Shown here: piece after piece, positions 1 through 64,000 of the stretch
How the letters are laid out: each line of letters opens with the position of its first letter
Numbering within the stretch: position 1 is the first letter of the stretch
Assembly: GCA_028280715.1 (NCBI GenBank)
Contig: JANQLG010000003.1
Location: 1-64,000 of the forward strand
Direction: 5' to 3'
Length of the DNA stretch: 64,000 nt
From: Spongiibacteraceae bacterium
GTDB taxonomy: Bacteria > Pseudomonadota > Gammaproteobacteria > Pseudomonadales > Dasaniaceae
The notes under the pieces: model-generated
Told to the model about the DNA's origin: nothing
The model's database searches: none
The model's input: the letters and a program-made list of their open reading frames with translations, nothing else
Program-made: the position numbers and the translations under genes

Positions 1-277
1 CAAGTTCGAAGCAGAAGTATACGTACTGGGTAAAGACGAAGGTGGTCGTCATACGCCATTCTTCAAAGGTTACCGTCCACAGTTCTACTTCCGTACTACA
101 GATATTACTGGTGCTGTTGAATTGCCAGAAGGTACAGAAATGGTCATGCCTGGTGACAACGTCCAAATGGTTGTTACTCTGATCAACCCGATTGCGATGG
201 ATGAGGGCTTACGCTTTGCGATCCGTGAGGGTGGTCGTACGGTTGGTGCGGGTGTTGTGGCAAAAATTATTGAATAA
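1..277 (+). CDS. tuf: Elongation factor Tu, C-terminal part (5' end outside window)
   Basis: The frame opening at base 2 reads the third domain of EF-Tu, including [37 protein letters not shown] and the terminal [17 protein letters not shown], then TAA at 275-277. EF-Tu is the GTPase that brings aminoacyl-tRNA to the ribosome; this part forms the beta-barrel that contacts tRNA and EF-Ts. Only about 91 of some 395 residues lie here, so the start and GTPase domain are not seen. In related bacteria tuf closes the str operon just before rpsJ; here a terminator and about 5 kb of unrelated genes intervene. Confidence 0.97.
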
Positions 278-307
278 TAGTTTTTGGGCCTGTCTACAGG
301 TTAAGAG

Positions 308-335
308 AAGGGCTGCCATTGGCAGCCCTTTTTTT
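308..335 (+). terminator. Rho-independent terminator after tuf
   Basis: A perfect 10-bp stem (AAGGGCTGCC at 308-317, complement at 321-330) with a 3-base loop runs into an uninterrupted T tract to 335. It lies 31 bases past the tuf stop and ends the str operon here instead of allowing readthrough to rpsJ. Confidence 0.9.
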
Positions 336-348
336 ATGCGAGAAAATA

Positions 349-681
349 TCACCAACGTGTGTAGTAACCACGGTGCTTATGCCGTTTATGATTATAGTAC
401 TGGCTGAAGTAGTGCCTTCTTGGATAATGGTTTACCCAGCTGTGACGGCAATACCTGGGGTGGTGTACGTGATGATTGCTCCTATAATATTTGTTGCCGT
501 AATAGGGCTTTCGGTAGTGTTTGTAATAGCTGTCATTGTAGTGGTAACTAATAGAAAGGTAATTACCTGTTCGTTTATGGTAATCACTGTAGCGGATGCT
601 ATAGCCTTCGTGAGCTGATGCAGACACAGCAATTAAAACAATAGATATTGCGATTGCGGTGAGTAATACATTCTTCAGCAT
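349..681 (-). CDS. Small secreted Tyr/His-rich protein
   Basis: 110 residues. Residues 1-23 form a clear Sec signal peptide (MLKN, hydrophobic core, cleavage after ASA). By my count the mature part of about 87 residues has some 20 Tyr and 14 His, many Arg/Lys/Asn, short YY, HH and HY pairs and a single Cys. No family recognised. Such composition can bind metal ions or stick to surfaces, but that is conjecture. The start is supported by a strong Shine-Dalgarno AAGGAGG seven bases upstream of the ATG on the minus strand. The gene is convergent with tuf. A plus-strand open frame at 319-618 is its antisense shadow. Confidence 0.75.
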   Translation of the reverse strand: MLKNVLLTAIAISIVLIAVSASAHEGYSIRYSDYHKRTGNYLSISYHYNDSYYKHYRKPYYGNKYYRSNHHVHHPRYCRHSWVNHYPRRHYFSQYYNHKRHKHRGYYTRW

Positions 682-863
682 GGCAAACCTCCTTAAATGA
701 GTTAAGCCTTAGGATTGGAGCTTTTTTTACAGCTAACTAAGTTCAGATGTTCATGTTCATAGTAAATAAAAGAAAATGAATAGAACCTGAATTCAGCGAT
801 AAAATAACGACGGGTTTTTCACCAAGTTTTTATTTGATTGAATGAGAGAGTAAGGAGGCATAT

Positions 864-1247
864 ATGGCGCTGGTAACCATTGTGATCGCACTGGCTTTGG
901 GAGAATACACATTTTTTGCCGTTTTGGTTGGTCGAGCGCGAGGGTTGTATGGTGTTGATGCGCCGGCGGTGACTGGTCATCCTATATTTGAGCGCTATCA
1001 TCGAGTGCAACAAAATACTCTGGAATTATTAATTCTCTTTATACCTGGCATGGTGATGTTTGCTCATTATGTGAGAGCAGATATTGCAGCTGCCATCGGT
1101 GTCATATTTGTTGTGGGTCGTGCTTTGTATGCCCGCGCTTATATAAAAGAGCCTAAGTCGCGGTCGATTGGTTTTGGTTTAAGTATGCTCTCGGCATTGG
1201 TGTTGGTTATTGGGGGGATGATTGGGGCGATAATGGAGTTGATGTGA
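864..1247 (+). CDS. MAPEG family membrane protein
   Basis: 127 residues, the usual size for a bacterial MAPEG (membrane-associated proteins in eicosanoid and glutathione metabolism) protein. Residues 1-20, about 60-78, 80-97 and 105-125 are membrane helices. The family signature lies between helices 1 and 2: FERYHRVQQNTLEL (about residues 43-56), with the conserved ER, RVQ and NTLE. Members form homotrimers in the inner membrane and some have glutathione transferase or peroxidase activity; the substrate cannot be read here. An AAGGAGG Shine-Dalgarno stands before the ATG. It appears to be a single-gene unit. Confidence 0.85.
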   Translation: MALVTIVIALALGEYTFFAVLVGRARGLYGVDAPAVTGHPIFERYHRVQQNTLELLILFIPGMVMFAHYVRADIAAAIGVIFVVGRALYARAYIKEPKSRSIGFGLSMLSALVLVIGGMIGAIMELM

Positions 1248-1439
1248 TTGTTAGTGTATTTTGCTCTTATGTTAGGTTCATTATTTCCCCTTCGCTGTTC
1301 ATTGACTCCAACGGTGTAACAAAGTCAAAATTAAAAATCTTGAGTGGATAATGTGAAGCTCGATCTATAAAAGTTATTAACGTAACATTCGAAAAATATC
1401 ACGCCAAAAATATCATATCTTTCAAAGAGGATAATAAAA

Positions 1440-1922
1440 ATGACAGTACCCTCCGCACAGCTCGTTCAAGCTGAATCTCTGCCCTTTGTAGAGTTTGATG
1501 ATTCATTACCCTTTGTTGATGAAGGAAAGTTAAAACTACAACTACTGCAGGTGGATATCGAAGTGGGTTTGTGGGTGATTCGCACGCTGTTTGCGCCCGG
1601 AACCACTATCCAGCGGCATCGTCATACTGGCCCCATCTATGCCTTTACTCATTCAGGTTCCTGGTATTACAAAGAATATCCCGATGATGTTAATGTTAAA
1701 GGTTCCTACCTGTTTGAGCCTGCAGGTTCTATCCATACCCTGCATGTGCCGGCTTCCAATACAGAAGATACAGAAGTGTATTTTGTGATGAATGGTGCGA
1801 ATTTAAATTTAACCGACGATGATAATGTTGAGAGTGTATTGGATGCAGGTGTGATTACAGATGTGTACTTGAGTATGTGTGAGGCGAGCGGACACAGTAA
1901 GCCTGCGGTGTTAGGTTTATAA
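1440..1922 (+). CDS. Cupin protein, 2,4'-dihydroxyacetophenone dioxygenase-like
   Basis: 160 residues forming one cupin barrel. Motif 1 is around residues 53-72 with RHRHTGPIYAFTHSG, giving HxH metal ligands; motif 2 follows near residue 94 with FEPAGSIHTLHVP, giving further His. The layout matches the 2,4'-dihydroxyacetophenone dioxygenase/ChrR-like cupins, which hold one Fe or Zn. Enzyme activity is not certain because many relatives are uncharacterised. An AGAGG Shine-Dalgarno lies before the ATG. It ends 29 bases before the next gene on the same strand, so the three genes 1440-2858 may be cotranscribed. Confidence 0.75.
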   Translation: MTVPSAQLVQAESLPFVEFDDSLPFVDEGKLKLQLLQVDIEVGLWVIRTLFAPGTTIQRHRHTGPIYAFTHSGSWYYKEYPDDVNVKGSYLFEPAGSIHTLHVPASNTEDTEVYFVMNGANLNLTDDDNVESVLDAGVITDVYLSMCEASGHSKPAVLGL

Positions 1923-1951
1923 TTCAGTTATCACATTGTAGAAAATAAATA

Positions 1952-2407
1952 ATGTCAATAATTCAAGATCTCTACAGCATCTTTGATAAAGAGCAGTCCA
2001 AATATTTGGAACGGAAAGCTTCTACTAATCTTGTCGTTTTAGAATTGTCTAATAACTTGGCTTTTCTTCGTGAAGGTCTATCAGAACAACTGGATGGCTC
2101 AGAAATAATTGCTGGTTTGAGTGATAAGGAATATAAGAAGGCTATCGCAAAAGGTGTTGATCTCAATGTTGTGCAAAAGAAGTCTCTGTCGAAATCTACC
2201 TGTGGCGGTGTGAAGGAGTTTGAAAAATATATTGCATGGTCGACGGAAAAAATGATTAACAATGTCTACGAGCGTATTAGTACTCTGAAAAAACTAAATA
2301 ATAAAAAGGGTAAAGTTGATGTTAATGCTCGATTAAAGTATTTATTTAAATTCCTTATGTTGTTAATGGCTCATATTCAGAATGAGAAGTTGACTGTTCA
2401 GCGATAG
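1952..2407 (+). CDS. Hypothetical helical cytosolic protein
   Basis: 151 residues, no signal peptide or membrane segment, rich in Lys and Leu and apparently mostly alpha-helical, with basic stretches near residues 65-80 and 118-130. No family recognised. It follows the cupin gene by 29 bases and precedes the DUF1801 gene by 16, suggesting one transcript. The upstream Shine-Dalgarno is weak. An antisense frame of 96 codons over the same bases lacks any such context and is taken as a shadow. Confidence 0.6.
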   Translation: MSIIQDLYSIFDKEQSKYLERKASTNLVVLELSNNLAFLREGLSEQLDGSEIIAGLSDKEYKKAIAKGVDLNVVQKKSLSKSTCGGVKEFEKYIAWSTEKMINNVYERISTLKKLNNKKGKVDVNARLKYLFKFLMLLMAHIQNEKLTVQR

Positions 2408-2423
2408 ACGAAGTGAGGCTGAT

Positions 2424-2858
2424 ATGGCTAAAGTAAAGCTAAAAACAGCACAAAATAATCAATCGGTGGCTAAATTTATTGCTGCTGTTGAGGGCGGACA
2501 ACGACGATCAGATACCAAGAAGTTACTCAAGTTGTTTGATAATGTGACAGGTCTTAAGCCTTATATGTGGGGCGATAATATTATTGGTTATGGTCGTTAT
2601 GAATATCGCTATGCTAGCGGCAGGGAGGGCGAGTTTATGATGACGGGGTTTAGTCCGCGCAAAACTAATTTTTCCGTTTACATCATGCCCGGCTATCAGG
2701 ATCTTTCTGTGATGTTGACGCGTTTGGGCAAGCATAAAACGGGTAAATCCTGTCTTTATATTAACAAGCTCGATGATATTGATGTCGATGTGTTAGTGGA
2801 GATTATTGAGTTTGGCCTTAACTATATGCGATCCAATTATCAGACTTACGATAAATAG
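2424..2858 (+). CDS. DUF1801 (YdhG-like) domain protein
   Basis: 144 residues. The pattern of the DUF1801 family is visible: SVAKFIAAVEGGQRRSD near the N-terminus, LKPYMWGDNIIGYGRYEYRY in the middle (the conserved W-G-x-x-x-I-G-Y-G), and FSPRKTNFSVYIMPGY, then LGKHKTGKSCLYINKLDDID and a C-terminal helix ending in YDK. Members are small soluble proteins of unknown biochemical role. A GAAGTGAGG stretch lies in front of the ATG. It is last in the three-gene run starting with the cupin. Confidence 0.85.
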   Translation: MAKVKLKTAQNNQSVAKFIAAVEGGQRRSDTKKLLKLFDNVTGLKPYMWGDNIIGYGRYEYRYASGREGEFMMTGFSPRKTNFSVYIMPGYQDLSVMLTRLGKHKTGKSCLYINKLDDIDVDVLVEIIEFGLNYMRSNYQTYDK

Positions 2859-2864
2859 CTGCTG

Positions 2865-3113
2865 TTAAGTGCCTGATTGGCTTCTTCGCGCAATACAATA
2901 AGCCAGTATCGAAATTAAAATTCCCAGCGCCATATAGCCAAATATCACTTCGGTAATCACAATGCTTGCGGCTAGCGTAACGGAGTATTGCGCCTGACAG
3001 GTTGGTGTTTGAAAAGTCGGTATGGCTTAGATCGGCACGTTGCCTTTTTGATGTTTTGACTCAAGCCATTCCAGATGATCAGAGATGATGGAGTCAATCT
3101 GTTTTTCAGTCAT
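2865..3113 (-). pseudogene. Remnant of a pentapeptide-repeat membrane protein
   Basis: Read on the minus strand from an ATG at 3113, the frame gives MTEKQIDSIISDHLEWLESK followed by HQKGN, which resembles the N-terminal cap of pentapeptide-repeat proteins. It then hits a stop near 3026. Shifting by one base immediately restores pentapeptide repeats, RADLSHTDFSNTNLSGAIL (A-D/N-L-x-x pattern). Shifting back near 2960-2985 gives a hydrophobic helix, VITEVIFGYMALGILISILA, and a basic tail ending at the TAA at 2865-2867. Two compensating frameshifts in about 80 codons, and too few repeats for a working helix, argue for a decayed, internally deleted gene. No good ribosome binding site is seen. Confidence 0.6.
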
Positions 3114-3235
3114 CGTCAAGTCCACAGTGAGAACTGTGTAGATCGAATTTCACATTATTCAGTAATCTGCATTACTATGCTGCTACAGCAATACTAAATG
3201 ATTTTAGTTACATCTTTGAGATCGTAGAGGTTTGC

Positions 3236-3916
3236 ATGGCTGGTAGCAGAATTAAACTCTTGCCTGGGGCTTGGCTGGTTGTGTTATTGCCTGTAATCAC
3301 AATCCATCTGTGCTGGGCTATCAGTACGATAGAAGGATATGTTGATCCTTGTTTCCCCTATTGGGCGGAGTGTCACAGTATTAGCAAGTCGGGACGTTAT
3401 GGCGCGGCCTATTTTGTTTTTAAGGGTGGAATGATTCCCTTTGCCGTGTTGATCTTTTTCTTTTGGCAATTAAATCGAAGTTGGCTGGCTATGTTAGGGC
3501 GAGAGCATCATCGTTCTTTGCTATGGTTGGCTTTGGTGGGTTCGATAGCGCTGCTGTTATATACATTATCTCTGGGGCATGCTGGTGATACTTTCCGGTC
3601 GCTGCGGCGTTTTGGCGTTATATTATTTATGTTTTGCACCTTTTCTGCACAAGTAAAGCTGGGAAGAGAGTTATTGCATTCGCCACAGTATGCTTTACAA
3701 GGGCGGCAGTTGTTAAAGCTGAGTGCGGCAACGCTGGCAATTGCTATTTTTTCCTTACTGCTCGATTTCTGGCTGGGTAAGGATTACGACCGAGTGGAAA
3801 ATGCCTTTGAGTGGTGGCTAATGTTGTTGCTTCATGTTCATTCTTTTTATGTGGTGTATTTGTGGAAGGTCAGTGGGTTCAGTTTGCAGGCGGCTTTATC
3901 AAAAGCTGTGAAATGA
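3236..3916 (+). CDS. Integral membrane protein, about six helices
   Basis: 226 residues with hydrophobic helices near residues 10-30, 58-78, 92-112, 124-142, 160-178 and 188-212. Between helices 1 and 2 is a Cys-containing loop, VDPCFPYWAECHSIS, followed by a Gly-rich segment. The general layout recalls the Frag1/DRAM/Sfk1 type of membrane protein, but I am not sure of that assignment and give no function. It stands alone on its strand, with the pentapeptide remnant upstream on the opposite strand. Confidence 0.65.
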   Translation: MAGSRIKLLPGAWLVVLLPVITIHLCWAISTIEGYVDPCFPYWAECHSISKSGRYGAAYFVFKGGMIPFAVLIFFFWQLNRSWLAMLGREHHRSLLWLALVGSIALLLYTLSLGHAGDTFRSLRRFGVILFMFCTFSAQVKLGRELLHSPQYALQGRQLLKLSAATLAIAIFSLLLDFWLGKDYDRVENAFEWWLMLLLHVHSFYVVYLWKVSGFSLQAALSKAVK

Positions 3917-3947
3917 TTTGCACTGTTGTTTCCTGTCTTAAAATTGA

Positions 3948-4169
3948 CTTGAAATCGTCACAATTTTTTCATCTTTAAAATTTATTGTTCGCGCTGTTAT
4001 CAGCGTTATCGCTCAGGCTTGTTCGAACTGGGAATTGTTAATCGTTGCTGGTGCCATTGCGGCATTAGATATTTCCGCGGCAAAGTCTGGTGAGCTGATT
4101 AGTGTGCCAGCAGAGTCTGTTGTAACTTCAGTCATTGATTGTCACTCATTACATGTTATAGGAAGTTAG
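3948..4169 (+). pseudogene. Protein-like open frame without a start codon
   Basis: After a TGA at 3945-3947 a frame of 73 codons stays open to TAG at 4167-4169. It reads as plausible protein: IVRAVISVIAQACSNWELL, then LLIVAGAIAALDISAAKSG and ELISVPAESVVTSVID. No ATG or GTG is placed to start it near the beginning. It ends two bases before the ATG of the frameshifted HAD gene. It may be the 3' relic of a deleted gene or may simply be chance; the evidence is weak. Confidence 0.2.
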
Positions 4170-4171
4170 CC

Positions 4172-4991
4172 ATGTTCTATCAGGATGATTCAATTTCCGT
4201 TGAGCATATAGAAGAAGAGAGTGCTGATTCGGTCCAGAATTCTGGTAACTGGATGCAGGCGTTGGCCGAGCATTGGCAGCGAATGCGGTTGCAGTATCCA
4301 GGGCAGCAGCTTGCGGTTGTGTTTGATGATAGATGGTACGGTCATCGATACGCGCCACACGCAACTTTATTTATTACGCCAGTTTGATCTGATCTGTGCC
4401 GAGCAGTACGGGGGCGCCCTGTTTGTTGATAAGGCCATCGAAGATATTGTTTGCTATGAGCGCTTTATGCCTGACTTGTTAGCTTATTGGGGAGTAGCTG
4501 ATTCGGTTATCAAAGACTTTATGGGTTTTTACCAGTTGCATCGCTGGCGTGAAGAAGTGCTCATGGAGTCAGAGTGGCCTTATCCTGGGGTTATTGAGCT
4601 TGTTGAGTTGTTGGCTGGTCAGCAGGCGGTAGTAGCTTTGAATACTGGTCGCTGTGAGTCCATGCGTGCAGGCACGTTGGGCTCGTTACGCCGGTTCAGT
4701 CCGAATGCTTTTAGTTGTGAGTGGTTAAAAATGAATGGTCATGGTTGGGTCAATGTGCATAAGGCTAAGCGTCAGGCGCTTGTCGATATTGAGTACCAGG
4801 GCGCGAAGGTAGTTGCCATGATTGATAATGAGCCATCAAATCTGAATATTCTCTCAGACTATGGTGAAGATTTGTTATTGCTTCATGCGGATACGATTTA
4901 TGGTCATTCTGAACCGTTGCATAGCCGTTGCGTGAGTGGAAGTGAGTATGATTTAAGTGTTATTGAGCAATGGCAAGAGGTTGTTGCATAG
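4172..4991 (+). pseudogene. HAD-superfamily phosphatase-like gene broken by a frameshift
   Basis: From the ATG at 4172 (AGGAAG upstream) one frame runs through QLAVVFD at about 4306-4327. The frame one base on continues with IDGTVIDTRHTQLYLLRQFD to the stop at 4991. Joined, they give the HAD motif I, VFDIDGTVID, with both catalytic Asp. The break lies within TTTGATGATAGATGGT at 4322-4337, and dropping one base restores the motif. Motif II (NTGR, near 4638) and the acidic motif IV (MIDNEPSN, near 4820) are intact. Restored length is about 272 residues. Either a true recent pseudogene, a sequencing error, or slippage; the loss of the nucleophile in both fragments would make each inactive. Confidence 0.7.
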
Positions 4992-5164
4992 AAAGAAAAG
5001 CGCTGTTTATGGTATGTGGCGGAGAAATTCAGAAAGTTTTTCGAGGACTTTTTCTTACGAATGGATAAAGGCGTTGGTTGTTTTTTGTAACTGTTTGAAT
5101 TTTAATGCTTTTTCGTGGTGATTGTTATTTTCTTCTTGCCCGGCTGATTTATTTAACTTTCCTG

Positions 5165-5193
5165 TTGACACCCCCTACTCCGATCTTTAGAAT
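5165..5193 (+). promoter_or_regulatory. Sigma-70 promoter of the S10 operon
   Basis: A perfect -35 TTGACA at 5165-5170 and a -10 TAGAAT at 5188-5193 are separated by 17 bases. The rpsJ start lies about 70 bases downstream, leaving a leader in which autoregulatory binding could occur, though no L4-type hairpin is obvious. Confidence 0.75.
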
Positions 5194-5245
5194 GCGCCTT
5201 CCTTTTTTCGGGTAGCCCCGGCCATTGTCGGTGAGCCCCTGTTAA

Positions 5246-5578
<333 letters not shown>

Positions 5579-5742
5579 GCGCGAGCTTGGCAGTAGGAAA
5601 TCAAAACAATTAATTAAGTATGACCCGCTCGGGGGTCTCCCGGGTTGTGTAATGATCTCGAGGTGTCGCAAACAATAAGGTGTTGCGAAATCAAGAGTTC
5701 GGCCATAGAGGGTAAAGCCCCGTACACTGAGAGGTTAAGAAA

Positions 5743-6402
5743 ATGGCAATTGGTTTGGTCGGTCGCAAAAGCGGCATGACCCGCGTCTTTACAGACGACG
5801 GCATATCTATTCCGGTAACGGTGGTTGAGGTTTCTCCTAACCGCGTTACTAGTGTCAAAACAGGTGAGGCTGACGGTTACTCTGCGATCCAGGTAACTGC
5901 TGGCGCCCGTAAAGCTTCCCGTGTTAGTAAGGCGGAAGCAGGTCAATTTGCTAAGGCTGGTGTTGAGGCTGGTCGCGGTCTTTGGGAGTTTCGCCTGGAA
6001 GATGGCGAAGAGGCTCCAGAGGTTGGTGCGGAGTTGACTGTAACTACATTTGAAGCTGGTCAAAAGGTTGATGTGACTGGGCAGTCTAAAGGTAAAGGTT
6101 TCCAGGGTGGTATCAAGCGTTGGAACTTTGGCATGCAAGACGCCACTCATGGTAACTCTATCTCGCACCGTTCTAATGGTTCGATCGGTCAGTGTCAGAC
6201 GCCTGGGCGTGTGTTCAAGGGTAAGAAGATGTCTGGTCACATGGGTGCTGAGCGCGTCACTGTGCAAACGTTAGAGGTGGTTCGTGTTGACGAAGATCGC
6301 AATCTGATTTTGATCAAGGGTGCGGTTCCTGGTGCGCCAGGTGGTGACATCATTGTTCGTCCAGCTATTAAAGCCCAAACCTCCAAAACAGGGGGGGCAT
6401 AA
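5743..6402 (+). CDS. rplC: 50S ribosomal protein L3
   Basis: 219 residues, starting [20 protein letters not shown] with the L3 globular domain and the long central loop ([21 protein letters not shown]) that reaches the peptidyl-transferase centre. The Gln in the [20 protein letters not shown] region is the site that PrmB methylates in E. coli. L3 is one of the two proteins that start 50S assembly on 23S rRNA. Three bases separate it from rplD. Confidence 0.98.
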
Positions 6403-6405
6403 TCG

Positions 6406-7026
6406 ATGGAATTGGCAACCTTTACTGTAGGCAAAAAGAAAGCGACGGGTGCGGTAGAAGTATCGGACGCAGCTTTTGCAAAAGAATTTAACGAAGATCT
6501 GGTTCATCAGGTTGTAACGGCTTATCTGGCTGGTGCTCGTCAAGGTACTCGTGCTCAGAAAAACCGTGCAGCAGTTTCTGGTGGTGGCAAGAAGCCCTGG
6601 CGTCAAAAGGGTACGGGTCGTGCTCGTGCCGGTACTATTCGCTCACCAATCTGGCGCAGCGGTGGTGTGACCTTTGCGGCTCAGCCTCAGGATCATTCGC
6701 AAAAAGTAAATCGCAAAATGTACCGCGCAGCGTTGCGTTCCATTTTGTCAGAATTGGCTCGCCAGGAGCGTCTGGTTGTAGTTGATGAGATTGCTTTAAA
6801 GCAGCCTAAAACCAAGTTGCTGCTTAAAGCCTTGAATGGCTTTGGTTTGGAAGGTGCTTTGGTGGTTTCTGAAGAGGTTTCTGAAAACCTGTACTTGGCT
6901 TCGCGCAATCTGCACAAAGTAAATGCCGTAGATGTTGCAGGTGTTGATCCGGTGAGCTTGATCGCGGCAGAGAAAGTGGTCATCACGGTTCCTGCGCTGA
7001 AGAAGTTTGAGGAGATGCTGGGATGA
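6406..7026 (+). CDS. rplD: 50S ribosomal protein L4
   Basis: 206 residues. The long extended loop with [20 protein letters not shown] and [18 protein letters not shown], which lines the peptide exit tunnel, is present. In E. coli L4 also represses its own S10 operon by binding the leader; whether this happens here is not shown. Its stop overlaps the rplW start (ATGA), which implies coupled translation. Confidence 0.98.
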
Positions 7027-7313
7027 ATGCAGAAAGAATTTTTACTGTACTGAAAGGTCCTCATATTTCTGAAAAAGCTGCCATGGGCAGCGAGGATCAG
7101 GTGGTTTTCAAAGTGGCAGGCGATGCAACTAAATTGGAAATCAAAAAAGCTGTAGAAAAGCTTTTTAAAGTGAAGGTCGAAGGCGTTCAAACTGCGAACG
7201 TTAAAGGCAAAGTTAAGCGTAATCGCTATGGTTTGGCGGCTAAGCCGAGCTGGAAAAAAGCTTATGTGCGTTTGGCTCAAGGTCAAGAAATCGATTTTGC
7301 GTTAGTTGATTAA
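7023..7313 (+). CDS. rplW: 50S ribosomal protein L23
   Basis: 96 residues with the L23 core ([51 protein letters not shown]). L23 lies at the tunnel exit and is the docking site for trigger factor and SRP. It overlaps rplD by four bases and is followed by a 42-base gap to rplB. Confidence 0.97.
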
Positions 7314-7355
7314 TTGGGCGTAAGCACAGAGAGAGCAAGGTAGAGAGAAAGTCAG

Positions 7356-8183
7356 ATGGCAATTGTAAAAGCAAAACCGACATCTCCCGGTCGTCGCCAT
7401 GTGGTCAGCATCGTTCATGCTGATTTGCACAAGGGTGCGCCCTATGCGCCATTGCTGGAAAAGAAAAGCAAAAATGGCGGTCGTAACAACAATGGTCGTA
7501 TCACTACTCGTCATAAGGGTGGTGGTCACAAGCAGCACTATCGCGTAATCGATTTTAAGCGCAACAAAGATGGTGTTCCTGCGACAGTTGAGCGTTTGGA
7601 ATATGATCCAAATCGCAGTGCAAACATTGCGTTGGTGTTGTATGCCGATGGTGAGCGTCGTTACATCATTGCGCCTAAGGGTGTAAAAGCGGGTGATCCG
7701 CTGATGTCGGGCGATGCTTCTCCAATCAAATCTGGTAATACGTTGCCGCTTCGCAATATTCCAGTGGGTAGCGTGGTTCACTGTGTTGAATTGAAGCCTG
7801 GTAAAGGTGCGCAGATTGCACGTAGCGCCGGTACTTCTGCTCAGTTGGTAGCGCGTGAAGGTCAATACGCCACATTGCGTTTGCGTTCAGGTGAGATGCG
7901 CAAGATTTTGGCAGAGTGTCGTGCAACGTTGGGTGAGGTATCTAACAGCGAGCACAGTCTGCGTAAGTTGGGTAAAGCGGGTGCGTCTCGTTGGCGCGGT
8001 GTTCGTCCAACAGTTCGCGGTGTAGCGATGAACCCAGTTGATCACCCGCATGGTGGTGGTGAAGGTCGTACATCAGGTGGTCGTCATCCAGTATCACCTT
8101 GGGGTACTCCAACCAAGGGTTACAAAACTCGCAAGAACAAGCGTACTGATAAGTTAATTGTTCGCAAGCGTAACGCTCGCTAA
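7356..8183 (+). CDS. rplB: 50S ribosomal protein L2
   Basis: 275 residues, full length. The conserved C-terminal [20 protein letters not shown] loop, whose His is close to the peptidyl-transferase centre, is intact, as is the N-terminal [20 protein letters not shown]2 is needed for subunit association and tRNA binding. An AGAGAGAAAG purine stretch stands before the ATG. Confidence 0.98.
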
Positions 8184-8212
8184 CAGTTCTAGAGAATAGA
8201 GAGGAAGGTGCT

Positions 8213-8488
8213 GTGCCACGTTCACTAAAAAAAGGTCCATTTATTGATCTTCATCTGATGAAAAAGGTTGAAGAGGCGATCGAAAAAAGCGACAAGCGTC
8301 CTATTAAAACTTGGTCGCGTCGTTCAATGATTTCTCCAGAAATGGTGAGCCTGACTATTGCAGTTCACAACGGTCGTCAGCATGTGCCAGTGTTTGTTAC
8401 TGAAGACATGGTGGGTCACAAGCTGGGTGAGTTTGCGGCGACTCGTACATATAAAGGTCACGCTGCTGACAAGAAAGCTAAGCGTTAA
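8213..8488 (+). CDS. rpsS: 30S ribosomal protein S19
   Basis: 91 residues from a GTG start with GAGGAAGG ahead. [20 protein letters not shown] and the C-terminal [15 protein letters not shown] are diagnostic. S19 forms a head complex with S13 near the A and P sites. It lies between rplB and rplV in the standard order. Confidence 0.97.
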
Positions 8489-8508
8489 GCCATAAAAGGT
8501 AAAGAGTG

Positions 8509-8847
8509 ATGGAAGTTTCAGCAAAATTAACTGGCGCGCAGATTTCTGCACAGAAAGTGCGTTTAGTCGCTGACCAGATTCGCGGTAAAGAAGTTGAAGA
8601 GGCTCTTGATATTCTTGAGTTCAGTAACAAAAAAGCTGCGGATATTGTTAAAAAGATTTTGAACTCTGCGATTGCCAATGCAGAGCATAACGAAGGTGCG
8701 GATGTTGATGAGTTAAAAGTATCCACCATCTTTGTTGATGAAGGCAGAACGTTAAAGCGTCTTCGTCCTCGGGCCAAGGGTCGTGCAGATCGTATCTTAA
8801 AGCGCTCTTGTCATATTACCGTCAAAGTTAGCGACAGCGAAGATTAA
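8509..8847 (+). CDS. rplV: 50S ribosomal protein L22
   Basis: 112 residues if started at the ATG at 8509 ([19 protein letters not shown]); a GTG three bases earlier is possible but the ATG matches the family. The beta-hairpin with [19 protein letters not shown] extends into the exit tunnel, the place where macrolide-resistance mutations are known. No deletion in that loop is seen. Confidence 0.97.
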
Positions 8848-8861
8848 GTAGGAGTGACCAA

Positions 8862-9536
8862 ATGGGTCAGAAAGTACACCCAACAGGCATACGTCTAGGC
8901 ATCACTAAAGAGCATACTTCTGTTTGGTATGCAGATCGCGATACCTACGCGAAAAATCTGATTAACGATCTTGAGGTTCGCGAGTACGTCGAGAAGAAAT
9001 TAGCTAGTGCATCTGTTAGTCGTGTTGTTATTGAGCGTCCTGCGCAAACTGCACGCATCACGATTCATACTGCTCGCCCAGGCATCGTTATCGGCAAAAA
9101 AGGTGAAGATGTCGATAAGCTGCGTAAAGAATTGAGCGAAAAAATGGGTGTGCCAGTGCACATCAATATTGAAGAAATTCGTAAGCCTGACTTGGATGCG
9201 AAACTGGTTGCACAAAATGTCGCTGGTCAGTTGGAGCGTCGTGTCATGTTCCGTCGCGCCATGAAGCGTGTTGTACAAAATGCAATGCGTCAAGGTGCTG
9301 AAGGTATCAAGGTGCAAGTTAGTGGTCGTGTAGGTGGTGCTGAAATCGCACGTACAGAATGGTACCGCGAAGGTCGTGTGCCTCTACATACCTTGCGTGC
9401 TGATATCGATTACGCCACTTATGAAGCTGCTACCACTTACGGCATCATCGGTGTGAAAGTTTGGATCTTCAAGGGCGAAGTATTGGGTGGCCTGGAAGAA
9501 GTTGAAGCTAAAGGCAAAAAAGGCGCCAGCAATTAA
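8862..9536 (+). CDS. rpsC: 30S ribosomal protein S3
   Basis: 224 residues. It starts [20 protein letters not shown], has the KH domain GxxG element ([12 protein letters not shown] near residue 78) and the C-terminal S3 domain ([19 protein letters not shown]). With S4 and S5 it forms the mRNA entry and helicase site. AGGAGTGACC before the ATG is a good ribosome binding site. A 74-base gap follows before rplP. Confidence 0.98.
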
Positions 9537-9610
9537 TTGTTAGATGCTTAAGGCATTGCAAGTTAACAGTTGTTTGGTACTGAAATTTTTTAAGGTTAAG
9601 GGTTAGGCAA

Positions 9611-10024
9611 ATGCTACAACCTAAGCGTACAAAATTCCGCAAGACGCAAAAGGGCCGTAATCGTGGTCTGGCGCACCGTGGTAGCAAGATCAGCTTTGGT
9701 GAGTTTGGTCTGAAGGCAACCGGTCGTGGTCGTATCACTGCCCGTCAAATTGAGGCGGCGCGTCGTGCGATGACTCGTCACATTAAGCGTGGCGGTAAAA
9801 TCTGGATTCGAGTATTTCCTGACAAGCCAATTACTGGTAAGCCTTTGGAAGTTCGCCAAGGTAAAGGTAAGGGTAACGTTGAATACTGGGTAGCCCAAAT
9901 TCAGCCAGGCAAAGTGCTGTATGAAGTACAGGGTGTTAGCGAAGAGCTGGCACGTGAAGCCTTCGAATTGGCAGCGGCTAAGATTCCAGTTGCAACAACA
10001 TTTGTTAAGCGAGCGGTAATGTAA
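9611..10024 (+). CDS. rplP: 50S ribosomal protein L16
   Basis: 137 residues; [20 protein letters not shown] and the [20 protein letters not shown] region are typical. L16 helps shape the A-site tRNA pocket, and the Arg in the [20 protein letters not shown] stretch matches the residue hydroxylated by RoxA (YcfD) in E. coli. Its stop overlaps the rpmC start by one base (TAATG). Confidence 0.97.
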
Positions 10025-10215
10025 TGAATGCATCAGAATTGCGTGAAAAGTCTGTTGAAGAGCTGAATGCTGAGCTGCTCAAGTTGCGTGAAGATCAGTT
10101 CAAGCTGAATGTTCAGAAAGGTACGGGTCAGTTGGGTCAAACCCATTTGCTGAAAGAGACTCGCAAAGATATCGCACGGGTTAAAACTGTGCTTTCAGAA
10201 AAGGCAGGTAACTAA
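10024..10215 (+). CDS. rpmC: 50S ribosomal protein L29
   Basis: 63 residues, an all-helical two-helix hairpin starting [20 protein letters not shown] with the conserved [11 protein letters not shown] and [15 protein letters not shown]. It sits beside L23 at the tunnel exit. It begins on the last base of the rplP stop and is followed by rpsQ after two bases. Confidence 0.96.
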
Positions 10216-10217
10216 TA

Positions 10218-10484
10218 ATGTCGACGACAGAAAGCGGAGCTCGTACAGCCACTGGTAAAGTGGTCAGCAACAAAATGGACAAAACCATTGTTGTTTTGAT
10301 CGAGCGTCGGGTTAAGCATCCGATCTATGGTAAGTACATTACTCGTTCTTCTAAGCTGCATGCGCACGATGAGAACAATGAGTGCAACATGGGCGATCTG
10401 GTAACAATCAGTGAGACTCGCCCCTATTCCAAGACAAAAACTTGGAAGCTGGAAAAAGTTGAAGAAAGTGCTTCTGCAGTTTAA
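10218..10484 (+). CDS. rpsQ: 30S ribosomal protein S17
   Basis: 88 residues with an OB fold: [40 protein letters not shown] and [19 protein letters not shown]17 is an early-binding protein of the 30S body. It is the last gene of the classical S10 operon; a 69-base gap before rplN marks the S10/spc boundary, but no terminator is seen there. Confidence 0.97.
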
Positions 10485-10553
10485 TTAAAACGATTGCAGA
10501 TAGTTAAGAAAGCGCTGAGATTAGCAGGCCTAAAAAAGGGTTTGGAGTAGACA

Positions 10554-10922
10554 ATGATTCAAACAGAATCGTATTTAGATGTAGCGGATAACAGTGGTGC
10601 TCGCCGAGTTATGTGTATCAAGGTGCTCGGTGGTTCACATCGCCGCTATGCCCGTATCGGTGACTTGATCAAGGTCACTGTGAAGGAAGCGATTCCTCGC
10701 GGTAAAGTGAAAAAAGGTCAGGTAATGACTGCTGTAGTTGTGCGCACTAAAAAAGGTGTTCGCCGTCCAGATGGTTCATTGATTAAGTTTGATGATAACG
10801 CTGCGGTAATTTTGAATACCCAGGAAGCGCCAATCGGTACACGTATTTTTGGCCCTGTAACTCGCGAGTTGCGTGGCGAGAAGTTCATGAAGATTATCTC
10901 TCTGGCTCCAGAAGTTCTTTAA
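10554..10922 (+). CDS. rplN: 50S ribosomal protein L14
   Basis: 122 residues, full length, with [20 protein letters not shown] and [21 protein letters not shown]14 contacts 16S rRNA at an intersubunit bridge. First gene of the spc operon; TTTGGAG is the ribosome binding site. Confidence 0.98.
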
Positions 10923-10972
10923 ATAGAGAACGGTAAGCCCGAGCACTGGTAGAAGAGAGTAGAGGATCAGAC

Positions 10973-11287
10973 ATGCGTAAGATTAAGCGAGAAGACGAAG
11001 TAGTCGTCTTGACTGGCAAAGACAAAGGTAAGCGCGGCAAGGTGGTTAGAATTGTTGATGCTGATCGTGTTGTAGTTTCAGGTATTAACATGATCAAGAA
11101 ACATCAGCGTGCTAACCCACAGGCAAATATTGCTGGTGGCATTATTGAGAGGGAAGCACCTATTCAGCTTTCCAATGTGGCAATTTTTAATGCTGCAACC
11201 AATAAAGCTGACCGTGTTGGTTTTAAAGTAGAAGATGGCAAGAAACTTCGCATCTTCAAATCTAACGGCGAACAGATTGACGCGTAA
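10973..11287 (+). CDS. rplX: 50S ribosomal protein L24
   Basis: 104 residues with the KOW motif near the N-terminus ([19 protein letters not shown]) and the conserved [20 protein letters not shown]24 is one of the two proteins that start 50S assembly. The ribosome binding site is AGAGGA. Confidence 0.97.
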
Positions 11288-11349
11288 TTGTTCTACCCTC
11301 TAGGGGCGACGATTTACAGTGTCAACACAGAGCGAGCTGAGAAAGTAAA

Positions 11350-11889
11350 ATGGCTAATTTGAAACAAGTTTACAACAACGAAATCCGCGCCAAGCTGAAA
11401 GAAGAGCTGAAGCTGGATAACGTTATGGAAGTGCCTCGTATTACTAAAATCACTCTTAACATGGGTGTGGGCGAAGCGCTTGGCGATAAAAAAGTACTGG
11501 AAAATGCTGTTAGCAATATGGAGCAAATTGCCGGTCAGAAACCAGTGGTCACAAAAGCCAGAAAATCCATTGCGGGCTTTAAGGTTCGTGAAGGTTGGCC
11601 AATCGGTTGTAAAGTGACTCTGCGTCAAGATCGCATGTACGAATTTTTGGAGCGTCTGATCAGTATTTCAATTCCGCGTATTCGTGATTTTCGCGGTATC
11701 AGCCCCAAATCATTTGATGGCCGTGGAAATTTTGCGATGGGTGTTACTGAGCAAATTATTTTCCCGGAAATTGATTACGACAAAATTGATAAGTTGCGTG
11801 GTATGGATATCACCATCACAACATCTGCCAGAACTAATGAAGAAGGTTTGGCGCTGTTAAAAGCTTTCAATTTTCCGTTTAAAAACTAA
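11350..11889 (+). CDS. rplE: 50S ribosomal protein L5
   Basis: 179 residues, standard length, with the [20 protein letters not shown] and [20 protein letters not shown] motifs and the C-terminal [19 protein letters not shown]5 binds 5S rRNA with L18 and touches P-site tRNA. Confidence 0.98.
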
Positions 11890-11930
11890 ATAGATTAGAA
11901 ATTTTAGCTTAGAAATAAAGGTAAGCTGTT

Positions 11931-12236
11931 ATGGCAAAAAAATCGATGATCGCTCGCGAAGCAAAGCGTGCAGCTACGGTTAAGAAGTTTGCAGCTAAAC
12001 GTGCTGAGCTCAAGGCGATTATTGCTGATCCCAATGCGAGCGATGACGAGAAGTGGGAAGCGCAAATTAAATTGCAAAAACTTCCACGTAATGCAAGCCC
12101 TGTTCGTCAACAGCGTCGCTGTCAGTTAACTGGTCGTCCGCATGCTGTTTATCGCAAGTTTGGTTTGTGTCGTAACAAGTTGCGTGAAGCAGCAATGCGT
12201 GGTGATGTGCCTGGTCTTGTTAAGGCCAGTTGGTAA
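11931..12236 (+). CDS. rpsN: 30S ribosomal protein S14, zinc-independent form
   Basis: 101 residues. This is the longer form that lacks the CxxC...CxxC zinc ribbon: in [20 protein letters not shown] and [10 protein letters not shown] only isolated Cys remain. S14 belongs to the 30S head near S3 and S10. The ribosome binding site is AAGGTAAG. Confidence 0.97.
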
Positions 12237-12294
12237 TTACAGAGTCTTATCTGTTCACACTTAGGCAAGGGCAGAGGCTTTAGGAGCAAAATAT

Positions 12295-12690
12295 ATGAGC
12301 ATGCAAGATCCCATCGCGGATATGCTAACCCGGATTCGCAATGCACAGATGGCAGGAAAGGCTGATGTCAGCATCCCTGCTTCCAAGTTGAAATCTGCAG
12401 TCTGCAACGTGTTGCAGGAAGAAGGTTATGTGGCAGGTTCACGTGTAGAAGAAGTTGATGGCAAACCATCGTTGATCGTTGATCTGAAATATTTTGATGG
12501 CAAGCCCGTTATTGTAGAGATCGATCGTATTAGTCGCCCAGGTCTTCGTGCCTATGCGGGTAAGGACGAGTTGCCAAGTGTGCGTGGTGGCTTAGGTGTT
12601 GCCATTGTTTCTACATCTCAGGGTGTAATGACAGATCGTGCTGCGCGCGCCGCTGGTGTAGGTGGCGAAGTAATTTGCACTGTATTTTAA
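12295..12690 (+). CDS. rpsH: 30S ribosomal protein S8
   Basis: 131 residues, starting [20 protein letters not shown] and ending [20 protein letters not shown] and GGEVICTVF. In E. coli S8 is the translational repressor of the spc operon through a site near rplE; I did not identify the matching RNA structure here. TAGGAGC is the ribosome binding site. Confidence 0.97.
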
Positions 12691-12714
12691 TGTAGGGTTT
12701 GGTGAGTAAAGACC

Positions 12715-13248
12715 ATGTCTAGAGTAGCAAAAAGCCCAGTGGCAATCCCAAGTGGTGTAGAGGTCAAGCTTAATGGCCAAGAGCTGTCTGTTAAAGGCGG
12801 CAAGGGCACTATGTCTTGGGGTGTACACCACAAAGTAGAAGTTAAGCAGGAAGACAACAACCTGTTGTTCTCCGGTCGCAATGACGACAAGCAAGCATGG
12901 GCCTTAGCCGGTACAACTCGCGCCTTAGTCAACAATATGGTGACAGGTGTCAGCGAAGGTTTTGAGAAAAAGCTGGTGCTGAACGGCGTTGGTTATCGTG
13001 CTAAAGCGTCTGGTAAAACGTTGAATTTATCACTGGGTCTTTCACACCCGGTTGATTACGAACTGCCAGAGGGTATAACGGCTGAAACTCCTTCGCAGAC
13101 TGAAGTTGTCTTGAAGGGTTGCGACAAGCAAAAAATTGGACAGGTAGCAGCAGAAATTCGTGCTTTCCGTCCACCTGAGCCTTATAAAGGTAAGGGTATT
13201 CGTTACGCTGACGAATATGTTCGTCGTAAAGAAGCTAAGAAGAAATAG
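12715..13248 (+). CDS. rplF: 50S ribosomal protein L6
   Basis: 177 residues with two repeated alpha/beta domains; the second carries the signature [20 protein letters not shown] near the C-terminus. L6 lies near the factor-binding site and the sarcin-ricin loop. Confidence 0.98.
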
Positions 13249-13281
13249 TAAAGGCTAGTACTTTAAATTTAGGTAATTGGT

Positions 13282-13632
13282 ATGAGCGACAAGAAAGTTT
13301 CAAGATTGCGCCGTGCACGTAGAGCGCGTGCCAAGATGCGTGAATTAGGCGCTAACCGCTTGAGCATCTATCGTAGTTCGCAGCACATTTATGCGCAAGT
13401 TATTGCGCCTGCTGGTGACAAAGTTATCGCCAGTGCTTCAACGTTAGATAAGGATCTGCGTGGTGGCAAAACAGGTAACATTGAAGCAGCGGCAAGTGTT
13501 GGTAAGTTGATTGCTGAACGTGCAAAAGCTGCAGGTATTGAAGAGGTGGCCTTTGATCGTAGTGGTTTTAAGTACCACGGTCGTATTAAGGCGTTGGCAG
13601 AAGCTGCACGCGAAGGCGGACTTCAATTCTAA
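13282..13632 (+). CDS. rplR: 50S ribosomal protein L18
   Basis: 116 residues: a basic N-terminus ([17 protein letters not shown]) followed by [20 protein letters not shown] and a C-terminus ending in AREGGLQF. L18 binds 5S rRNA together with L5. Confidence 0.97.
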
Positions 13633-13672
13633 GGATTCAACCGCAAGGTTTTGAACACTCAAGGTTTAGACA

Positions 13673-14185
13673 ATGGCGTTAAAAGATTCTAAGAGCAACG
13701 AACAGACTGACGGCTTACAAGAGAAGCTAGTTCAAGTTAACCGTGTTGCAAAAGTGGTTAAAGGTGGTCGTATCTTCGGCTTCACTGCACTGACTGTTGT
13801 TGGTGATGGTAATGGCAAAGTCGGTTTTGGTCGCGGTAAAGCACGTGAAGTGCCTGTAGCGATTCAAAAAGCGATGGAAGCAGCGCGTCGCAATATGATC
13901 AGTGTGGATTTGAATGGTGATACGATTCAGTACCCGATTAAAGCCAACCACGGTGCCTCTAAAATCTACATGCAGCCAGCTTCAGCTGGTACCGGTGTTA
14001 TCGCTGGCGGAGCTATGCGTGCGGTTTTGGAATTGGCTGGCGTACATAACGTATTGGCTAAATGCTACGGTTCAACTAACCCAGTTAATGTTGTTAGAGC
14101 AACATTTAAGGCTCTTGAAGCAATGGCTTCTCCTGAGCAGGTTGCACAGCGTCGCGGTAAAACTGTAGAAGAAATTTTAAATTAA
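13673..14185 (+). CDS. rpsE: 30S ribosomal protein S5
   Basis: 170 residues. The double-stranded RNA-binding-like N-terminal domain ([20 protein letters not shown]) and the [20 protein letters not shown] loop, where spectinomycin-resistance mutations fall, are present, as is the C-terminal [21 protein letters not shown]5 takes part in decoding accuracy with S4. Confidence 0.98.
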
Positions 14186-14221
14186 GAAGTAGTTCTACTA
14201 CTTAAGTAGCAGGTTATAGAG

Positions 14222-14404
14222 ATGGCCAAGAAGACAATTAAAGTCACTCAGGTGCGCAGTACCAATGGGCGTGTTGAATCCCATAAAGCGTGCGTAGCCG
14301 GCCTGGGCTTACGTCGTATTAATCACACTGTAGAAGTGGAAGACACACCTTCTGTACGTGGCATGATTAATAAAGTGAATTATTTAGTAAGAGTTGAGGA
14401 CTAA
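14222..14404 (+). CDS. rpmD: 50S ribosomal protein L30
   Basis: 60 residues with the compact L30 fold ([53 protein letters not shown]). It lies between rpsE and rplO in the canonical order and is followed by rplO after three bases. Confidence 0.96.
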
Positions 14405-14407
14405 TCC

Positions 14408-14854
14408 ATGACTGAGGAATTACGTTTAAACACACTGAGCCCGGCTCCAGGCCGTAAGCACAGTGGCAAGCGTGTCGGTCGTGGTATCGGCAGCGGCTTG
14501 GGTAAAACAGGTGGCCGTGGCCATAAAGGTCAAAAGTCTCGTAGTGGTGGCAGTGTTCGTCCAGGCTTCGAGGGTGGTCAAATGCCAATGCAGAAGCGTT
14601 TGCCTAAGTATGGTTTCACTTCTCGCATTTCTCGTGTTACTGCTCAAATTCGTACCAGCGAATTAGCGCGTGTAACTGATGACGTGATTGATCTGTCCGC
14701 ATTGAAAAGAGCTGATCTGGTCGGTACGCATATTGAGCGCGCCAAGATCTTCTTGTCTGGTGATGTGACAAAAGCGATTACTATTAAGGGCTTAGCGGTT
14801 ACTAAAGGTGCGCGCGAAGCGATTGAAAAAGCTGGCGGTTCTATTCAGGATTAA
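14408..14854 (+). CDS. rplO: 50S ribosomal protein L15
   Basis: 148 residues. The Gly-rich N-terminal extension ([37 protein letters not shown]) and the C-terminal globular domain ([19 protein letters not shown]) are typical. The N-terminus has a few more residues (MTEE) before the usual RLNTL start. Confidence 0.97.
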
Positions 14855-14917
14855 AACTGCCTAGGCCAGGATTAATGCTGCCCAGGACTAAGATTGTATT
14901 AGGGGAATAAGCGATAC

Positions 14918-16237
14918 ATGAACGCACTAGCTAGCGGAAACCAATCAGGACTAGGCGAGCTCTTTGCTCGCCTTCGTTTTGTTTTGTTGGCAATAATCGT
15001 TTACCGGATCGGGACGCATATTCCTGTTCCCGGAATCAATCCTGATCAAATTGCAGCTATGTTTAACCAGAATCAGGGTACTGTTCTGGGCTTGTTTAAT
15101 ATGTTCTCCGGTGGGGCATTGGAGCGCATGAGTATTTTGGCGCTGGGCATCATGCCTTACATATCTGCATCGATCATTATGCAGTTAATGTCAGCAGTTA
15201 GCCCGCAGCTGGCAGCGCTAAAAAAGGAGGGCGAGTCAGGCCGTCGCAAGATTAATCAATATACACGTTACTTGACCGTTGCTTTAGCGCTGGTACAAGG
15301 CTCGGGGATGATAGTTAGCTTAAGTAATTCAGGAATGTCCTATACCACAGGTCTTTCTTTTTACTTTGTAGGAGTTACTTCATTAGTTACCGGTGCGGTG
15401 TTTATGATGTGGCTGGGTGAGCAGGTTACAGAACGAGGCATTGGTAATGGTATATCCTTGCTGATCTTTGCCGGTATCGTAGCTGGGCTGCCATCAGCAA
15501 TTGGCCAGTCGCTGGAGCAGGCCAGACAGGGTGAAATTAACATTCTGATTCTGTTGCTGATTCTGGCCTTGGCGATAGTGGTTATTTATCTGGTTGTGTT
15601 TATTGAGCGTGGCCAGCGTCGAATCACAGTTAACTATGCCAAGCGTCAGCAAGGTAATCGTGTAACGCAGGGTCAGCAAAGCCATTTGCCTTTAAAGGTT
15701 AATATGGCAGGTGTTATTCCGGCAATTTTTGCCAGTTCTATTCTGCTGTTCCCTGCGTCTATAGCACAGTGGTTCGGTCAGGGCGAAGGCATGGAATGGC
15801 TGCAGGAAGTGTCATTAGCGATTGGTCCAGGACAGCCACTGAACATTTTATTGTTCACTATTTTTATTGTGTTCTTCTGCTTCTTCTATACGGCGTTGAT
15901 GTTTGACCCTAAAGATATGTCGGAGAATTTAAAGCGTTCAGGTGCTTTTTTACCCGGTATTCGTCCTGGAGAGCACACAGCGAATTATATTGACGGTGTA
16001 ATGACTCGGTTAACCATGTTTGGTTCCATGTACATTGCGTTAGTTTGTTTGTTGCCACAGTTTTTAGTGGTGATGTGGAATGTGCCCTTTTATTTGGGCG
16101 GTACCTCATTACTGATTGTAGTGGTGGTAGTAATGGACTTTATGGCTCAGGTGCAATCGCATTTAATGTCGCATCAGTATGAGTCGGTAATGAAGAAGTC
16201 TAATTTGCAAGGTTATGGTAGAGGCCGCGGCGGCTAA
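14918..16237 (+). CDS. secY: Protein translocase subunit SecY
   Basis: 439 residues with ten membrane helices. Typical segments are the plug region near residues 60-75 ([20 protein letters not shown]), the SGGRRK-like cytosolic loop ([17 protein letters not shown]) and the C5 loop with [20 protein letters not shown]. SecY is the channel of the SecYEG complex in the inner membrane. It sits near the end of the spc operon, as usual, before rpmJ. Confidence 0.98.
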
Positions 16238-16290
16238 GTCTGGCTGAGCTTAAGAATTGTTAGAGTTATTGAGTAGTTTGGAGAACTGAA

Positions 16291-16407
16291 ATGAAAGTTC
16301 GTGCTTCTGTAAAGAAAATCTGCCGCGACTGTAAAATTGTACGTCGTAAAGGTGTTGTGCGCGTTATCTGTAACACAGAGCCTCGTCACAAGCAGCGTCA
16401 AGGCTAA
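16291..16407 (+). CDS. rpmJ: 50S ribosomal protein L36, zinc-ribbon form
   Basis: A 38-codon gene. The protein starts [20 protein letters not shown] and ends EPRHKQRQG. Cys11, Cys14, Cys27 and His33 form the zinc site, so this is the zinc-containing form, in contrast to the zinc-free S14 in the same operon. TTTGGAGAACTGAA in front gives the ribosome binding site. It is the last gene of the spc operon. Confidence 0.97.
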
Positions 16408-16418
16408 TTGGCAAAGGT

Positions 16419-16461
16419 AGATAACCTGGATAGTGTCAGCAGGTTATCTGGTTGATTTTTT
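16419..16461 (+). terminator. Possible terminator or attenuator after rpmJ
   Basis: A 10-bp perfect stem (AGATAACCTG at 16419-16428, complement at 16440-16449) with an 11-base loop is followed, six bases later, by six Ts. The gap between stem and T tract makes it weak as an intrinsic terminator. Confidence 0.45.
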
Positions 16462-16554
16462 AACGATCTGACGCTAGACTATCGCGCCTTTCGCGCAGGG
16501 GCCCATCTTCTATTAGTAAAGAATGGTAAGAAAAGCCCCAAAATAGGAAGAAAT

Positions 16555-16587
16555 GCTCCATTTTGACATCGATTAAATGGAGCTTTT
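16555..16587 (+). terminator. Second hairpin with T tract between rpmJ and rpsM
   Basis: A 9-bp stem (GCTCCATTT at 16555-16563, complement at 16575-16583) with an 11-base loop runs directly into TTTT. With the hairpin at 16419 it suggests that the spc transcript is reduced before the alpha operon. A TTGACA hexamer lies in the loop region, but I see no convincing -10 partner. Confidence 0.5.
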
Positions 16588-16610
16588 GTTAGTTTAGCGA
16601 TCAGCATAAT

Positions 16611-16632
16611 GGTTCAGCTCAGTTGTTGAACC
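16611..16632 (+). promoter_or_regulatory. Hairpin in the leader of the alpha operon
   Basis: GGTTCA at 16611-16616 pairs with TGAACC at 16627-16632, 28 bases before the rpsM start. In E. coli the alpha-operon leader forms a pseudoknot bound by S4 to repress rpsM, rpsK, rpsD and rplQ. The position fits, but whether this hairpin is part of an equivalent structure is conjecture. Confidence 0.3.
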
Positions 16633-16659
16633 GAAATAGTAAAGTTTGGAGTAAGTTGG

Positions 16660-17016
16660 ATGGCTCGTATTGCTGGTGTCAACATCCCCGATAATAAACA
16701 TGCGGTGATTTCGTTGACCTATATCTATGGCGTTGGTCGCCCCACAGCGAAACAGTTGTGCGCTGCAACGGGTATTGCCGAAGAGACAAAGATTGGTGAA
16801 TTGTCCGAAGAGCAGCTGGACTCACTACGTTCTGAGCTGGGAAAAATGAGCGTGGAAGGTGATTTGCGTCGTGAAGTGTCAATGAACATCAAGCGTTTAT
16901 TGGACTTGGGTTGCTATCGCGGCTTGCGTCATCGTAAAAGTTTGCCTCTGCGTGGACAACGTACTAAGACTAATGCGCGTACTCGTAAAGGTCCTCGTAA
17001 GCCAATTCGCAAATAA
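16660..17016 (+). CDS. rpsM: 30S ribosomal protein S13
   Basis: 118 residues: [20 protein letters not shown], the helix-hairpin-helix [14 protein letters not shown], and the basic tail [20 protein letters not shown] ending in [11 protein letters not shown]13 contacts P-site tRNA and bridges to L5. First gene of the alpha operon. Confidence 0.98.
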
Positions 17017-17116
17017 AGTTGCAGGTTGGTATTAGGAAAATAAAAGTAATTGCAAAATTACTTTAGTGTAGCTACATCGCTTTTTATTTGTAGCGTTGAT
17101 ATTAGAGTAGGAAAAC

Positions 17117-17506
17117 ATGGCTAAAGACAATAAGCCGGCCCGTAAAAAGGTCAAAAAGACTGTTGTGGATGGTATTGCCCATATCCATGCATCTTTCAAC
17201 AACACTATCATTACGATAACTGATCGTCAGGGTAATGCCTTGGCTTGGGCTACAGCTGGTGGTTCAGGTTTCCGTGGTTCTCGTAAGAGTACTCCCTTTG
17301 CTGCGCAGGTCGCTGCTGAGCGTGCTGGTACAGCTGCTCAGGAATATGGCCTTAAGAACCTTGACGTTGAAGTTAAAGGTCCTGGACCAGGTCGCGAATC
17401 CGCTGTTCGTGCTTTAAATAACTGCGGTTATAAAATTGGCAGCATTAATGACGTTACGCCGATACCACATAACGGCTGTCGTCCTCCCAAAAAGCGTCGC
17501 GTCTAA
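17117..17506 (+). CDS. rpsK: 30S ribosomal protein S11
   Basis: 129 residues with [19 protein letters not shown] and the C-terminal [18 protein letters not shown] signature. S11 is part of the 30S platform and the E site. The 100-base gap to rpsM is larger than usual; TAGGAAAAC precedes the ATG. Confidence 0.98.
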
Positions 17507-17539
17507 TTTAGCGCATCAAAGAATTACAGGAATACAATT

Positions 17540-18160
17540 ATGGCTAGATACTTAGGCCCAACGTGTAAACTGTCCAGAAGAGAAGGTACAGACCTGTTCT
17601 TGAAGAGCGGCGTTCGTCCTCTGGACTCAAAATGTAAAGCAGAAACAGCTCCCGGTTTCCACGGTGCTCGTCGCGGTCGTCTGTCTGACTACGGTGTTCA
17701 GTTGCGTGAGAAGCAGAAAGTACGCCGTATCTACGGTGTATTGGAAAAGCAGTTCCGCAATTACTACAAAGAAGCTGCTCGTCTGAAGGGCGCTACTGGT
17801 GAAAACTTGCTGCAATTGCTCGAAAGCCGTTTGGATAATGTTGTTTATCGTATGGGCTTTGGTGCGACACGTGCAGAGGCTCGTCAGTTGGTTTCTCACA
17901 AAGCTATCCTGGTAAACGATAAAGTAGTTAACGTTGCTTCTTATCAGGTTAAAGCCGGAGATAAAGTTTCTGTGCGCGAAAAGGCTAAAAACCAGCTGCG
18001 TATTAAACAAGCACTTGAACTGTCTGCTCAGCGCGGTCAGCCAGAGTGGCTGGAAGTGGATTCTGGCAAGATGGAAGGTGAATTTAAAGCTAAGCCAGAT
18101 CGTGCTGATTTGTCTTCCGAGATTAATGAAAACTTGATCGTGGAATTGTACTCGAAGTAA
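17540..18160 (+). CDS. rpsD: 30S ribosomal protein S4
   Basis: 206 residues, with [20 protein letters not shown], the S4 RNA-binding domain ([20 protein letters not shown]) and the C-terminal IVELYSK. It starts 16S rRNA folding and in E. coli represses its own operon. No zinc-binding Cys cluster is present at the N-terminus. Confidence 0.98.
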
Positions 18161-18220
18161 TCCGTTGGATTATTTCCACAATAAACCGATCCGAAGGACT
18201 AAAACTACACAGGTGTCTAT

Positions 18221-19225
18221 ATGCAGAGTGCAGTTAACGAATTTTTAACGCCACGCGTTATTGATGTAGATGAGCTAAATCCAACCCGCGCCAAGGTAAC
18301 CCTGGAGCCCTTAGAGCGTGGTTTTGGCCATACTTTAGGTAACGCGCTACGCCGTATTCTGTTGTCTTCTATGCCTGGCTGTGCGGTTACAGAAGTAGAG
18401 ATTGATGGTGTTCTACATGAGTACAGTGCTATTGAGGGTGTGCAGGAAGATGTGATTGAAATTCTTCTGAACCTTAAAGGTGTCTCTATCCTTATGCACG
18501 GTAAAGATGAAGCGGTTTTAACGCTGAGCAAAACAGGTACAGGTCCTGTCACAGCGGGTGATATTCAGGTTGATCACGAAATTGAAATTGCTAATCCCGA
18601 TCATGTTATTGCGCATCTGAATGAGTCGGGTTCAATTAACATGAAGCTGACTATTGGTCGCGGTCGTGGTTATGTTCCTGCTGACGCGCGTCAAAATGAA
18701 GAAGAGGAGACTCGCAGCATTGGTCGCCTGCAACTGGATGCTTCATTTAGCCCAGTACATCGTGTTGCCTATGTCGTAGAGAATGCGCGTGTTGAGCAAC
18801 GTACGGATTTGGATAAATTGGTCCTGGATCTGGAAACTAACGGTACTATCGATCCTGAAGAAGCGATTCGTCGTGCTGCGACTATCCTGCAACAGCAGTT
18901 ATCAGTTTTTGTTGATCTTGAAAGTGAGAAGGAAGCTGAGCCTGAAGAGGAAGAGGATGAAGTCGATCCAATTCTGCTGCGTCCAGTTGATGATCTGGAA
19001 TTGACAGTACGTTCGGCTAACTGTCTGAAAGCAGAAAACATTTACTACATCGGTGACTTGGTACAGCGCACAGAAGTTGAGCTGTTGAAAACCCCTAACC
19101 TGGGTAAGAAGTCTCTGACAGAAATTAAAGATGTATTGGCATCACGTGGTTTATCTTTGGGCTTGCGCCTGGATAACTGGCCGCCTGCTAGCCTCAAGAA
19201 CGACGATAAGGTTCTTGCATCATAA
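18221..19225 (+). CDS. rpoA: RNA polymerase alpha subunit
   Basis: 334 residues. The N-terminal domain (residues 1-230) carries [20 protein letters not shown] and [20 protein letters not shown], which form the dimer platform for beta and beta'. A flexible acidic linker ([20 protein letters not shown], about residues 231-250) leads to the C-terminal domain ([40 protein letters not shown]) that binds UP elements and activators. It lies between rpsD and rplQ, as expected. Confidence 0.98.
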
Positions 19226-19283
19226 ATTATTACCGGAGGCAGAATTTATTCTTTCTCCATAGCAATTTGAAGGAATTACCGTC

Positions 19284-19676
19284 ATGCGTCATCGTCACAG
19301 TGGCCGTCAATTAAACCGTAATAGCTCGCATCGTAAGGCTATGTTTCGCAACATGACCAACTCGTTAGTTGAGCATGAGCTGATCAAGACGACTTTGCCT
19401 AAGGCTAAAGAACTAAGACGTTTTGCTGAGCCTTTGATTACTCTTGGCAAGACTGACTCGGTAGCTAATCGTCGTTTGGCTTTTGACCGTACTCGCGATA
19501 AAGAAACTGTAGGTAAACTGTTTTCTGAGCTTGGTCCACGTTACCAAGATCGTCCAGGTGGCTACATTCGTATTCTCAAGTGTGGTTTTCGTACTGGTGA
19601 TAAAGCGCCTATGGCCTATGTAGAGCTGGTGGATCGCCCACAGGTTGATGAGATTATTGAGGACGATGAGGATTAA
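19284..19676 (+). CDS. rplQ: 50S ribosomal protein L17
   Basis: 130 residues, [20 protein letters not shown] and [20 protein letters not shown] being diagnostic; a short acidic tail (IIEDDED) ends it. L17 lies at the tunnel exit. Last gene of the alpha operon, followed by a strong terminator. Confidence 0.98.
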
Positions 19677-19696
19677 TCATTCTTCTGGGCTTTTAA

Positions 19697-19738
19697 GACA
19701 TAAAAAAACCGAGCTTTTTAGCTCGGTTTTTTTATGTC
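19697..19738. terminator. Bidirectional terminator between rplQ and the stress-protein gene
   Basis: A perfect 19-bp inverted repeat (19697-19715 and 19720-19738) with a TTTT loop; the stem contains seven A and seven T flanking a CCGAGCT core, so it gives a T tract on either strand. It separates two converging transcripts. Confidence 0.93.
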
Positions 19739-19753
19739 TATATTTCGTAAGAT

Positions 19754-20635
19754 TTAAGGTTTGACGGCAAGAATATCGGTTCGAAGATTTCTCAGGATAT
19801 TTTCTACGGTGTTGCCGATGAGTTTGCCTTTAACGCCTTTTCGTCCGACGGTACCGGCAACGACGATGTCTGCTTTTATGTTATTGGCTAGGCTCGGTAT
19901 CACTTTTTCAGGTCTGCCAAGTTTGATATGGACGTTTTCGGGATCTATTTTGTGAGCTTGGCAGAATTTATCTATAGCTGGCTGCAGTTTTTTACGTTTT
20001 TCATTCGCGTATTTTTTGGGGTTGATTAAATCCATATCAGCTAGAGGTTCGGGGATTGTTAAGGCGAACCCGATATGTAACTCCTCATCAAGGTGTGCTG
20101 CCATAGCCTTGGCCTGCTCTATAATTTTGGTATTCAGTGACTGTTTGGATTTCACTGTGCTGGCAAAATCCAGTGCTGCGAAAACTCTTGGTTTTTTCTT
20201 CCAGCTTTTGCCACTGGTAATCATTACCGGTGCCGAGCAGTCTCTGAACAATTGCCAATCAGTAGATGTGTAGAGAAAGGTTTCCGACCGATTGCCGGAT
20301 TTTATCACCATGTCGACGGGATGATTGTTGCAATAGGCACAGATCGCTTTGCTGATATCTTTGCCCCACATCACTTTTACATTGAGTGTTTTTTTATCAA
20401 TTTTTAGTGATTTTAATGCATCGGCAATTTCATCTGTGCGCTTACTTAAAACAAATTTTTCTAATTGTTTACGGCTTAGTTTGGCAGCTTTTAGATCGTC
20501 GGGATTTTGAACGCTGGCATAACCGAAGCCGAGTAATGTGATTTTTGCCTTGGTTTGTGCTTTGAGGTGTAAGGCACGCTTTAGCGCGGAGTTCGTACCA
20601 CCTTTGGGGTCGGCGATTACCAAAATATTTTTCAT
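19754..20635 (-). CDS. Tandem universal stress protein, UspE-like
   Basis: 293 residues comprising two Usp domains, about 1-145 and 150-293. The second carries the ATP-binding G-x2-G-x9-G(S/T) pattern in GTVGRKGVKGKLIGNTVENI, and the end ILAVKP is typical. The first domain lacks an equally clear motif. Two-domain UspE-type proteins are cytosolic and are induced on growth arrest or stress. The ATG at 20635 is preferred over a GTG three bases upstream because AGGAG stands seven bases before it. It is convergent with rplQ. Confidence 0.9.
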   Translation of the reverse strand: MKNILVIADPKGGTNSALKRALHLKAQTKAKITLLGFGYASVQNPDDLKAAKLSRKQLEKFVLSKRTDEIADALKSLKIDKKTLNVKVMWGKDISKAICAYCNNHPVDMVIKSGNRSETFLYTSTDWQLFRDCSAPVMITSGKSWKKKPRVFAALDFASTVKSKQSLNTKIIEQAKAMAAHLDEELHIGFALTIPEPLADMDLINPKKYANEKRKKLQPAIDKFCQAHKIDPENVHIKLGRPEKVIPSLANNIKADIVVAGTVGRKGVKGKLIGNTVENILRNLRTDILAVKP

Positions 20636-20761
20636 CACATCACTCCTATTGTGTGCACGGCCACAGTATTTATTTAACGTTAGCTTATTTATTCGTTAGT
20701 GTCTTTGATTGTAGTCAGGATTTTTTACCTTGAACAATTACTTTATGCAGCGGATTGACAG

Positions 20762-23584
20762 TTAAGAGAGTAATGGTTTCAGGAATCGGCCTGTGTGTGA
20801 GTGTTTAACCTTGGCAACATCTTCCGGTGTGCCATTGGCAATAATTTCACCGCCGCCGCTACCGCCCTCTGGACCTAGATCAACAATCCAGTCGGCTGTT
20901 TTAATAACATCCAGGTTATGCTCTATGACGACTATGGTGTTGCCGTGATCGCGAAGTCGATGAAGTACGGTTAGCAGTTGCTGAATGTCGTGAAAGTGTA
21001 GCCCTGTAGTTGGCTCATCCAGTATATATAGTGTTTTACCTGTGTCCCGTTTGGAGAGCTCTTTAGCGAGTTTTACTCGCTGTGCTTCACCGCCGGACAA
21101 TGTAGTAGCAGCTTGTCCTAATTTGATATACGAGAGGCCCACATCCTGCAGGGTTTGCAGTTTTTTCGCGATAGAGGGAACGTTCTGAAAGAAGTTCGCC
21201 GCATCCTCGATAGTCATGTCTAACACTTCGTGAATATTTTTTCCCTTGTAGCGTATTTCCAGGGTCTCGCGGTTGTAGCGTTTGCCCTTACAGACATCAC
21301 AGGGAACGTAAATATCAGGGAGGAAGTGCATTTCTACTTTGGTGACACCGTCACCCTGGCAAGCTTCACAGCGACCGCCTTTGACATTAAAGCTAAAGCG
21401 TCCTGGCTTGTAACCGCGTGAGCGGGCTTCCTGTGTGCCAGCAAACAATTCGCGCACGGCTGTAAATATACCGGTGTAAGTAGCGGGGTTCGACCGCGGA
21501 GTGCGGCCAATAGGGCTTTGGTCAATATCGATACATTTATCGAGCTGATCGAGGCCTGTGACTTCTTCGTAGGTTTCAGCTGTAAGCGTCGAAGCGCCAT
21601 TTAACTCAGTAGCGGCTATGGGATAAAGTGTACCGTTTATCAGTGTGGATTTTCCTGAGCCGGAGACTCCAGTTACACAGGTCATAAGTCCTATGGGGAT
21701 TTCCAGTGTAGCATTTTGCAGATTGTTGCCGGTTGCTCCTGAGAGCTGAATAATTTTCTCTTCATCATAAGGAGTACGTTGTGCTGGAACGGCAATGCTT
21801 TTTTTACCGGAGAGATACTGGCCTGTTAATGATTTCTTTGCCTTGAGGATTTTTTGGTAGGTGCCTTCGGCTACAATTTCACCACCGTGTACACCTGCGC
21901 CTGGGCCGATATCAATAATATGATCGGCTAGACGGATGGCTTCTTCATCGTGTTCTACCACTATCACAGTATTGCCTAAATCACGTAGGTGAGTCAGCGT
22001 GTTTAATAGGCGCTCGTTGTCGCGCTGATGCAAACCAATCGAAGGCTCATCAAGTATATACATAACGCCGACCAGACCAGCACCGATTTGGCTAGCTAGG
22101 CGGATACGCTGAGCTTCTCCACCAGAGAGTGTATCGGCACTGCGATCGAGCGTAAGATAATTTAGCCCGACATCGACTAAAAAGGTGAAACGGTCTTGCA
22201 GCTCTTTAAGAATTTTTTCCGCAATTTTGCCCTGGCGCCCGGTCAGTTTCAGTTGATCAAAGTAATCGCGTGCTTCGCCTACGGGCATGGCCGTAATAGA
22301 GGGTAAATCTCTATTTTTTACAAAGACGTTACGGGCTTCTTTTCGCAACCGTGTGCCGTGACAATCGGGGCAGGGTTGAGTGCTGAGGAATTTTGCTAAG
22401 TCTTCGCGAACCGTCTGTGATTCAGTATCGCGATAGCGCCTTTCCATATTGGGAATGATGCCTTCGAAGCGGTGTGTGCGCTGAAAGATATCGCCGCGAT
22501 CATTGACGTAACTGAAGCTGATTTCCTCTTTGCCAGAACCATGCAGAATAATTTTCTGGTGTTTTTTCTTGAGCTTGTTAAAGGGTGTGTCGATATCAAA
22601 ACCGTAATGATCCGCCAGGGATTGCAGCATATGAAAGTAATAAACACTGCGCCGATCCCAGCCGCGAATAGCTCCTTCTGCGAGGCTGGCTTCAGGGTGT
22701 TGAATTAAGCGATCCTGATCAAAGTACTGTTTAACCCCCAGACCATCACAACTTTCACAGGCTCCGGCAGGATTGTTAAAGGAAAATAGACGAGGTTCCA
22801 GTTCGCTGATGCTGTAGCCACATACAGGGCAGGCAAACAGGGCTGAAAACAGGATGTCGTCCTGTTCTCCTTCCATGAAACTGACGGTTGCTATGCCGCT
22901 GGTTAACTCTATTGCAGTCTCAAAGGATTCGGCCAGGCGAATGGCAATATCCTCACGAACTTTAAATCGGTCGATAACAACTTCGATGGTGTGTTTTTTG
23001 TTTTTTTCCAGTTCCGGAGTGTCATCGAGATCAACAACCACGCCGTCCACTCTGGCGCGGACAAAACCATTGGCGCGTAGTTGTTCAAACACATGCAGAT
23101 GCTCACCTTTGCGTTCTTTTACGATCGGAGCCAGCAGCATTAACTTACTGCCTGTAGGTAGGGCAAGAACAGTGTCCACCATTTGGCTGATGGTTTGTGC
23201 TTCAAGCGTGATGTGATGATCTGGACAACGCGGTTCGCCAACCCGGGCAAACAATAAACGCAGATAGTCGTAAATTTCGGTAATGGTGCCGACGGTAGAG
23301 CGAGGATTGTGTGAAGTGGATTTTTGTTCTATTGAAATAGCTGGAGACAGACCTTCAATATGATCGATATCTGGTTTCTCCATCATTGACAAAAACTGGC
23401 GTGCATAGGTGGATAACGATTCCACATAGCGGCGCTGCCCTTCAGCATAAAGTGTGTCAAAGGCCAGCGAAGATTTACCTGATCCGGAAAGACCGGTAAT
23501 CACTACCAGCTTATCGCGAGGGATTTCCAGATCGATATTTTTAAGATTGTGGGTTCTCGCCCCTCTGACCAGAATGGTGTCCAT
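20762..23584 (-). CDS. uvrA: UvrABC excision nuclease subunit A
   Basis: 940 residues, full length. Two ABC ATPase halves: Walker [15 protein letters not shown] near residue 32 and [14 protein letters not shown] near residue 640, with signature motifs [14 protein letters not shown] and [14 protein letters not shown]. Zinc fingers are seen at [10 protein letters not shown]...CESCDGLG and at CEACQGDG...CDVCKGKR. UvrA dimers find bulky DNA lesions and load UvrB in nucleotide excision repair. It diverges from ssb across about 210 bases. I looked for a LexA box (CTGT-N8-ACAG) there and saw none. Confidence 0.98.
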
Positions 23585-23795
23585 GCGTGTAAAACTCTAC
23601 CTCTAACAATCAACTCGATACGAGTGTGGCCGCAAACCGACCATTATAAGTGCCGTTGCTCCTTGGACGCAAAGTGAGTTGAGTTTCTTGTTGTCTTGTC
23701 CTCAGTCATTAAATGGGCAAAGGCGTAGAACTTGGTGATAGGGATGCGGTATAGTTCTGCAATGTTTCAAAACGATAATAGTGTTGGAGAGTTCA

Positions 23796-24290
23796 ATGGC
23801 CCGCGGCATAAATAAAGTGATCTTAATCGGTAATCTGGGGAATGACCCTGAACAAAAATCCATGCCGAGTGGTAGTGCGGTAACCAATATCACGGTGGCC
23901 ACTTCAGAGAGTTGGAAAGATCGGCAAACCGGGCAGCAGCAGGAGCGAACCGAATGGCACCGAGTGGTGTTTTTTAATCGTTTGGCAGAAATTGCCGGGC
24001 AATACCTCAGCAAGGGCTCCAAGGTATATATTGAGGGCTCATTGCGAACCCGCAAGTGGCAGGATCAAAATGGCCAGGATCGTTACACTACTGAGATAGT
24101 GGCCAACGAAATGCAAATGCTGGATAGTCGTGGTGCTCAACAGGCCAGCCAAAGCAGCTACGATAATGGTGGCTATTCGCAGGCTGCTCCTCAACAATCA
24201 GCTCCGCAGCAATCAGCCCCACAGTCTACTCAGGCCGCCACTGCTCCAGCTGCGGGCTTTGATGATTTTGATGATGATATTCCATTCTAA
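23796..24290 (+). CDS. ssb: Single-stranded DNA-binding protein
   Basis: 164 residues: OB-fold domain 1-110 ([60 protein letters not shown]), a Gln/Pro/Ala-rich linker with [10 protein letters not shown] repeats (about 135-150) and the acidic tip DDFDDDIPF that binds partner proteins. The ATG at 23796 is chosen over an in-frame GTG 15 bases upstream because GGAGA lies between them as the ribosome binding site. It is divergent from uvrA. Confidence 0.97.
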
Positions 24291-24304
24291 ATAGGCGGTA
24301 GTCG

Positions 24305-25246
24305 GTGAAAATTCTGGTCATTGCTCTGGAAGGACAGATTCGCGATGCGCTGGAAAGACAATTTGCGGTACGACAGCGCGCCTGCCAGTGCGTAGGGCCG
24401 GAATGGTTTCAGTCTGGTTTAAAACAATCAGAATCCAGTTCAAAACGAAAGACTCAGCAGCAAATTTGCTTATCAATTCCTTCAGATATCAGCTTTGTGG
24501 TTAATACGCTCAGTCTGGAGCGTGTTAGTGCCTGTGATGAACAAGATCATGCTAATCTGGCGTCTCTAGTAGAAGTCTGTTCACAGGCAAAGGTGCCTCT
24601 AATCCATCTCTCATCCAGTGAAGTTTATGATGGAGAAGATGGTGGTTTGCATCGCGAAGATCAGCCTGTTAATCCTTTAAGTACCGTCGGGGTTGCGCTG
24701 GCTCGGATGGAGGAGCAGGTTGGAATAGGGTGCGAACGGCATATTATCTTGAGAGTTGGCCCATTATTTAGTTCGATGACGGGTAATCTGTTGACTAATT
24801 TGCTTGAGAAGTTGTCAGCGGGTAGCACATTGCCATTATCGAGTACGAGTAAATGTGCGCCAATACATACCAGTGATCTGGCAAGAGTGATTTCCGCAAT
24901 CATTGATCAGTTAAGTTGTGGAGCTGAATGCTGGGGGGCTTATCACTATTGCAGTGCTGACTCAGTCACTTTTTACCAGTTTGCCGAAATAGTGGTCGCT
25001 ATTGCATCGCAATATACTGAGATTAACAGCGATATTACTGAATCGGTGGATGATGCAGACTTGGTTTGGTTCAAGCCGCTAATGAACTGCAATCGTATTT
25101 TGAATACCTTTGGTATTAAGCAGCTGCCCTGGCGTGCATTTATTGCTCCGACACTGAAAAAAATCTATCAGCCCAATGAGTATTTGCAGGAGCCTGGTAG
25201 TACTCAATCCATGCCTTATATACAGAAGGAGAATTTTGATGAGTAG
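24305..25246 (+). CDS. RmlD-like sugar-nucleotide-binding protein, catalytic residues lost
   Basis: 313 residues from a GTG start. The layout follows the RmlD/extended-SDR family: IPLIHLSSSEVYDG-like strand near residue 100, REDQPVNPLSTVGVALARME, RVGPLFSS, and a C-terminal domain with HTSDLARVISAIID and YHYCSADSVTFYQFAEIV. However, the N-terminal GxxGxxG dinucleotide motif is not apparent and the YxxxK pair is replaced at VGVALARM. It may be a binding or structural protein rather than an enzyme. It follows ssb by 14 bases and overlaps moaB by 8. Confidence 0.7.
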   Translation: MKILVIALEGQIRDALERQFAVRQRACQCVGPEWFQSGLKQSESSSKRKTQQQICLSIPSDISFVVNTLSLERVSACDEQDHANLASLVEVCSQAKVPLIHLSSSEVYDGEDGGLHREDQPVNPLSTVGVALARMEEQVGIGCERHIILRVGPLFSSMTGNLLTNLLEKLSAGSTLPLSSTSKCAPIHTSDLARVISAIIDQLSCGAECWGAYHYCSADSVTFYQFAEIVVAIASQYTEINSDITESVDDADLVWFKPLMNCNRILNTFGIKQLPWRAFIAPTLKKIYQPNEYLQEPGSTQSMPYIQKENFDE

Positions 25247-25775
25247 TATTCCTGGTGATCGCCACAGTATTGGTATCGCGGTATTAACCGTTTCCGATAC
25301 CCGCACATTGGAAACCGATAGTTCTGGCCAGTTGTTAGTTGATAGCTTGTTACAGGAAGGACATCGATTGGTCGATCGACAAATTGTCATTGATGATATT
25401 TATAAGATTCGCGCAGTGCTTTCTGATTGGATTGCGCATGCCGACGTTCAGGCCGTGTTGGTGACCGGTGGTACTGGCTTTACAGGCCGTGACTCTACGC
25501 CCGAAGCCGTTGCTGTTTTGTTTGATAAGAAAGTAGAAGGGTTTGGTGAGCTATTTCGACAGCTTTCATTCGATGAGATTGGTACATCGACAGTGCAATC
25601 TCGTGCTCTGGCGGGGTTGTCTAACGGTACAGTCATTTTCTGTTTGCCGGGCTCCACCAATGCTTGCAAAACCGGCTGGAGCAAGATTATTCGGGATCAG
25701 CTGGATAGTACCTATAAGCCCTGTAATTTTGTCGGCGTTTTAAAAACCGATGCTGAACTGAAGCAGCATAGTTAG
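25239..25775 (+). CDS. moaB: Molybdopterin adenylyltransferase-type protein MoaB
   Basis: 178 residues from an ATG with AGAAGGAGAATTTTG ahead; a longer frame extends upstream within the preceding gene and is rejected. MogA/MoaB fold: [20 protein letters not shown] at the N-terminus, [20 protein letters not shown] (the GGTG-x-x-x-RD motif) near residue 75, and [19 protein letters not shown] near residue 130. It takes part in molybdenum cofactor synthesis, activating molybdopterin for metal insertion by MoeA, its neighbour 30 bases downstream. Confidence 0.93.
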
Positions 25776-25805
25776 TGCTGACTCCGTCTTTACCTTAGGT
25801 GTGTC

Positions 25806-27020
25806 ATGAGAAAGCAGCTTATGCCTCTTGAAGAGGCACTTGCTAAAATTATCAGTAGAGCTAATCTGGTTACTGATCAGCAAATGGTGCCATTGCTTGA
25901 AGCATTGGGCAGAGTGTTGGCAGAGGATCAGTGTTCCACCGTAGATGTGCCTCCCTGTGACAATAGTGCTATGGATGGATACGCACTATGTTTTGCTGAT
26001 TTGGCGGCCAGTGATTACTTATTACCTATCAGTCAGCGAGTAGCTGCTGGTGAGGTAGGCCGTCCTTTGGAAGAGGGAACTACTGCCAGAATTTTTACTG
26101 GTGCGCCGGTACCGGAAGGTGCTGATACTGTAGTGATGCAGGAAGATACCAAGCAAGTGTCAGAGTCAGTGCGTATTAGTCGTGAGGTGGCATTGGGAGA
26201 TAATGTCAGGCCACGCGGGCAGGATATCGCGAAAGATAGTGTGGTGCTGAAGAAGTGGCAGACACTAAAACCGCAAGATATCGGTTTGCTGGCTTCCATT
26301 GGTATTACGCATGTGCCGGTTTTAAGACGGCTAAAGGTGGCGGTGTTATCTACGGGTGATGAGCTGGTGGAGCCAGGTAAGCCATTGGGCCCGGGACAAA
26401 TATACAACTCCAATCGATATACGCTTTCTGCCGTGCTGATGGCCTTAGGTTGTGAAGTGATTGATGGTGGTATCGTAGCAGATGATTTTCAACAAACCTG
26501 TGATCAACTGGAGTATGCTGCCAGTCAAGCTGATCTGATTATTTCTTCCGGTGGTGTGTCGGTCGGTGAAGAAGACCACGTCAAGGCAGCTGTGGAATCG
26601 CTGGGCGAGTTGATGTTGTGGAAGTTGAATATCAAGCCTGGTAAACCACTGGCTTTTGGTCGAGTGAAAGACACACCGTTTTTCGGACTGCCTGGCAATC
26701 CTTCTTCAGTATTTGCCACCTTCTGTTTGACGGTGCGTCCTTATATCAAAGCCTGTCAGGGTCAAAGAGAAGTGTCTTCGCTGTTAGTCGAGGTGGTAGC
26801 TGATTTTGATCGTAGTGGTTCAGAAAGACGCCAGGAGTATTTAAGAGCGCGTGTGGAAGAGGAGGTTGGTGTATTAAAGGCACGTTTATACGCCAATCAA
26901 AGCTCGGGGGTTTTGGCTTCGGTGAGCTGGGCAAATGCGCTGTTGGTGATGCCGCCTAAACAGGCTGTTGTTAAGGGCGATAAGGTGAAGGCTTTGTTGA
27001 TGAGTGAGCTGCTGACATGA
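25806..27020 (+). CDS. moeA: Molybdopterin molybdenumtransferase MoeA
   Basis: 404 residues. Domains I-IV of MoeA are visible: DVPPCDNSAMDGYAL near residue 45, RIFTGAPVPEGADTVVMQED near residue 96, VAVLSTGDELVEPGKPLGPG and IISSGGVSVGEEDHVKAAVE in the MogA-like domain III, and the KPGKPLAFGRV/FFGLPGNPSSVFATF segment before domain IV. It inserts molybdate into adenylylated molybdopterin. Likely cotranscribed with ssb-RmlD-like-moaB, ending at the terminator at 27056. Confidence 0.96.
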   Translation: MRKQLMPLEEALAKIISRANLVTDQQMVPLLEALGRVLAEDQCSTVDVPPCDNSAMDGYALCFADLAASDYLLPISQRVAAGEVGRPLEEGTTARIFTGAPVPEGADTVVMQEDTKQVSESVRISREVALGDNVRPRGQDIAKDSVVLKKWQTLKPQDIGLLASIGITHVPVLRRLKVAVLSTGDELVEPGKPLGPGQIYNSNRYTLSAVLMALGCEVIDGGIVADDFQQTCDQLEYAASQADLIISSGGVSVGEEDHVKAAVESLGELMLWKLNIKPGKPLAFGRVKDTPFFGLPGNPSSVFATFCLTVRPYIKACQGQREVSSLLVEVVADFDRSGSERRQEYLRARVEEEVGVLKARLYANQSSGVLASVSWANALLVMPPKQAVVKGDKVKALLMSELLT

Positions 27021-27055
27021 CAGAACTTGAATTATTAAATAAAAGAATCATCAGT

Positions 27056-27083
27056 AAAAAAGCCGGCGTTAGCCGGCTTTTTT
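27056..27083. terminator. Bidirectional terminator between moeA and fabB
   Basis: GCCGGC at 27062-27067 pairs with GCCGGC at 27072-27077 across a GTTA loop, and flanking A6 and T6 tracts extend the stem, giving T tracts on both strands for the converging moeA and fabB transcripts. Confidence 0.9.
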
Positions 27084-27104
27084 GCTCTCAATGAAAGGTC
27101 GGTA

Positions 27105-28322
27105 TTATCCGTTATATTTTTTGAAGACCAAGCTGGCATTGGTGCCACCAAAGCCAAAACTATTCGACATGGCCAGTTGAATATCAACATTATCCCGTCT
27201 TTGCTGAACGATATCGAGGTCAGCTGCGGCTTCATCCAGGTTCTCAATATTGGCAGAAGCGCAGATAAAGTTATTTTCCATCATCAGTAACGCGTAAATC
27301 GCTTCCTGTACACCTGTAGCACCCAGCGAGTGGCCGGTCAATGACTTGGTGGAGCTTACTGGTGGGCATTCGCCGCCGAAGGCTTCAGTAATAGCTTTCA
27401 GCTCCTGGATATCACCTGCCGGGGTTGAGGTGCCGTGTGAGTTAATATAATCCAGCTTACCATCAACAGTAGATAGAGCCTGTTCCATGCAGCGAACGGC
27501 TCCTTCACCACTTGGAGCTACCATGTCATAGCCATCTGATGTGGCGCCGTAACCAACCACTTCAGCATAGATCTTAGCGCCGCGGGCTTTGGCGTGTTCC
27601 AGCTCTTCCAGAACTACCATGCCACCGCCGCCTGCGATAATAAAGCCGTCGCGATTGGCGTCATAGGCACGAGAAGCTTTATCTGGGGTATCGTTGTATT
27701 TTGTTGATAGGGCGCCCATGGCGTCAAATAGGCAGCTCTGAGTCCAGTTTTCTTCTTCGCCGCCGCCAGCAAAGATAATGTCCTGTTTGCCGTATTGAAT
27801 TTGCTCTAGAGCGTTACCAATACAGTGGGCACTGGTGGCACAGGCTGAGGAAATTGAATAGTTCACGCCTTTGATTTTAAAGGGGGTGGCCAGACAGGCA
27901 GACACGGTGCTGCCCATAGTTGCAGTTACGCGGTAGGGACCCACGCGCTTAACACCGCGCGCTCTGAGAATATCTGCTGCTTCAATTAGGTTGGCTGAAG
28001 AGGCGCCGCCTGAGCCGGCGATAATGCCGGTGCGAACATTAGAAACTTGATCTTCGCTAAGCCCTGAGTCTTTTACCGCCTGATCCATGGAAATGTAGGC
28101 GTAGGCGGCAGCATCGCCCATAAAACGTAACTGTTTGCGGTCAATATGCTCTTTGAAATCGATGTCGACTGTGCCTGAAATCTGGCTTCTGAAGCCCAGC
28201 TCTTCGTACTGGGGGTTGAATTTAATGCCTGATTTGCCTTCTTTCAGTGAATTCAGAACAGCTTCTTTGTCGGTACCGATACAAGACACAATGCCTAATC
28301 CGGTAATAACAACTCGTCTCAT
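27105..28322 (-). CDS. fabB: 3-oxoacyl-ACP synthase I (KAS I)
   Basis: 405 residues. Thiolase-fold condensing enzyme with the nucleophile Cys in [20 protein letters not shown] and the His pair in [12 protein letters not shown] and [13 protein letters not shown]. The N-terminus [16 protein letters not shown] is typical of FabB. It extends the cis-unsaturated acyl chain and, with FabA, is essential for unsaturated fatty acids in gammaproteobacteria. It lies 101 bases downstream of fabA on the same strand. Confidence 0.97.
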
Positions 28323-28423
28323 GGTAAACCTCTTTTTTATGTGCTTTTTGCCGCACTGTTGTCACGGCAAGAATAACGATTTTTAGCCCTGTTGGGTATA
28401 ACTATTGTCTTTGTCGTGACTGA

Positions 28424-28948
28424 TCAGAACTGCATGTTTTCGGGAGTAAATACTCCTACTCGCAGGTCTTTCGCGGTATAAATGACCTCGCCATCGACAG
28501 CTACGGTGCCATCAGCAATACCCATCACCAGTTTGCGCTCAATCACTCGCTTTAGGTGCAGGTGGTAGGTGACCAGTTTGGCATCTGGCAGGATTTGGCC
28601 AGAGAATTTGATTTCGCCGGCTCCTAAAGCGCGCCCGCGGCCTTTATTGCCGCGCCAACTCAAGTAAAAACCAACTAGCTGCCACATGGCATCAAGACCA
28701 AGACAGCCAGGCATAACCGGGTCGCCTTTAAAGTGACAGTCAAAAAACCACAGGTCGGGATTGATATCGAGCTCGGCTATGATTTGGCCCTTGCCGTAAT
28801 CTCCGCCATCGTGAGTCATATTAGTGACACGATCAATCATCAACATATTGTCAGTGGGTAGTTGCGCGTAACCTTCTCCGAATAGTGTGCCCGCGCCAGA
28901 GGCCATGAGTTCTTCCTTGGTGAATGAATTTTGATCGTGTTTTGACAT
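28424..28948 (-). CDS. fabA: 3-hydroxydecanoyl-ACP dehydratase/isomerase
   Basis: 174 residues, a hotdog fold. The catalytic His lies in [20 protein letters not shown] and the Asp in [34 protein letters not shown] is also typical. It makes and isomerises trans-2-decenoyl-ACP, the branch point to unsaturated fatty acids. The ribosome binding site is GAAGGAGAG. The fabA-fabB order is the normal arrangement in this class. Confidence 0.97.
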
Positions 28949-29125
28949 GATGCAGTCCGAGTTGAAGGAGAGAAATAAGAAATTTCTAGGGTTATTTTTA
29001 GCTTTACATACTCAAAAGATCGGCAATTGTAATCGAAGCGTGTCTGCAAGCCAATAATTGCCACGATTAAGCTGTTGATTGGACTGGGAATATTGAAAGC
29101 TATCCATTAGGATTGTGGGCCGCCG

Positions 29126-29260
29126 ATGAGTAAAAATACCCTTTGGTACCTGCGGATTTCCCGTTCTGGGGCGATTTTAGTAGGGGTTTTTAGCTGCTTT
29201 TTGGTGAATAGAGCTATAACCGAAAAGTGGCTTTGGGTGATTAAGTTTGAGGAAGAATAA
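29126..29260 (+). CDS. Small single-span membrane protein (44 residues)
   Basis: An ATG at 29126 opens a 44-codon frame that ends in TAA at 29258-29260, directly abutting the GTG of ugd. The protein has a basic N-terminus (MSKNTLWYLRISRSG), a hydrophobic helix (AILVGVFSCFLVN) and a C-terminal part with Trp and acidic residues (EKWLWVIKFEEE). No family recognised. An AGGA lies 13 bases upstream, a poor distance, so translation is uncertain. Stop/start abutment suggests coupling to ugd. Confidence 0.4.
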   Translation: MSKNTLWYLRISRSGAILVGVFSCFLVNRAITEKWLWVIKFEEE

Positions 29261-30601
29261 GTGCGAATTGCAGTGATTGGCACCGGTTATGTTGGTTTGG
29301 TAACTGGCGCGTGTTTTACAGAAATGGGCAACCATGTGGTTTGTGTCGATGTGGATGAGGCAAAGCTGGATAGCCTTAGACGCGGAATTATTCCCATTTA
29401 CGAACCAGGGTTAGAGTCAATCGTAACTTCTGCTGTTGAATCGGGTTTGCTGGAGTTCAGTTCTGATTTGGGTGAGGCCATTCAGGAAGCTGAATATATT
29501 TTTATAGCCGTAGGTACACCTCCAGGTGAAGACGGATCTGCAGATCTAAAATATGTGTTACAGGTAGCGAAGCAGATTGGTCAATCCCTGCAGCACTATT
29601 CTATTGTGATCGATAAGTCGACGGTTCCGGTTGGCACCGCAGAAAAGGTTAAATCCGCTATTGATGCAGAGCTTGCCGCCAGAGGTGTAGAGATCGAGTT
29701 TGATGTGGTGAGCAACCCGGAGTTTCTTAAAGAAGGGGCTGCTGTCAATGACTTTATGCGTCCTGATCGGGTGGTTATAGGTACGGATAGTGAGAAAGCG
29801 CGGCAGAAAATGTCAGCTTTGTATAGTTCATATGTTCGTTCCAGTGATCGTTTGATCTGCATGGGTGTTAAAGATGCTGAAATGACCAAATATGCAGCCA
29901 ATGCCATGTTGGCGACAAAAATCTCTTTTATGAATGAAGTCGCTAACTTATGTGATTATGTTGGCGTCGATGTGGAGAATGTTCGTAAGGGGATTGGTTC
30001 AGATAGTCGTATTGGTTATTCGTTTATCTATCCTGGTTGTGGTTACGGTGGTTCCTGTTTTCCAAAGGATGTTAAGGCCCTAGTGCATACTTCGCAGCAA
30101 GCAGGGTTTGATCCGCAATTACTGCAGGCAGTTGAGGCTAGAAATCGTAAACAGAAATCGCTGTTGTTTACGAAAATCAGTGATTATTTTAACGGTGAAA
30201 TCTCGGGAAAAAACATTGGTGTTTGGGGGTTGGCATTTAAACCTGGTACTGATGATATGCGAGAGGCTCCTTCAATTGTGCTGATAAAAGCGTTGATTGA
30301 AGCTGGTGCCAAAGTAAAGGCCTTTGATCCTGTGGCCAGAGAAACCGCAGCCAGGGAATTTCCAGCTGAGTGGTTAGAAGATAGGCGATTGCAAATTTTG
30401 GACTATCAGTATGACGTGCTAAAGCAGGCCGATGCCATGGTACTGGTGACAGAATGGAAGCGTTTTCGTCAGCCGGACTTTGAGGCGATGAAGGAATTAA
30501 TGACCACTTCGGTTATTTTTGATGGGCGTAATCAATATGATCCGGCTTATTTGTCAGAAGTAGGCTTTGATTATATTGGTATTGGTCGCCGCAATAGTTG
30601 A
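29261..30601 (+). CDS. ugd: UDP-glucose 6-dehydrogenase
   Basis: 446 residues from a GTG start (the coding frame begins right there with the dinucleotide fold VIGTGYVGLVTGACFTEMG). Catalytic Cys is in YPGCGYGGSCFPKDVKAL near residue 260; STVPVGTAEKV and VSNPEFLKEGAAVNDFMRPD are other family motifs; the C-terminal domain has WGLAFKPGTDDMREAPS. It oxidises UDP-glucose to UDP-glucuronate, a precursor for acidic exopolysaccharides. First enzyme gene of a sugar-nucleotide run with manC, galU and manB. Confidence 0.95.
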   Translation: MRIAVIGTGYVGLVTGACFTEMGNHVVCVDVDEAKLDSLRRGIIPIYEPGLESIVTSAVESGLLEFSSDLGEAIQEAEYIFIAVGTPPGEDGSADLKYVLQVAKQIGQSLQHYSIVIDKSTVPVGTAEKVKSAIDAELAARGVEIEFDVVSNPEFLKEGAAVNDFMRPDRVVIGTDSEKARQKMSALYSSYVRSSDRLICMGVKDAEMTKYAANAMLATKISFMNEVANLCDYVGVDVENVRKGIGSDSRIGYSFIYPGCGYGGSCFPKDVKALVHTSQQAGFDPQLLQAVEARNRKQKSLLFTKISDYFNGEISGKNIGVWGLAFKPGTDDMREAPSIVLIKALIEAGAKVKAFDPVARETAAREFPAEWLEDRRLQILDYQYDVLKQADAMVLVTEWKRFRQPDFEAMKELMTTSVIFDGRNQYDPAYLSEVGFDYIGIGRRNS

Positions 30602-30626
30602 TGGCAGTGAAATAAAAAGACTGTAA

Positions 30627-32045
30627 ATGAAATTATTCCCTGTTTTATTATCAGGTGGTGTAGGAAGCAGATTGTGGCCACTATCCAGGGAGTTAAAGCC
30701 CAAGCAGTTTTTGCCAATGGCGGGCGATATTAGTCTTTTGCAACAGACGCTACAGCGAGCGCATACGATTCCTGATATCTGCTCACCAATCATTGTCTGT
30801 AATGAAGAGCATCGATTCATGGTGGCGGAGCAGTTACGCCAGCAGAATATGGAAGCGTCTTCGATACTGCTGGAACCTGTTGGCAGAAATACTGCGCCAG
30901 CAGTAGCCGTCGCCGCTTTGCAGGCATTAAAAACGGACCCTGCAGCTGTGTTGTTGGTGATGCCTGCTGATCATGTTATTAAAAATGTGGAAGCTTTTAC
31001 TAATGCGGTAAATCGCGGTATTGGGCAAGTTGTTGCCAATCAACTGGTGACATTCGGAATAGTGCCAGAATCGCCTGAAACCGGTTATGGCTATATACGG
31101 TGTGGTGAAAAAGTTGAGCCGGACAGCTTTAGTATTGCTGAATTTGTTGAAAAGCCATCTTTGGATGTAGCCAAAGAATATGTTGCTAGTGGTAAGTATC
31201 TATGGAATAGCGGCATGTTTCTTTTTGCTGCCAAGTCTTACCTTGATGAGTTGGCACAATTTGCACCAGAAATAATTGCTGCGGTAAAACGAGCGCATGA
31301 ATCGGCGATCTGTGATTTGGATTTTATTCGATTAGATGCGAAAGCTTTTTCAGAATGCCCGTCAGATTCTATTGATTATGCCGTTATGGAAAAGACGGGT
31401 AATGGTATCGTTGTGCCACTTGCTTGTGGTTGGAGTGATGTAGGCTCCTGGTCCAGCCTTTGGGATGTAGATGAAAAAGATGAACGTGGTAACGTGATTA
31501 AGGGTGATGTGATCGCTAGCGATAGTGATCACTCCTATGTGCACAGTACTTCGCGTTTGGTAACGACGCTTGGTATTGATGGATTGGTAGTAGTGGAAAC
31601 CGCTGATGCGGTGCTGGTAGCGGATAAAGATCAGGTTCAGGATGTTAAAACCATTGTTAATACGCTAAAGCAGCAGCAACGAGATGAAGTAAGCTTACAT
31701 ACCGTTGTTTATCGCCCTTGGGGATCGTATGAATCATTAGTGATTGCAGAACGTTTTCAGGTTAAACGAATTATTGTTAATCCCGGGCAAAAGTTGTCAT
31801 TACAAATGCATCACCACCGAGCCGAGCATTGGATTGTAGTTAGCGGTACTGCGTTGGTGACACGAGATGAAGAAGAGTTTGTCATAACAGAAGATCAGTC
31901 CACATATATACCGTTGGGGACTAAGCATCGTTTAGCTAATGCAGGCGTTATTCCACTGGAAATCATAGAAGTGCAAAGTGGAAGTTATTTAGGTGAAGAT
32001 GACATAGTACGTTTCGAAGATGTTTATGGACGCAGCCCGTTCTGA
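30627..32045 (+). CDS. manC: Mannose-1-phosphate guanylyltransferase / mannose-6-phosphate isomerase
   Basis: 472 residues, the usual bifunctional type II length (AlgA/ManC/WbpW). The N-terminal nucleotidyltransferase has LSGGVGSRLWPLSRELKPKQ near residue 8 and FVEKPSLDVAKEYV near residue 175; the C-terminal cupin isomerase domain has HHHRAEHWIVVSGTALVTRD near residue 390. It makes GDP-mannose from mannose 1-phosphate. 25 bases after ugd, on the same strand. Confidence 0.95.
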   Translation: MKLFPVLLSGGVGSRLWPLSRELKPKQFLPMAGDISLLQQTLQRAHTIPDICSPIIVCNEEHRFMVAEQLRQQNMEASSILLEPVGRNTAPAVAVAALQALKTDPAAVLLVMPADHVIKNVEAFTNAVNRGIGQVVANQLVTFGIVPESPETGYGYIRCGEKVEPDSFSIAEFVEKPSLDVAKEYVASGKYLWNSGMFLFAAKSYLDELAQFAPEIIAAVKRAHESAICDLDFIRLDAKAFSECPSDSIDYAVMEKTGNGIVVPLACGWSDVGSWSSLWDVDEKDERGNVIKGDVIASDSDHSYVHSTSRLVTTLGIDGLVVVETADAVLVADKDQVQDVKTIVNTLKQQQRDEVSLHTVVYRPWGSYESLVIAERFQVKRIIVNPGQKLSLQMHHHRAEHWIVVSGTALVTRDEEEFVITEDQSTYIPLGTKHRLANAGVIPLEIIEVQSGSYLGEDDIVRFEDVYGRSPF

Positions 32046-32101
32046 TCTCTAAATGAAAAATTTTTAGTAGTTACTTTTTAGTATTTAAATAGGATATTTC
32101 C

Positions 32102-32935
32102 ATGATTAAAAAATGCTTATTTCCCGTTGCCGGATATGGCACACGATTTTTACCGGCTACTAAATCCATGCCGAAGGAAATGTTGCCAGTGGTTAATAAG
32201 CCTCTGGTGCAATACGGTGTAGAGGAAGCGATTGCTGCTGGTATGGATCAAATGGCAATGGTAACTGGTCGAGGCAAGCGGGCGATCACAGATCATTTTG
32301 ATATCAGCTATGAGCTGGAGCATCAAATTGCGGGCACCTCCAAAGAAATTTATCTGGATAGCATTCGTGGCGTTTTAGATCAGGCTAGTTTTACGATGAC
32401 TCGTCAACGTGAAATGAAGGGATTGGGGCATGCGATTCTTACTGGTGAAACGCTAATAGGTAATGAACCTTTTGGGGTTATTCTTTCCGATGACTTGTGT
32501 CTGAATGATGGTGAGAGTGTGTTGCAGCAGATGGTTAATCTGTATAAGCAGTTTCGCTGCAGCATTGTTGCCATTCAGGAAGTACCAAAAGAGGAAGTGT
32601 ACAAGTATGGTGTCATTTCGGGGGAAGCTCTAAAGGATGGCCTTTACCGTGTTGATGATATGGTGGAGAAGCCTTCGGTTGAAGAAGCGCCTTCCAACTT
32701 GGCGATTATCGGTCGTTATATTCTAACCCCTGATATTTTTGACATTATTCGTGATACTGCCCCTGGTAAGGGTGGAGAAGTGCAGTTAACGGATGCTTTG
32801 CTGAAGCAGGCTAAAAATGGTTGCGTTATGGCATATAAATTTGAAGGTAAGCGATTCGATTGCGGTAGTGTTGATGGTTTTGTGGAAGCCACTAACTACG
32901 TTTACGAAAATATATATAAACACAGCATTAATTAA
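32102..32935 (+). CDS. galU: UTP-glucose-1-phosphate uridylyltransferase
   Basis: 277 residues with the signature FPVAGYGTRFLPATKSMPKE near the N-terminus, and further on ILSDDLCLNDGESVLQQMV and IIGRYILTPDIFDIIRDTAP. It makes UDP-glucose, the substrate for Ugd encoded nearby. A TAGGATATTTCC ribosome binding region stands before the ATG. Confidence 0.95.
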   Translation: MIKKCLFPVAGYGTRFLPATKSMPKEMLPVVNKPLVQYGVEEAIAAGMDQMAMVTGRGKRAITDHFDISYELEHQIAGTSKEIYLDSIRGVLDQASFTMTRQREMKGLGHAILTGETLIGNEPFGVILSDDLCLNDGESVLQQMVNLYKQFRCSIVAIQEVPKEEVYKYGVISGEALKDGLYRVDDMVEKPSVEEAPSNLAIIGRYILTPDIFDIIRDTAPGKGGEVQLTDALLKQAKNGCVMAYKFEGKRFDCGSVDGFVEATNYVYENIYKHSIN

Positions 32936-32953
32936 TCTGCTAAGGATTTCAGT

Positions 32954-34318
32954 GTGAGTCGCGAGTTAAGTTGTTTCAAAGCCTATGATGTCCGTGGTCG
33001 AATTCCCGATGAGTTAAATACGGATATTGCTTATTCTATTGGCCGAGCTTATGCTCAGGTGGTTGAGCCGAAAAAGGTTGTTGTTGGTCATGATATTCGT
33101 CTGACCAGTGAAGATATTAAGCAAGCCTTAGCACAAGGCTTAATGGATTCAGGTGTTGATGTTTATGATATTGGCCAATGTGGTACTGAAGAAATTTACT
33201 TTGCTACTTTTTATGCTGACATGGATGGGGGCATTGCTGTAACGGCAAGTCATAATCCTAAAGATTACAATGGAATGAAATTTGTGCGTGAGGGTTCCAA
33301 ACCTATTAGTGGTGATACCGGGTTGTTAGATATTAAGCATTTGGCGGAGCAAAATACTTTTCCTTATGTTACAAAAAAGGGAGAGTGCTTTTCGCTCAAT
33401 ACTGCGGATGCCTATGTTGATCACCTCTTGTCCTATGTTGATCGTTCAACATTAAAACCGTTAAAGATAGTTGTTAATGCTGGAAATGGTGGTGCTGGAG
33501 CTGTCATAGATAGGCTGGAGACGTTGAGTGTTGAAAAGGCTTTGCCCTTCGAGTTTATAAAAATTCATCACGAGGCTGATGGGAATTTTCCCAATGGTGT
33601 GCCGAATCCTCTGCTGGAAGAAAATAGAACAGTAACGATCAGTGCTGTAAAAGAACATGATGCAGATTTGGGGGTTGCCTGGGATGGTGATTTTGATCGT
33701 TGTTTTTTCTTCGATGAAAATGGTAATTTTATTGAAGGCTATTATGTGGTTGGTCTCCTGGCCGAGGCGTTTTTATCAAAAAACTCTGACGAGAAAGTTG
33801 TCCACGATCCAAGGTTAACGTGGAATACCATTGATATTGTTGAAGCAAATGGTGGCTCTGCTGTACAGAGTAAAACAGGTCACGCCTTTATCAAAGAACG
33901 TATGCGTTTGGAAAATGCTATTTATGGTGGTGAGATGAGTGCGCACCATTATTTTCGTGATTTTGCCTATTGTGATAGTGGTATGATTCCATGGTTGTTG
34001 GTAGCACAACTCATAGCAACCAGAGGTAAGCCGCTTTCGGAGTTAGTGAAAGAGCGTATGCGTGCTTACCCTTGCAGTGGTGAAATTAACAGCCGAATCG
34101 AAAATCCTGCAGTGGCTATTGCAAAAGTAAAAGAGCATTTTTCTGGGCGGGAAATTGATCAGGATGAAACGGATGGTGTGAGTATGGTATTTGACGATTG
34201 GCGTTTTAATTTACGAATGTCAAATACCGAGCCTGTTGTTAGGTTAAATGTTGAAAGCAGGGGTGATCAGGCGTTGATGAACAATAAAACGGCTGAAATA
34301 TTAGCTTTATTAGCCTAA
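32954..34318 (+). CDS. manB: Phosphomannomutase/phosphoglucomutase
   Basis: 454 residues from a GTG start. Alpha-D-phosphohexomutase family (AlgC/ManB/CpsG): phosphoserine loop [19 protein letters not shown] near residue 100, metal-binding DGDFDRC near residue 245, sugar-binding [10 protein letters not shown] near residue 325 and phosphate-binding [15 protein letters not shown] near the C-terminus. It interconverts mannose or glucose 6- and 1-phosphates for ManC and GalU. Last of the ugd-manC-galU-manB run; convergent with the next gene. Confidence 0.95.
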
Positions 34319-34349
34319 TCTATCTAAGTTTTTGTTCTTTTGCTCCCTG

Positions 34350-35627
34350 TTAAAGTCTGCCGTCAACGAGGTTGCTGGGAAATAGGTATTTAATATCAAA
34401 TACTACTCCATTGTTTTTGGTTAACTGTCTGATTTTTTCCATGCCTAGTTGTTTAAATTGATCATGGGCAACAGCGATCACAATAGCATCGTAGTGGTTA
34501 TCTTTTAATGATTCTGCTAGTTGAATATCAAATTCTTTGTGCGCTTCTTCTTTTGATACCCAGGGTTCATAAACATCTACATTGGCATTACAGGCTTGCA
34601 GTTCATCAATGATGTCGGTTACACGAGTATTTCTTAGGTCTGGGCAGTTTTCCTTAAAAGCTAACCCCAAAATTAAAATGTTGGCATCAACAATATGCAG
34701 CCGTTTTTGGGTCATTAATCGCATTACTTCCGTGGCAACCATAACGCCCATTTGATCGTTTGTTCGTCGGCTAGCTGAGATGATTTCTGGGTGGTAACCG
34801 GTAAGTTCTGCCTTGTGTACCAAATAGTAGGGGTCGACACCGATACAGTGCCCTCCAACTAATCCTGGTCTAAAAGGAAGAAAATTCCATTTTGTGCCAG
34901 CGGCTTTCAGCACATCTTCTGTGTCTATATCAAGCCGTTTAAAAATCATGGCCAGTTCATTGATAAGTGCGATATTGGTGTCGCGTTGCGTGTTTTCAAT
35001 AACTTTGCAAGCTTCGGCAACTTTTATACTACTGGCTTTATAAGTGCCTACGGTAACAATGCTGTTATACAGCTCGTCGACATATTCAGCGATATCGCTG
35101 GTTGAGCCAGAGGTGACTTTAACAATATTAGTTAAGCGTCTTTCTTTATCGCCAGGGTTGATACGCTCGGGGCTATAGCCAGCGTAAAAATCTTTGTTGA
35201 ATGCGAGCCCTGATTCCTCTTCAATGATTGGGATACATATTTCTTCAGTACATCCTGGGTAAACAGTCGATTCATAAATAACAATGTTATCTTTGGTAAT
35301 GACGCCGCCGACAAGTTGTGAGGCCTTGCGAAGAGGAGATAAGTCTGGTTGTTTTCCTTCATCAATGGGGGTGGGGACGGTGATGATATACACATCACAA
35401 TCTAAAAGATCTTTGGGGTTGCTGGTAAAGATCGCGTGCTTGGCCTTTGCAAGTTCTTCGTTATCTGTTTCAAGTGTATGGTCATGGCCGTCATTAAGCT
35501 CATTGATACGTTGCTGATTGATATCAAACCCTGTACAGCGTAATTGCTTGCCAAATTCAACCGCCAGAGGCAGGCCAACATAACCTAAACCAATAATGGC
35601 AACATGCGGTTGTTGTGGTAGTGGCAT
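34350..35627 (-). CDS. UDP-N-acetylhexosamine 6-dehydrogenase, TviB/WbpA type
   Basis: 425 residues. UDP-sugar dehydrogenase family: IIGLGYVGLPLAVEFGKQ at the N-terminus, YESTVYPGCTEEICIPIIEE, the KVIENTQRDTNIALINELA segment, catalytic Cys in LVGGHCIGVDPYYLVHKAEL near residue 265, and LGLAFKENCPDLRNTRVTD. The sequence is of the TviB/WbpA/Wbp O class acting on UDP-GlcNAc or UDP-GalNAc rather than UDP-glucose, giving an N-acetylhexosaminuronic acid donor. A second uronate source beside ugd. AAGGAA is the ribosome binding site. 28 bases downstream of pgi. Confidence 0.9.
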   Translation of the reverse strand: MPLPQQPHVAIIGLGYVGLPLAVEFGKQLRCTGFDINQQRINELNDGHDHTLETDNEELAKAKHAIFTSNPKDLLDCDVYIITVPTPIDEGKQPDLSPLRKASQLVGGVITKDNIVIYESTVYPGCTEEICIPIIEEESGLAFNKDFYAGYSPERINPGDKERRLTNIVKVTSGSTSDIAEYVDELYNSIVTVGTYKASSIKVAEACKVIENTQRDTNIALINELAMIFKRLDIDTEDVLKAAGTKWNFLPFRPGLVGGHCIGVDPYYLVHKAELTGYHPEIISASRRTNDQMGVMVATEVMRLMTQKRLHIVDANILILGLAFKENCPDLRNTRVTDIIDELQACNANVDVYEPWVSKEEAHKEFDIQLAESLKDNHYDAIVIAVAHDQFKQLGMEKIRQLTKNNGVVFDIKYLFPSNLVDGRL

Positions 35628-35655
35628 AATATAAATTCCTTATTTAATAACTGGA

Positions 35656-37281
35656 TTACAAAGTTGTATTGTTCGAATAATCTTCAAGAGCTTGTTTGGT
35701 GGCAGGGTTATTAATGCTGCTAATAGCACCTGTATTGGTGATGGCAGAATAAATCGTTGATGAAATAGTTTTGCCTAGCTCGACTCCCCACTGATCAAAA
35801 GCGTTGATATTCCATATAACGCTTGAGCAAAAGACGCGGTGCTCATAAAGTGCAATTAGTGCTCCGAGTGTCTTCGCGGAGAGTTCTTTCATCGTAATGA
35901 TTGTTGATGGCCGGTTTCCCGGTATAAATTTGTGATGGGTGAGAGTGTTGCTAACCTCTTCCTCGGTTGATGGCTGTTGTCCGTCCATCAATGCTTCTGC
36001 CTGTGCCAAGCAGTTGGCAATCATATGTTGGTGTTGGTTTTTATCTTGAGCGCCGCTATTAAGCGGTAAGATAAAATCAACAGGAATTAGCTGTGTTCCC
36101 TGATGAAGTAACTGATGAAAGGAGTGTTGACCATTGGTGCCAGCTGCTCCCCATATTACCGGGCATGTTGGGTAGGTAATTTGATTCCCTTGTAGGTCGA
36201 TGCTTTTGCCGTTGCTCTCCATAATCAGCTGTTGCATATGGTCGGTGAATAATCTGAGCCTATGGCAATAGGGTAGTATGGCGTGACTTTGGCAGCCCCA
36301 GAAGTTGGTATACCAGACTTCCAGTAGGGCCATCAATGCCGGCATATTCTGCTCTAGAGATGTGCTTGTAAAATGCAAATCCATTGCCTTGGCGCCAGCG
36401 AGAAGCTCTTCGAATTTATCCCAACCTAGAGCAATGGCAACGGGTAGACCAATAGCCGACCAAAGCGAGTATCTTCCGCCCACCCAATCCCACATGGGCA
36501 GGACATTTTCCTCTTTTATGTTGAATTCGAGACAGCGTTCAGGTTTGGAGGATATGGCAATAAAGTGGTTTCCAAGGTCAGTGTTCTCACCAGCTGTTGC
36601 TTTGAGCCAGTTTCTGGCAGCTTTTGCATTAGTGAGGGTTTCTAGTGTAGTCCATGACTTAGAGGCTACGATAAAGAGTGTTGTTGCAGGAGTAAGTGAG
36701 GATAGTGTTCCTTCAAGGTCTGATGGATCGATGTTAGATACGAAATGAAGTCTAATGGGATTTTCCTGGTTGGGCAGTAGTGCGTCCACCACCATTTTGG
36801 GGCCTAGGTCTGATCCGCCAATTCCGATGCTGACAACATCTGTAATGGGAGTTCTCCGAAAGCCTTTCCATGACTTGCTTCTAATCTGTTTTGCGATCAT
36901 TTGCATGCGTTCGTTGCATGCACGGATTTGATCTTGTTGTTCCTTGTTTCCTGCAGAGCCTCGTAAGGCCATATGTAGTGCTGGCCGGTTTTCGGTGATA
37001 TTGACATTGTTTCCAGCAAAGAGATCGCGAATGCGGTCTTCGACCTGTGCTTCCTTTGCTAGTGTAATTAGTAGCGATTTTATGCCGTCATCCCAGTGTT
37101 GGCGTGAAAAGTTGGCTGTTAATCCGGCTGCCTGGACAGTAAAGTCGTTGCCGCGGCTTGGAGAGGTGGCAAAGTGGCTTCTTAAAGGGCTATCCTTCAC
37201 GAGTTCAGCTTTTTCTAGCAGTGTGTTCCACGAGGGCCAAGGTGGTCTGGTAGCAGGTTGGTCTGTTAAATTCTCAGGCAT
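35656..37281 (-). CDS. pgi: Glucose-6-phosphate isomerase
   Basis: 541 residues from the ATG at 37281 (a GTG four codons earlier is possible; neither has a clear ribosome binding site). Family motifs: VVSIGIGGSDLGPKMVVDAL near residue 148, TTLFIVASKSWTTLETLTNA near residue 200, the catalytic region GAAGTNGQHSFHQLLHQGTQ near residue 375 and a C-terminal Lys-containing segment QWGVELGK. It links fructose 6-phosphate to glucose 6-phosphate. Placed with a sugar-nucleotide gene rather than other glycolysis genes, hinting at a role in polymer precursor supply. Confidence 0.95.
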   Translation of the reverse strand: MPENLTDQPATRPPWPSWNTLLEKAELVKDSPLRSHFATSPSRGNDFTVQAAGLTANFSRQHWDDGIKSLLITLAKEAQVEDRIRDLFAGNNVNITENRPALHMALRGSAGNKEQQDQIRACNERMQMIAKQIRSKSWKGFRRTPITDVVSIGIGGSDLGPKMVVDALLPNQENPIRLHFVSNIDPSDLEGTLSSLTPATTLFIVASKSWTTLETLTNAKAARNWLKATAGENTDLGNHFIAISSKPERCLEFNIKEENVLPMWDWVGGRYSLWSAIGLPVAIALGWDKFEELLAGAKAMDLHFTSTSLEQNMPALMALLEVWYTNFWGCQSHAILPYCHRLRLFTDHMQQLIMESNGKSIDLQGNQITYPTCPVIWGAAGTNGQHSFHQLLHQGTQLIPVDFILPLNSGAQDKNQHQHMIANCLAQAEALMDGQQPSTEEEVSNTLTHHKFIPGNRPSTIITMKELSAKTLGALIALYEHRVFCSSVIWNINAFDQWGVELGKTISSTIYSAITNTGAISSINNPATKQALEDYSNNTTL

Positions 37282-37517
37282 GTAATAATTCACTTGTAGA
37301 CTGTTGTCGCGGGATAATTAATCCGCTTAGTAATAATTCCCAATATAATTCATCGTAATCATAATGGGCTAGATTAAAATAGCGTAATTTTTAACTTTCC
37401 TATGAGCGTTCTGCCTTTTAAAAAAATATAAGTATGTCTCCGCAAGGTGTACGATACACAGTGGCTGCTAATATCATGAAGATAGTTTTTAAAAATTGAG
37501 GTGTAAGGCCAAATCAC

Positions 37518-38921
37518 GTGCATATTCGAATTTTTAATCATTACATTAAATTACCTTACGTCTACTTGTCATTGATAGAAACCGTCGTTTTGGCTGTTTG
37601 TGCTTATGTGACGGTGGCTCCTGGTGCCCCCGGGCTGATTACGTCATCACTAGATGCGTTGAGTTTTCAGTATGCGGTGGTATTTGCTTTGGTTTTGATG
37701 TGCTCAACCTATGCAATGGGGGTGTATGGCTCAGGAGTTACCGAAGGGTTCGGTAGTATGCTGATACGCAGTGTAGTGAGTTATTGCTTGCTGGGTGCTG
37801 CAGCGATGGTGGTGCTGGAGACGCTAGTGCAGGAGCTCAATATTGGCAGAGAGGTCCTTTTTATAACAGTCAGCTCTTCACTCGCTATCGTGCTGGCTTT
37901 GAGGTGGATTTTTTACTCCATCGTAGATATGGATCTGTTAAAGAACAGAATATTAATTCTGGGGGCTGGACAGAAGGCTAAGTTGTTGCAGCAATACTAT
38001 GAATCGGGGGATTTCGTAGGAAGCTTAATCGTTGGCTGTGCCAGTATTGGCGATAATATTGAGGAAGGTCTGGAGCAAAAGGTTATTTCAACATCAGATA
38101 ATGTTGAGCATATTGTCAATCGGTTTAAGGTGGATGAAATTGTCGTTGCTTTGGATGAGAGGCGTAAAGATAAAGGCAGTCGTTACCCGATCAATCAATT
38201 GCTTACTTGTAAATTGAAAGGGGCCAAAGTCATCGAGCTGGTCGAGTTTTACGAGAGAGAGCTTGCCAAGATTGACCTGAACGAGGTTACATCCAGCTGG
38301 ATGGTGTTTGGGCAGCAGTTTCGATATAGCCGAATGCGAGATTACTTTAAGCGATTTGTCGATGCCATATTGAGCATACTTTTAATGACCTTGGCTTGGC
38401 CTTTTATGCTCATGACCGCGTTAGCTGTTTTTGTGGAGAGCGGTGCTCCTATCATTTACAAGCAGCAAAGGGTTGGATACAGAGGAAAGCAGTTTGAAAT
38501 CTACAAGTTCAGGAGTATGCGCCAGGATGCAGAAAAGGATGGTAAAGCGGTTTGGGCAAAGAAAAATGATAATCGTGTTACCAAAGTTGGCGCGTTTATC
38601 CGTAATACACGCTTGGATGAACTACCACAGATCGTCAATGTACTTAAGGGCGATATGAGTTTTGTTGGTCCGAGGCCTGAAAGACAGCAGTTTGTTCAGG
38701 AGCTAAGTGAAAAATTGCCATATTATGACATTCGTCATCAAGTTAAACCTGGATTAATGGGTTGGGCTCAATTGAATTATCCTTACGGTGCATCTGTTGA
38801 GGATGCCGCTGAAAAGCTGACGTACGATTTATATTATGTAAAAAATCACAGTGTTTTACTGGATTTATTAATTATCGTACAAAGTGTAGAAGTGATATTG
38901 TTGGGTAAAGGGGTAAGATGA
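37518..38921 (+). CDS. Polyprenyl-phosphate sugar-1-phosphate transferase (XrtA/EpsB type)
   Basis: 467 residues from a GTG start. Four N-terminal membrane helices (about 15-130), a cytosolic Rossmann-like CoA-binding segment ([20 protein letters not shown] near 145), a further hydrophobic hairpin near 280-305, and the C-terminal bacterial sugar transferase domain: [40 protein letters not shown] and [15 protein letters not shown]. It loads the first sugar phosphate on undecaprenyl phosphate to start repeat-unit assembly. The architecture matches the PEP-CTERM/exosortase-associated transferases (TIGR03013-like). First gene of the exopolysaccharide locus, divergent from pgi. Confidence 0.93.
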
Positions 38922-38976
38922 AGCTATTTAGCTCGGATATATTGGTCTTAAGTCTTATTTTGCGGGAAATAAAATC

Positions 38977-39615
38977 ATGATAAAGATAGAAAAGCTATTC
39001 TGTTTAGTTCCGCAGAGTTTTTTACTGCTAGCGCTTTCTCTTATGTATGGGTGTGCATCCTCAGGTGGTGCGGTCATGTCGCCTGCCGATTTGCCGACAT
39101 ATTCTGAGCAGGAATACAAAATAGGCGTGGGCGATACAATAAGGGTGGATGTTTGGGGTAATGATAACCTTTCATTGGAGGTGCCTGTTCGTCCTGACGG
39201 AAAGATCTCAATGTCGTTGATTGGGGATGTGCTTGCCGCTGATAATAGCGCCGAAGAACTGGCAGAAAATATCAAAAACTTGTTGCTTAAATATATCAAG
39301 AACCCACAGGTCACAGTAATAGTAACCAACCCGAGTAGTTCTGATTTTCAGCAACGAATTCGTGTAACGGGTGCAGTTACAAACCCTCAATCAGTGCCCT
39401 ATAGAAAGGGTATGACGGTATTGGATTTAGTGCTTATGGCGGGTGGGCCTAATGAGTTTGCACTGCCGAATAATGCCAAGCTTTACCGAAAATCTGAAGG
39501 CCAGGTTAAAGTTTATCCAATTTATCTAGATGATATTTTGAGGGACGGTGAGCTTCAGACCAACTACATGTTAGTTCCTTCGGATATTGTCACAGTGCCT
39601 GAGAGATCTTTCTAA
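38977..39615 (+). CDS. Outer-membrane polysaccharide export lipoprotein
   Basis: 212 residues. A signal peptide with a lipobox (LSLMYGC, Cys near residue 26) is followed by a poly-export (Wza-like) domain, EYKIGVGDTIRVDVWGNDNL, and a SLBB-type domain, RIRVTGAVTNPQSVPYRKGM. Shorter than Wza, consistent with XrtA-system export proteins. It forms part of the exit pore for the polymer. 55 bases after the transferase gene, 21 before the chain-length gene. Confidence 0.92.
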   Translation: MIKIEKLFCLVPQSFLLLALSLMYGCASSGGAVMSPADLPTYSEQEYKIGVGDTIRVDVWGNDNLSLEVPVRPDGKISMSLIGDVLAADNSAEELAENIKNLLLKYIKNPQVTVIVTNPSSSDFQQRIRVTGAVTNPQSVPYRKGMTVLDLVLMAGGPNEFALPNNAKLYRKSEGQVKVYPIYLDDILRDGELQTNYMLVPSDIVTVPERSF

Positions 39616-39636
39616 CTTTCTGCTTGAGTTTTAGCT

Positions 39637-41160
39637 ATGGATACAACCTTTATTATAGAAATTGTCAGGGCGGTCTGGAGAGAGATCATACTCTGGCGTT
39701 TTTGGGTGGTAGCCGTTTTTCTTTTAATTACCTTTTCCTTGTTAGGTATAGGTTTTTACTGGCCAGAGCGGTATCAGACGGAAGCCACTTTGTATGCAGA
39801 TAATAAAAATATTATTGAGCCTCTTTTGGAAGGGCGTGCAGAGGTTACCGAAACTGATCATTCAAGACAGGCAAGAGAGATTATATATACTCGACGTATT
39901 CTGTCCCAGGTAGCAGAGAAAGTTGGTTTGCTGAACCAGAATTCTAGTGATCAAGCCAGAGAGGCGGTCATTAACAAACTTAGAGCAAATATAACGATAG
40001 AAAATGTTGGAAGGGAATATTTTCGCGTAATTTATTCTGATAGAGATCAGGAATATTCTTTTAGCGTTTTAAATGCTGCCATAGAGACGTTCATTGCGGA
40101 TTCATCTAATCAGCGGCGTCAGGAAAGTAGAAGTGCGTATGAATTTATAGATCAGCAAGTAGAGGCATATAAACGACAATTACTGGTTGCTGAAAAACAA
40201 TTAAAAGATTTTAGAGCTGGTAATTTGGATGGAGACTCACAGTCCGTTACAAGAAAAATAGAACAGTTGCGCTCAGAAATAGAAGAGTTGAAATTATCAA
40301 TTGATGAAACTGAGGCTAAACGGCGATCCATTCGAGAGCAAATTAACAATGAATCAGAATATTTAACAGCAAAGGGAAAGTTGGATGAGGAAGTTGGTCG
40401 GCTTGAAGTGTTAAATAATCAGCTGGATTCCTTGAGATTGGTTTATCAAGAGACATACCCTGATATTGTTTCACTTAAGCAGCAAATTTCTGCACAAGAG
40501 CTCGTTATTGAATCATTGCGCAGTGGTGATAGATATGCGTCGCGCTTGTCACAATCAGAGTCAGTAGAAAACCCGTTATACGAAGAGCTTCGTGTTAGAG
40601 GGTCAGAAATAGAACTGGACCTTAATAGCTTGCGTAAGAGAAAGGAAGCGATAGAAAGAATATTGGAAGAAGAGTTCAAGCGTGCTGAACGGGTGGCTGA
40701 AAATGAGGCAGAATTATCAGAGTTAGTTCGTGATTATGATGTGACGCGCGAAATTTATGAGGAAATGTTAGGTAGGAAGGAAAAAGCTCGCTTATCAATG
40801 ACCTTGGATGTTGAAGGTCAGGGTATAAATTTTAAAATCCAAGAACCGCCAGTTTATCCGATCCAGCCGTCAGGTTTAAGATTTGTACATTTTATGTTGG
40901 TAGCACCTATTTTGGGCTTTATTGTGTCTTTAGGGTTGATTATTTTCTATGTGCTGGTTGATCCAAGGTTGCGTTCGGTTTCTATGCTGGAATCTATGAT
41001 GCCGGATAATGTTGAAATTCTTGCAGAAATACCGCATATAAACACCACACTAAGTAAACGTTTGATTAGAACAGATATGGTTGTGATTCTGGTTGTGTGT
41101 TTGCTGGCCGCAGGGCTTTATATTGGTATTACGTGGTTGCGATTAAGTGGCGGCATTTAG
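39637..41160 (+). CDS. Polysaccharide chain-length determinant (Wzz-type, XrtA system)
   Basis: 507 residues. Membrane helices at about 20-40 and 415-440, with a third hydrophobic stretch near 475-495; a long periplasmic coiled coil lies between (about 165-390, EKQLKDFRAG, KIEQLRSEIEELKLSIDETE, ERILEEEFKRAERVAENEAE). The Pro-rich PPVYPIQPSG before the second helix is typical of Wzz/PCP proteins. It sets chain length and connects to the cytosolic kinase-like partner. No kinase domain is attached; the next gene, in direct contact, supplies it. Confidence 0.92.
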   Translation: MDTTFIIEIVRAVWREIILWRFWVVAVFLLITFSLLGIGFYWPERYQTEATLYADNKNIIEPLLEGRAEVTETDHSRQAREIIYTRRILSQVAEKVGLLNQNSSDQAREAVINKLRANITIENVGREYFRVIYSDRDQEYSFSVLNAAIETFIADSSNQRRQESRSAYEFIDQQVEAYKRQLLVAEKQLKDFRAGNLDGDSQSVTRKIEQLRSEIEELKLSIDETEAKRRSIREQINNESEYLTAKGKLDEEVGRLEVLNNQLDSLRLVYQETYPDIVSLKQQISAQELVIESLRSGDRYASRLSQSESVENPLYEELRVRGSEIELDLNSLRKRKEAIERILEEEFKRAERVAENEAELSELVRDYDVTREIYEEMLGRKEKARLSMTLDVEGQGINFKIQEPPVYPIQPSGLRFVHFMLVAPILGFIVSLGLIIFYVLVDPRLRSVSMLESMMPDNVEILAEIPHINTTLSKRLIRTDMVVILVVCLLAAGLYIGITWLRLSGGI

Positions 41161-41898
41161 GTGAATAAGATGCAAAATAAAACAGAGTCAATAATTAAGG
41201 CCGTGGTTGATAAGGAGTCCTCTCATGTTATTTCAGACATGGCGGAGCCCATATACAAAACACATGAAGAATTAGCTGCACTTAAAATTATTTATCCTGG
41301 TATGCCTCAGCGGGAAGTACTTAATACTTTTCGAGACCTGAGAACCAGGTTGTTGGATCGCGCCCAAGGTAAAAATTTTATTTTATTGGTAAGTTCATTG
41401 TGTGAGGGCGGGGGCTCCAGCTTTGTTGCTATGAATCTTGCTGCTTCGTTTGCGTTAGATGAACATAAAACGGCTTTATATATCGATTGTAATGTCGATT
41501 CGCCATTTTCAGATGAGTTATTAAAAGATAGCTATGATCATGGTTTGATGGAATATTTAGAGTCTTCAGAGGTAGATGTAGAAGATATTATTTATTCGAC
41601 AGGTGTCCCTAGAGTGCGAACTATCCCTCCAGGGAAAAGTCATGAAATGTCTGTAGAAAGATTCGCTTCGGCAAAAATGACAAGATTGATTGAGTCAGTC
41701 AAGAAGCGTTATCGAGATAGATTTGTTGTTATTGATGTTCCTCCAGTTTCCGAATCTTCTGTGGCCAGAATTTTAGCTGGTGTTGCTGATATGGCTGTTG
41801 TTGTTGTACCTTTTGGGAAGGTAACTAAAAACCAGGTGCTTGCCGGTATCGATTCAGTAGGTGAGGAAAAATTCGCTGGTTTCGTTTTTAATAATTAA
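41161..41898 (+). CDS. XrtA-associated tyrosine-kinase-like ATPase with altered Walker A
   Basis: 245 residues, from a GTG right after the stop of the chain-length gene. BY-kinase/ParA-like fold: the region LLVSSLCEGGGSSFVAMNLA (about residues 75-94) takes the place of Walker A, the second motif is LYIDCNVDSPFSDELL and the Walker B-like strand is FVVIDVPPVSESS near residue 193. The Walker A Lys (G-x-G-K-S/T) is replaced by Ser86, and the C-terminus (EEKFAGFVFNN) has no tyrosine cluster. It probably regulates or docks to the chain-length protein rather than acting as a normal autokinase. Confidence 0.85.
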   Translation: MNKMQNKTESIIKAVVDKESSHVISDMAEPIYKTHEELAALKIIYPGMPQREVLNTFRDLRTRLLDRAQGKNFILLVSSLCEGGGSSFVAMNLAASFALDEHKTALYIDCNVDSPFSDELLKDSYDHGLMEYLESSEVDVEDIIYSTGVPRVRTIPPGKSHEMSVERFASAKMTRLIESVKKRYRDRFVVIDVPPVSESSVARILAGVADMAVVVVPFGKVTKNQVLAGIDSVGEEKFAGFVFNN

Positions 41899-41937
41899 AA
41901 CGCATTTAAAATATAAATTTAATAAAGTGTGAACCCT

Positions 41938-43203
41938 ATGAAAATCGTACACTACGGAATATCGGCTGTGCTTGTCGGTTTACCCCTTCATTTGTCGGCG
42001 CTGGAATCACAAATTGATGTGTCAATTGGTGCCGAGCATACCAATAATTCAAATAGGTCTTCTGAAGACGAGCAGTCAGAGTTAGAAAGTTATGCTGATC
42101 TTGGTGTTTTCTTGCAGCATGATGGAGAAAAAATTGATGCTGATTTGGATTACAGTATTAGATCCACTCAGTACGATAAAGATACTCAAGACGATGAAAC
42201 TGTCATAATAGGAGATTTATCGATCGGTTATGAACAAATTAAAAATCAACTGACTTGGACGTTGCAAAATAGCCGAAGAGATATTTTACGTGACTCACAA
42301 TTGGTTGATGTGCAATCTAACCGAGAAGATCGTTCTATAACGTCCTTTGGGCCAGAATTAACTTTGCGGTTGTCAGGTGTTGACAGATTATATACTCGGT
42401 TAAATTACGTAGATGTCGACTACGAAGAAAGTGAACAGCAAAATTCTGAGAGATCGGTTGTAGATCTTGGCTGGATAAGAAGTATTAGCAGAGTTGATAC
42501 GCTGTCGCTTGATTTTACATATGAAGACATAGAATTCGAAGGCGAAGAGGATAGCGAATATTATTCAGCTGCTATCAGGTATGGAACGGCGCTATCACAA
42601 TTAGAATACAGCATAGCAGTCGGTTATAACGAGCTAAAGCGTGATATGGATGATGTTGATGGCAATTTCTTTGAAGTATTGGCTAATTATGATTCAGGTG
42701 GCGCTAATTGGTCGTTAAGGGCTATGCAAGAGTTAACAGATTCGTCACAAAGAAATAATAATGATGGGCCTGAAGGATTTAGAGAGTTCAATACTGATAA
42801 TGCAATAGTTGATGTTATTGAAAGAAAGGTGTTGGAGTTTGGCTATGGCAACGACAATGTTTGTGACGCATGTAGCTTAAACGCCGTTTTTTTATATGAA
42901 GAAGAAAATTTTGAAGTTCTGGATGATGATAGTGAGCAGCTAGGGTTTCGTCTTGCTATGAATTATCAGTTTAGTCGACTGGTATCTATTAGAGGTTATG
43001 CAACTTATAGAGATGTTACATATAAGGGAGACAATCTTAGAGATGACTTCGAGCTCTTTAGATATGGTTTAGGGTTGTCTCAGCGTATAACACAAGCATT
43101 GTCACTTGATTATACCGTGGGCTATGAGGAGAGAGACTCTGATCAAGATGATGCTGATTATGATGAATTAAGTGGTGGTTTAAGAGTTCAGTACAGATTT
43201 TAA
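41938..43203 (+). CDS. Outer-membrane beta-barrel protein of the XrtA system
   Basis: 421 residues from ATG 41938 (a GTG three codons earlier is possible). A signal peptide (MKIVHYGISAVLVGLPLHLS, then A) precedes an acidic, Tyr-rich sequence of alternating strands, ending in LSGGLRVQYRF; the terminal Phe is typical of outer-membrane barrels. It matches by layout the TIGR03016-type uncharacterised PEP-CTERM-system barrels located after the kinase. Likely helps export or anchoring of polymer across the outer membrane; the exact role is unknown. Confidence 0.8.
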   Translation: MKIVHYGISAVLVGLPLHLSALESQIDVSIGAEHTNNSNRSSEDEQSELESYADLGVFLQHDGEKIDADLDYSIRSTQYDKDTQDDETVIIGDLSIGYEQIKNQLTWTLQNSRRDILRDSQLVDVQSNREDRSITSFGPELTLRLSGVDRLYTRLNYVDVDYEESEQQNSERSVVDLGWIRSISRVDTLSLDFTYEDIEFEGEEDSEYYSAAIRYGTALSQLEYSIAVGYNELKRDMDDVDGNFFEVLANYDSGGANWSLRAMQELTDSSQRNNNDGPEGFREFNTDNAIVDVIERKVLEFGYGNDNVCDACSLNAVFLYEEENFEVLDDDSEQLGFRLAMNYQFSRLVSIRGYATYRDVTYKGDNLRDDFELFRYGLGLSQRITQALSLDYTVGYEERDSDQDDADYDELSGGLRVQYRF

Positions 43204-43495
43204 TACCAGCATTTCTCTTCTTGGAGTGGGTTAGTGCATAACGTTTTTGAAAGCTATTTTCTTGTTAGCGAGCGTGATTTTTAGACTTTGGTCACTGCTA
43301 AGTAAGTTTGATGTGTATCAAAGGAATATTTAAAAGGTTTGACTCTGTCTTTTTCCACTTGCCTGCTGCACATTGCATTGGCATTATTTTGCCAGTTAGA
43401 AGTCGACTTTATTTGTTTTAAAGTATGCTAATAAATGTTCATGGACCATGATTAACTGATGTCCACTTTCAAAGAGAGTCATCTAGGAATGCGTA

Positions 43496-44491
43496 ATGAA
43501 TGATCATAGTGCTGGTGTTCACTTTGAAGACCTTGAAAATAAAGGTTTTCTAACTATTCCTTCCTTCCTTTCTGCAGACGAAATCGAATATCTATTGGCA
43601 ACCTTCAAGTCACAAGGAACAGCTGAAAATGCGAACTATAGTCTTGTTGAGGTGCCTGCATCAGTAATTGAAAAACTCAAAGATAAGTTATCGGCTGTAA
43701 TTGCCAAGGTAGGGCAGAATACGCAGATTAAAGTCGATTTTTCGGCGATACATATAGGGCTGTTCTTTGAGTCTGAGAAAATAAATTTTGGCTGGCATCA
43801 GGATCATGAAAGTTTTTATGCATTACAAAATCATTATGACTATTTGAACTTTTTTGTGCCTATTCAAAAGCCCTCCAAAGAAAAGGGTAATCTACAAGTT
43901 GTCCCCTGGAATGTACTTGAAACACGATATCCAGAAGCCTACAAGAGATTGGTTCGATCAGGAGGCAACAATACGCTGGTCATCGATGGGAAAACGATAT
44001 TTACAGAAGATCAAGGTGTGACCGCCGAGCTTCCTGTTGATATTAGTGAAATATGTGTCACGCCGGAACTGGAGGCTGGCGATCTCTTGGTTATAAGGGG
44101 GGATATGATTCATCAAACCCAAGATGTTGAAACAGCTCGCATCGCCTTTTCTGTTCGATTTACAAACCCTGAGACATCGATAAGCCGGCGAGAGCTTGTA
44201 ACAGGTGGGCCGCGCAAGACTTATATGATGATCAATAACTGGCATGATTTCGGTCCAATGATAAAAGCCTTTCAAGTGGCTGGTAAAAAGACGATGTCCT
44301 GGAGACAATTGCAGGAAGAGGCGAAAAAAATCCAGCCAATAGAAAATGGACTGCGGACACGTGGGAAAGTGATACACCTCTATCTTTGGCTGCAAAGAAT
44401 TGTTGCAGGTGGCGTTGTCGAATCGATAAAACGCTGGTATGGAACAAAGCGAGCGAAAGAGCATATCAGTACACTCGAAATGAAAAACTAG
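43496..44491 (+). CDS. Phytanoyl-CoA dioxygenase (PhyH)-like Fe(II)/2-oxoglutarate enzyme
   Basis: 331 residues. Double-stranded beta-helix oxygenase: FLTIPSFLSADEIEYLLATF at the N-terminus, the HxD pair in FGWHQDHESFYALQNHYDYL near residue 100, and the second His with an Arg further on in DLLVIRGDMIHQTQDVETAR and IAFSVRF near residue 205. Substrates of PhyH relatives include acyl chains and carrier-bound amino acids, so it could hydroxylate a product of the nearby assembly line; the link rests on position only. A 292-base gap separates it from the barrel gene. Confidence 0.8.
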   Translation: MNDHSAGVHFEDLENKGFLTIPSFLSADEIEYLLATFKSQGTAENANYSLVEVPASVIEKLKDKLSAVIAKVGQNTQIKVDFSAIHIGLFFESEKINFGWHQDHESFYALQNHYDYLNFFVPIQKPSKEKGNLQVVPWNVLETRYPEAYKRLVRSGGNNTLVIDGKTIFTEDQGVTAELPVDISEICVTPELEAGDLLVIRGDMIHQTQDVETARIAFSVRFTNPETSISRRELVTGGPRKTYMMINNWHDFGPMIKAFQVAGKKTMSWRQLQEEAKKIQPIENGLRTRGKVIHLYLWLQRIVAGGVVESIKRWYGTKRAKEHISTLEMKN

Positions 44492-44571
44492 CTCAATAGC
44501 TTTACCTTCAGAGCCGGTAGTACGTAGATCTAATTACCAGAATTATAATTTAATCAGCCCTTGGAGTAGAG

Positions 44572-45414
44572 GTGAAGGAAGAACTCAGCAACGCGAATAC
44601 CCAGGCCGTATTGATCACTGGCGTGTCTACAGGTATTGGGCTAGGTATGGCCAAAAAATTACTTGCTGAGGGTTGTCGCGTTTTTGGAAGTGTGCGCTCT
44701 TCTAATGCAGCTCATGAACTTCAAGCCATGCTCGGCAATAACTTTACACCATTAATTTTTGATCTTAGTTCTAGTGAGCAGATTAATCGTGCGAAAGAAG
44801 CATTGATTTCTTCTTTATCTGGTCAACACCTCGATGCAATTATCAATAATGCCGGTATAGCTGAAATTGGTCCATTACTTCACGTCACGCCAGAAAGTCT
44901 TACTCGTCATCTCGATATACTCGTTACCGGCCAGCTTCGCGTTATTCAGGCTTTCACGCCTTTGTTGTCATCCCAGCCTGTTCCAGGACGGATATTTAAT
45001 ATAAGTTCAATCAGTGGGAAATGGCCAAATGTATTTTTTGGTAATTACACCGCGGGGAAACATGCCCTGGAAGGGCTTTCCAAAACGCTACGTTTAGAAC
45101 TTGAGAGGGACAATATCAAAGTCATCGTTATCGCTCCGGGCAATATTGCAACGAGTATTTGGACGAAGCAAACAATGGAGTTGGTAGAACAATATAAGGG
45201 CACTGATTACTACCGGGCGTTAAAAGCACGATTAAATGGTATTCAGCATAATATGGCTGATGAGGCCATGACAGTGGAAGAGTTTTCTACACTGTTTTAT
45301 GACATTTATCAAAATCCCAACCCGGCTAATCGCTATACCATCATGAAGTGCCGTAAATGGAGATACCCATTTTCTAAGCTTACCAAGATGAAAACGAGAG
45401 TATTGGTAGGGTAA
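44572..45414 (+). CDS. Short-chain dehydrogenase/reductase
   Basis: 280 residues from a GTG start. Classical SDR: nucleotide motif LITGVSTGIGLGMAKKLLAE (TGxxxGIG), IINNAGIAEIGPLLHVTPES (NNAG), catalytic Ser in IFNISSISGKWPNVF and Tyr-Lys in GNYTAGKHALEGLSKTLRLE, then VIAPGNIATSIWTKQT. It probably oxidises or reduces a hydroxyl/keto group, NAD(P)-linked. 80 bases downstream of the dioxygenase and likely cotranscribed; followed by the long non-coding stretch. Confidence 0.9.
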   Translation: MKEELSNANTQAVLITGVSTGIGLGMAKKLLAEGCRVFGSVRSSNAAHELQAMLGNNFTPLIFDLSSSEQINRAKEALISSLSGQHLDAIINNAGIAEIGPLLHVTPESLTRHLDILVTGQLRVIQAFTPLLSSQPVPGRIFNISSISGKWPNVFFGNYTAGKHALEGLSKTLRLELERDNIKVIVIAPGNIATSIWTKQTMELVEQYKGTDYYRALKARLNGIQHNMADEAMTVEEFSTLFYDIYQNPNPANRYTIMKCRKWRYPFSKLTKMKTRVLVG

Positions 45415-46097
45415 AGCGTCTAACCTTGGTTCAATTCAATACCTTTAATTTAGCGCATTTTTCATTCCAGCTTCCGTTTTATATTTCAAGAAATAATGCC
45501 TAGCAATGGAGCGTTTTGATCATAGTGTTTAAGTGATCATGGCGCCTTAATTTGGTTAATATTCACAATGAAATTATGTGGTAATTCATCACAAGTTTTT
45601 GTTTGTTAAAGCGTAATCTTATGAGTCATTATATTCTTATATATCAAATAGTTAGGGCTTTTTTGTGCATAATTCGCACCGGCTGTAGAAGCTGGGAGTC
45701 TAGTAGGTCCTTTTTTGATTTTACACCTACCTCCTAATAAACTACCGAGGCTTCGTCAAAGACGCATTCTTGTTATGCAGAGGCATTGACAGCGCCCGAT
45801 AAGAAAGAATGTGAATGTGTGAATGTAAGAAGCCAGCGAGTAATCAGGCAGTCTGGTTGAAGTTACAGTGTGAGATTTCTATGAATCGCATTTGTGGTCG
45901 CCTGATGCCCCAGATTTTGTAGCAGGTTCGTTATCAAGAAGTCTTACATTCTGCGGATGTTACAAATGCAAATGAGCTGTAAGCACGCATGCTTATCAGA
46001 TTAAATTTTTGCTAATGATTTTAAAAAATTGCTCAACTGAAAAATTTTCAACGTCTATTTTTAGAATTAGATTTAAAAATACTATAGGAATGCTGGC
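45415..46097 (+). promoter_or_regulatory. 683-base structured non-coding region before the assembly-line genes
   Basis: No credible gene on either strand. Nested inverted repeats are visible: GAATGTAAGA at 45821-45830 with its complement at 45942-45951, enclosing ATCAGGC at 45843-45849 with GCCTGAT at 45900-45906. A 6-bp hairpin (TAAGCA/TGCTTA) is at 45980-45995. A weak sigma-54-like element (GG-N10-GC, AGGGCTTTTTTGTGCA) lies at about 45655-45670. The stretch may carry a long 5' leader, a small RNA or a regulatory site for the downstream operon; none of this is shown. Confidence 0.4.
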
Positions 46098-47291
46098 ATG
46101 ACTGGATCATACGTATCAAATGAGTTTTCCGTTGATATATCGAATGAATTGGAACGCTTAACCAATCAAGTAGATTTGTTCTGGGATAAAGAATCAGTTC
46201 ATTATACTGATTTACAGTTTGGTTCGGGCAGTAAAATTTTAGAGTGTGGTAGTGGCAGCGGACATTATCTAACGAAGCTGGTAGATCTGTACCCTAAAGC
46301 AGAATTTTATTCCTTGGAAGCAGACGCGGCCTATGCGGAAGCCCAAAAAGTTCGTTTCCAAGAAGCGCCGTATAATAAAATAAATGTTGTCAATTGCACT
46401 ATCGAAGATTCACCGCTACCGGAAAATAATTTCGATTTAATTATTCTTCGTTTAGTTTTAGAGCATTTACCTAATGCCGATCAGGTTGTCGCCTCTTTGA
46501 GAAAAATGTTGAAAGTTGGTGGTCGGCTGTTTCTGATTGATAACGATTTTCACAATCATCTACTCACTTATCCGAACATCCCAGAATTAAGTACTTTGTA
46601 TGACGCTTATTGCCGCCAACGGGTTGATCAGGGTGGCAATCCTTATATTGGCCGAGAATTACCAATGCTAATGGAGCGAGAAGGCTTTGGTGCCATCGAT
46701 TTCGATACGATCACAGCACATAGTACGCTTACCGGCGATACAAAGTTTATTAGCTCAGAAAGTTCCGGGATTGGTCTAACTCTCGTGCAAGATGGTTATA
46801 TTGAAGCCGACACTTACGAGCGACTCAGTAAAAAATGGAGTGAGGTCTTATTTGCCGATAATCACGGTTATTATCGCAATCTGTATATTTGCAAAGGCAC
46901 TAAAGAGACCGAGGTATTTGAAAAACAAGCTAAATCAGTAAAAGCTAACCAAAGCGCAAGACCCAAAATGCAAATTAGTGGTGATGAAGACACACTGACT
47001 TTGCTAACAAATAAATGGAAAGAAGTATTAGACCGCGACGATATTGATGTTGACCATAATATCTTTGAAGCGGGTGGCTCATCTTTAATGATTTTGCATA
47101 TAAGAACTTTTATCAAAGAGGAAATGGGTCGAGATTATCCCTCAAGCTTTTTCTTTCAATACCCTACGATCCGCAAACTTAGTGAGGCAATTGATGCGCC
47201 AGACTCCGGAGCATCTACGGCAGCTGAGGCGAGTACTGAAAAGCCTTCCAGTAATTTACAACAATTGAAAGATAGATTTAAAAAGAAATAG
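46098..47291 (+). CDS. SAM methyltransferase fused to a carrier protein
   Basis: 397 residues. Residues about 25-210 form a class I methyltransferase: ILECGSGSGHYLTKLVDLYP (motif I, near 47), FYSLEADAAYAEAQK, and NNFDLIILRLVLEHLPNADQ (motif IV) with RKMLKVGGRLFLIDNDFHNH. After a linker, residues about 295-375 are a phosphopantetheine carrier domain with HNIFEAGGSSLMILHIRTFI, Ser329 (or 328) being the attachment site. Downstream is the PKS gene after 44 bases. It could methylate the starter or the growing chain held on its own carrier. Confidence 0.88.
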   Translation: MTGSYVSNEFSVDISNELERLTNQVDLFWDKESVHYTDLQFGSGSKILECGSGSGHYLTKLVDLYPKAEFYSLEADAAYAEAQKVRFQEAPYNKINVVNCTIEDSPLPENNFDLIILRLVLEHLPNADQVVASLRKMLKVGGRLFLIDNDFHNHLLTYPNIPELSTLYDAYCRQRVDQGGNPYIGRELPMLMEREGFGAIDFDTITAHSTLTGDTKFISSESSGIGLTLVQDGYIEADTYERLSKKWSEVLFADNHGYYRNLYICKGTKETEVFEKQAKSVKANQSARPKMQISGDEDTLTLLTNKWKEVLDRDDIDVDHNIFEAGGSSLMILHIRTFIKEEMGRDYPSSFFFQYPTIRKLSEAIDAPDSGASTAAEASTEKPSSNLQQLKDRFKKK

Positions 47292-47335
47292 AGTTCACAT
47301 CAATAGTAACGGATAAAACAGTTAGGTAGTTGAAG

Positions 47336-50300
47336 ATGGGCCAATTGATCGCAGTTATCGGCATGTCTTGCAAGGCGTCGGGAATAAACAACCTGGATGA
47401 TTACTGGCAAGTCATTTCGCAAGGCAAGAGTACACTAAAACGATACTCGAATGATGAACTGCGACAGAGTGGTATCGACGAGACCACTTTAAACGACACA
47501 AGTTATGTCCCCGTCGGTGGTGAACTAGAAGGTGCTGATGTATTTGATGCGGAGTTTTTTGGTATACCGCCAAAAGAAGCTCTCTACATGGATCCGCAGC
47601 ACCGAAAATTTCTTGAAGTCACTTATAGCGCCTTTGAAGATGCTGGCATTTCTCCAGAAAACTATGATGGCTTCGCTGGTGTTTTTGCTGGTTGCAGTCA
47701 AAACAATTACCGCTTGCAAAATATTGAAAAGACCCAGGCTGGCCGTCAATGGTCAGAATTTCAAAAACAAATAGCGAGTGATAAAGACTTTCTGGCGACT
47801 CAGGTTGCTTATAAGTTAGGTTTGCGTGGGCCGGCGCTCACAATCCAGTCGGCCTGTTCAACATCTCTTGTTGCCGTTGATACGGCCTGTAAATATTTAA
47901 ACTCCGGGCAGTGTGATATTGCTGTCGCTGGTGGTGCTTATATTAATGTACCGTTAAAACAGGGTTATCAAGCATTGGAGGGTGGAATTTTATCGGCAAC
48001 CGGAGAATGCCGTGCCTTCGATAGTGGCGCTAATGGAACCATTTTTTCGCCCGGTGTTGGTGTTGTTATTCTCAAGCCCTTAGAGCAAGCTATTGAAGAC
48101 GGTAACGACATTTACGGTGTCATTGAGAGCACGGCGACCAATAATGATGGAAATAAAAAAGTCAGCTATACCGCCCCTGGGTTTGATGGCCAGGCTGAAG
48201 TTATCACCATGGCGCAGGCGATGGCTGATATCGAGCCAGAAGATATTGCTTATGTAGAGGCTCATGGCACGGGTACAAAGTTGGGCGATCCGCTTGAGAT
48301 TCAAGCGCTAACAAACGCTTTTCGACTTGGCACTGACAAAAATCAATATTGTGTTATCGGTTCTGTGAAACCGAATATTGGTCACTGTGATGTTGCTGCC
48401 GGTGTGATGGGGTTAATCAAAATCTGTCTATGTTTAACTCATAAAGTTTTCCCCCCACAAATTAATTACAATACGATCAATCCCGAGATTGATATTAAAA
48501 ACTCGCCTTTTGTTATTAACACCAATAGCAAAGCGTGGCCCGATGCGAAAAACGGAAAACGAATTGCCGCCGTAAGCAGCTTTGGGGTTGGTGGCACAAA
48601 TGCACATGCTATCGTTTCTGAAGCTCCTACTACAAATACCAAGCAGGCAAGCCAATCTATAGCGCCCTTATTTTTCCCTATTTGCGGAGAAAGTGCTGAA
48701 TCGGTTGCTGCAAGTGCCAATGAACTTGGTCAGCGTTTGGGAAATAATGAAATTGATTTGGCGAGCGCAATCCAAGCTGCGAGTAGGAATGCAGATAATG
48801 CGAGTTATCGCGATTGTGTTGTTGCTTCAACCGTTGTGGATGCGAGTAAAAAACTTTTATCAATTAAAAGTGAGTCGGTTGCCAAGCTTGATGATGACGC
48901 TAAATCCTTGATCTTTATGTTTCCTGGTCAGGGTTCTCAGCATGTTGATATGGGCAGGGAGCTTTACGAAAAAGAAGTAGCTTTCCGTGAATCGATGGAT
49001 AAGTGCTTCGCGATTTTAGACGGTGTTTTGGAGTACGATCTTAAGCAAGTTTTATATCCCAGCGTTGAAGATCGTGATTCCGCTGCAGAGTTTCTTAAGC
49101 ATACCGAAGTTGCACAACCCGCTCTATTTTCTGTGAGTTATTCAACTGCTCAATTATTACAAGCCAAGGGTGTAAAACCCGACAAGATGGTTGGTCACAG
49201 TATCGGAGAATATGTTGCAGCATGCTTGTCGGGTGTATTTAGTCTAGAAGATGCACTAAAAATTGTCGCTAAGCGTGGACAGCTTATGCAGGCGATGGAT
49301 GCTGGATCAATGTTGGCGGTTATTGCCGATTTAGATACTGTTGAGTCCGAGTTGCCGAGTGATCTTTCAATTGCGGCTGTTAATAGCCCAAGTATTACTG
49401 TTGTCTCGGGCGAAACAGCAGCTATACAAAAATTTGAAGCGAGCTTAAGTGATCGATCTATTCGTACGGTTCCCTTGCATACTTCACACGCCTTTCATTC
49501 ACATATGATGGAGCCGATGTTGGAGCCATTTGTTCAGGCCTTTGAAAACGTGAAGTTGCAAGCGCCTGGAATTCCGTTTAGCTCCTGTGTCAGCGGCGAA
49601 TTGATTTCTGCGTCTCAATGCCAGTCTCCACAGTATTGGGCGGATCAGGTACGAAGCCCGGTGTTATTTAGTAAGTGCATTACAGATTTAATCGGTGCCG
49701 ATGACGCTATTTGTCTTGAGGTTGGTTCAAGTAATGCGCTCACTAGCGCTATGTCGGCACATGACTTTTCTAGCGATGTGTTGAGTTACAATACTTTGCC
49801 GCCTGCAGCGCGACCCGACAATGCCTTAGAGCAATTTACTAGCGTCTTAGGTAATTTGTGGAAACATACCCAATTGCTGGATTTGCAATATCTGATGAAC
49901 AACGATATTGAACTCCAAGTTGCTCATGCTGGACGTGCATTTAAGCAAGATCGGTATTGGATTGACTATTCAGCTGAACAAACTCAAGTTGCTATGGCGC
50001 AAATTCCTGCACAAGCCGATGCTAGTGCTGCGACTGGCGCATCCGTTCAAACACCGATGGAAGAAGAATTAAAAACGTTGTTACATGCGTTATCGGGAAT
50101 TCAATTTGATGACGGCAACCGTAATAGTGAATTCATCAGTTTAGGTTTCGAGTCATTACTTGCTGCAGAAGTCAGAGGAACGCTCAAATCTAAATTAGAA
50201 GTTGACGTAGAAATTCCTGAATTGATGTCAACCTATAACTCGTTCGAAAAACTCTTGGCATATTGTGTTTCCCAACGAGGAGAAACGGTTGCACATGAAG

Positions 50301-50641
50301 CGCCTGCAAATATACCTCAGCAAACGATTGTTCAGACCGTCAGTGGTGATCCAGGCACTATGGCTTTGGCCGATCAAGAGTCTTCGATTGCAGCATTGCG
50401 TAAAGAGATTCAAGAACAATCAAAACTCATTAAACAGCTAATTGAGCAGCGAGATGCGAGTGTTTCGTCAGTCGTTTCTTCCGGGAATGGTTCAGCAGTT
50501 GATAATCAAAGTGAAATTGCGGCAGATTTTATGCCTCGCCCTAATTCAGAAGCTCGTTTGGGAAAAGATCCAGAGGGCAATCCTAATTGGTATGTTCCTG
50601 ACCCGCAGAATCCCGGCCAATACCGCATCGTCAGCCAATAA
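47336..50641 (+). CDS. Type I polyketide synthase, KS-AT-ACP
   Basis: 1101 residues from ATG 47336 (a TTG two codons earlier is possible). KS domain about 5-430 with nucleophile Cys174 in QSACSTSLVAVDTAC, His310 in VEAHGTGTKLGDP and His350 in KPNIGHCDVAAG. AT domain about 530-830 with FMFPGQGSQHVDMG, Ser622 in GHSIGEY and HAFH at 718-721, the pattern of malonyl-CoA specificity. ACP near 905-975 with Ser940 in LGFESLLAAEV. The C-terminal tail ends in GNPNWYVPDPQNPGQYRIV, a conserved ending in such KS-AT-ACP proteins. No KR, DH, ER or TE domain. Confidence 0.95.
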   Translation: MGQLIAVIGMSCKASGINNLDDYWQVISQGKSTLKRYSNDELRQSGIDETTLNDTSYVPVGGELEGADVFDAEFFGIPPKEALYMDPQHRKFLEVTYSAFEDAGISPENYDGFAGVFAGCSQNNYRLQNIEKTQAGRQWSEFQKQIASDKDFLATQVAYKLGLRGPALTIQSACSTSLVAVDTACKYLNSGQCDIAVAGGAYINVPLKQGYQALEGGILSATGECRAFDSGANGTIFSPGVGVVILKPLEQAIEDGNDIYGVIESTATNNDGNKKVSYTAPGFDGQAEVITMAQAMADIEPEDIAYVEAHGTGTKLGDPLEIQALTNAFRLGTDKNQYCVIGSVKPNIGHCDVAAGVMGLIKICLCLTHKVFPPQINYNTINPEIDIKNSPFVINTNSKAWPDAKNGKRIAAVSSFGVGGTNAHAIVSEAPTTNTKQASQSIAPLFFPICGESAESVAASANELGQRLGNNEIDLASAIQAASRNADNASYRDCVVASTVVDASKKLLSIKSESVAKLDDDAKSLIFMFPGQGSQHVDMGRELYEKEVAFRESMDKCFAILDGVLEYDLKQVLYPSVEDRDSAAEFLKHTEVAQPALFSVSYSTAQLLQAKGVKPDKMVGHSIGEYVAACLSGVFSLEDALKIVAKRGQLMQAMDAGSMLAVIADLDTVESELPSDLSIAAVNSPSITVVSGETAAIQKFEASLSDRSIRTVPLHTSHAFHSHMMEPMLEPFVQAFENVKLQAPGIPFSSCVSGELISASQCQSPQYWADQVRSPVLFSKCITDLIGADDAICLEVGSSNALTSAMSAHDFSSDVLSYNTLPPAARPDNALEQFTSVLGNLWKHTQLLDLQYLMNNDIELQVAHAGRAFKQDRYWIDYSAEQTQVAMAQIPAQADASAATGASVQTPMEEELKTLLHALSGIQFDDGNRNSEFISLGFESLLAAEVRGTLKSKLEVDVEIPELMSTYNSFEKLLAYCVSQRGETVAHEAPANIPQQTIVQTVSGDPGTMALADQESSIAALRKEIQEQSKLIKQLIEQRDASVSSVVSSGNGSAVDNQSEIAADFMPRPNSEARLGKDPEGNPNWYVPDPQNPGQYRIVSQ

Positions 50642-50662
50642 TTAATTGAAGAGAAGTAATAG

Positions 50663-53600
50663 ATGGAAACTGTTGATATCAACTACGATCCTTTTGAGCA
50701 CGGAGAAATTATTTTTGTTGCCGGCACCACACCGCAACAAAAAGAAATCTGGTTGGCATCGCAATTTAGCGAAGAAGCGTCCCTGGCCTATAACCAAGGT
50801 ATTGTATTTGAGCTGCAAGGATCTGTTCAGGAGGGTATTCTTAATCAGGCTATCACGGCATTTTGTGAAAAGTTTCCATTAACAAAATCATCTTTTAGTC
50901 CCGATGGGGATTATGTTTGCATTAATAAAGAATTTAATATTGATGTTGCCATTGATGATCAGTCTGCGCTGGATGATCAAGCATTTCAACGTTATCTAGA
51001 AGAAGTCTATAAGAAAGAAGCCAATACATCATTTGATCTGACCTTTGGTCCTTTGTTGCGAGCCCAGCTCCTAAAATCGAGCGAGAATAAAAATTACCTG
51101 TTAATTGTCTCTCACCATATTGTCTGCGATGGCGTTTCACTGGGTATTATCGCTAGTGAGATTCCTCTTATATATCGCTCTTTGCTGTCCGGGGATTTGG
51201 CAGAAAATGGGGAGAGTGGAGCGATTAATGGCGCAGCGATAAAAAATCTTCAAGTCGATTTTAGTAGTGCCAATATTCAGGCGAGCAAAGACTATTGGGC
51301 TAAAGTATATCAGGAATTACCCTCTCCCTATGAATTGCCATCGCCACCGGGGTTTTCTCGTGACTCGAGAAGGACCTTTAATTCCCAACGGTTTAGATTT
51401 GATTTGCCAGCAACCGAAATCGAGAATTTAACTCAACTTTCCAGTCAACTGGGATGCACTTTTCCGCTGCTAACCTATGGTATTTTTACAGCGTTAATTT
51501 ATCGTTTAACCAATCACGATGATCTTGTGATCGGTTTGCCCGTATCTACTCGACATCTGTCCAATTCGCAGCATCAGTTTGCTCATTTTGTAAATGTATT
51601 ACCTTTTCGACACAAGGTGGACGGAGCAAAAAGCTTTACAGATTTTATTAAATCCTTGTCAGAGAATATTTATGAAGGTTCGCAATATGCGTCCTTATCT
51701 CTCAATGAATTAATAAAACACGTAAAAGTACCCTACGATTCCACTCGTGTGCCTTTGGAGCCGATTACTTTCAACACGAATCAAAGCGACAATGCGGTAG
51801 ATTTTGGTGATATAAGCGGTTATTACGATTACGTACCTCGAGCCTTCGAGACCTTTGAAATTGCAGTTAATTTTATTAGCAGAAAAAAAGAAGCGTTTTT
51901 GCTTGTCGATTTTAATACCAGTCTATTTAGCGAAAGCTTTATCCATCAGCTCTGTGATTCTTATCTTGCTTTAGCCCAATCTGCTGCCAAAAGCCCAGCC
52001 GAGTCGTTGTCGAAACTTTCGATACTTAGTACTCGAGAGCAGGAAAATATTTCCAAGTTATGCTTTGGTCGTGAACCTGCTATACATATCGAAACTCTGC
52101 ATCAAGTGTTTGAGTCGCAAGCTGAACAGTCACCGAGTGCAATATCAACGGTTTTTGAAGGCACCAAGTTAACCTATGAGGCTTTAAATCTAGCATCGAA
52201 TCAAATCGCCCATTTGTTGATTAACGAGCACAATGTACAACAAGGCCAGTTAATTGGTATTTGTGTGGAGCGTTCAGAAAAAATGTTGGCAGTGTTGTTG
52301 GGGATGCTTAAGGCAGGAGCTGCTTATTTACCGCTTGATCCTGAATACCCGAAGGATCGGATTGCTTATATTCTAGAAGATGCGCAAGTCAGTTTATTGC
52401 TCACTGAAACGAGAGTTGATTCGGTCGAAGAGTATCAGGGTGATGTCATCAATATTGATGAAGTGTGGGGCCAACTCAGCGAACAGCCAGATCATAACCC
52501 AGAATTATCGGTTAACGGCACAGATCCTTGTTACGTTATTTATACCTCGGGCTCTACGGGTAAACCTAAAGGAGTGCAGGTCGCACATAAAAATGTAGTC
52601 AACTTTTTGCAGAGTATGGCTAATGAGCCTGGCTTGAATGAACAGGATAAGTTATTAGCGGTTACGACCTTATCCTTTGATATTGCAGTACTTGAGTTAT
52701 ATTTGCCACTGACTGTAGGTGCACAAACGCATATTGCTAGTCGTGATACTAGTATGGATGGTGAAACGTTATTGAGTTATCTCGCCGAGCACGAGATCAC
52801 CATGCTGCAAGCGACCCCTGCGACTTGGCGAATGATGCTACAGTCCGGTTGGAATGGTTCACCAAATTTGAAAGGCTTGATTGGCGGTGAAGCGCTACCA
52901 AAAGAACTTTTGCCTGATTTGCTGCCGAGAATAAAGGAACTTTGGAATATGTATGGGCCAACCGAAACTACGGTATGGTCTACCTGCCAAAAAATTGTAG
53001 ATCCAGATGCGCCGATTTATATTGGTCGTCCGATTGACAATACCCAAGTGTATATCGTTGATCCTAATAACGCTCTGCTGCCAATAGAGGTGCCTGGTGA
53101 GTTATGCATTGGTGGTGAGGGGGTTACTCTGGGGTATTTAGGTAAGCCTGAGTTAACTGCCGATCGGTTCATTGAATTTAACACTGCTAATGGAACCGAG
53201 CGAGTTTACAAAACAGGTGATTTGGTACGTATGCTTGCTACCGGAGAACTGGAATATCTAAACCGGCTAGATAACCAAGTGAAAATTCGCGGGTTTCGAA
53301 TTGAGCTTGGTGAAATCGAAGCGAATTTGTCGAAGATTGATGGTATTGATCAATGTGTGGTTATTGCGCATAAGTTTGGCCCTTCGGATCATCGCTTAGT
53401 TGCTTATGTGAAAATGGAAGAGGGAATCAATCTCACCACAACTGAGATGCGAAAGGGCTTAAAACGTGAGTTGCCCGATTACATGATGCCGCAATTCTTT
53501 ATTGAAATAGATACCGTGCCGTTAACACCTAGTGGCAAAGTTGATAGAAAATCTCTACCCAGCCCTACCGCAGATTTGGCCGGCCAACGTGAGCGACATC

Positions 53601-53917
53601 CACCAACAACGAAGACCGAAATCGAATTGGCAGAAATTTGGGCTGCTTCGTTGAAAATAGATCAGATTGATGTAGATGATTTCTTCTTTGATATTGGTGG
53701 TCACTCGCTATTGGCAGCTGAGGTTGTTGGAAAAATTAAACGCAAGTTTGGCATAAAAATCGTTTTTGCTGATCTGCTTATGATTTCTTTCAATCAGATC
53801 GCAGCAAAAATTGATGCAGCACGAGGGCCTGACAAGCAAGAAACCGTGGCAGCTATTACCCGCCAGGCAAACAAGAAAGAAAAAATACCATTCCTTAAGA
53901 AACTCTTTGGTGTTTAA
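50663..53917 (+). CDS. Nonribosomal peptide synthetase module, C-A-PCP, probably glycine-specific
   Basis: 1084 residues. Condensation domain about 20-450 with catalytic HHIVCDG at 151-157. Adenylation domain about 480-970: YVIYTSGSTGKPKGV near 627, LSFDIAVLELYLPL, NMYGPTETTVWS, and YKTGDLVRM and the K of PLTPSGKVDRKSLP. Reading the ten pocket residues by eye gives D-I-L-Q-I-G-M-V-W-K, close to the glycine code DILQLGLIWK as I remember it. PCP about 985-1050 with FDIGGHSLLAAEV, Ser1015. No thioesterase; the chain must leave by another route. It starts 21 bases after the PKS. Confidence 0.95.
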   Translation: METVDINYDPFEHGEIIFVAGTTPQQKEIWLASQFSEEASLAYNQGIVFELQGSVQEGILNQAITAFCEKFPLTKSSFSPDGDYVCINKEFNIDVAIDDQSALDDQAFQRYLEEVYKKEANTSFDLTFGPLLRAQLLKSSENKNYLLIVSHHIVCDGVSLGIIASEIPLIYRSLLSGDLAENGESGAINGAAIKNLQVDFSSANIQASKDYWAKVYQELPSPYELPSPPGFSRDSRRTFNSQRFRFDLPATEIENLTQLSSQLGCTFPLLTYGIFTALIYRLTNHDDLVIGLPVSTRHLSNSQHQFAHFVNVLPFRHKVDGAKSFTDFIKSLSENIYEGSQYASLSLNELIKHVKVPYDSTRVPLEPITFNTNQSDNAVDFGDISGYYDYVPRAFETFEIAVNFISRKKEAFLLVDFNTSLFSESFIHQLCDSYLALAQSAAKSPAESLSKLSILSTREQENISKLCFGREPAIHIETLHQVFESQAEQSPSAISTVFEGTKLTYEALNLASNQIAHLLINEHNVQQGQLIGICVERSEKMLAVLLGMLKAGAAYLPLDPEYPKDRIAYILEDAQVSLLLTETRVDSVEEYQGDVINIDEVWGQLSEQPDHNPELSVNGTDPCYVIYTSGSTGKPKGVQVAHKNVVNFLQSMANEPGLNEQDKLLAVTTLSFDIAVLELYLPLTVGAQTHIASRDTSMDGETLLSYLAEHEITMLQATPATWRMMLQSGWNGSPNLKGLIGGEALPKELLPDLLPRIKELWNMYGPTETTVWSTCQKIVDPDAPIYIGRPIDNTQVYIVDPNNALLPIEVPGELCIGGEGVTLGYLGKPELTADRFIEFNTANGTERVYKTGDLVRMLATGELEYLNRLDNQVKIRGFRIELGEIEANLSKIDGIDQCVVIAHKFGPSDHRLVAYVKMEEGINLTTTEMRKGLKRELPDYMMPQFFIEIDTVPLTPSGKVDRKSLPSPTADLAGQRERHPPTTKTEIELAEIWAASLKIDQIDVDDFFFDIGGHSLLAAEVVGKIKRKFGIKIVFADLLMISFNQIAAKIDAARGPDKQETVAAITRQANKKEKIPFLKKLFGV

Positions 53918-53985
53918 ATAGGTGCAGGCCAATAATCAACCGACATAATAGCTTGTGTTCATCTTATTAGAACTATTTAGACCCT

Positions 53986-54756
53986 ATGGAATCATTGTTT
54001 TTTGGTAGCTCCGATCAACGCGTACTGGGTATTTACCACTCCGCAGATTTTTCTAAGGATCGTGGAGAGGGGGTAGTGCTTTGTTACCCCTTTGGGCAAG
54101 AATATATGCGTGCCCACAGGGCTTACCGGCAGCTCGCTTCTGGTTTAAGTAAGCTGGGTTATCATGTGCTCAGATTTGATTATCGAGGTACAGGTGACTC
54201 CTATGGTGACTTGGATAATGCATTGCCAAGCATGTGGTTAGATGATGTACGAACTGCAGTAGAAGAGTTGGCAGATATTTCTGGTTGTCGAAAGATATCG
54301 CTTCTCGGTTTGCGATTGGGTGCGTTACTTGCTCAGCAAGTTGCCTTTAGTGAAACAAAAATAAGTCGCTTAGTGCTCTGGGACCCCATTGTCAGTGGGC
54401 AGGCATTTATTGATGAAATTAAAGATGAAATAAGTTTATCAGGTGAATCGAATTCGAAATTCATTGATCAAAATAATACTATTCATTTTAACGGTTTTTC
54501 GATTTCGTCAAGTTTTCAAAATGAAGTGCCGAGTCTTAGTGTTAACTGTGCGGGCACTGGGCCACAGAAGGCACTGCTTATTATATCCCATGAGACACCA
54601 GATTTTTCAGATCTGAAGGCAAGCTTGTCAACTAATAATCACAACTTAACCTTTTTACACGAGCCAGCACCGCACGATTGGAATTATGTGGATCACGTTG
54701 GCGGTATTTTATTGCCATCGAATTTATTGAATAAAATATTAGAGTGGTTCAAATGA
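53986..54756 (+). CDS. Exosortase A-associated hydrolase 2, probable non-catalytic
   Basis: 256 residues of alpha/beta-hydrolase type: VVLCYPFGQEYMRAHRAYRQ, LRFDYRGTGDSYGDLDNALP, DDVRTAVEELADISGCRKIS and a C-terminal His in EPAPHDWNYVDHVGG. The nucleophile elbow should be G-x-S-x-G but reads GLRLGA, so the Ser is Arg/Leu here. This layout is that of the XrtA-system 'hydrolase 2' (TIGR03101-like) as I remember it. It may be a scaffold or use other residues. It shares ATGA with the next gene. Confidence 0.82.
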   Translation: MESLFFGSSDQRVLGIYHSADFSKDRGEGVVLCYPFGQEYMRAHRAYRQLASGLSKLGYHVLRFDYRGTGDSYGDLDNALPSMWLDDVRTAVEELADISGCRKISLLGLRLGALLAQQVAFSETKISRLVLWDPIVSGQAFIDEIKDEISLSGESNSKFIDQNNTIHFNGFSISSSFQNEVPSLSVNCAGTGPQKALLIISHETPDFSDLKASLSTNNHNLTFLHEPAPHDWNYVDHVGGILLPSNLLNKILEWFK

Positions 54757-55610
54757 TTCACGAAAATACCGTTAGAATAGGCCAGCCCATCCCTTTGCAT
54801 GGTGTCGTGAGTTTACCTGTTAACAAAGACAAAAAGGTCGGGGTTATATTGCTTAACTCAGGCGTTATGCATCGCGTTGGTGCTTGCCGTATGACAGTAA
54901 AAATTGCGCGTCGTATTGCCGAAGAGCTTGGATTTTTTTGTATACGTTTTGATTTTTCAGGTCTCGGTGATAGTGAACCAAGACGTGCTGGTGATATGGA
55001 TTTCGAGTCCATCCCGGTTAAGGAGGTTCAGGAGGTTATGGACTTTTGTACCCAACAATACGGTATCGAGCGATTTGTTCTTTATGGATTGTGTTCGGGT
55101 GCCCATATTTCTTGTAAAGTGGGTGAGATTGATGACAGAGTCGCTGGCATTATTCAAATAGATGGTTACAGCTATCCAACTTCCAAGACTCATTTTCTTT
55201 ATTACTTGCATCGCGTGACAACACTCAGTGTTTGGGTAAATCGTATTAAAAAAATGCTAGGTGTGAAAACAGATGCTGTGGGTAATCAGCGAGTATTAAC
55301 ACTTGAAAGTGATGATGAAAATTTTGAAATTCCACTCTTTCCTGATCTTCCAGAGAAGCCTGTGGTCATTGATCGCCTTTCTGCGATTGTGAAAAAAAAT
55401 GTTAGCTTGCACTGTGTGTTTACGGGAAGGGAGCCATACTTTTATTACGAAGGCCAGTATCGAGACTGCTTTAGTGATATTGACTTCGGTGATCTCTTAA
55501 GTTTGGATTATTATCCCGATGCATCTCATATTTTTACTCAGCCTGAATATCAACAGCAGCTTATTGAAAGTATTGTTAATTATCTGAAAACAAGCGAAGT
55601 GACTGCTTAA
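54753..55610 (+). CDS. Exosortase A-associated hydrolase 1
   Basis: 285 residues from the ATG at 54753, which overlaps the preceding stop (ATGA); a GTG nine bases upstream is rejected for that reason. Alpha/beta hydrolase: GVILLNSGVMHRVGACRMTV, FDFSGLGDSEPRRAGDMDFE, nucleophile elbow YGLCSGAHISCK (Ser in place), and the His in YYPDASHIFTQPEYQQQL near the end. XrtA-system 'hydrolase 1' (TIGR03100-like). Located behind a synthetase without a thioesterase, it is a candidate for releasing the chain from the PCP. Confidence 0.85.
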   Translation: MIHENTVRIGQPIPLHGVVSLPVNKDKKVGVILLNSGVMHRVGACRMTVKIARRIAEELGFFCIRFDFSGLGDSEPRRAGDMDFESIPVKEVQEVMDFCTQQYGIERFVLYGLCSGAHISCKVGEIDDRVAGIIQIDGYSYPTSKTHFLYYLHRVTTLSVWVNRIKKMLGVKTDAVGNQRVLTLESDDENFEIPLFPDLPEKPVVIDRLSAIVKKNVSLHCVFTGREPYFYYEGQYRDCFSDIDFGDLLSLDYYPDASHIFTQPEYQQQLIESIVNYLKTSEVTA

Positions 55611-55614
55611 ATTG

Positions 55615-55660
55615 AGCAGTAACATACACCGTGTATTATTGACAGTAATGACTGCTTTTT
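55615..55660 (+). terminator. Weak terminator-like hairpin after hydrolase 1
   Basis: AGCAGT at 55615-55620 can pair with ACTGCT at 55651-55656, which runs into TTTT; a small inner hairpin (CAGT/ACTG) stands just before the T tract. The large loop makes the call uncertain. Confidence 0.3.
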
Positions 55661-55828
55661 AGTGGTATTTGCGGCGAGCTCTTTATATCGTTTACTGTTA
55701 TTGTCGCCGAAGATTCACTTTTAACTCTTCTTTTGATTGAGCAATATGATCGCGAGGAATTCTTACTAATCAATATGATCGCAGAAGTATGTGTAAACAT
55801 TGAAGTGCGCTGAAACGCGGAGAAAATC

Positions 55829-56704
55829 ATGAATAGTCGAGTCGTTGTGTTTGTCGGTATAGTGCTGGTGCTATTAGCTTTAATTAGCTACTTTTTGTTT
55901 CGGCCTGTTTTGATTAATTTATTAAAGGATCAGACGTCCGTTAGCATTTCTTCTGCAAATATATCGGTAAGAGATCATGGCGTAGGTAAGCCTGTGGTTG
56001 TAATTATTCACTCAATGGGCGGAAGGAAAGATAACTATCTAAAACTTCAGAAAGCGCTCTCAGCGCACACTCGCGTAATATCCTATGATCGACCAGGCTT
56101 AGGTTATTCAAGTGAAAATACAGAAGCTAGAACTTTAGACGTTATTGAAAAGGACCTCAATGAATTGTTAGCATCCATGCAAGTACCGCCTCCCTATCTG
56201 TTGGTTGGGCACTCCTTGGGTGGGCATGTTATTCGTTATTATGCTGACCGTCATCCAGATTCTGTAGCGGGTTTGGTCTTTCTTGATACTTTGCACGAAG
56301 ACTGGAACCAATACGTTAAAGATAGCTGGTCGGCCAAAGATCAGGAGCGTCCACAAAAGTTTTGGGATGTTAATAATCCGAGATTCACAGGTGTAAGGCG
56401 CGAGGAAAAATCAGCGTTTGAAGAAAACAGTGATATGGTCCGTGGTCTAAAAATTCCTAAAGATATTCCTGTTTTGATATTTACCAGTGGTAATAGCTTT
56501 AATCATTTTAGACGCGACGAACAGCTGTTTGAAGTAGATAGGAAGAAATGGGTAGATATGCAAGCAAGTCTATTGGACGGTGTAGTAAATGGAAAGCAAA
56601 TTGTAGATCCTGATATGACCCATTGGTTACAAGAAGATAAACCTGATTATATTTCAGATGAGATTGTGAAATTTTTTAGTATTGGTGATGCTAGTAAACA
56701 TTGA
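55829..56704 (+). CDS. Membrane-anchored alpha/beta hydrolase
   Basis: 291 residues. An N-terminal hydrophobic helix (residues 4-26) acts as signal anchor or uncleaved signal peptide, placing the domain in the periplasm. Alpha/beta hydrolase fold 1: PVVVIIHSMGGRKDNYLKLQ, ISYDRPGLGYSSENTEARTL, nucleophile elbow LLVGHSLGGHVIRYYADRHP (Ser near 130), and the C-terminal His in DPDMTHWLQEDKPDY. Substrate unknown. 218 bases separate it from hydrolase 1; a GGAGAAAATC ribosome binding site precedes the ATG. Confidence 0.88.
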   Translation: MNSRVVVFVGIVLVLLALISYFLFRPVLINLLKDQTSVSISSANISVRDHGVGKPVVVIIHSMGGRKDNYLKLQKALSAHTRVISYDRPGLGYSSENTEARTLDVIEKDLNELLASMQVPPPYLLVGHSLGGHVIRYYADRHPDSVAGLVFLDTLHEDWNQYVKDSWSAKDQERPQKFWDVNNPRFTGVRREEKSAFEENSDMVRGLKIPKDIPVLIFTSGNSFNHFRRDEQLFEVDRKKWVDMQASLLDGVVNGKQIVDPDMTHWLQEDKPDYISDEIVKFFSIGDASKH

Positions 56705-56747
56705 TTACTAAAGCCTTATGCCGTTTGTTATGATTATTGGCTTGTGG

Positions 56748-57653
56748 CTATGCACTCCAGTGCCTTAGATCACGATTAATTAGTTCGGATACGCGTGCAA
56801 TATCTTCTTTAAATTCTTCCTTTAGCTCGGCTACAAACTCTGGAGGTAAAGGATCTCGTTTGCCTTCTTCAATATTGTACTTAGATATTAACGAACTCAC
56901 TGCGGTTAACTTTTTAATTCTGAAAATGCGTTTAACCCACTTTTTCACAGATTCTAGCCAAGGGGGTTGATTAAGCATAAACTCTCCAAGCCACTTGTAT
57001 TTATATTGATGGCTGGCGTTTTCTGTTTGAAACTCCTGTCTGTTGTCATTTTCAAGTTCAAGAAAATCCATTACTTCCTGATAGACTTGGCGGGGATTTG
57101 ATTTTATATCGTCAAATAAAATAAATTTCACTTGTTCACGTGGGTAAATACTGAGTAAGCGCTCGATTTGGAATCCGTAGCTAGCTACGGCCTTATATTG
57201 AAGGAATTGTTCTACTTTGCAGCGTGATGGTAAATTCTCGCCGTTTTTGCGGGATTCTTGTAATCGCCATGCTTTGATAAAGTCCGTCTCGTTGTCATAT
57301 TCCTCTATGTAGCACTGCATATGCATGGAATACACTTGTTCTACAGGGTTTCTCAGCATGACAATGAGCTTGGCATCGGGGTTAAATTCGTGAAGGCTCT
57401 TGATGGCGACCTCAGAGTATAGGTACCACACGGATGCTTCCCCGATGACTAAATGTTCGTCCTTGGTATCAGCAAACAGTTTGAGATATTCGTCCATCGT
57501 TTTCACGTCCCTCTCGTTAGGGAAGTCGGTACAAAAAAAGCAGGGTTCCTTACCCTCTGGCATAAAAATATTAGGGTGGGTTTGCAAATATTTGTAAAGG
57601 GCAGTGGTCGCACATTTTGGCGCTCCTACAATGAAAAAATTGGGGAGTTTCAT
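56748..57653 (-). CDS. Sulfotransferase
   Basis: 301 residues. The 5'-phosphosulfate-binding loop FFIVGAPKCATTALYKYLQT is at the N-terminus and the 3'-phosphate-binding region IVMLRNPVEQVYSMHMQ near residue 100, as in PAPS-dependent sulfotransferases of the heparan/Stf type. It would transfer sulfate from PAPS to a hydroxyl or amine, on polymer or on the assembly-line product. No PAPS synthesis genes in the window. It is convergent with the hydrolase gene upstream and opposite in strand to the assembly-line genes. Confidence 0.88.
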   Translation of the reverse strand: MKLPNFFIVGAPKCATTALYKYLQTHPNIFMPEGKEPCFFCTDFPNERDVKTMDEYLKLFADTKDEHLVIGEASVWYLYSEVAIKSLHEFNPDAKLIVMLRNPVEQVYSMHMQCYIEEYDNETDFIKAWRLQESRKNGENLPSRCKVEQFLQYKAVASYGFQIERLLSIYPREQVKFILFDDIKSNPRQVYQEVMDFLELENDNRQEFQTENASHQYKYKWLGEFMLNQPPWLESVKKWVKRIFRIKKLTAVSSLISKYNIEEGKRDPLPPEFVAELKEEFKEDIARVSELINRDLRHWSA

Positions 57654-57807
57654 ACTTGGTGCCTATAAAATTTTGGTTTCAATGCTCCTTGGATAATGGC
57701 TAATAATATCAATTGATAGACTTGTGTTGCTAGTAAATTGGCAGTGAATACTGCCGCTAATTTTGAGCCCGTTGATTAATTGGTTTGATGATAGCCAGTC
57801 GATTAGT

Positions 57808-59289
57808 TTATTGATTAAATTGCATAGAGTTTCTGTATAGCTCGGCAACCATGGGGATTAATTGCTGGCTTAACTCGGTTTCGGTATCACAGCTCAGGCC
57901 ACAATCTATCGCAATTGCAACTAGCGCGACGTCTGATCTGCCCTTGAAAAAGTTTTTCAGCTGTAACCATTTCGCCTTAACGCCACTGGTTGTAGGTATA
58001 TCGCCGATTTGATACCAGTAGGTCACGAGTTTTTGATCAATATTATTTTTTGATTTGAGTATGCTTTGGTAATAGGGGACCTGATTTACTGCTTTAAGTT
58101 GTTGATTTCTTTCGGTCCAGTTTTCATCACTTATCTTATTTTCATAGTAAATAAGCTCTTTGCCCTGCTCTTGATTGATATAGCTATAAAAATAAAGGTA
58201 GGCACGCTGATGATTTTTAGTGATGAGTAAGGTTTTCTTAAAGTCAGCGCTTTGAAAATCTGGATTCCATTCTGCATTGTTTACAACTTGTAATTCCCAT
58301 TCATCGGCTTGCGAAGGAAATTTTGCAGTAGAAAGCTCTGCTTGACCTGCACTTAACCATAGAGCTAGTAGTGGCCCGCAAAAGGCGAGCAGTAGTGCGA
58401 GAGTTGCAATGCTTGGCTCACCATTAATTGGTTTAACTGAACTTTTCTCGGTATCGCTTTTGATAGTTTCAGGAGGTTCGTCTCTGAGCTTTATAGAGAT
58501 ATAAAACAGTAGAACCATTGCTATGGCAAATAAAATCCAGCCATGCCAAAAATGGCTTGTCATTAATGAACTCTGCATGTTTGTGACATGCCCTATTACC
58601 ACCAGCGAGAATACTCTTATCCAATTGCTGAGTAGACCTATGCCAGTTGCAATGAGGATGAGCAGGACCTTGCGAGACAGGCGATGGTAATTTAGTTCGG
58701 CTTGAATTGCGCCTAGTGAGACCGCAATGAGAAAAAAGTTCAAGCCGCTGCAGCTATTGGCGACGTGAATAAGTCCTGCTGGTAATTGTACATAGTTGTC
58801 ATAGATATGTGCTGGAATATCTAGTATAGATAGGCCTAGAGAGCACACCACGACAGTCATAAATTGCAGTATGCCAACAATATAACTCCATACAGGTATG
58901 GCCAAAATAACAAGTCCGGCTGGGAATATGGCTTGTTTTGCGCCTTCAATACCAAAAAGCATGGCGAGGAAAAAGAAACAAACTGCTAGAATGGCTAATT
59001 GCTGAATTAATTGAATTTGTACAATATCAGCAAATAACCAAAACAAACTCGATATTGCCAAAGGAAGGGTAAATAACTGCCAAAGGCGATAATTGTTACT
59101 GAGTGATTGTTGGGTACGAGCTTCATAGAATAGATATAGGCTAACTGCGACGAGTAAATAGCCGTGGGAGTAATTAGCGCTCACTTGTACCCATTGGTCA
59201 TGAAGTGAGTTTAAAGTGGCCCAGTAGAAATAGAACAACCCCGCGACAAAAAGGCCAATGGTCGTTAAATCAAGGGTTGTTTTTTTCAT
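57808..59289 (-). CDS. xrtA: Exosortase A fused to an EpsI (DUF3485) domain
   Basis: 493 residues from the ATG at 59289 (a GTG six codons earlier is possible). The first ~290 residues have about eight membrane helices, with the exosortase triad: Cys180 in HVANSCSGLNFFLIA, Arg225 in NWIRVFSLVVIG and His249 in SHFWHGWILF. Residues about 310-493 are a periplasmic EpsI/DUF3485 domain (AEWNPDF..., YFYSYINQEQGKELIYYENK, ...VALVAIAIDCG). Exosortases cleave and pass on PEP-CTERM proteins or support EPS export. No PEP-CTERM substrate is seen in this window. Confidence 0.93.
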   Translation of the reverse strand: MKKTTLDLTTIGLFVAGLFYFYWATLNSLHDQWVQVSANYSHGYLLVAVSLYLFYEARTQQSLSNNYRLWQLFTLPLAISSLFWLFADIVQIQLIQQLAILAVCFFFLAMLFGIEGAKQAIFPAGLVILAIPVWSYIVGILQFMTVVVCSLGLSILDIPAHIYDNYVQLPAGLIHVANSCSGLNFFLIAVSLGAIQAELNYHRLSRKVLLILIATGIGLLSNWIRVFSLVVIGHVTNMQSSLMTSHFWHGWILFAIAMVLLFYISIKLRDEPPETIKSDTEKSSVKPINGEPSIATLALLLAFCGPLLALWLSAGQAELSTAKFPSQADEWELQVVNNAEWNPDFQSADFKKTLLITKNHQRAYLYFYSYINQEQGKELIYYENKISDENWTERNQQLKAVNQVPYYQSILKSKNNIDQKLVTYWYQIGDIPTTSGVKAKWLQLKNFFKGRSDVALVAIAIDCGLSCDTETELSQQLIPMVAELYRNSMQFNQ

Positions 59290-59381
59290 CAAAAATGTAC
59301 CTAACACCGCAGTTTACCAGCGCTGCTAAGTCTATGATATTTTGAGGTGATTGAGAAATCACGGAGAAAGAGGACCAAATT

Positions 59382-60254
59382 TTGCGTAATGCGATAACGA
59401 TAGATGTTGAGGACTACTTCCAGGTTTCAGCGTTTGCTGAGGTGGTAGAGACCAGTAAATGGGATAGCTTTCCTTTAAGAGTTGAAACCAATACCCATAA
59501 TATTTTGAATTTATTCGATGAGGTAGATGTTAAAGGAACTTTCTTTGTGCTTGGCTGGGTAGCTGAGCGCTTACCCGGTTTGGTGACAGAAATTGCCAGC
59601 CGCGGGCATGAAATCGCAAGTCACGGATATAGCCACCAGTTGATTTACAATCAAAAGCCGGAAGTTTTTAAGCAGGAGACATTTCGGTCCAAACAGTTGC
59701 TTGAAGACATTATTCAACAGCCAGTACGAGGTTATCGTGCCGCCAGCTATTCGATTACTGCGCAGTCCAAGTGGGCACTAGATACGCTGATAGAAGCCGG
59801 CTTTGTATACGATTCAAGTATCTTTCCTATAAAGCATGATAGATACGGAATGCCTGGGGCTCCGGATTACCCGCATCGTCTGGTTAGAGAGGAGTCTGGT
59901 TCTATTATTGAATTCCCGCTTTCTTCATTGAGCCTTGGTGCTTATCGTTTGCCTGTTGCCGGGGGAGGGTATTTTCGCTTGTATCCCTATTTCTTGTCTC
60001 GGTTTTTTCTTAACTGTGTCCTTAAGCAAACGAAAAGACCATTTATTTTCTACTTGCACCCCTGGGAGATTGACCCGGGTCAGCCGCGTATCGAAGCGAG
60101 TCGTTTATCGAAGTTTCGGCATTACAATAATCTTGAAAGTTGTGAAGACCGTTTGCGAAAGTTACTCAAAGATTTTGAATTTACTACGGTTGATGATGTA
60201 TTGCACACCATGAGCATGTTTGAAGAAGGCCGTCCTGAATCGGTGATCTACTAA
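59382..60254 (+). CDS. XrtA-system polysaccharide deacetylase
   Basis: 290 residues. The only available start is a TTG at 59382, with AGAGGACC before it; the motif AITIDVEDYFQVSAFAEVV begins at once, so a later ATG would cut it off. NodB-fold motifs: TIDVEDYF (metal Asp), RGHEIASHGYSHQLIYNQ (metal His), VRGYRAASYSITAQS and LHPWEIDP. It is of the PEP-CTERM-associated type (TIGR03006-like), acting on N-acetyl groups of the polymer. Its stop is one base before the FemAB gene, so the two are coupled. Confidence 0.92.
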   Translation: MRNAITIDVEDYFQVSAFAEVVETSKWDSFPLRVETNTHNILNLFDEVDVKGTFFVLGWVAERLPGLVTEIASRGHEIASHGYSHQLIYNQKPEVFKQETFRSKQLLEDIIQQPVRGYRAASYSITAQSKWALDTLIEAGFVYDSSIFPIKHDRYGMPGAPDYPHRLVREESGSIIEFPLSSLSLGAYRLPVAGGGYFRLYPYFLSRFFLNCVLKQTKRPFIFYLHPWEIDPGQPRIEASRLSKFRHYNNLESCEDRLRKLLKDFEFTTVDDVLHTMSMFEEGRPESVIY

Positions 60255-60255
60255 G

Positions 60256-61689
60256 ATGTTATCGAAAAAACAAATCCTGGCTGATCCGATAAAAGCGTTG
60301 GAACAAATATCACTGCCGCTAAGTGATGAGCAGCAACTCTCCTTAGATACCGACTATGGAAAGCGCAATGAACTGGTAGCAAAGAAAACACAGTTACAGC
60401 AAGAAAAAGGTAAAAATTCACGTTTAATTGGTGAAAAGAAAAAAGTGGGTGAAAGTGCAGACGAGCTCATTGCAATGATGAAAGGTATCAGTCAAGAAAT
60501 TGGTGCTATCGATACACAATTAAAGGAAATTGAAACATCAATATTGCATGTATTTGCAAGCCAGCCACAGAGTTCTAAGCAGCAAGATACAAAAGAGTCT
60601 GAGCAAAATGAATGGAAGCCTATAACAAGATATGCATGGGATGTTGCAATAAATGCGGAAAATCTATCGATTATTGCATTTGATCATGAGCATGCTAAGG
60701 CGTGGGATAACTATGTAAATGCGCACCCTGCTGCAAGTAACTATCATTTACTGCGCTGGAAGTCAGTCGTTGAAAAGAGTTTTGGTCATCGATGCCATTA
60801 TTTAATCGCATATGAGCGAGATCAAGTAGTCGGTGTATTGCCTCTGGTGCAATTGCAAAGTAAGTTGTTTGGCAATTTTATGGTCTCCCAGGCTTTTTTT
60901 AACTACGGTGGCGCGCTGGGTGATAGTGTTGAAGTTGAAAAAAAGCTGATGGAAAGTGGCGCCGAGTTAGCTCGTACTCTAGGTTGTTCACATGTTGAAT
61001 ATCGTGATGATTTTGCACGGGAGGGATTACCGGCAAGAACCGATAAAGTTGCAATGATGCTTGCATTGCCAACGGAAGCTGATCATTTGTGGGATTCGAT
61101 CGGAAGTAAGCTGCGGGCTCAAGTTCGGCGCCCTCAAAAGGAACAGTGCGAAACAAAAATAGGCGGCATCGAATTACTTGATGATTATTACCATGTGTTT
61201 TCAATTAATATGCGTGATTTAGGTACGCCGGTTTACAGCAAACAGTTTTTTAGCAATATTCTGGAGCTATTTCCGAAGCAATCGCGATTGGTTGTGGTTT
61301 ACCATCAGGGGCAGGCGGTTGGTACGGCCTTCTTGTTAGGTTACCGAGATACATTAGAAATCCCTTGGGCGTCAACCTTGCGCAAAGTCAATCATTTGAG
61401 CGTTAATATGCTTTTGTATTGGCGGGTGCTGGAATTTGCTATCAGCAAGGGTTATCGCTGGTTTGACTTTGGCCGCTCGACCGCCGATGCAGGGACTTAT
61501 CGATTTAAACAGCAGTGGGGAGCAAAGCCACGACAACTTTATTGGCACTATTGGTTGGCCGATGGGGGTGAATTACCCCAGATTAATCCTAATAACCCAA
61601 AATACAAATTGCTCATTGCTGTGTGGCAGCGATTGCCCGTATGGTTTACAAAAATTATCGGTCCCTTTGTTGTTCGAAACTTGCCGTAA
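60256..61689 (+). CDS. FemAB-like transferase with an N-terminal seryl-tRNA-synthetase-type arm
   Basis: 477 residues. Residues about 1-112 read like the tRNA-binding domain of SerRS from the first Met: MLSKKQILADPIKALEQI, then RNELVAKKTQLQQEKGKNSR, IGEKKKVGESADELIAMMKG and QEIGAIDTQLKEIETSIL, an antiparallel coiled coil with the LQ-E-x-N/K-S-x-x-IG and K-x-GE turn of SerRS. After a Gln/Ser-rich linker, residues about 135-455 are a FemAB/GNAT transferase (NYHLLRWKSVVEKSFGHRCH, GRSTADAGTYRFKQQWGAKP), close to the XrtA FemAB type (TIGR03019-like). No SerRS catalytic core. The arm suggests use of seryl-tRNA as donor. Confidence 0.85.
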   Translation: MLSKKQILADPIKALEQISLPLSDEQQLSLDTDYGKRNELVAKKTQLQQEKGKNSRLIGEKKKVGESADELIAMMKGISQEIGAIDTQLKEIETSILHVFASQPQSSKQQDTKESEQNEWKPITRYAWDVAINAENLSIIAFDHEHAKAWDNYVNAHPAASNYHLLRWKSVVEKSFGHRCHYLIAYERDQVVGVLPLVQLQSKLFGNFMVSQAFFNYGGALGDSVEVEKKLMESGAELARTLGCSHVEYRDDFAREGLPARTDKVAMMLALPTEADHLWDSIGSKLRAQVRRPQKEQCETKIGGIELLDDYYHVFSINMRDLGTPVYSKQFFSNILELFPKQSRLVVVYHQGQAVGTAFLLGYRDTLEIPWASTLRKVNHLSVNMLLYWRVLEFAISKGYRWFDFGRSTADAGTYRFKQQWGAKPRQLYWHYWLADGGELPQINPNNPKYKLLIAVWQRLPVWFTKIIGPFVVRNLP

Positions 61690-61702
61690 GTTTCGTGCTG
61701 GC

Positions 61703-62737
61703 CTAGAGCCAGGTAGATAATCGCGATTGAAACTTTCTTGGAGAGTTGCTCCGATCTTCGTGAATACCGATTCGACTTAGCTGATAAGGATTGAATTCTG
61801 AGCTGCTGTTAATGCCCGTTTGAGTAGTAACGGCTGCTTTATATATTTCAGTGATTCTCTTTAATGCCGCTTCACAAAGATCTCCATTCGGATAGCAAAA
61901 TAAACTGATTTCTCTGCTTAGCTCAGCTTCTAGCTTCTTTTTACTTTCGCTTAACTCGGCTTCGAGTACTTCGAGAGGTAAATCCTCGCGCAGTCGAAAG
62001 TGATTACAAGTGTGCGAACCAACAGTGACCAGACCACTATCGGCCATCTCGCGTAATTGCTCCCAGTTCATCAGTGCGGGTTTGGTTTGTTGTTGTGTAA
62101 ATAAGTTTTGCGCGCTATCTAGCCAATCGCTTAATTGGTTATCCGGGAAATGTTTTAATTCATTGATTATTCGTGCTAAGGATTCACGGTTAGAAGGGGG
62201 CTCACCCGATATTAAATAAGGGCGAAGCCAATCCATTTCCATCAGATCATTTGGGTCATTCTGTAATAAATGTGATAGTTGATTGGGCCAGAATTGTCTG
62301 TTTGTTCCGATCATGTCGCTAACAGCGAATAATGTTGCTCGGATATTTTCCTGCTTAAGAATCGGGAACGCGTACTCGTAGTTATCGAGCCATCCATCGT
62401 CAAAGGTAATGGCACAGGCGCGTGATGGTAATTCACTGTTGCTCGTTTTTGCCTCTAGCCACTCGTTCAAATCTACGATAGTGAACAGACGTTTTAGTTG
62501 TTGTAGCTGTAACTTAAAGGTTTCCGGCTCAACAATCATTCCGGGTTCTTCAAGCGCATATCGTGGATCAGTTTTTGGTAGAATGCGGTGATACATTAAT
62601 ATCCACAGCTGTGGTTCCTGACTGCCCATGCGGTGGGGGCCACAGCGGGCGGCAAACCATTCCGCTGGTATTCTAATAACAGATTTGGCAGCATTGCGAA
62701 AAGTGCGCGAAGCAGACGTTGCCGACATAGGGGACAT
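61703..62737 (-). CDS. Second polysaccharide deacetylase
   Basis: About 344 residues if started at the ATG at 62737; other in-frame ATGs at 62800 and 62728 are possible and none has a clear ribosome binding site. NodB fold: LWILMYHRILPKTDPRYALE, metal Asp pair in ACAITFDDGWLDNYEYAFPI and His in GLVTVGSHTCNHFRLREDLP, and SLFCYPNGDLCEAALKRITE. Convergent with the FemAB gene, divergent from the glycosyltransferase with only 12 bases between the chosen starts, so its promoter would lie inside the neighbouring gene. Confidence 0.88.
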   Translation of the reverse strand: MSPMSATSASRTFRNAAKSVIRIPAEWFAARCGPHRMGSQEPQLWILMYHRILPKTDPRYALEEPGMIVEPETFKLQLQQLKRLFTIVDLNEWLEAKTSNSELPSRACAITFDDGWLDNYEYAFPILKQENIRATLFAVSDMIGTNRQFWPNQLSHLLQNDPNDLMEMDWLRPYLISGEPPSNRESLARIINELKHFPDNQLSDWLDSAQNLFTQQQTKPALMNWEQLREMADSGLVTVGSHTCNHFRLREDLPLEVLEAELSESKKKLEAELSREISLFCYPNGDLCEAALKRITEIYKAAVTTQTGINSSSEFNPYQLSRIGIHEDRSNSPRKFQSRLSTWL

Positions 62738-62749
62738 AGGGAGTACCGA

Positions 62750-63883
62750 GTGCTTAACCGGAAAAGTACACATTCTAATCCGAGCAAAACCATATTGCAT
62801 CTTATAGACACGACAGGGCCAGGTGGAGCTGAAACGGTGTTTATTGAACTGGCCGATAAACTCCGTGATCTTGGCTATCGTTCAATCGTGGTTATACATG
62901 GCCCAGGTTGGGTGCAAGAGCAATTAGTTGCGCGTGGTTTAGATCCTATCGTTTTGTCTGCCAGCGGGAGTTTCGCATTAGGGTTTTTACGGCAGCTGAT
63001 TGCCATTGTTCGTGCTGAAAAGGTAAGTCTTATTCAATCGCACTTACTAGGATCAAATGTTTACGCCTCAATAGTTGGTTTGATTACTGGTATTCCTGTT
63101 GTTGCTACTTACCATGGCATGGTAGATGTGCGGCCTAACGAACGCTTTCGCAGAATTAAAAATCTCGCGATGAAATTTGGTATAAAGCGCTATGTGGCGG
63201 TAAGCCGGCGATTGATGGAAAACATTGAGCAACAAAATTTGTTGGATGTAAAAAAAACTGAGGTCATATACAACGGTATTAATCTTAACCGTTATCAAGT
63301 ATCTGAGGACACGACGCTCCGGCAATCACTAAAGCTTGGCGAAGATGCCATTATTGTTGGAAGCTTGGGAAATGTACGTCCGGCCAAAGCTTATGATGTT
63401 CTCATTCGAGCTGCTGCCGGGTTGCTAGACCATCATAAACATATCCACTTTGTTGTAGCTGGTCATCAAAAGGAGCCTTTAATGGGTGAACTTCAAGCAT
63501 TAATGGATGACTTGGGTGTTTCAGCCAATATTCACTTCATCGGCTTTCAACAGGATTGCGCCGCATTTTTGGGACAGCTTGATTATTTTTTATTGTCTTC
63601 CTCTTCAGAGGGTTTTTCGATTTCCACCATTGAAGCGATGGCTACAGGGCTGCCAGTATTAGTGACTCGTTGTGGTGGTCCGGAAGAAATTATTAGCGCT
63701 GAAAACCAGGGAATAATGGTAGAGCCTAATCAGCCATCTGAAATTACTAAAGCGCTTGAAGCCCTAATTGATAATCAAGAGTATGCTAAAGAATTGGGTC
63801 AAAATGGCAAAAAAAGAGCGCAAGAGGCCTTTGGTGTTGAAGCGATGTTAAATGGGTATGATGAAATTTATAAGCAACTCTAA
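62750..63883 (+). CDS. Glycosyltransferase, GT4 family
   Basis: 377 residues from the GTG at 62750, which has GGGAG six bases upstream; an upstream in-frame extension of 39 codons is basic, unlike the family and antisense to the deacetylase, and is rejected. GT-B fold: HLIDTTGPGGAETVFIELAD (the sugar-acceptor loop) at the N-terminus, AVSRRLMENIEQQNLL, IVGSLGNVRPAKAYDVLIRA, and the UDP-sugar-binding SEGFSISTIEAMATGLPVLV with the E-x7-E motif. It adds one sugar during repeat-unit assembly; the sugar is not known. Confidence 0.92.
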   Translation: MLNRKSTHSNPSKTILHLIDTTGPGGAETVFIELADKLRDLGYRSIVVIHGPGWVQEQLVARGLDPIVLSASGSFALGFLRQLIAIVRAEKVSLIQSHLLGSNVYASIVGLITGIPVVATYHGMVDVRPNERFRRIKNLAMKFGIKRYVAVSRRLMENIEQQNLLDVKKTEVIYNGINLNRYQVSEDTTLRQSLKLGEDAIIVGSLGNVRPAKAYDVLIRAAAGLLDHHKHIHFVVAGHQKEPLMGELQALMDDLGVSANIHFIGFQQDCAAFLGQLDYFLLSSSSEGFSISTIEAMATGLPVLVTRCGGPEEIISAENQGIMVEPNQPSEITKALEALIDNQEYAKELGQNGKKRAQEAFGVEAMLNGYDEIYKQL

Positions 63884-63894
63884 TTCATTCAGTA

Positions 63895-64000
63895 TTAGGA
63901 TTTTAAATCTGTGATATAGCGTTGTAGTTCATGCCAGAATGGGCCCATATCTGATAAACGGTTTACTTCATGTTTGGTTCGTAATGGTCTAGGGATGAAA
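63895..64000 (-). CDS. C-terminal end of a minus-strand gene (cut by window edge)
   Basis: From the window edge a minus-strand frame stays open to TAA at 63895-63897: RPLRTKHEVNRLSDMGPFWH and then ELQRYITDLKS. It has no start in the window. The sequence is protein-like (Trp, His, Tyr near the end) but too short to assign. It is convergent with the glycosyltransferase. Confidence 0.55.
   Translation of the reverse strand, partial: FIPRPLRTKHEVNRLSDMGPFWHELQRYITDLKS

Follow-up and report, generated by a model that had tools for sequence, protein, structure and literature searches.

A FemAB-family transferase with an N-terminal arm of the seryl-tRNA synthetase type, encoded in an XrtA-type exopolysaccharide locus and predicted to use seryl-tRNA

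The 64,000-nucleotide stretch of DNA analyzed here (the window) codes for a FemAB-family transferase of 477 amino acids (P0001; positions 60256 to 61689, + strand), in which an N-terminal arm of the seryl-tRNA synthetase (SerRS) type is joined through a linker to an XrtA-type FemAB core. The initial annotation had read the open reading frame in this way, and matches to PF02403 and TIGR03019, both above their cut-offs, confirm it. The arm is almost certainly homologous to that of SerRS, and it probably binds tRNA. We think it reasonably likely that the protein is a cytoplasmic Ser-tRNA-dependent aminoacyltransferase of an XrtA-type exopolysaccharide locus, with the arm recruiting the tRNA; tRNA binding, the choice of tRNA(Ser), serine, and the acceptor are all predicted. 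FemAB enzymes associated with XrtA are widespread among environmental bacteria (88 of the 369 genomes sampled from the class have one), and no function for them was found in the open literature. Because one branch carries the tRNA-recognition arm of a synthetase, the donor type and the amino acid can both be predicted, which opens the function of the family to direct test.

The protein begins with a SerRS N-terminal-like domain (residues 1 to 104; 60256 to 60567, + strand; assigned with AlphaFold2 and Foldseek), for which AlphaFold2 predicts cap helices at residues 4 to 9 and 11 to 18 and hairpin helices at residues 24 to 63 and 69 to 101. The arm tip (residues 55 to 71, SRLIGEKKKVGESADEL; 60418 to 60468, + strand) was delimited by column comparison of the fused proteins with SerRS. 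A flexible linker follows (residues ~105 to 137; 60568 to 60666, + strand), with pLDDT values of 49 to 67 over residues 101 to 130, and then a double-GNAT, FemABX-type transferase core (residues 138 to 477; 60667 to 61686, + strand), recognized by TIGR03019 and by its structural Z scores to FemX, FemA, and Sbb17. The TIGR03019 (pepcterm_femAB) match covers residues 149 to 477 at 387.8 bits, against an equivalog cut-off of 260.35 bits for a model that spans only 330 residues.

A search of the N-terminus against the SerRS family, named beforehand as a check in the initial annotation, returned PF02403 (Seryl_tRNA_N) on residues 34 to 99 at 35.2 bits (E 1.5e-8; second score, 36.4 bits), above the curated Pfam cut-off of 28.2 bits, and the only proteins genome-wide with this domain are the femAB product and SerRS itself. 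The SerRS domain had been drawn over residues ~1 to 112, and of this span the hairpin (residues ~34 to 100) is significant by sequence, but the first 33 residues alone are not. These 33 residues have a SerRS-like length and two short helices and are in part superposable on SerRS, although the PF02403 match begins only at residue 34 and the best-match superposition at residue 11.

The similarity to SerRS extends across the family. Fifty distinct armed proteins were aligned, drawn from whole-genome searches and from the best 80 of 571 relatives confirmed in the genome collection; 47 of the 50 match PF02403 individually at E <= 0.1, and other coiled-coil families are matched by no more than two each. 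Against an HMM made from ~30 SerRS N-termini of Gammaproteobacteria, the 50 relatives average 23.4 bits over their N-termini, whereas 1000 heptad-preserving shuffles reach at most 11.0 bits and reversed sequences 8.0 bits. Among 87 genomes of the order, five proteins other than SerRS pass the PF02403 cut-off, and all are FemABs of the same family: the window protein, its homologues in G029 and G038, and the FemABs of G442 and G426. Six weaker non-SerRS hits (E <= 0.001) comprise four armed FemABs and two other helical proteins; the G004 and G055 proteins of this survey belong to alignment A2. The family profile run against all PDB sequences ranks SerRS first (E 2e-6) and FemX second (6.5e-6), with the best unrelated coiled coil at E 0.012. 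Profile-profile comparison of the arm with SerRS gives a probability of 98% across 111 columns, the E-value being that of a single comparison, and the arm is ~20 to 25% identical to solved SerRS. Chance coiled-coil similarity is ruled out by the shuffles, the rank of SerRS among PDB sequences, and the genome-wide count of non-SerRS hits. Recent copying of the arm from the SerRS of the same genome (L160) is also unsupported, given the different tip of that SerRS and these low identities to solved SerRS.

The tip aligns without gaps to the conserved SerRS tip, S-K-x-I-G-x-A-K-x-x-G-E-D, and the pattern common to the fused proteins and SerRS is Ser, basic, x, Ile, Gly, x, Ala, basic, x, x, Gly. 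Acidic residues follow the last Gly in both groups, and then a Leu at +16 (column comparison). Basic residues occupy motif positions +1 and +7 in ~90% of the fused proteins, and likewise in SerRS. The Arg-Asn that precedes the tip and is conserved in SerRS is absent as a conserved feature from the fused proteins, and the mean net charge of the distal arm is +3.0 in the fused proteins versus +0.26 in SerRS. The arm of the window protein itself is not striking in this respect, its net charge being -2 over the whole arm and +2 at the tip. We note that the tip motif is degraded or drifted in several members (L009, L012, and L013).

The predicted structures agree with this picture. With the alignment of 50 sequences as input, AlphaFold2 reaches a mean pLDDT of 92.9 (~94 to 97 in the hairpin, ~90 to 97 in the N-terminal domain), and the full model consists of two short helices, the hairpin, a disordered linker, and the double-GNAT core; a single-sequence model of residues 1 to 122 reproduces the hairpin. 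The antiparallel two-helix arm anticipated in the initial annotation is therefore present in the prediction, with both hairpin helices in SerRS register. With a model of the arm on its own as query, Foldseek gave SerRS for all of its 13 best PDB matches, with modest E-values (best, 2e-3), and VIA placed residues 26 to 100 on residues 26 to 100 of Pseudomonas aeruginosa SerRS at 0.8 Å and 23% identity, with Z of ~10. Generic hairpins come close behind SerRS in VIA (Snf7, Z 10.0), so that the fold by itself would be no proof of homology; taken together with register and sequence, it makes the SerRS homology of the arm very likely. The VIA search with the full model returned core matches only and is thus uninformative on the arm.

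For the core, the VIA matches include FemX (Z 27.9), FemA (25.2), Sbb17 (25.1), and MprF (19.9). The 11 best are FemX, FemA, and the aminoacyl-tRNA-dependent peptide synthases Sbb17/Sba18 (Z 24.8 to 27.9), and CoA-binding tandem GNATs rank below MprF, with Z at most 18.7. In Weissella viridescens FemX, Phe304-Lys305 are catalytic and roles are described for Lys36, Arg211, and Tyr215 (PMC4964394). Phe417-Lys418 of the window protein (61504 to 61509, + strand) align with the catalytic pair in the profile alignment; Lys418 is 100% conserved, and Phe417 96 to 100%, across 50 armed proteins, 37 bare sisters, and 35 classic members. The same alignment places Tyr327 and Phe331 opposite FemX Arg211 and Tyr215, which contact UDP-MurNAc-pentapeptide. 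With the Phe-Lys pair kept and Arg211/Tyr215 replaced, the donor side looks FemX-like and the acceptor side looks altered, as far as alignment can tell, and because the peptidoglycan-precursor contacts of FemX are replaced we do not class the window protein as a peptidoglycan enzyme. Core residues 368 to 374 read E-x-P-W-A-S-T in the armed proteins and their bare sisters and L-x-Y-Y-G-G-G in classic TIGR03019 proteins; at the sequence level, EIPWAST-type versus LPYYGGG-type strands are a clean split into two subfamilies.

The initial annotation had suggested seeking the same fusion in other loci, and ~50 relatives of this build were gathered, mostly from Gammaproteobacteria. The sources are Marinobacter, Granulosicoccaceae, Cellvibrionales, Spongiibacteraceae-labelled MAGs, a Thiotrichaceae MAG, other Gammaproteobacteria, and one betaproteobacterial contig. 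The last is an armed FemAB on a betaproteobacterial-labelled contig within the gammaproteobacterial set (L066, Acidovorax sp. SRB_14), reflecting transfer or contamination, and the contigs L042 (Pelagibacterium sp. MAG SP179) and L053 (a Verrucomicrobiaceae MAG), whose proteins are Marinobacter-like or gammaproteobacterial despite these labels, are probably misbinned. In the class at large, the frames of most members are ~340 to 400 residues long; the few long frames among 30 loci fetched from the class have an upstream extension without arm-like sequence.

In a 100-row core tree, built by a quick method from loci chosen by their likeness to armed members, the label "arm" needs at least 4 changes, versus 33.5 by shuffling. 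Unarmed classic TIGR03019 proteins fall outside, and in the other clade every one of the earliest branches carries the arm, a pattern consistent with a single gain followed by several losses. The distribution fits an early gain of the arm with several losses and a shortening in Marinobacter, a history for which the root and the sampling permit other readings. In Marinobacter proteins the hairpin is reduced to its distal part with the tip kept, and the Marinobacter loci L041, L054, L057, L076, and L090, among others, have the distal half with the tip motif, a natural truncation series. Core relatives up to ~57% identical have no arm, so the reaction does not need the arm in every lineage.

The femAB gene is part of an XrtA/PEP-CTERM exopolysaccharide locus, in which TIGR03006, TIGR03007, TIGR03013, and TIGR03027 are matched above their cut-offs and an exosortase is encoded. 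Its ATG sits 1 base past the stop codon of the gene directly upstream, which codes for an XrtA-system polysaccharide deacetylase (59382 to 60254, + strand; TIGR03006, 406.8 bits, cut-off 276.2). The exosortase (57808 to 59307, - strand) has an EpsI-type C-terminal domain, with TIGR02602 and TIGR02914 above cut-off; its best model is XrtA at 192.8 bits, below the cut-off of 208, and the second best is XrtW. An XrtA-system sugar transferase, export protein, chain-length protein, and tyrosine autokinase are encoded at 37518 to 41898 (+ strand; TIGR03013, TIGR03027, and TIGR03007 above cut-off, TIGR03018 below). Beyond femAB are a second polysaccharide deacetylase with a PgaB-like N-terminal part, below cut-off (61703 to 62800, - strand), and a GT4-type glycosyltransferase (62633 to 63883, + strand; from the ORF list and a profile scan), whose listed start is probably too far upstream because the ORF overlaps the divergent deacetylase. 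No dedicated tRNA gene was found in the window or in the loci of 43 relatives.

Other genes of the locus are also of note. Two alpha/beta hydrolases (53986 to 55610) resemble exosortase-A-associated hydrolases 2 and 1, well below the cut-offs. From the translations, a methyltransferase-carrier protein, a one-module PKS (KS-AT-ACP), and a C-A-T NRPS are encoded within the XrtA locus at 46098 to 53917, and a PhyH-type oxygenase and an SDR neighbor the PKS/NRPS genes.

The deacetylase upstream of femAB starts at its catalytic motif (LRNAITIDVEDYFQ) with no room for a signal peptide, as do many of its homologues, and it is therefore probably cytoplasmic, the compartment of aminoacyl-tRNA. A cytoplasmic deacetylase beside a FemAB suggests a pair in which an amine is freed on a precursor sugar and then aminoacylated. 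Such a deacetylase gene lies on the same strand and less than 700 bases from femAB in 20 armed and 17 unarmed relatives, the pairing being found with unarmed members too, and a deacetylase and FemAB pair has been tabulated for Rubrivivax (PMC3684757).

In the mechanism we propose, the arm would recruit a long-variable-arm tRNA, most likely Ser-tRNA(Ser), by inserting into the space that separates T arm and variable arm, in the manner of SerRS; tRNA(Ser) is selected by the SerRS stalk helix, which occupies the cleft that the T arm forms with the long variable arm (PMC11479938; PMC9427863). The flexible linker of ~30 residues would allow the CCA end of the charged tRNA to reach the FemX-like double-GNAT core, which would carry out the amino acid transfer. 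The amino acids used by FemX-like GNAT enzymes come from tRNA, and one such enzyme, VlmA, obtains its serine from Ser-tRNA(Ser) (PMC12945691). The co-operonic cytoplasmic deacetylase would free the amine on a lipid- or nucleotide-linked amino-sugar precursor, and the amino acid, most likely serine, would go to an amine, most likely on that deacetylated precursor.

We hold serine as the donor amino acid with fair confidence; the deacetylated amino-sugar precursor, read from gene order alone, is a tentative choice of acceptor. The literature on N-seryl amino sugars yielded nothing useful. A protein acceptor, which the initial annotation had also entertained, found no support, and a glycan precursor fits the locus better. 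Whether a captured SerRS arm makes the exopolysaccharide FemAB a dedicated Ser-tRNA(Ser) aminoacyltransferase, with surface polysaccharides carrying serine from the translation pool, is evenly balanced in our judgment. If true, an extra-translational enzyme has gained tRNA specificity by carrying a domain of the cognate synthetase, and a branch of bacterial surface polysaccharides bears serine drawn from that pool.

The evidence from the core for aminoacyl-tRNA stands independent of serine, and the arm may instead be a general or shifted grip, holding another tRNA with a long variable arm (Leu or Tyr), or the tRNA elbow with no choice among tRNAs, with an amino acid other than serine. The arm of human mitochondrial SerRS has been rewired to read the T loop and not the variable arm (PMC9427863), and the drift of the tip motif in some family members also points this way. 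Across most of the armed family, however, the tip residues and the register are SerRS-like. Bacterial SerRS arms serve tRNA(Ser), and we regard a grip for another tRNA as rather unlikely.

Decidedly unlikely, in our view, is that the hairpin, as a coiled coil derived from or resembling that of SerRS, now serves protein contacts, such as oligomerization or docking to the EPS machinery, with the core using aminoacyl-tRNA or acyl-CoA without it. Conserved basic residues occupy the SerRS positions, generic coiled coils fall far below SerRS by sequence, and the shortened arms keep the tip, although the loss or shortening of the arm in several lineages and the almost equal superposition of generic hairpins would suit a contact role. 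It is also conceivable, if highly improbable, that the core is an acyl-CoA-dependent N-acyltransferase and the similarity of the arm irrelevant to the donor. GNAT folds mostly use acyl-CoA, and CoA-binding tandem GNATs also match this core (Z 18.7), but the 11 closest structures are aminoacyl-tRNA enzymes separated by a clear gap, and the catalytic Phe-Lys of FemX is kept.

The reading that we prefer, a Ser-tRNA-dependent aminoacyltransferase with a tRNA-recruiting arm, can be set against several known systems. A search of the open literature did not find the combination of FemAB and SerRS arm. The claim of the initial annotation that no enzyme of this build is described holds in that literature, but the annotation does not mention Staphylococcus aureus FemA, whose internal helical arm has been compared with that of SerRS (PMC4964394); Fem enzymes with a SerRS-like arm are thus not wholly new. 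FemA has a FemABX core and a helical arm, as in the window protein, but its arm is inserted in the second GNAT domain (residues 246 to 307), whereas that of the window protein is N-terminal (residues 24 to 101), separate, and SerRS-homologous by sequence. W. viridescens FemX shares the double-GNAT core (Z 27.9) and the catalytic Phe-Lys; it has no arm, and its acceptor appears to differ, with Arg211/Tyr215 replaced by Tyr327/Phe331. VlmA of valanimycin biosynthesis, compared here by description only, is likewise a FemX-like GNAT using Ser-tRNA(Ser) outside the ribosome; it differs in belonging to an actinomycete small-molecule pathway, and the part of the source consulted does not mention a SerRS arm (PMC12945691). 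The arm of bacterial SerRS (PF02403) has the same hairpin, length, register, and tip motif, but in the window protein the arm is linked flexibly to a transferase and not to a class II synthetase core, and the Arg-Asn before the tip is unconserved. NCBIfam TIGR03019 describes the same core, matched far above cut-off, in the same type of locus beside an XrtA deacetylase, and to the classic members of that family the window subgroup adds the N-terminal SerRS-type arm and an EIPWAST strand in place of LPYYGGG.
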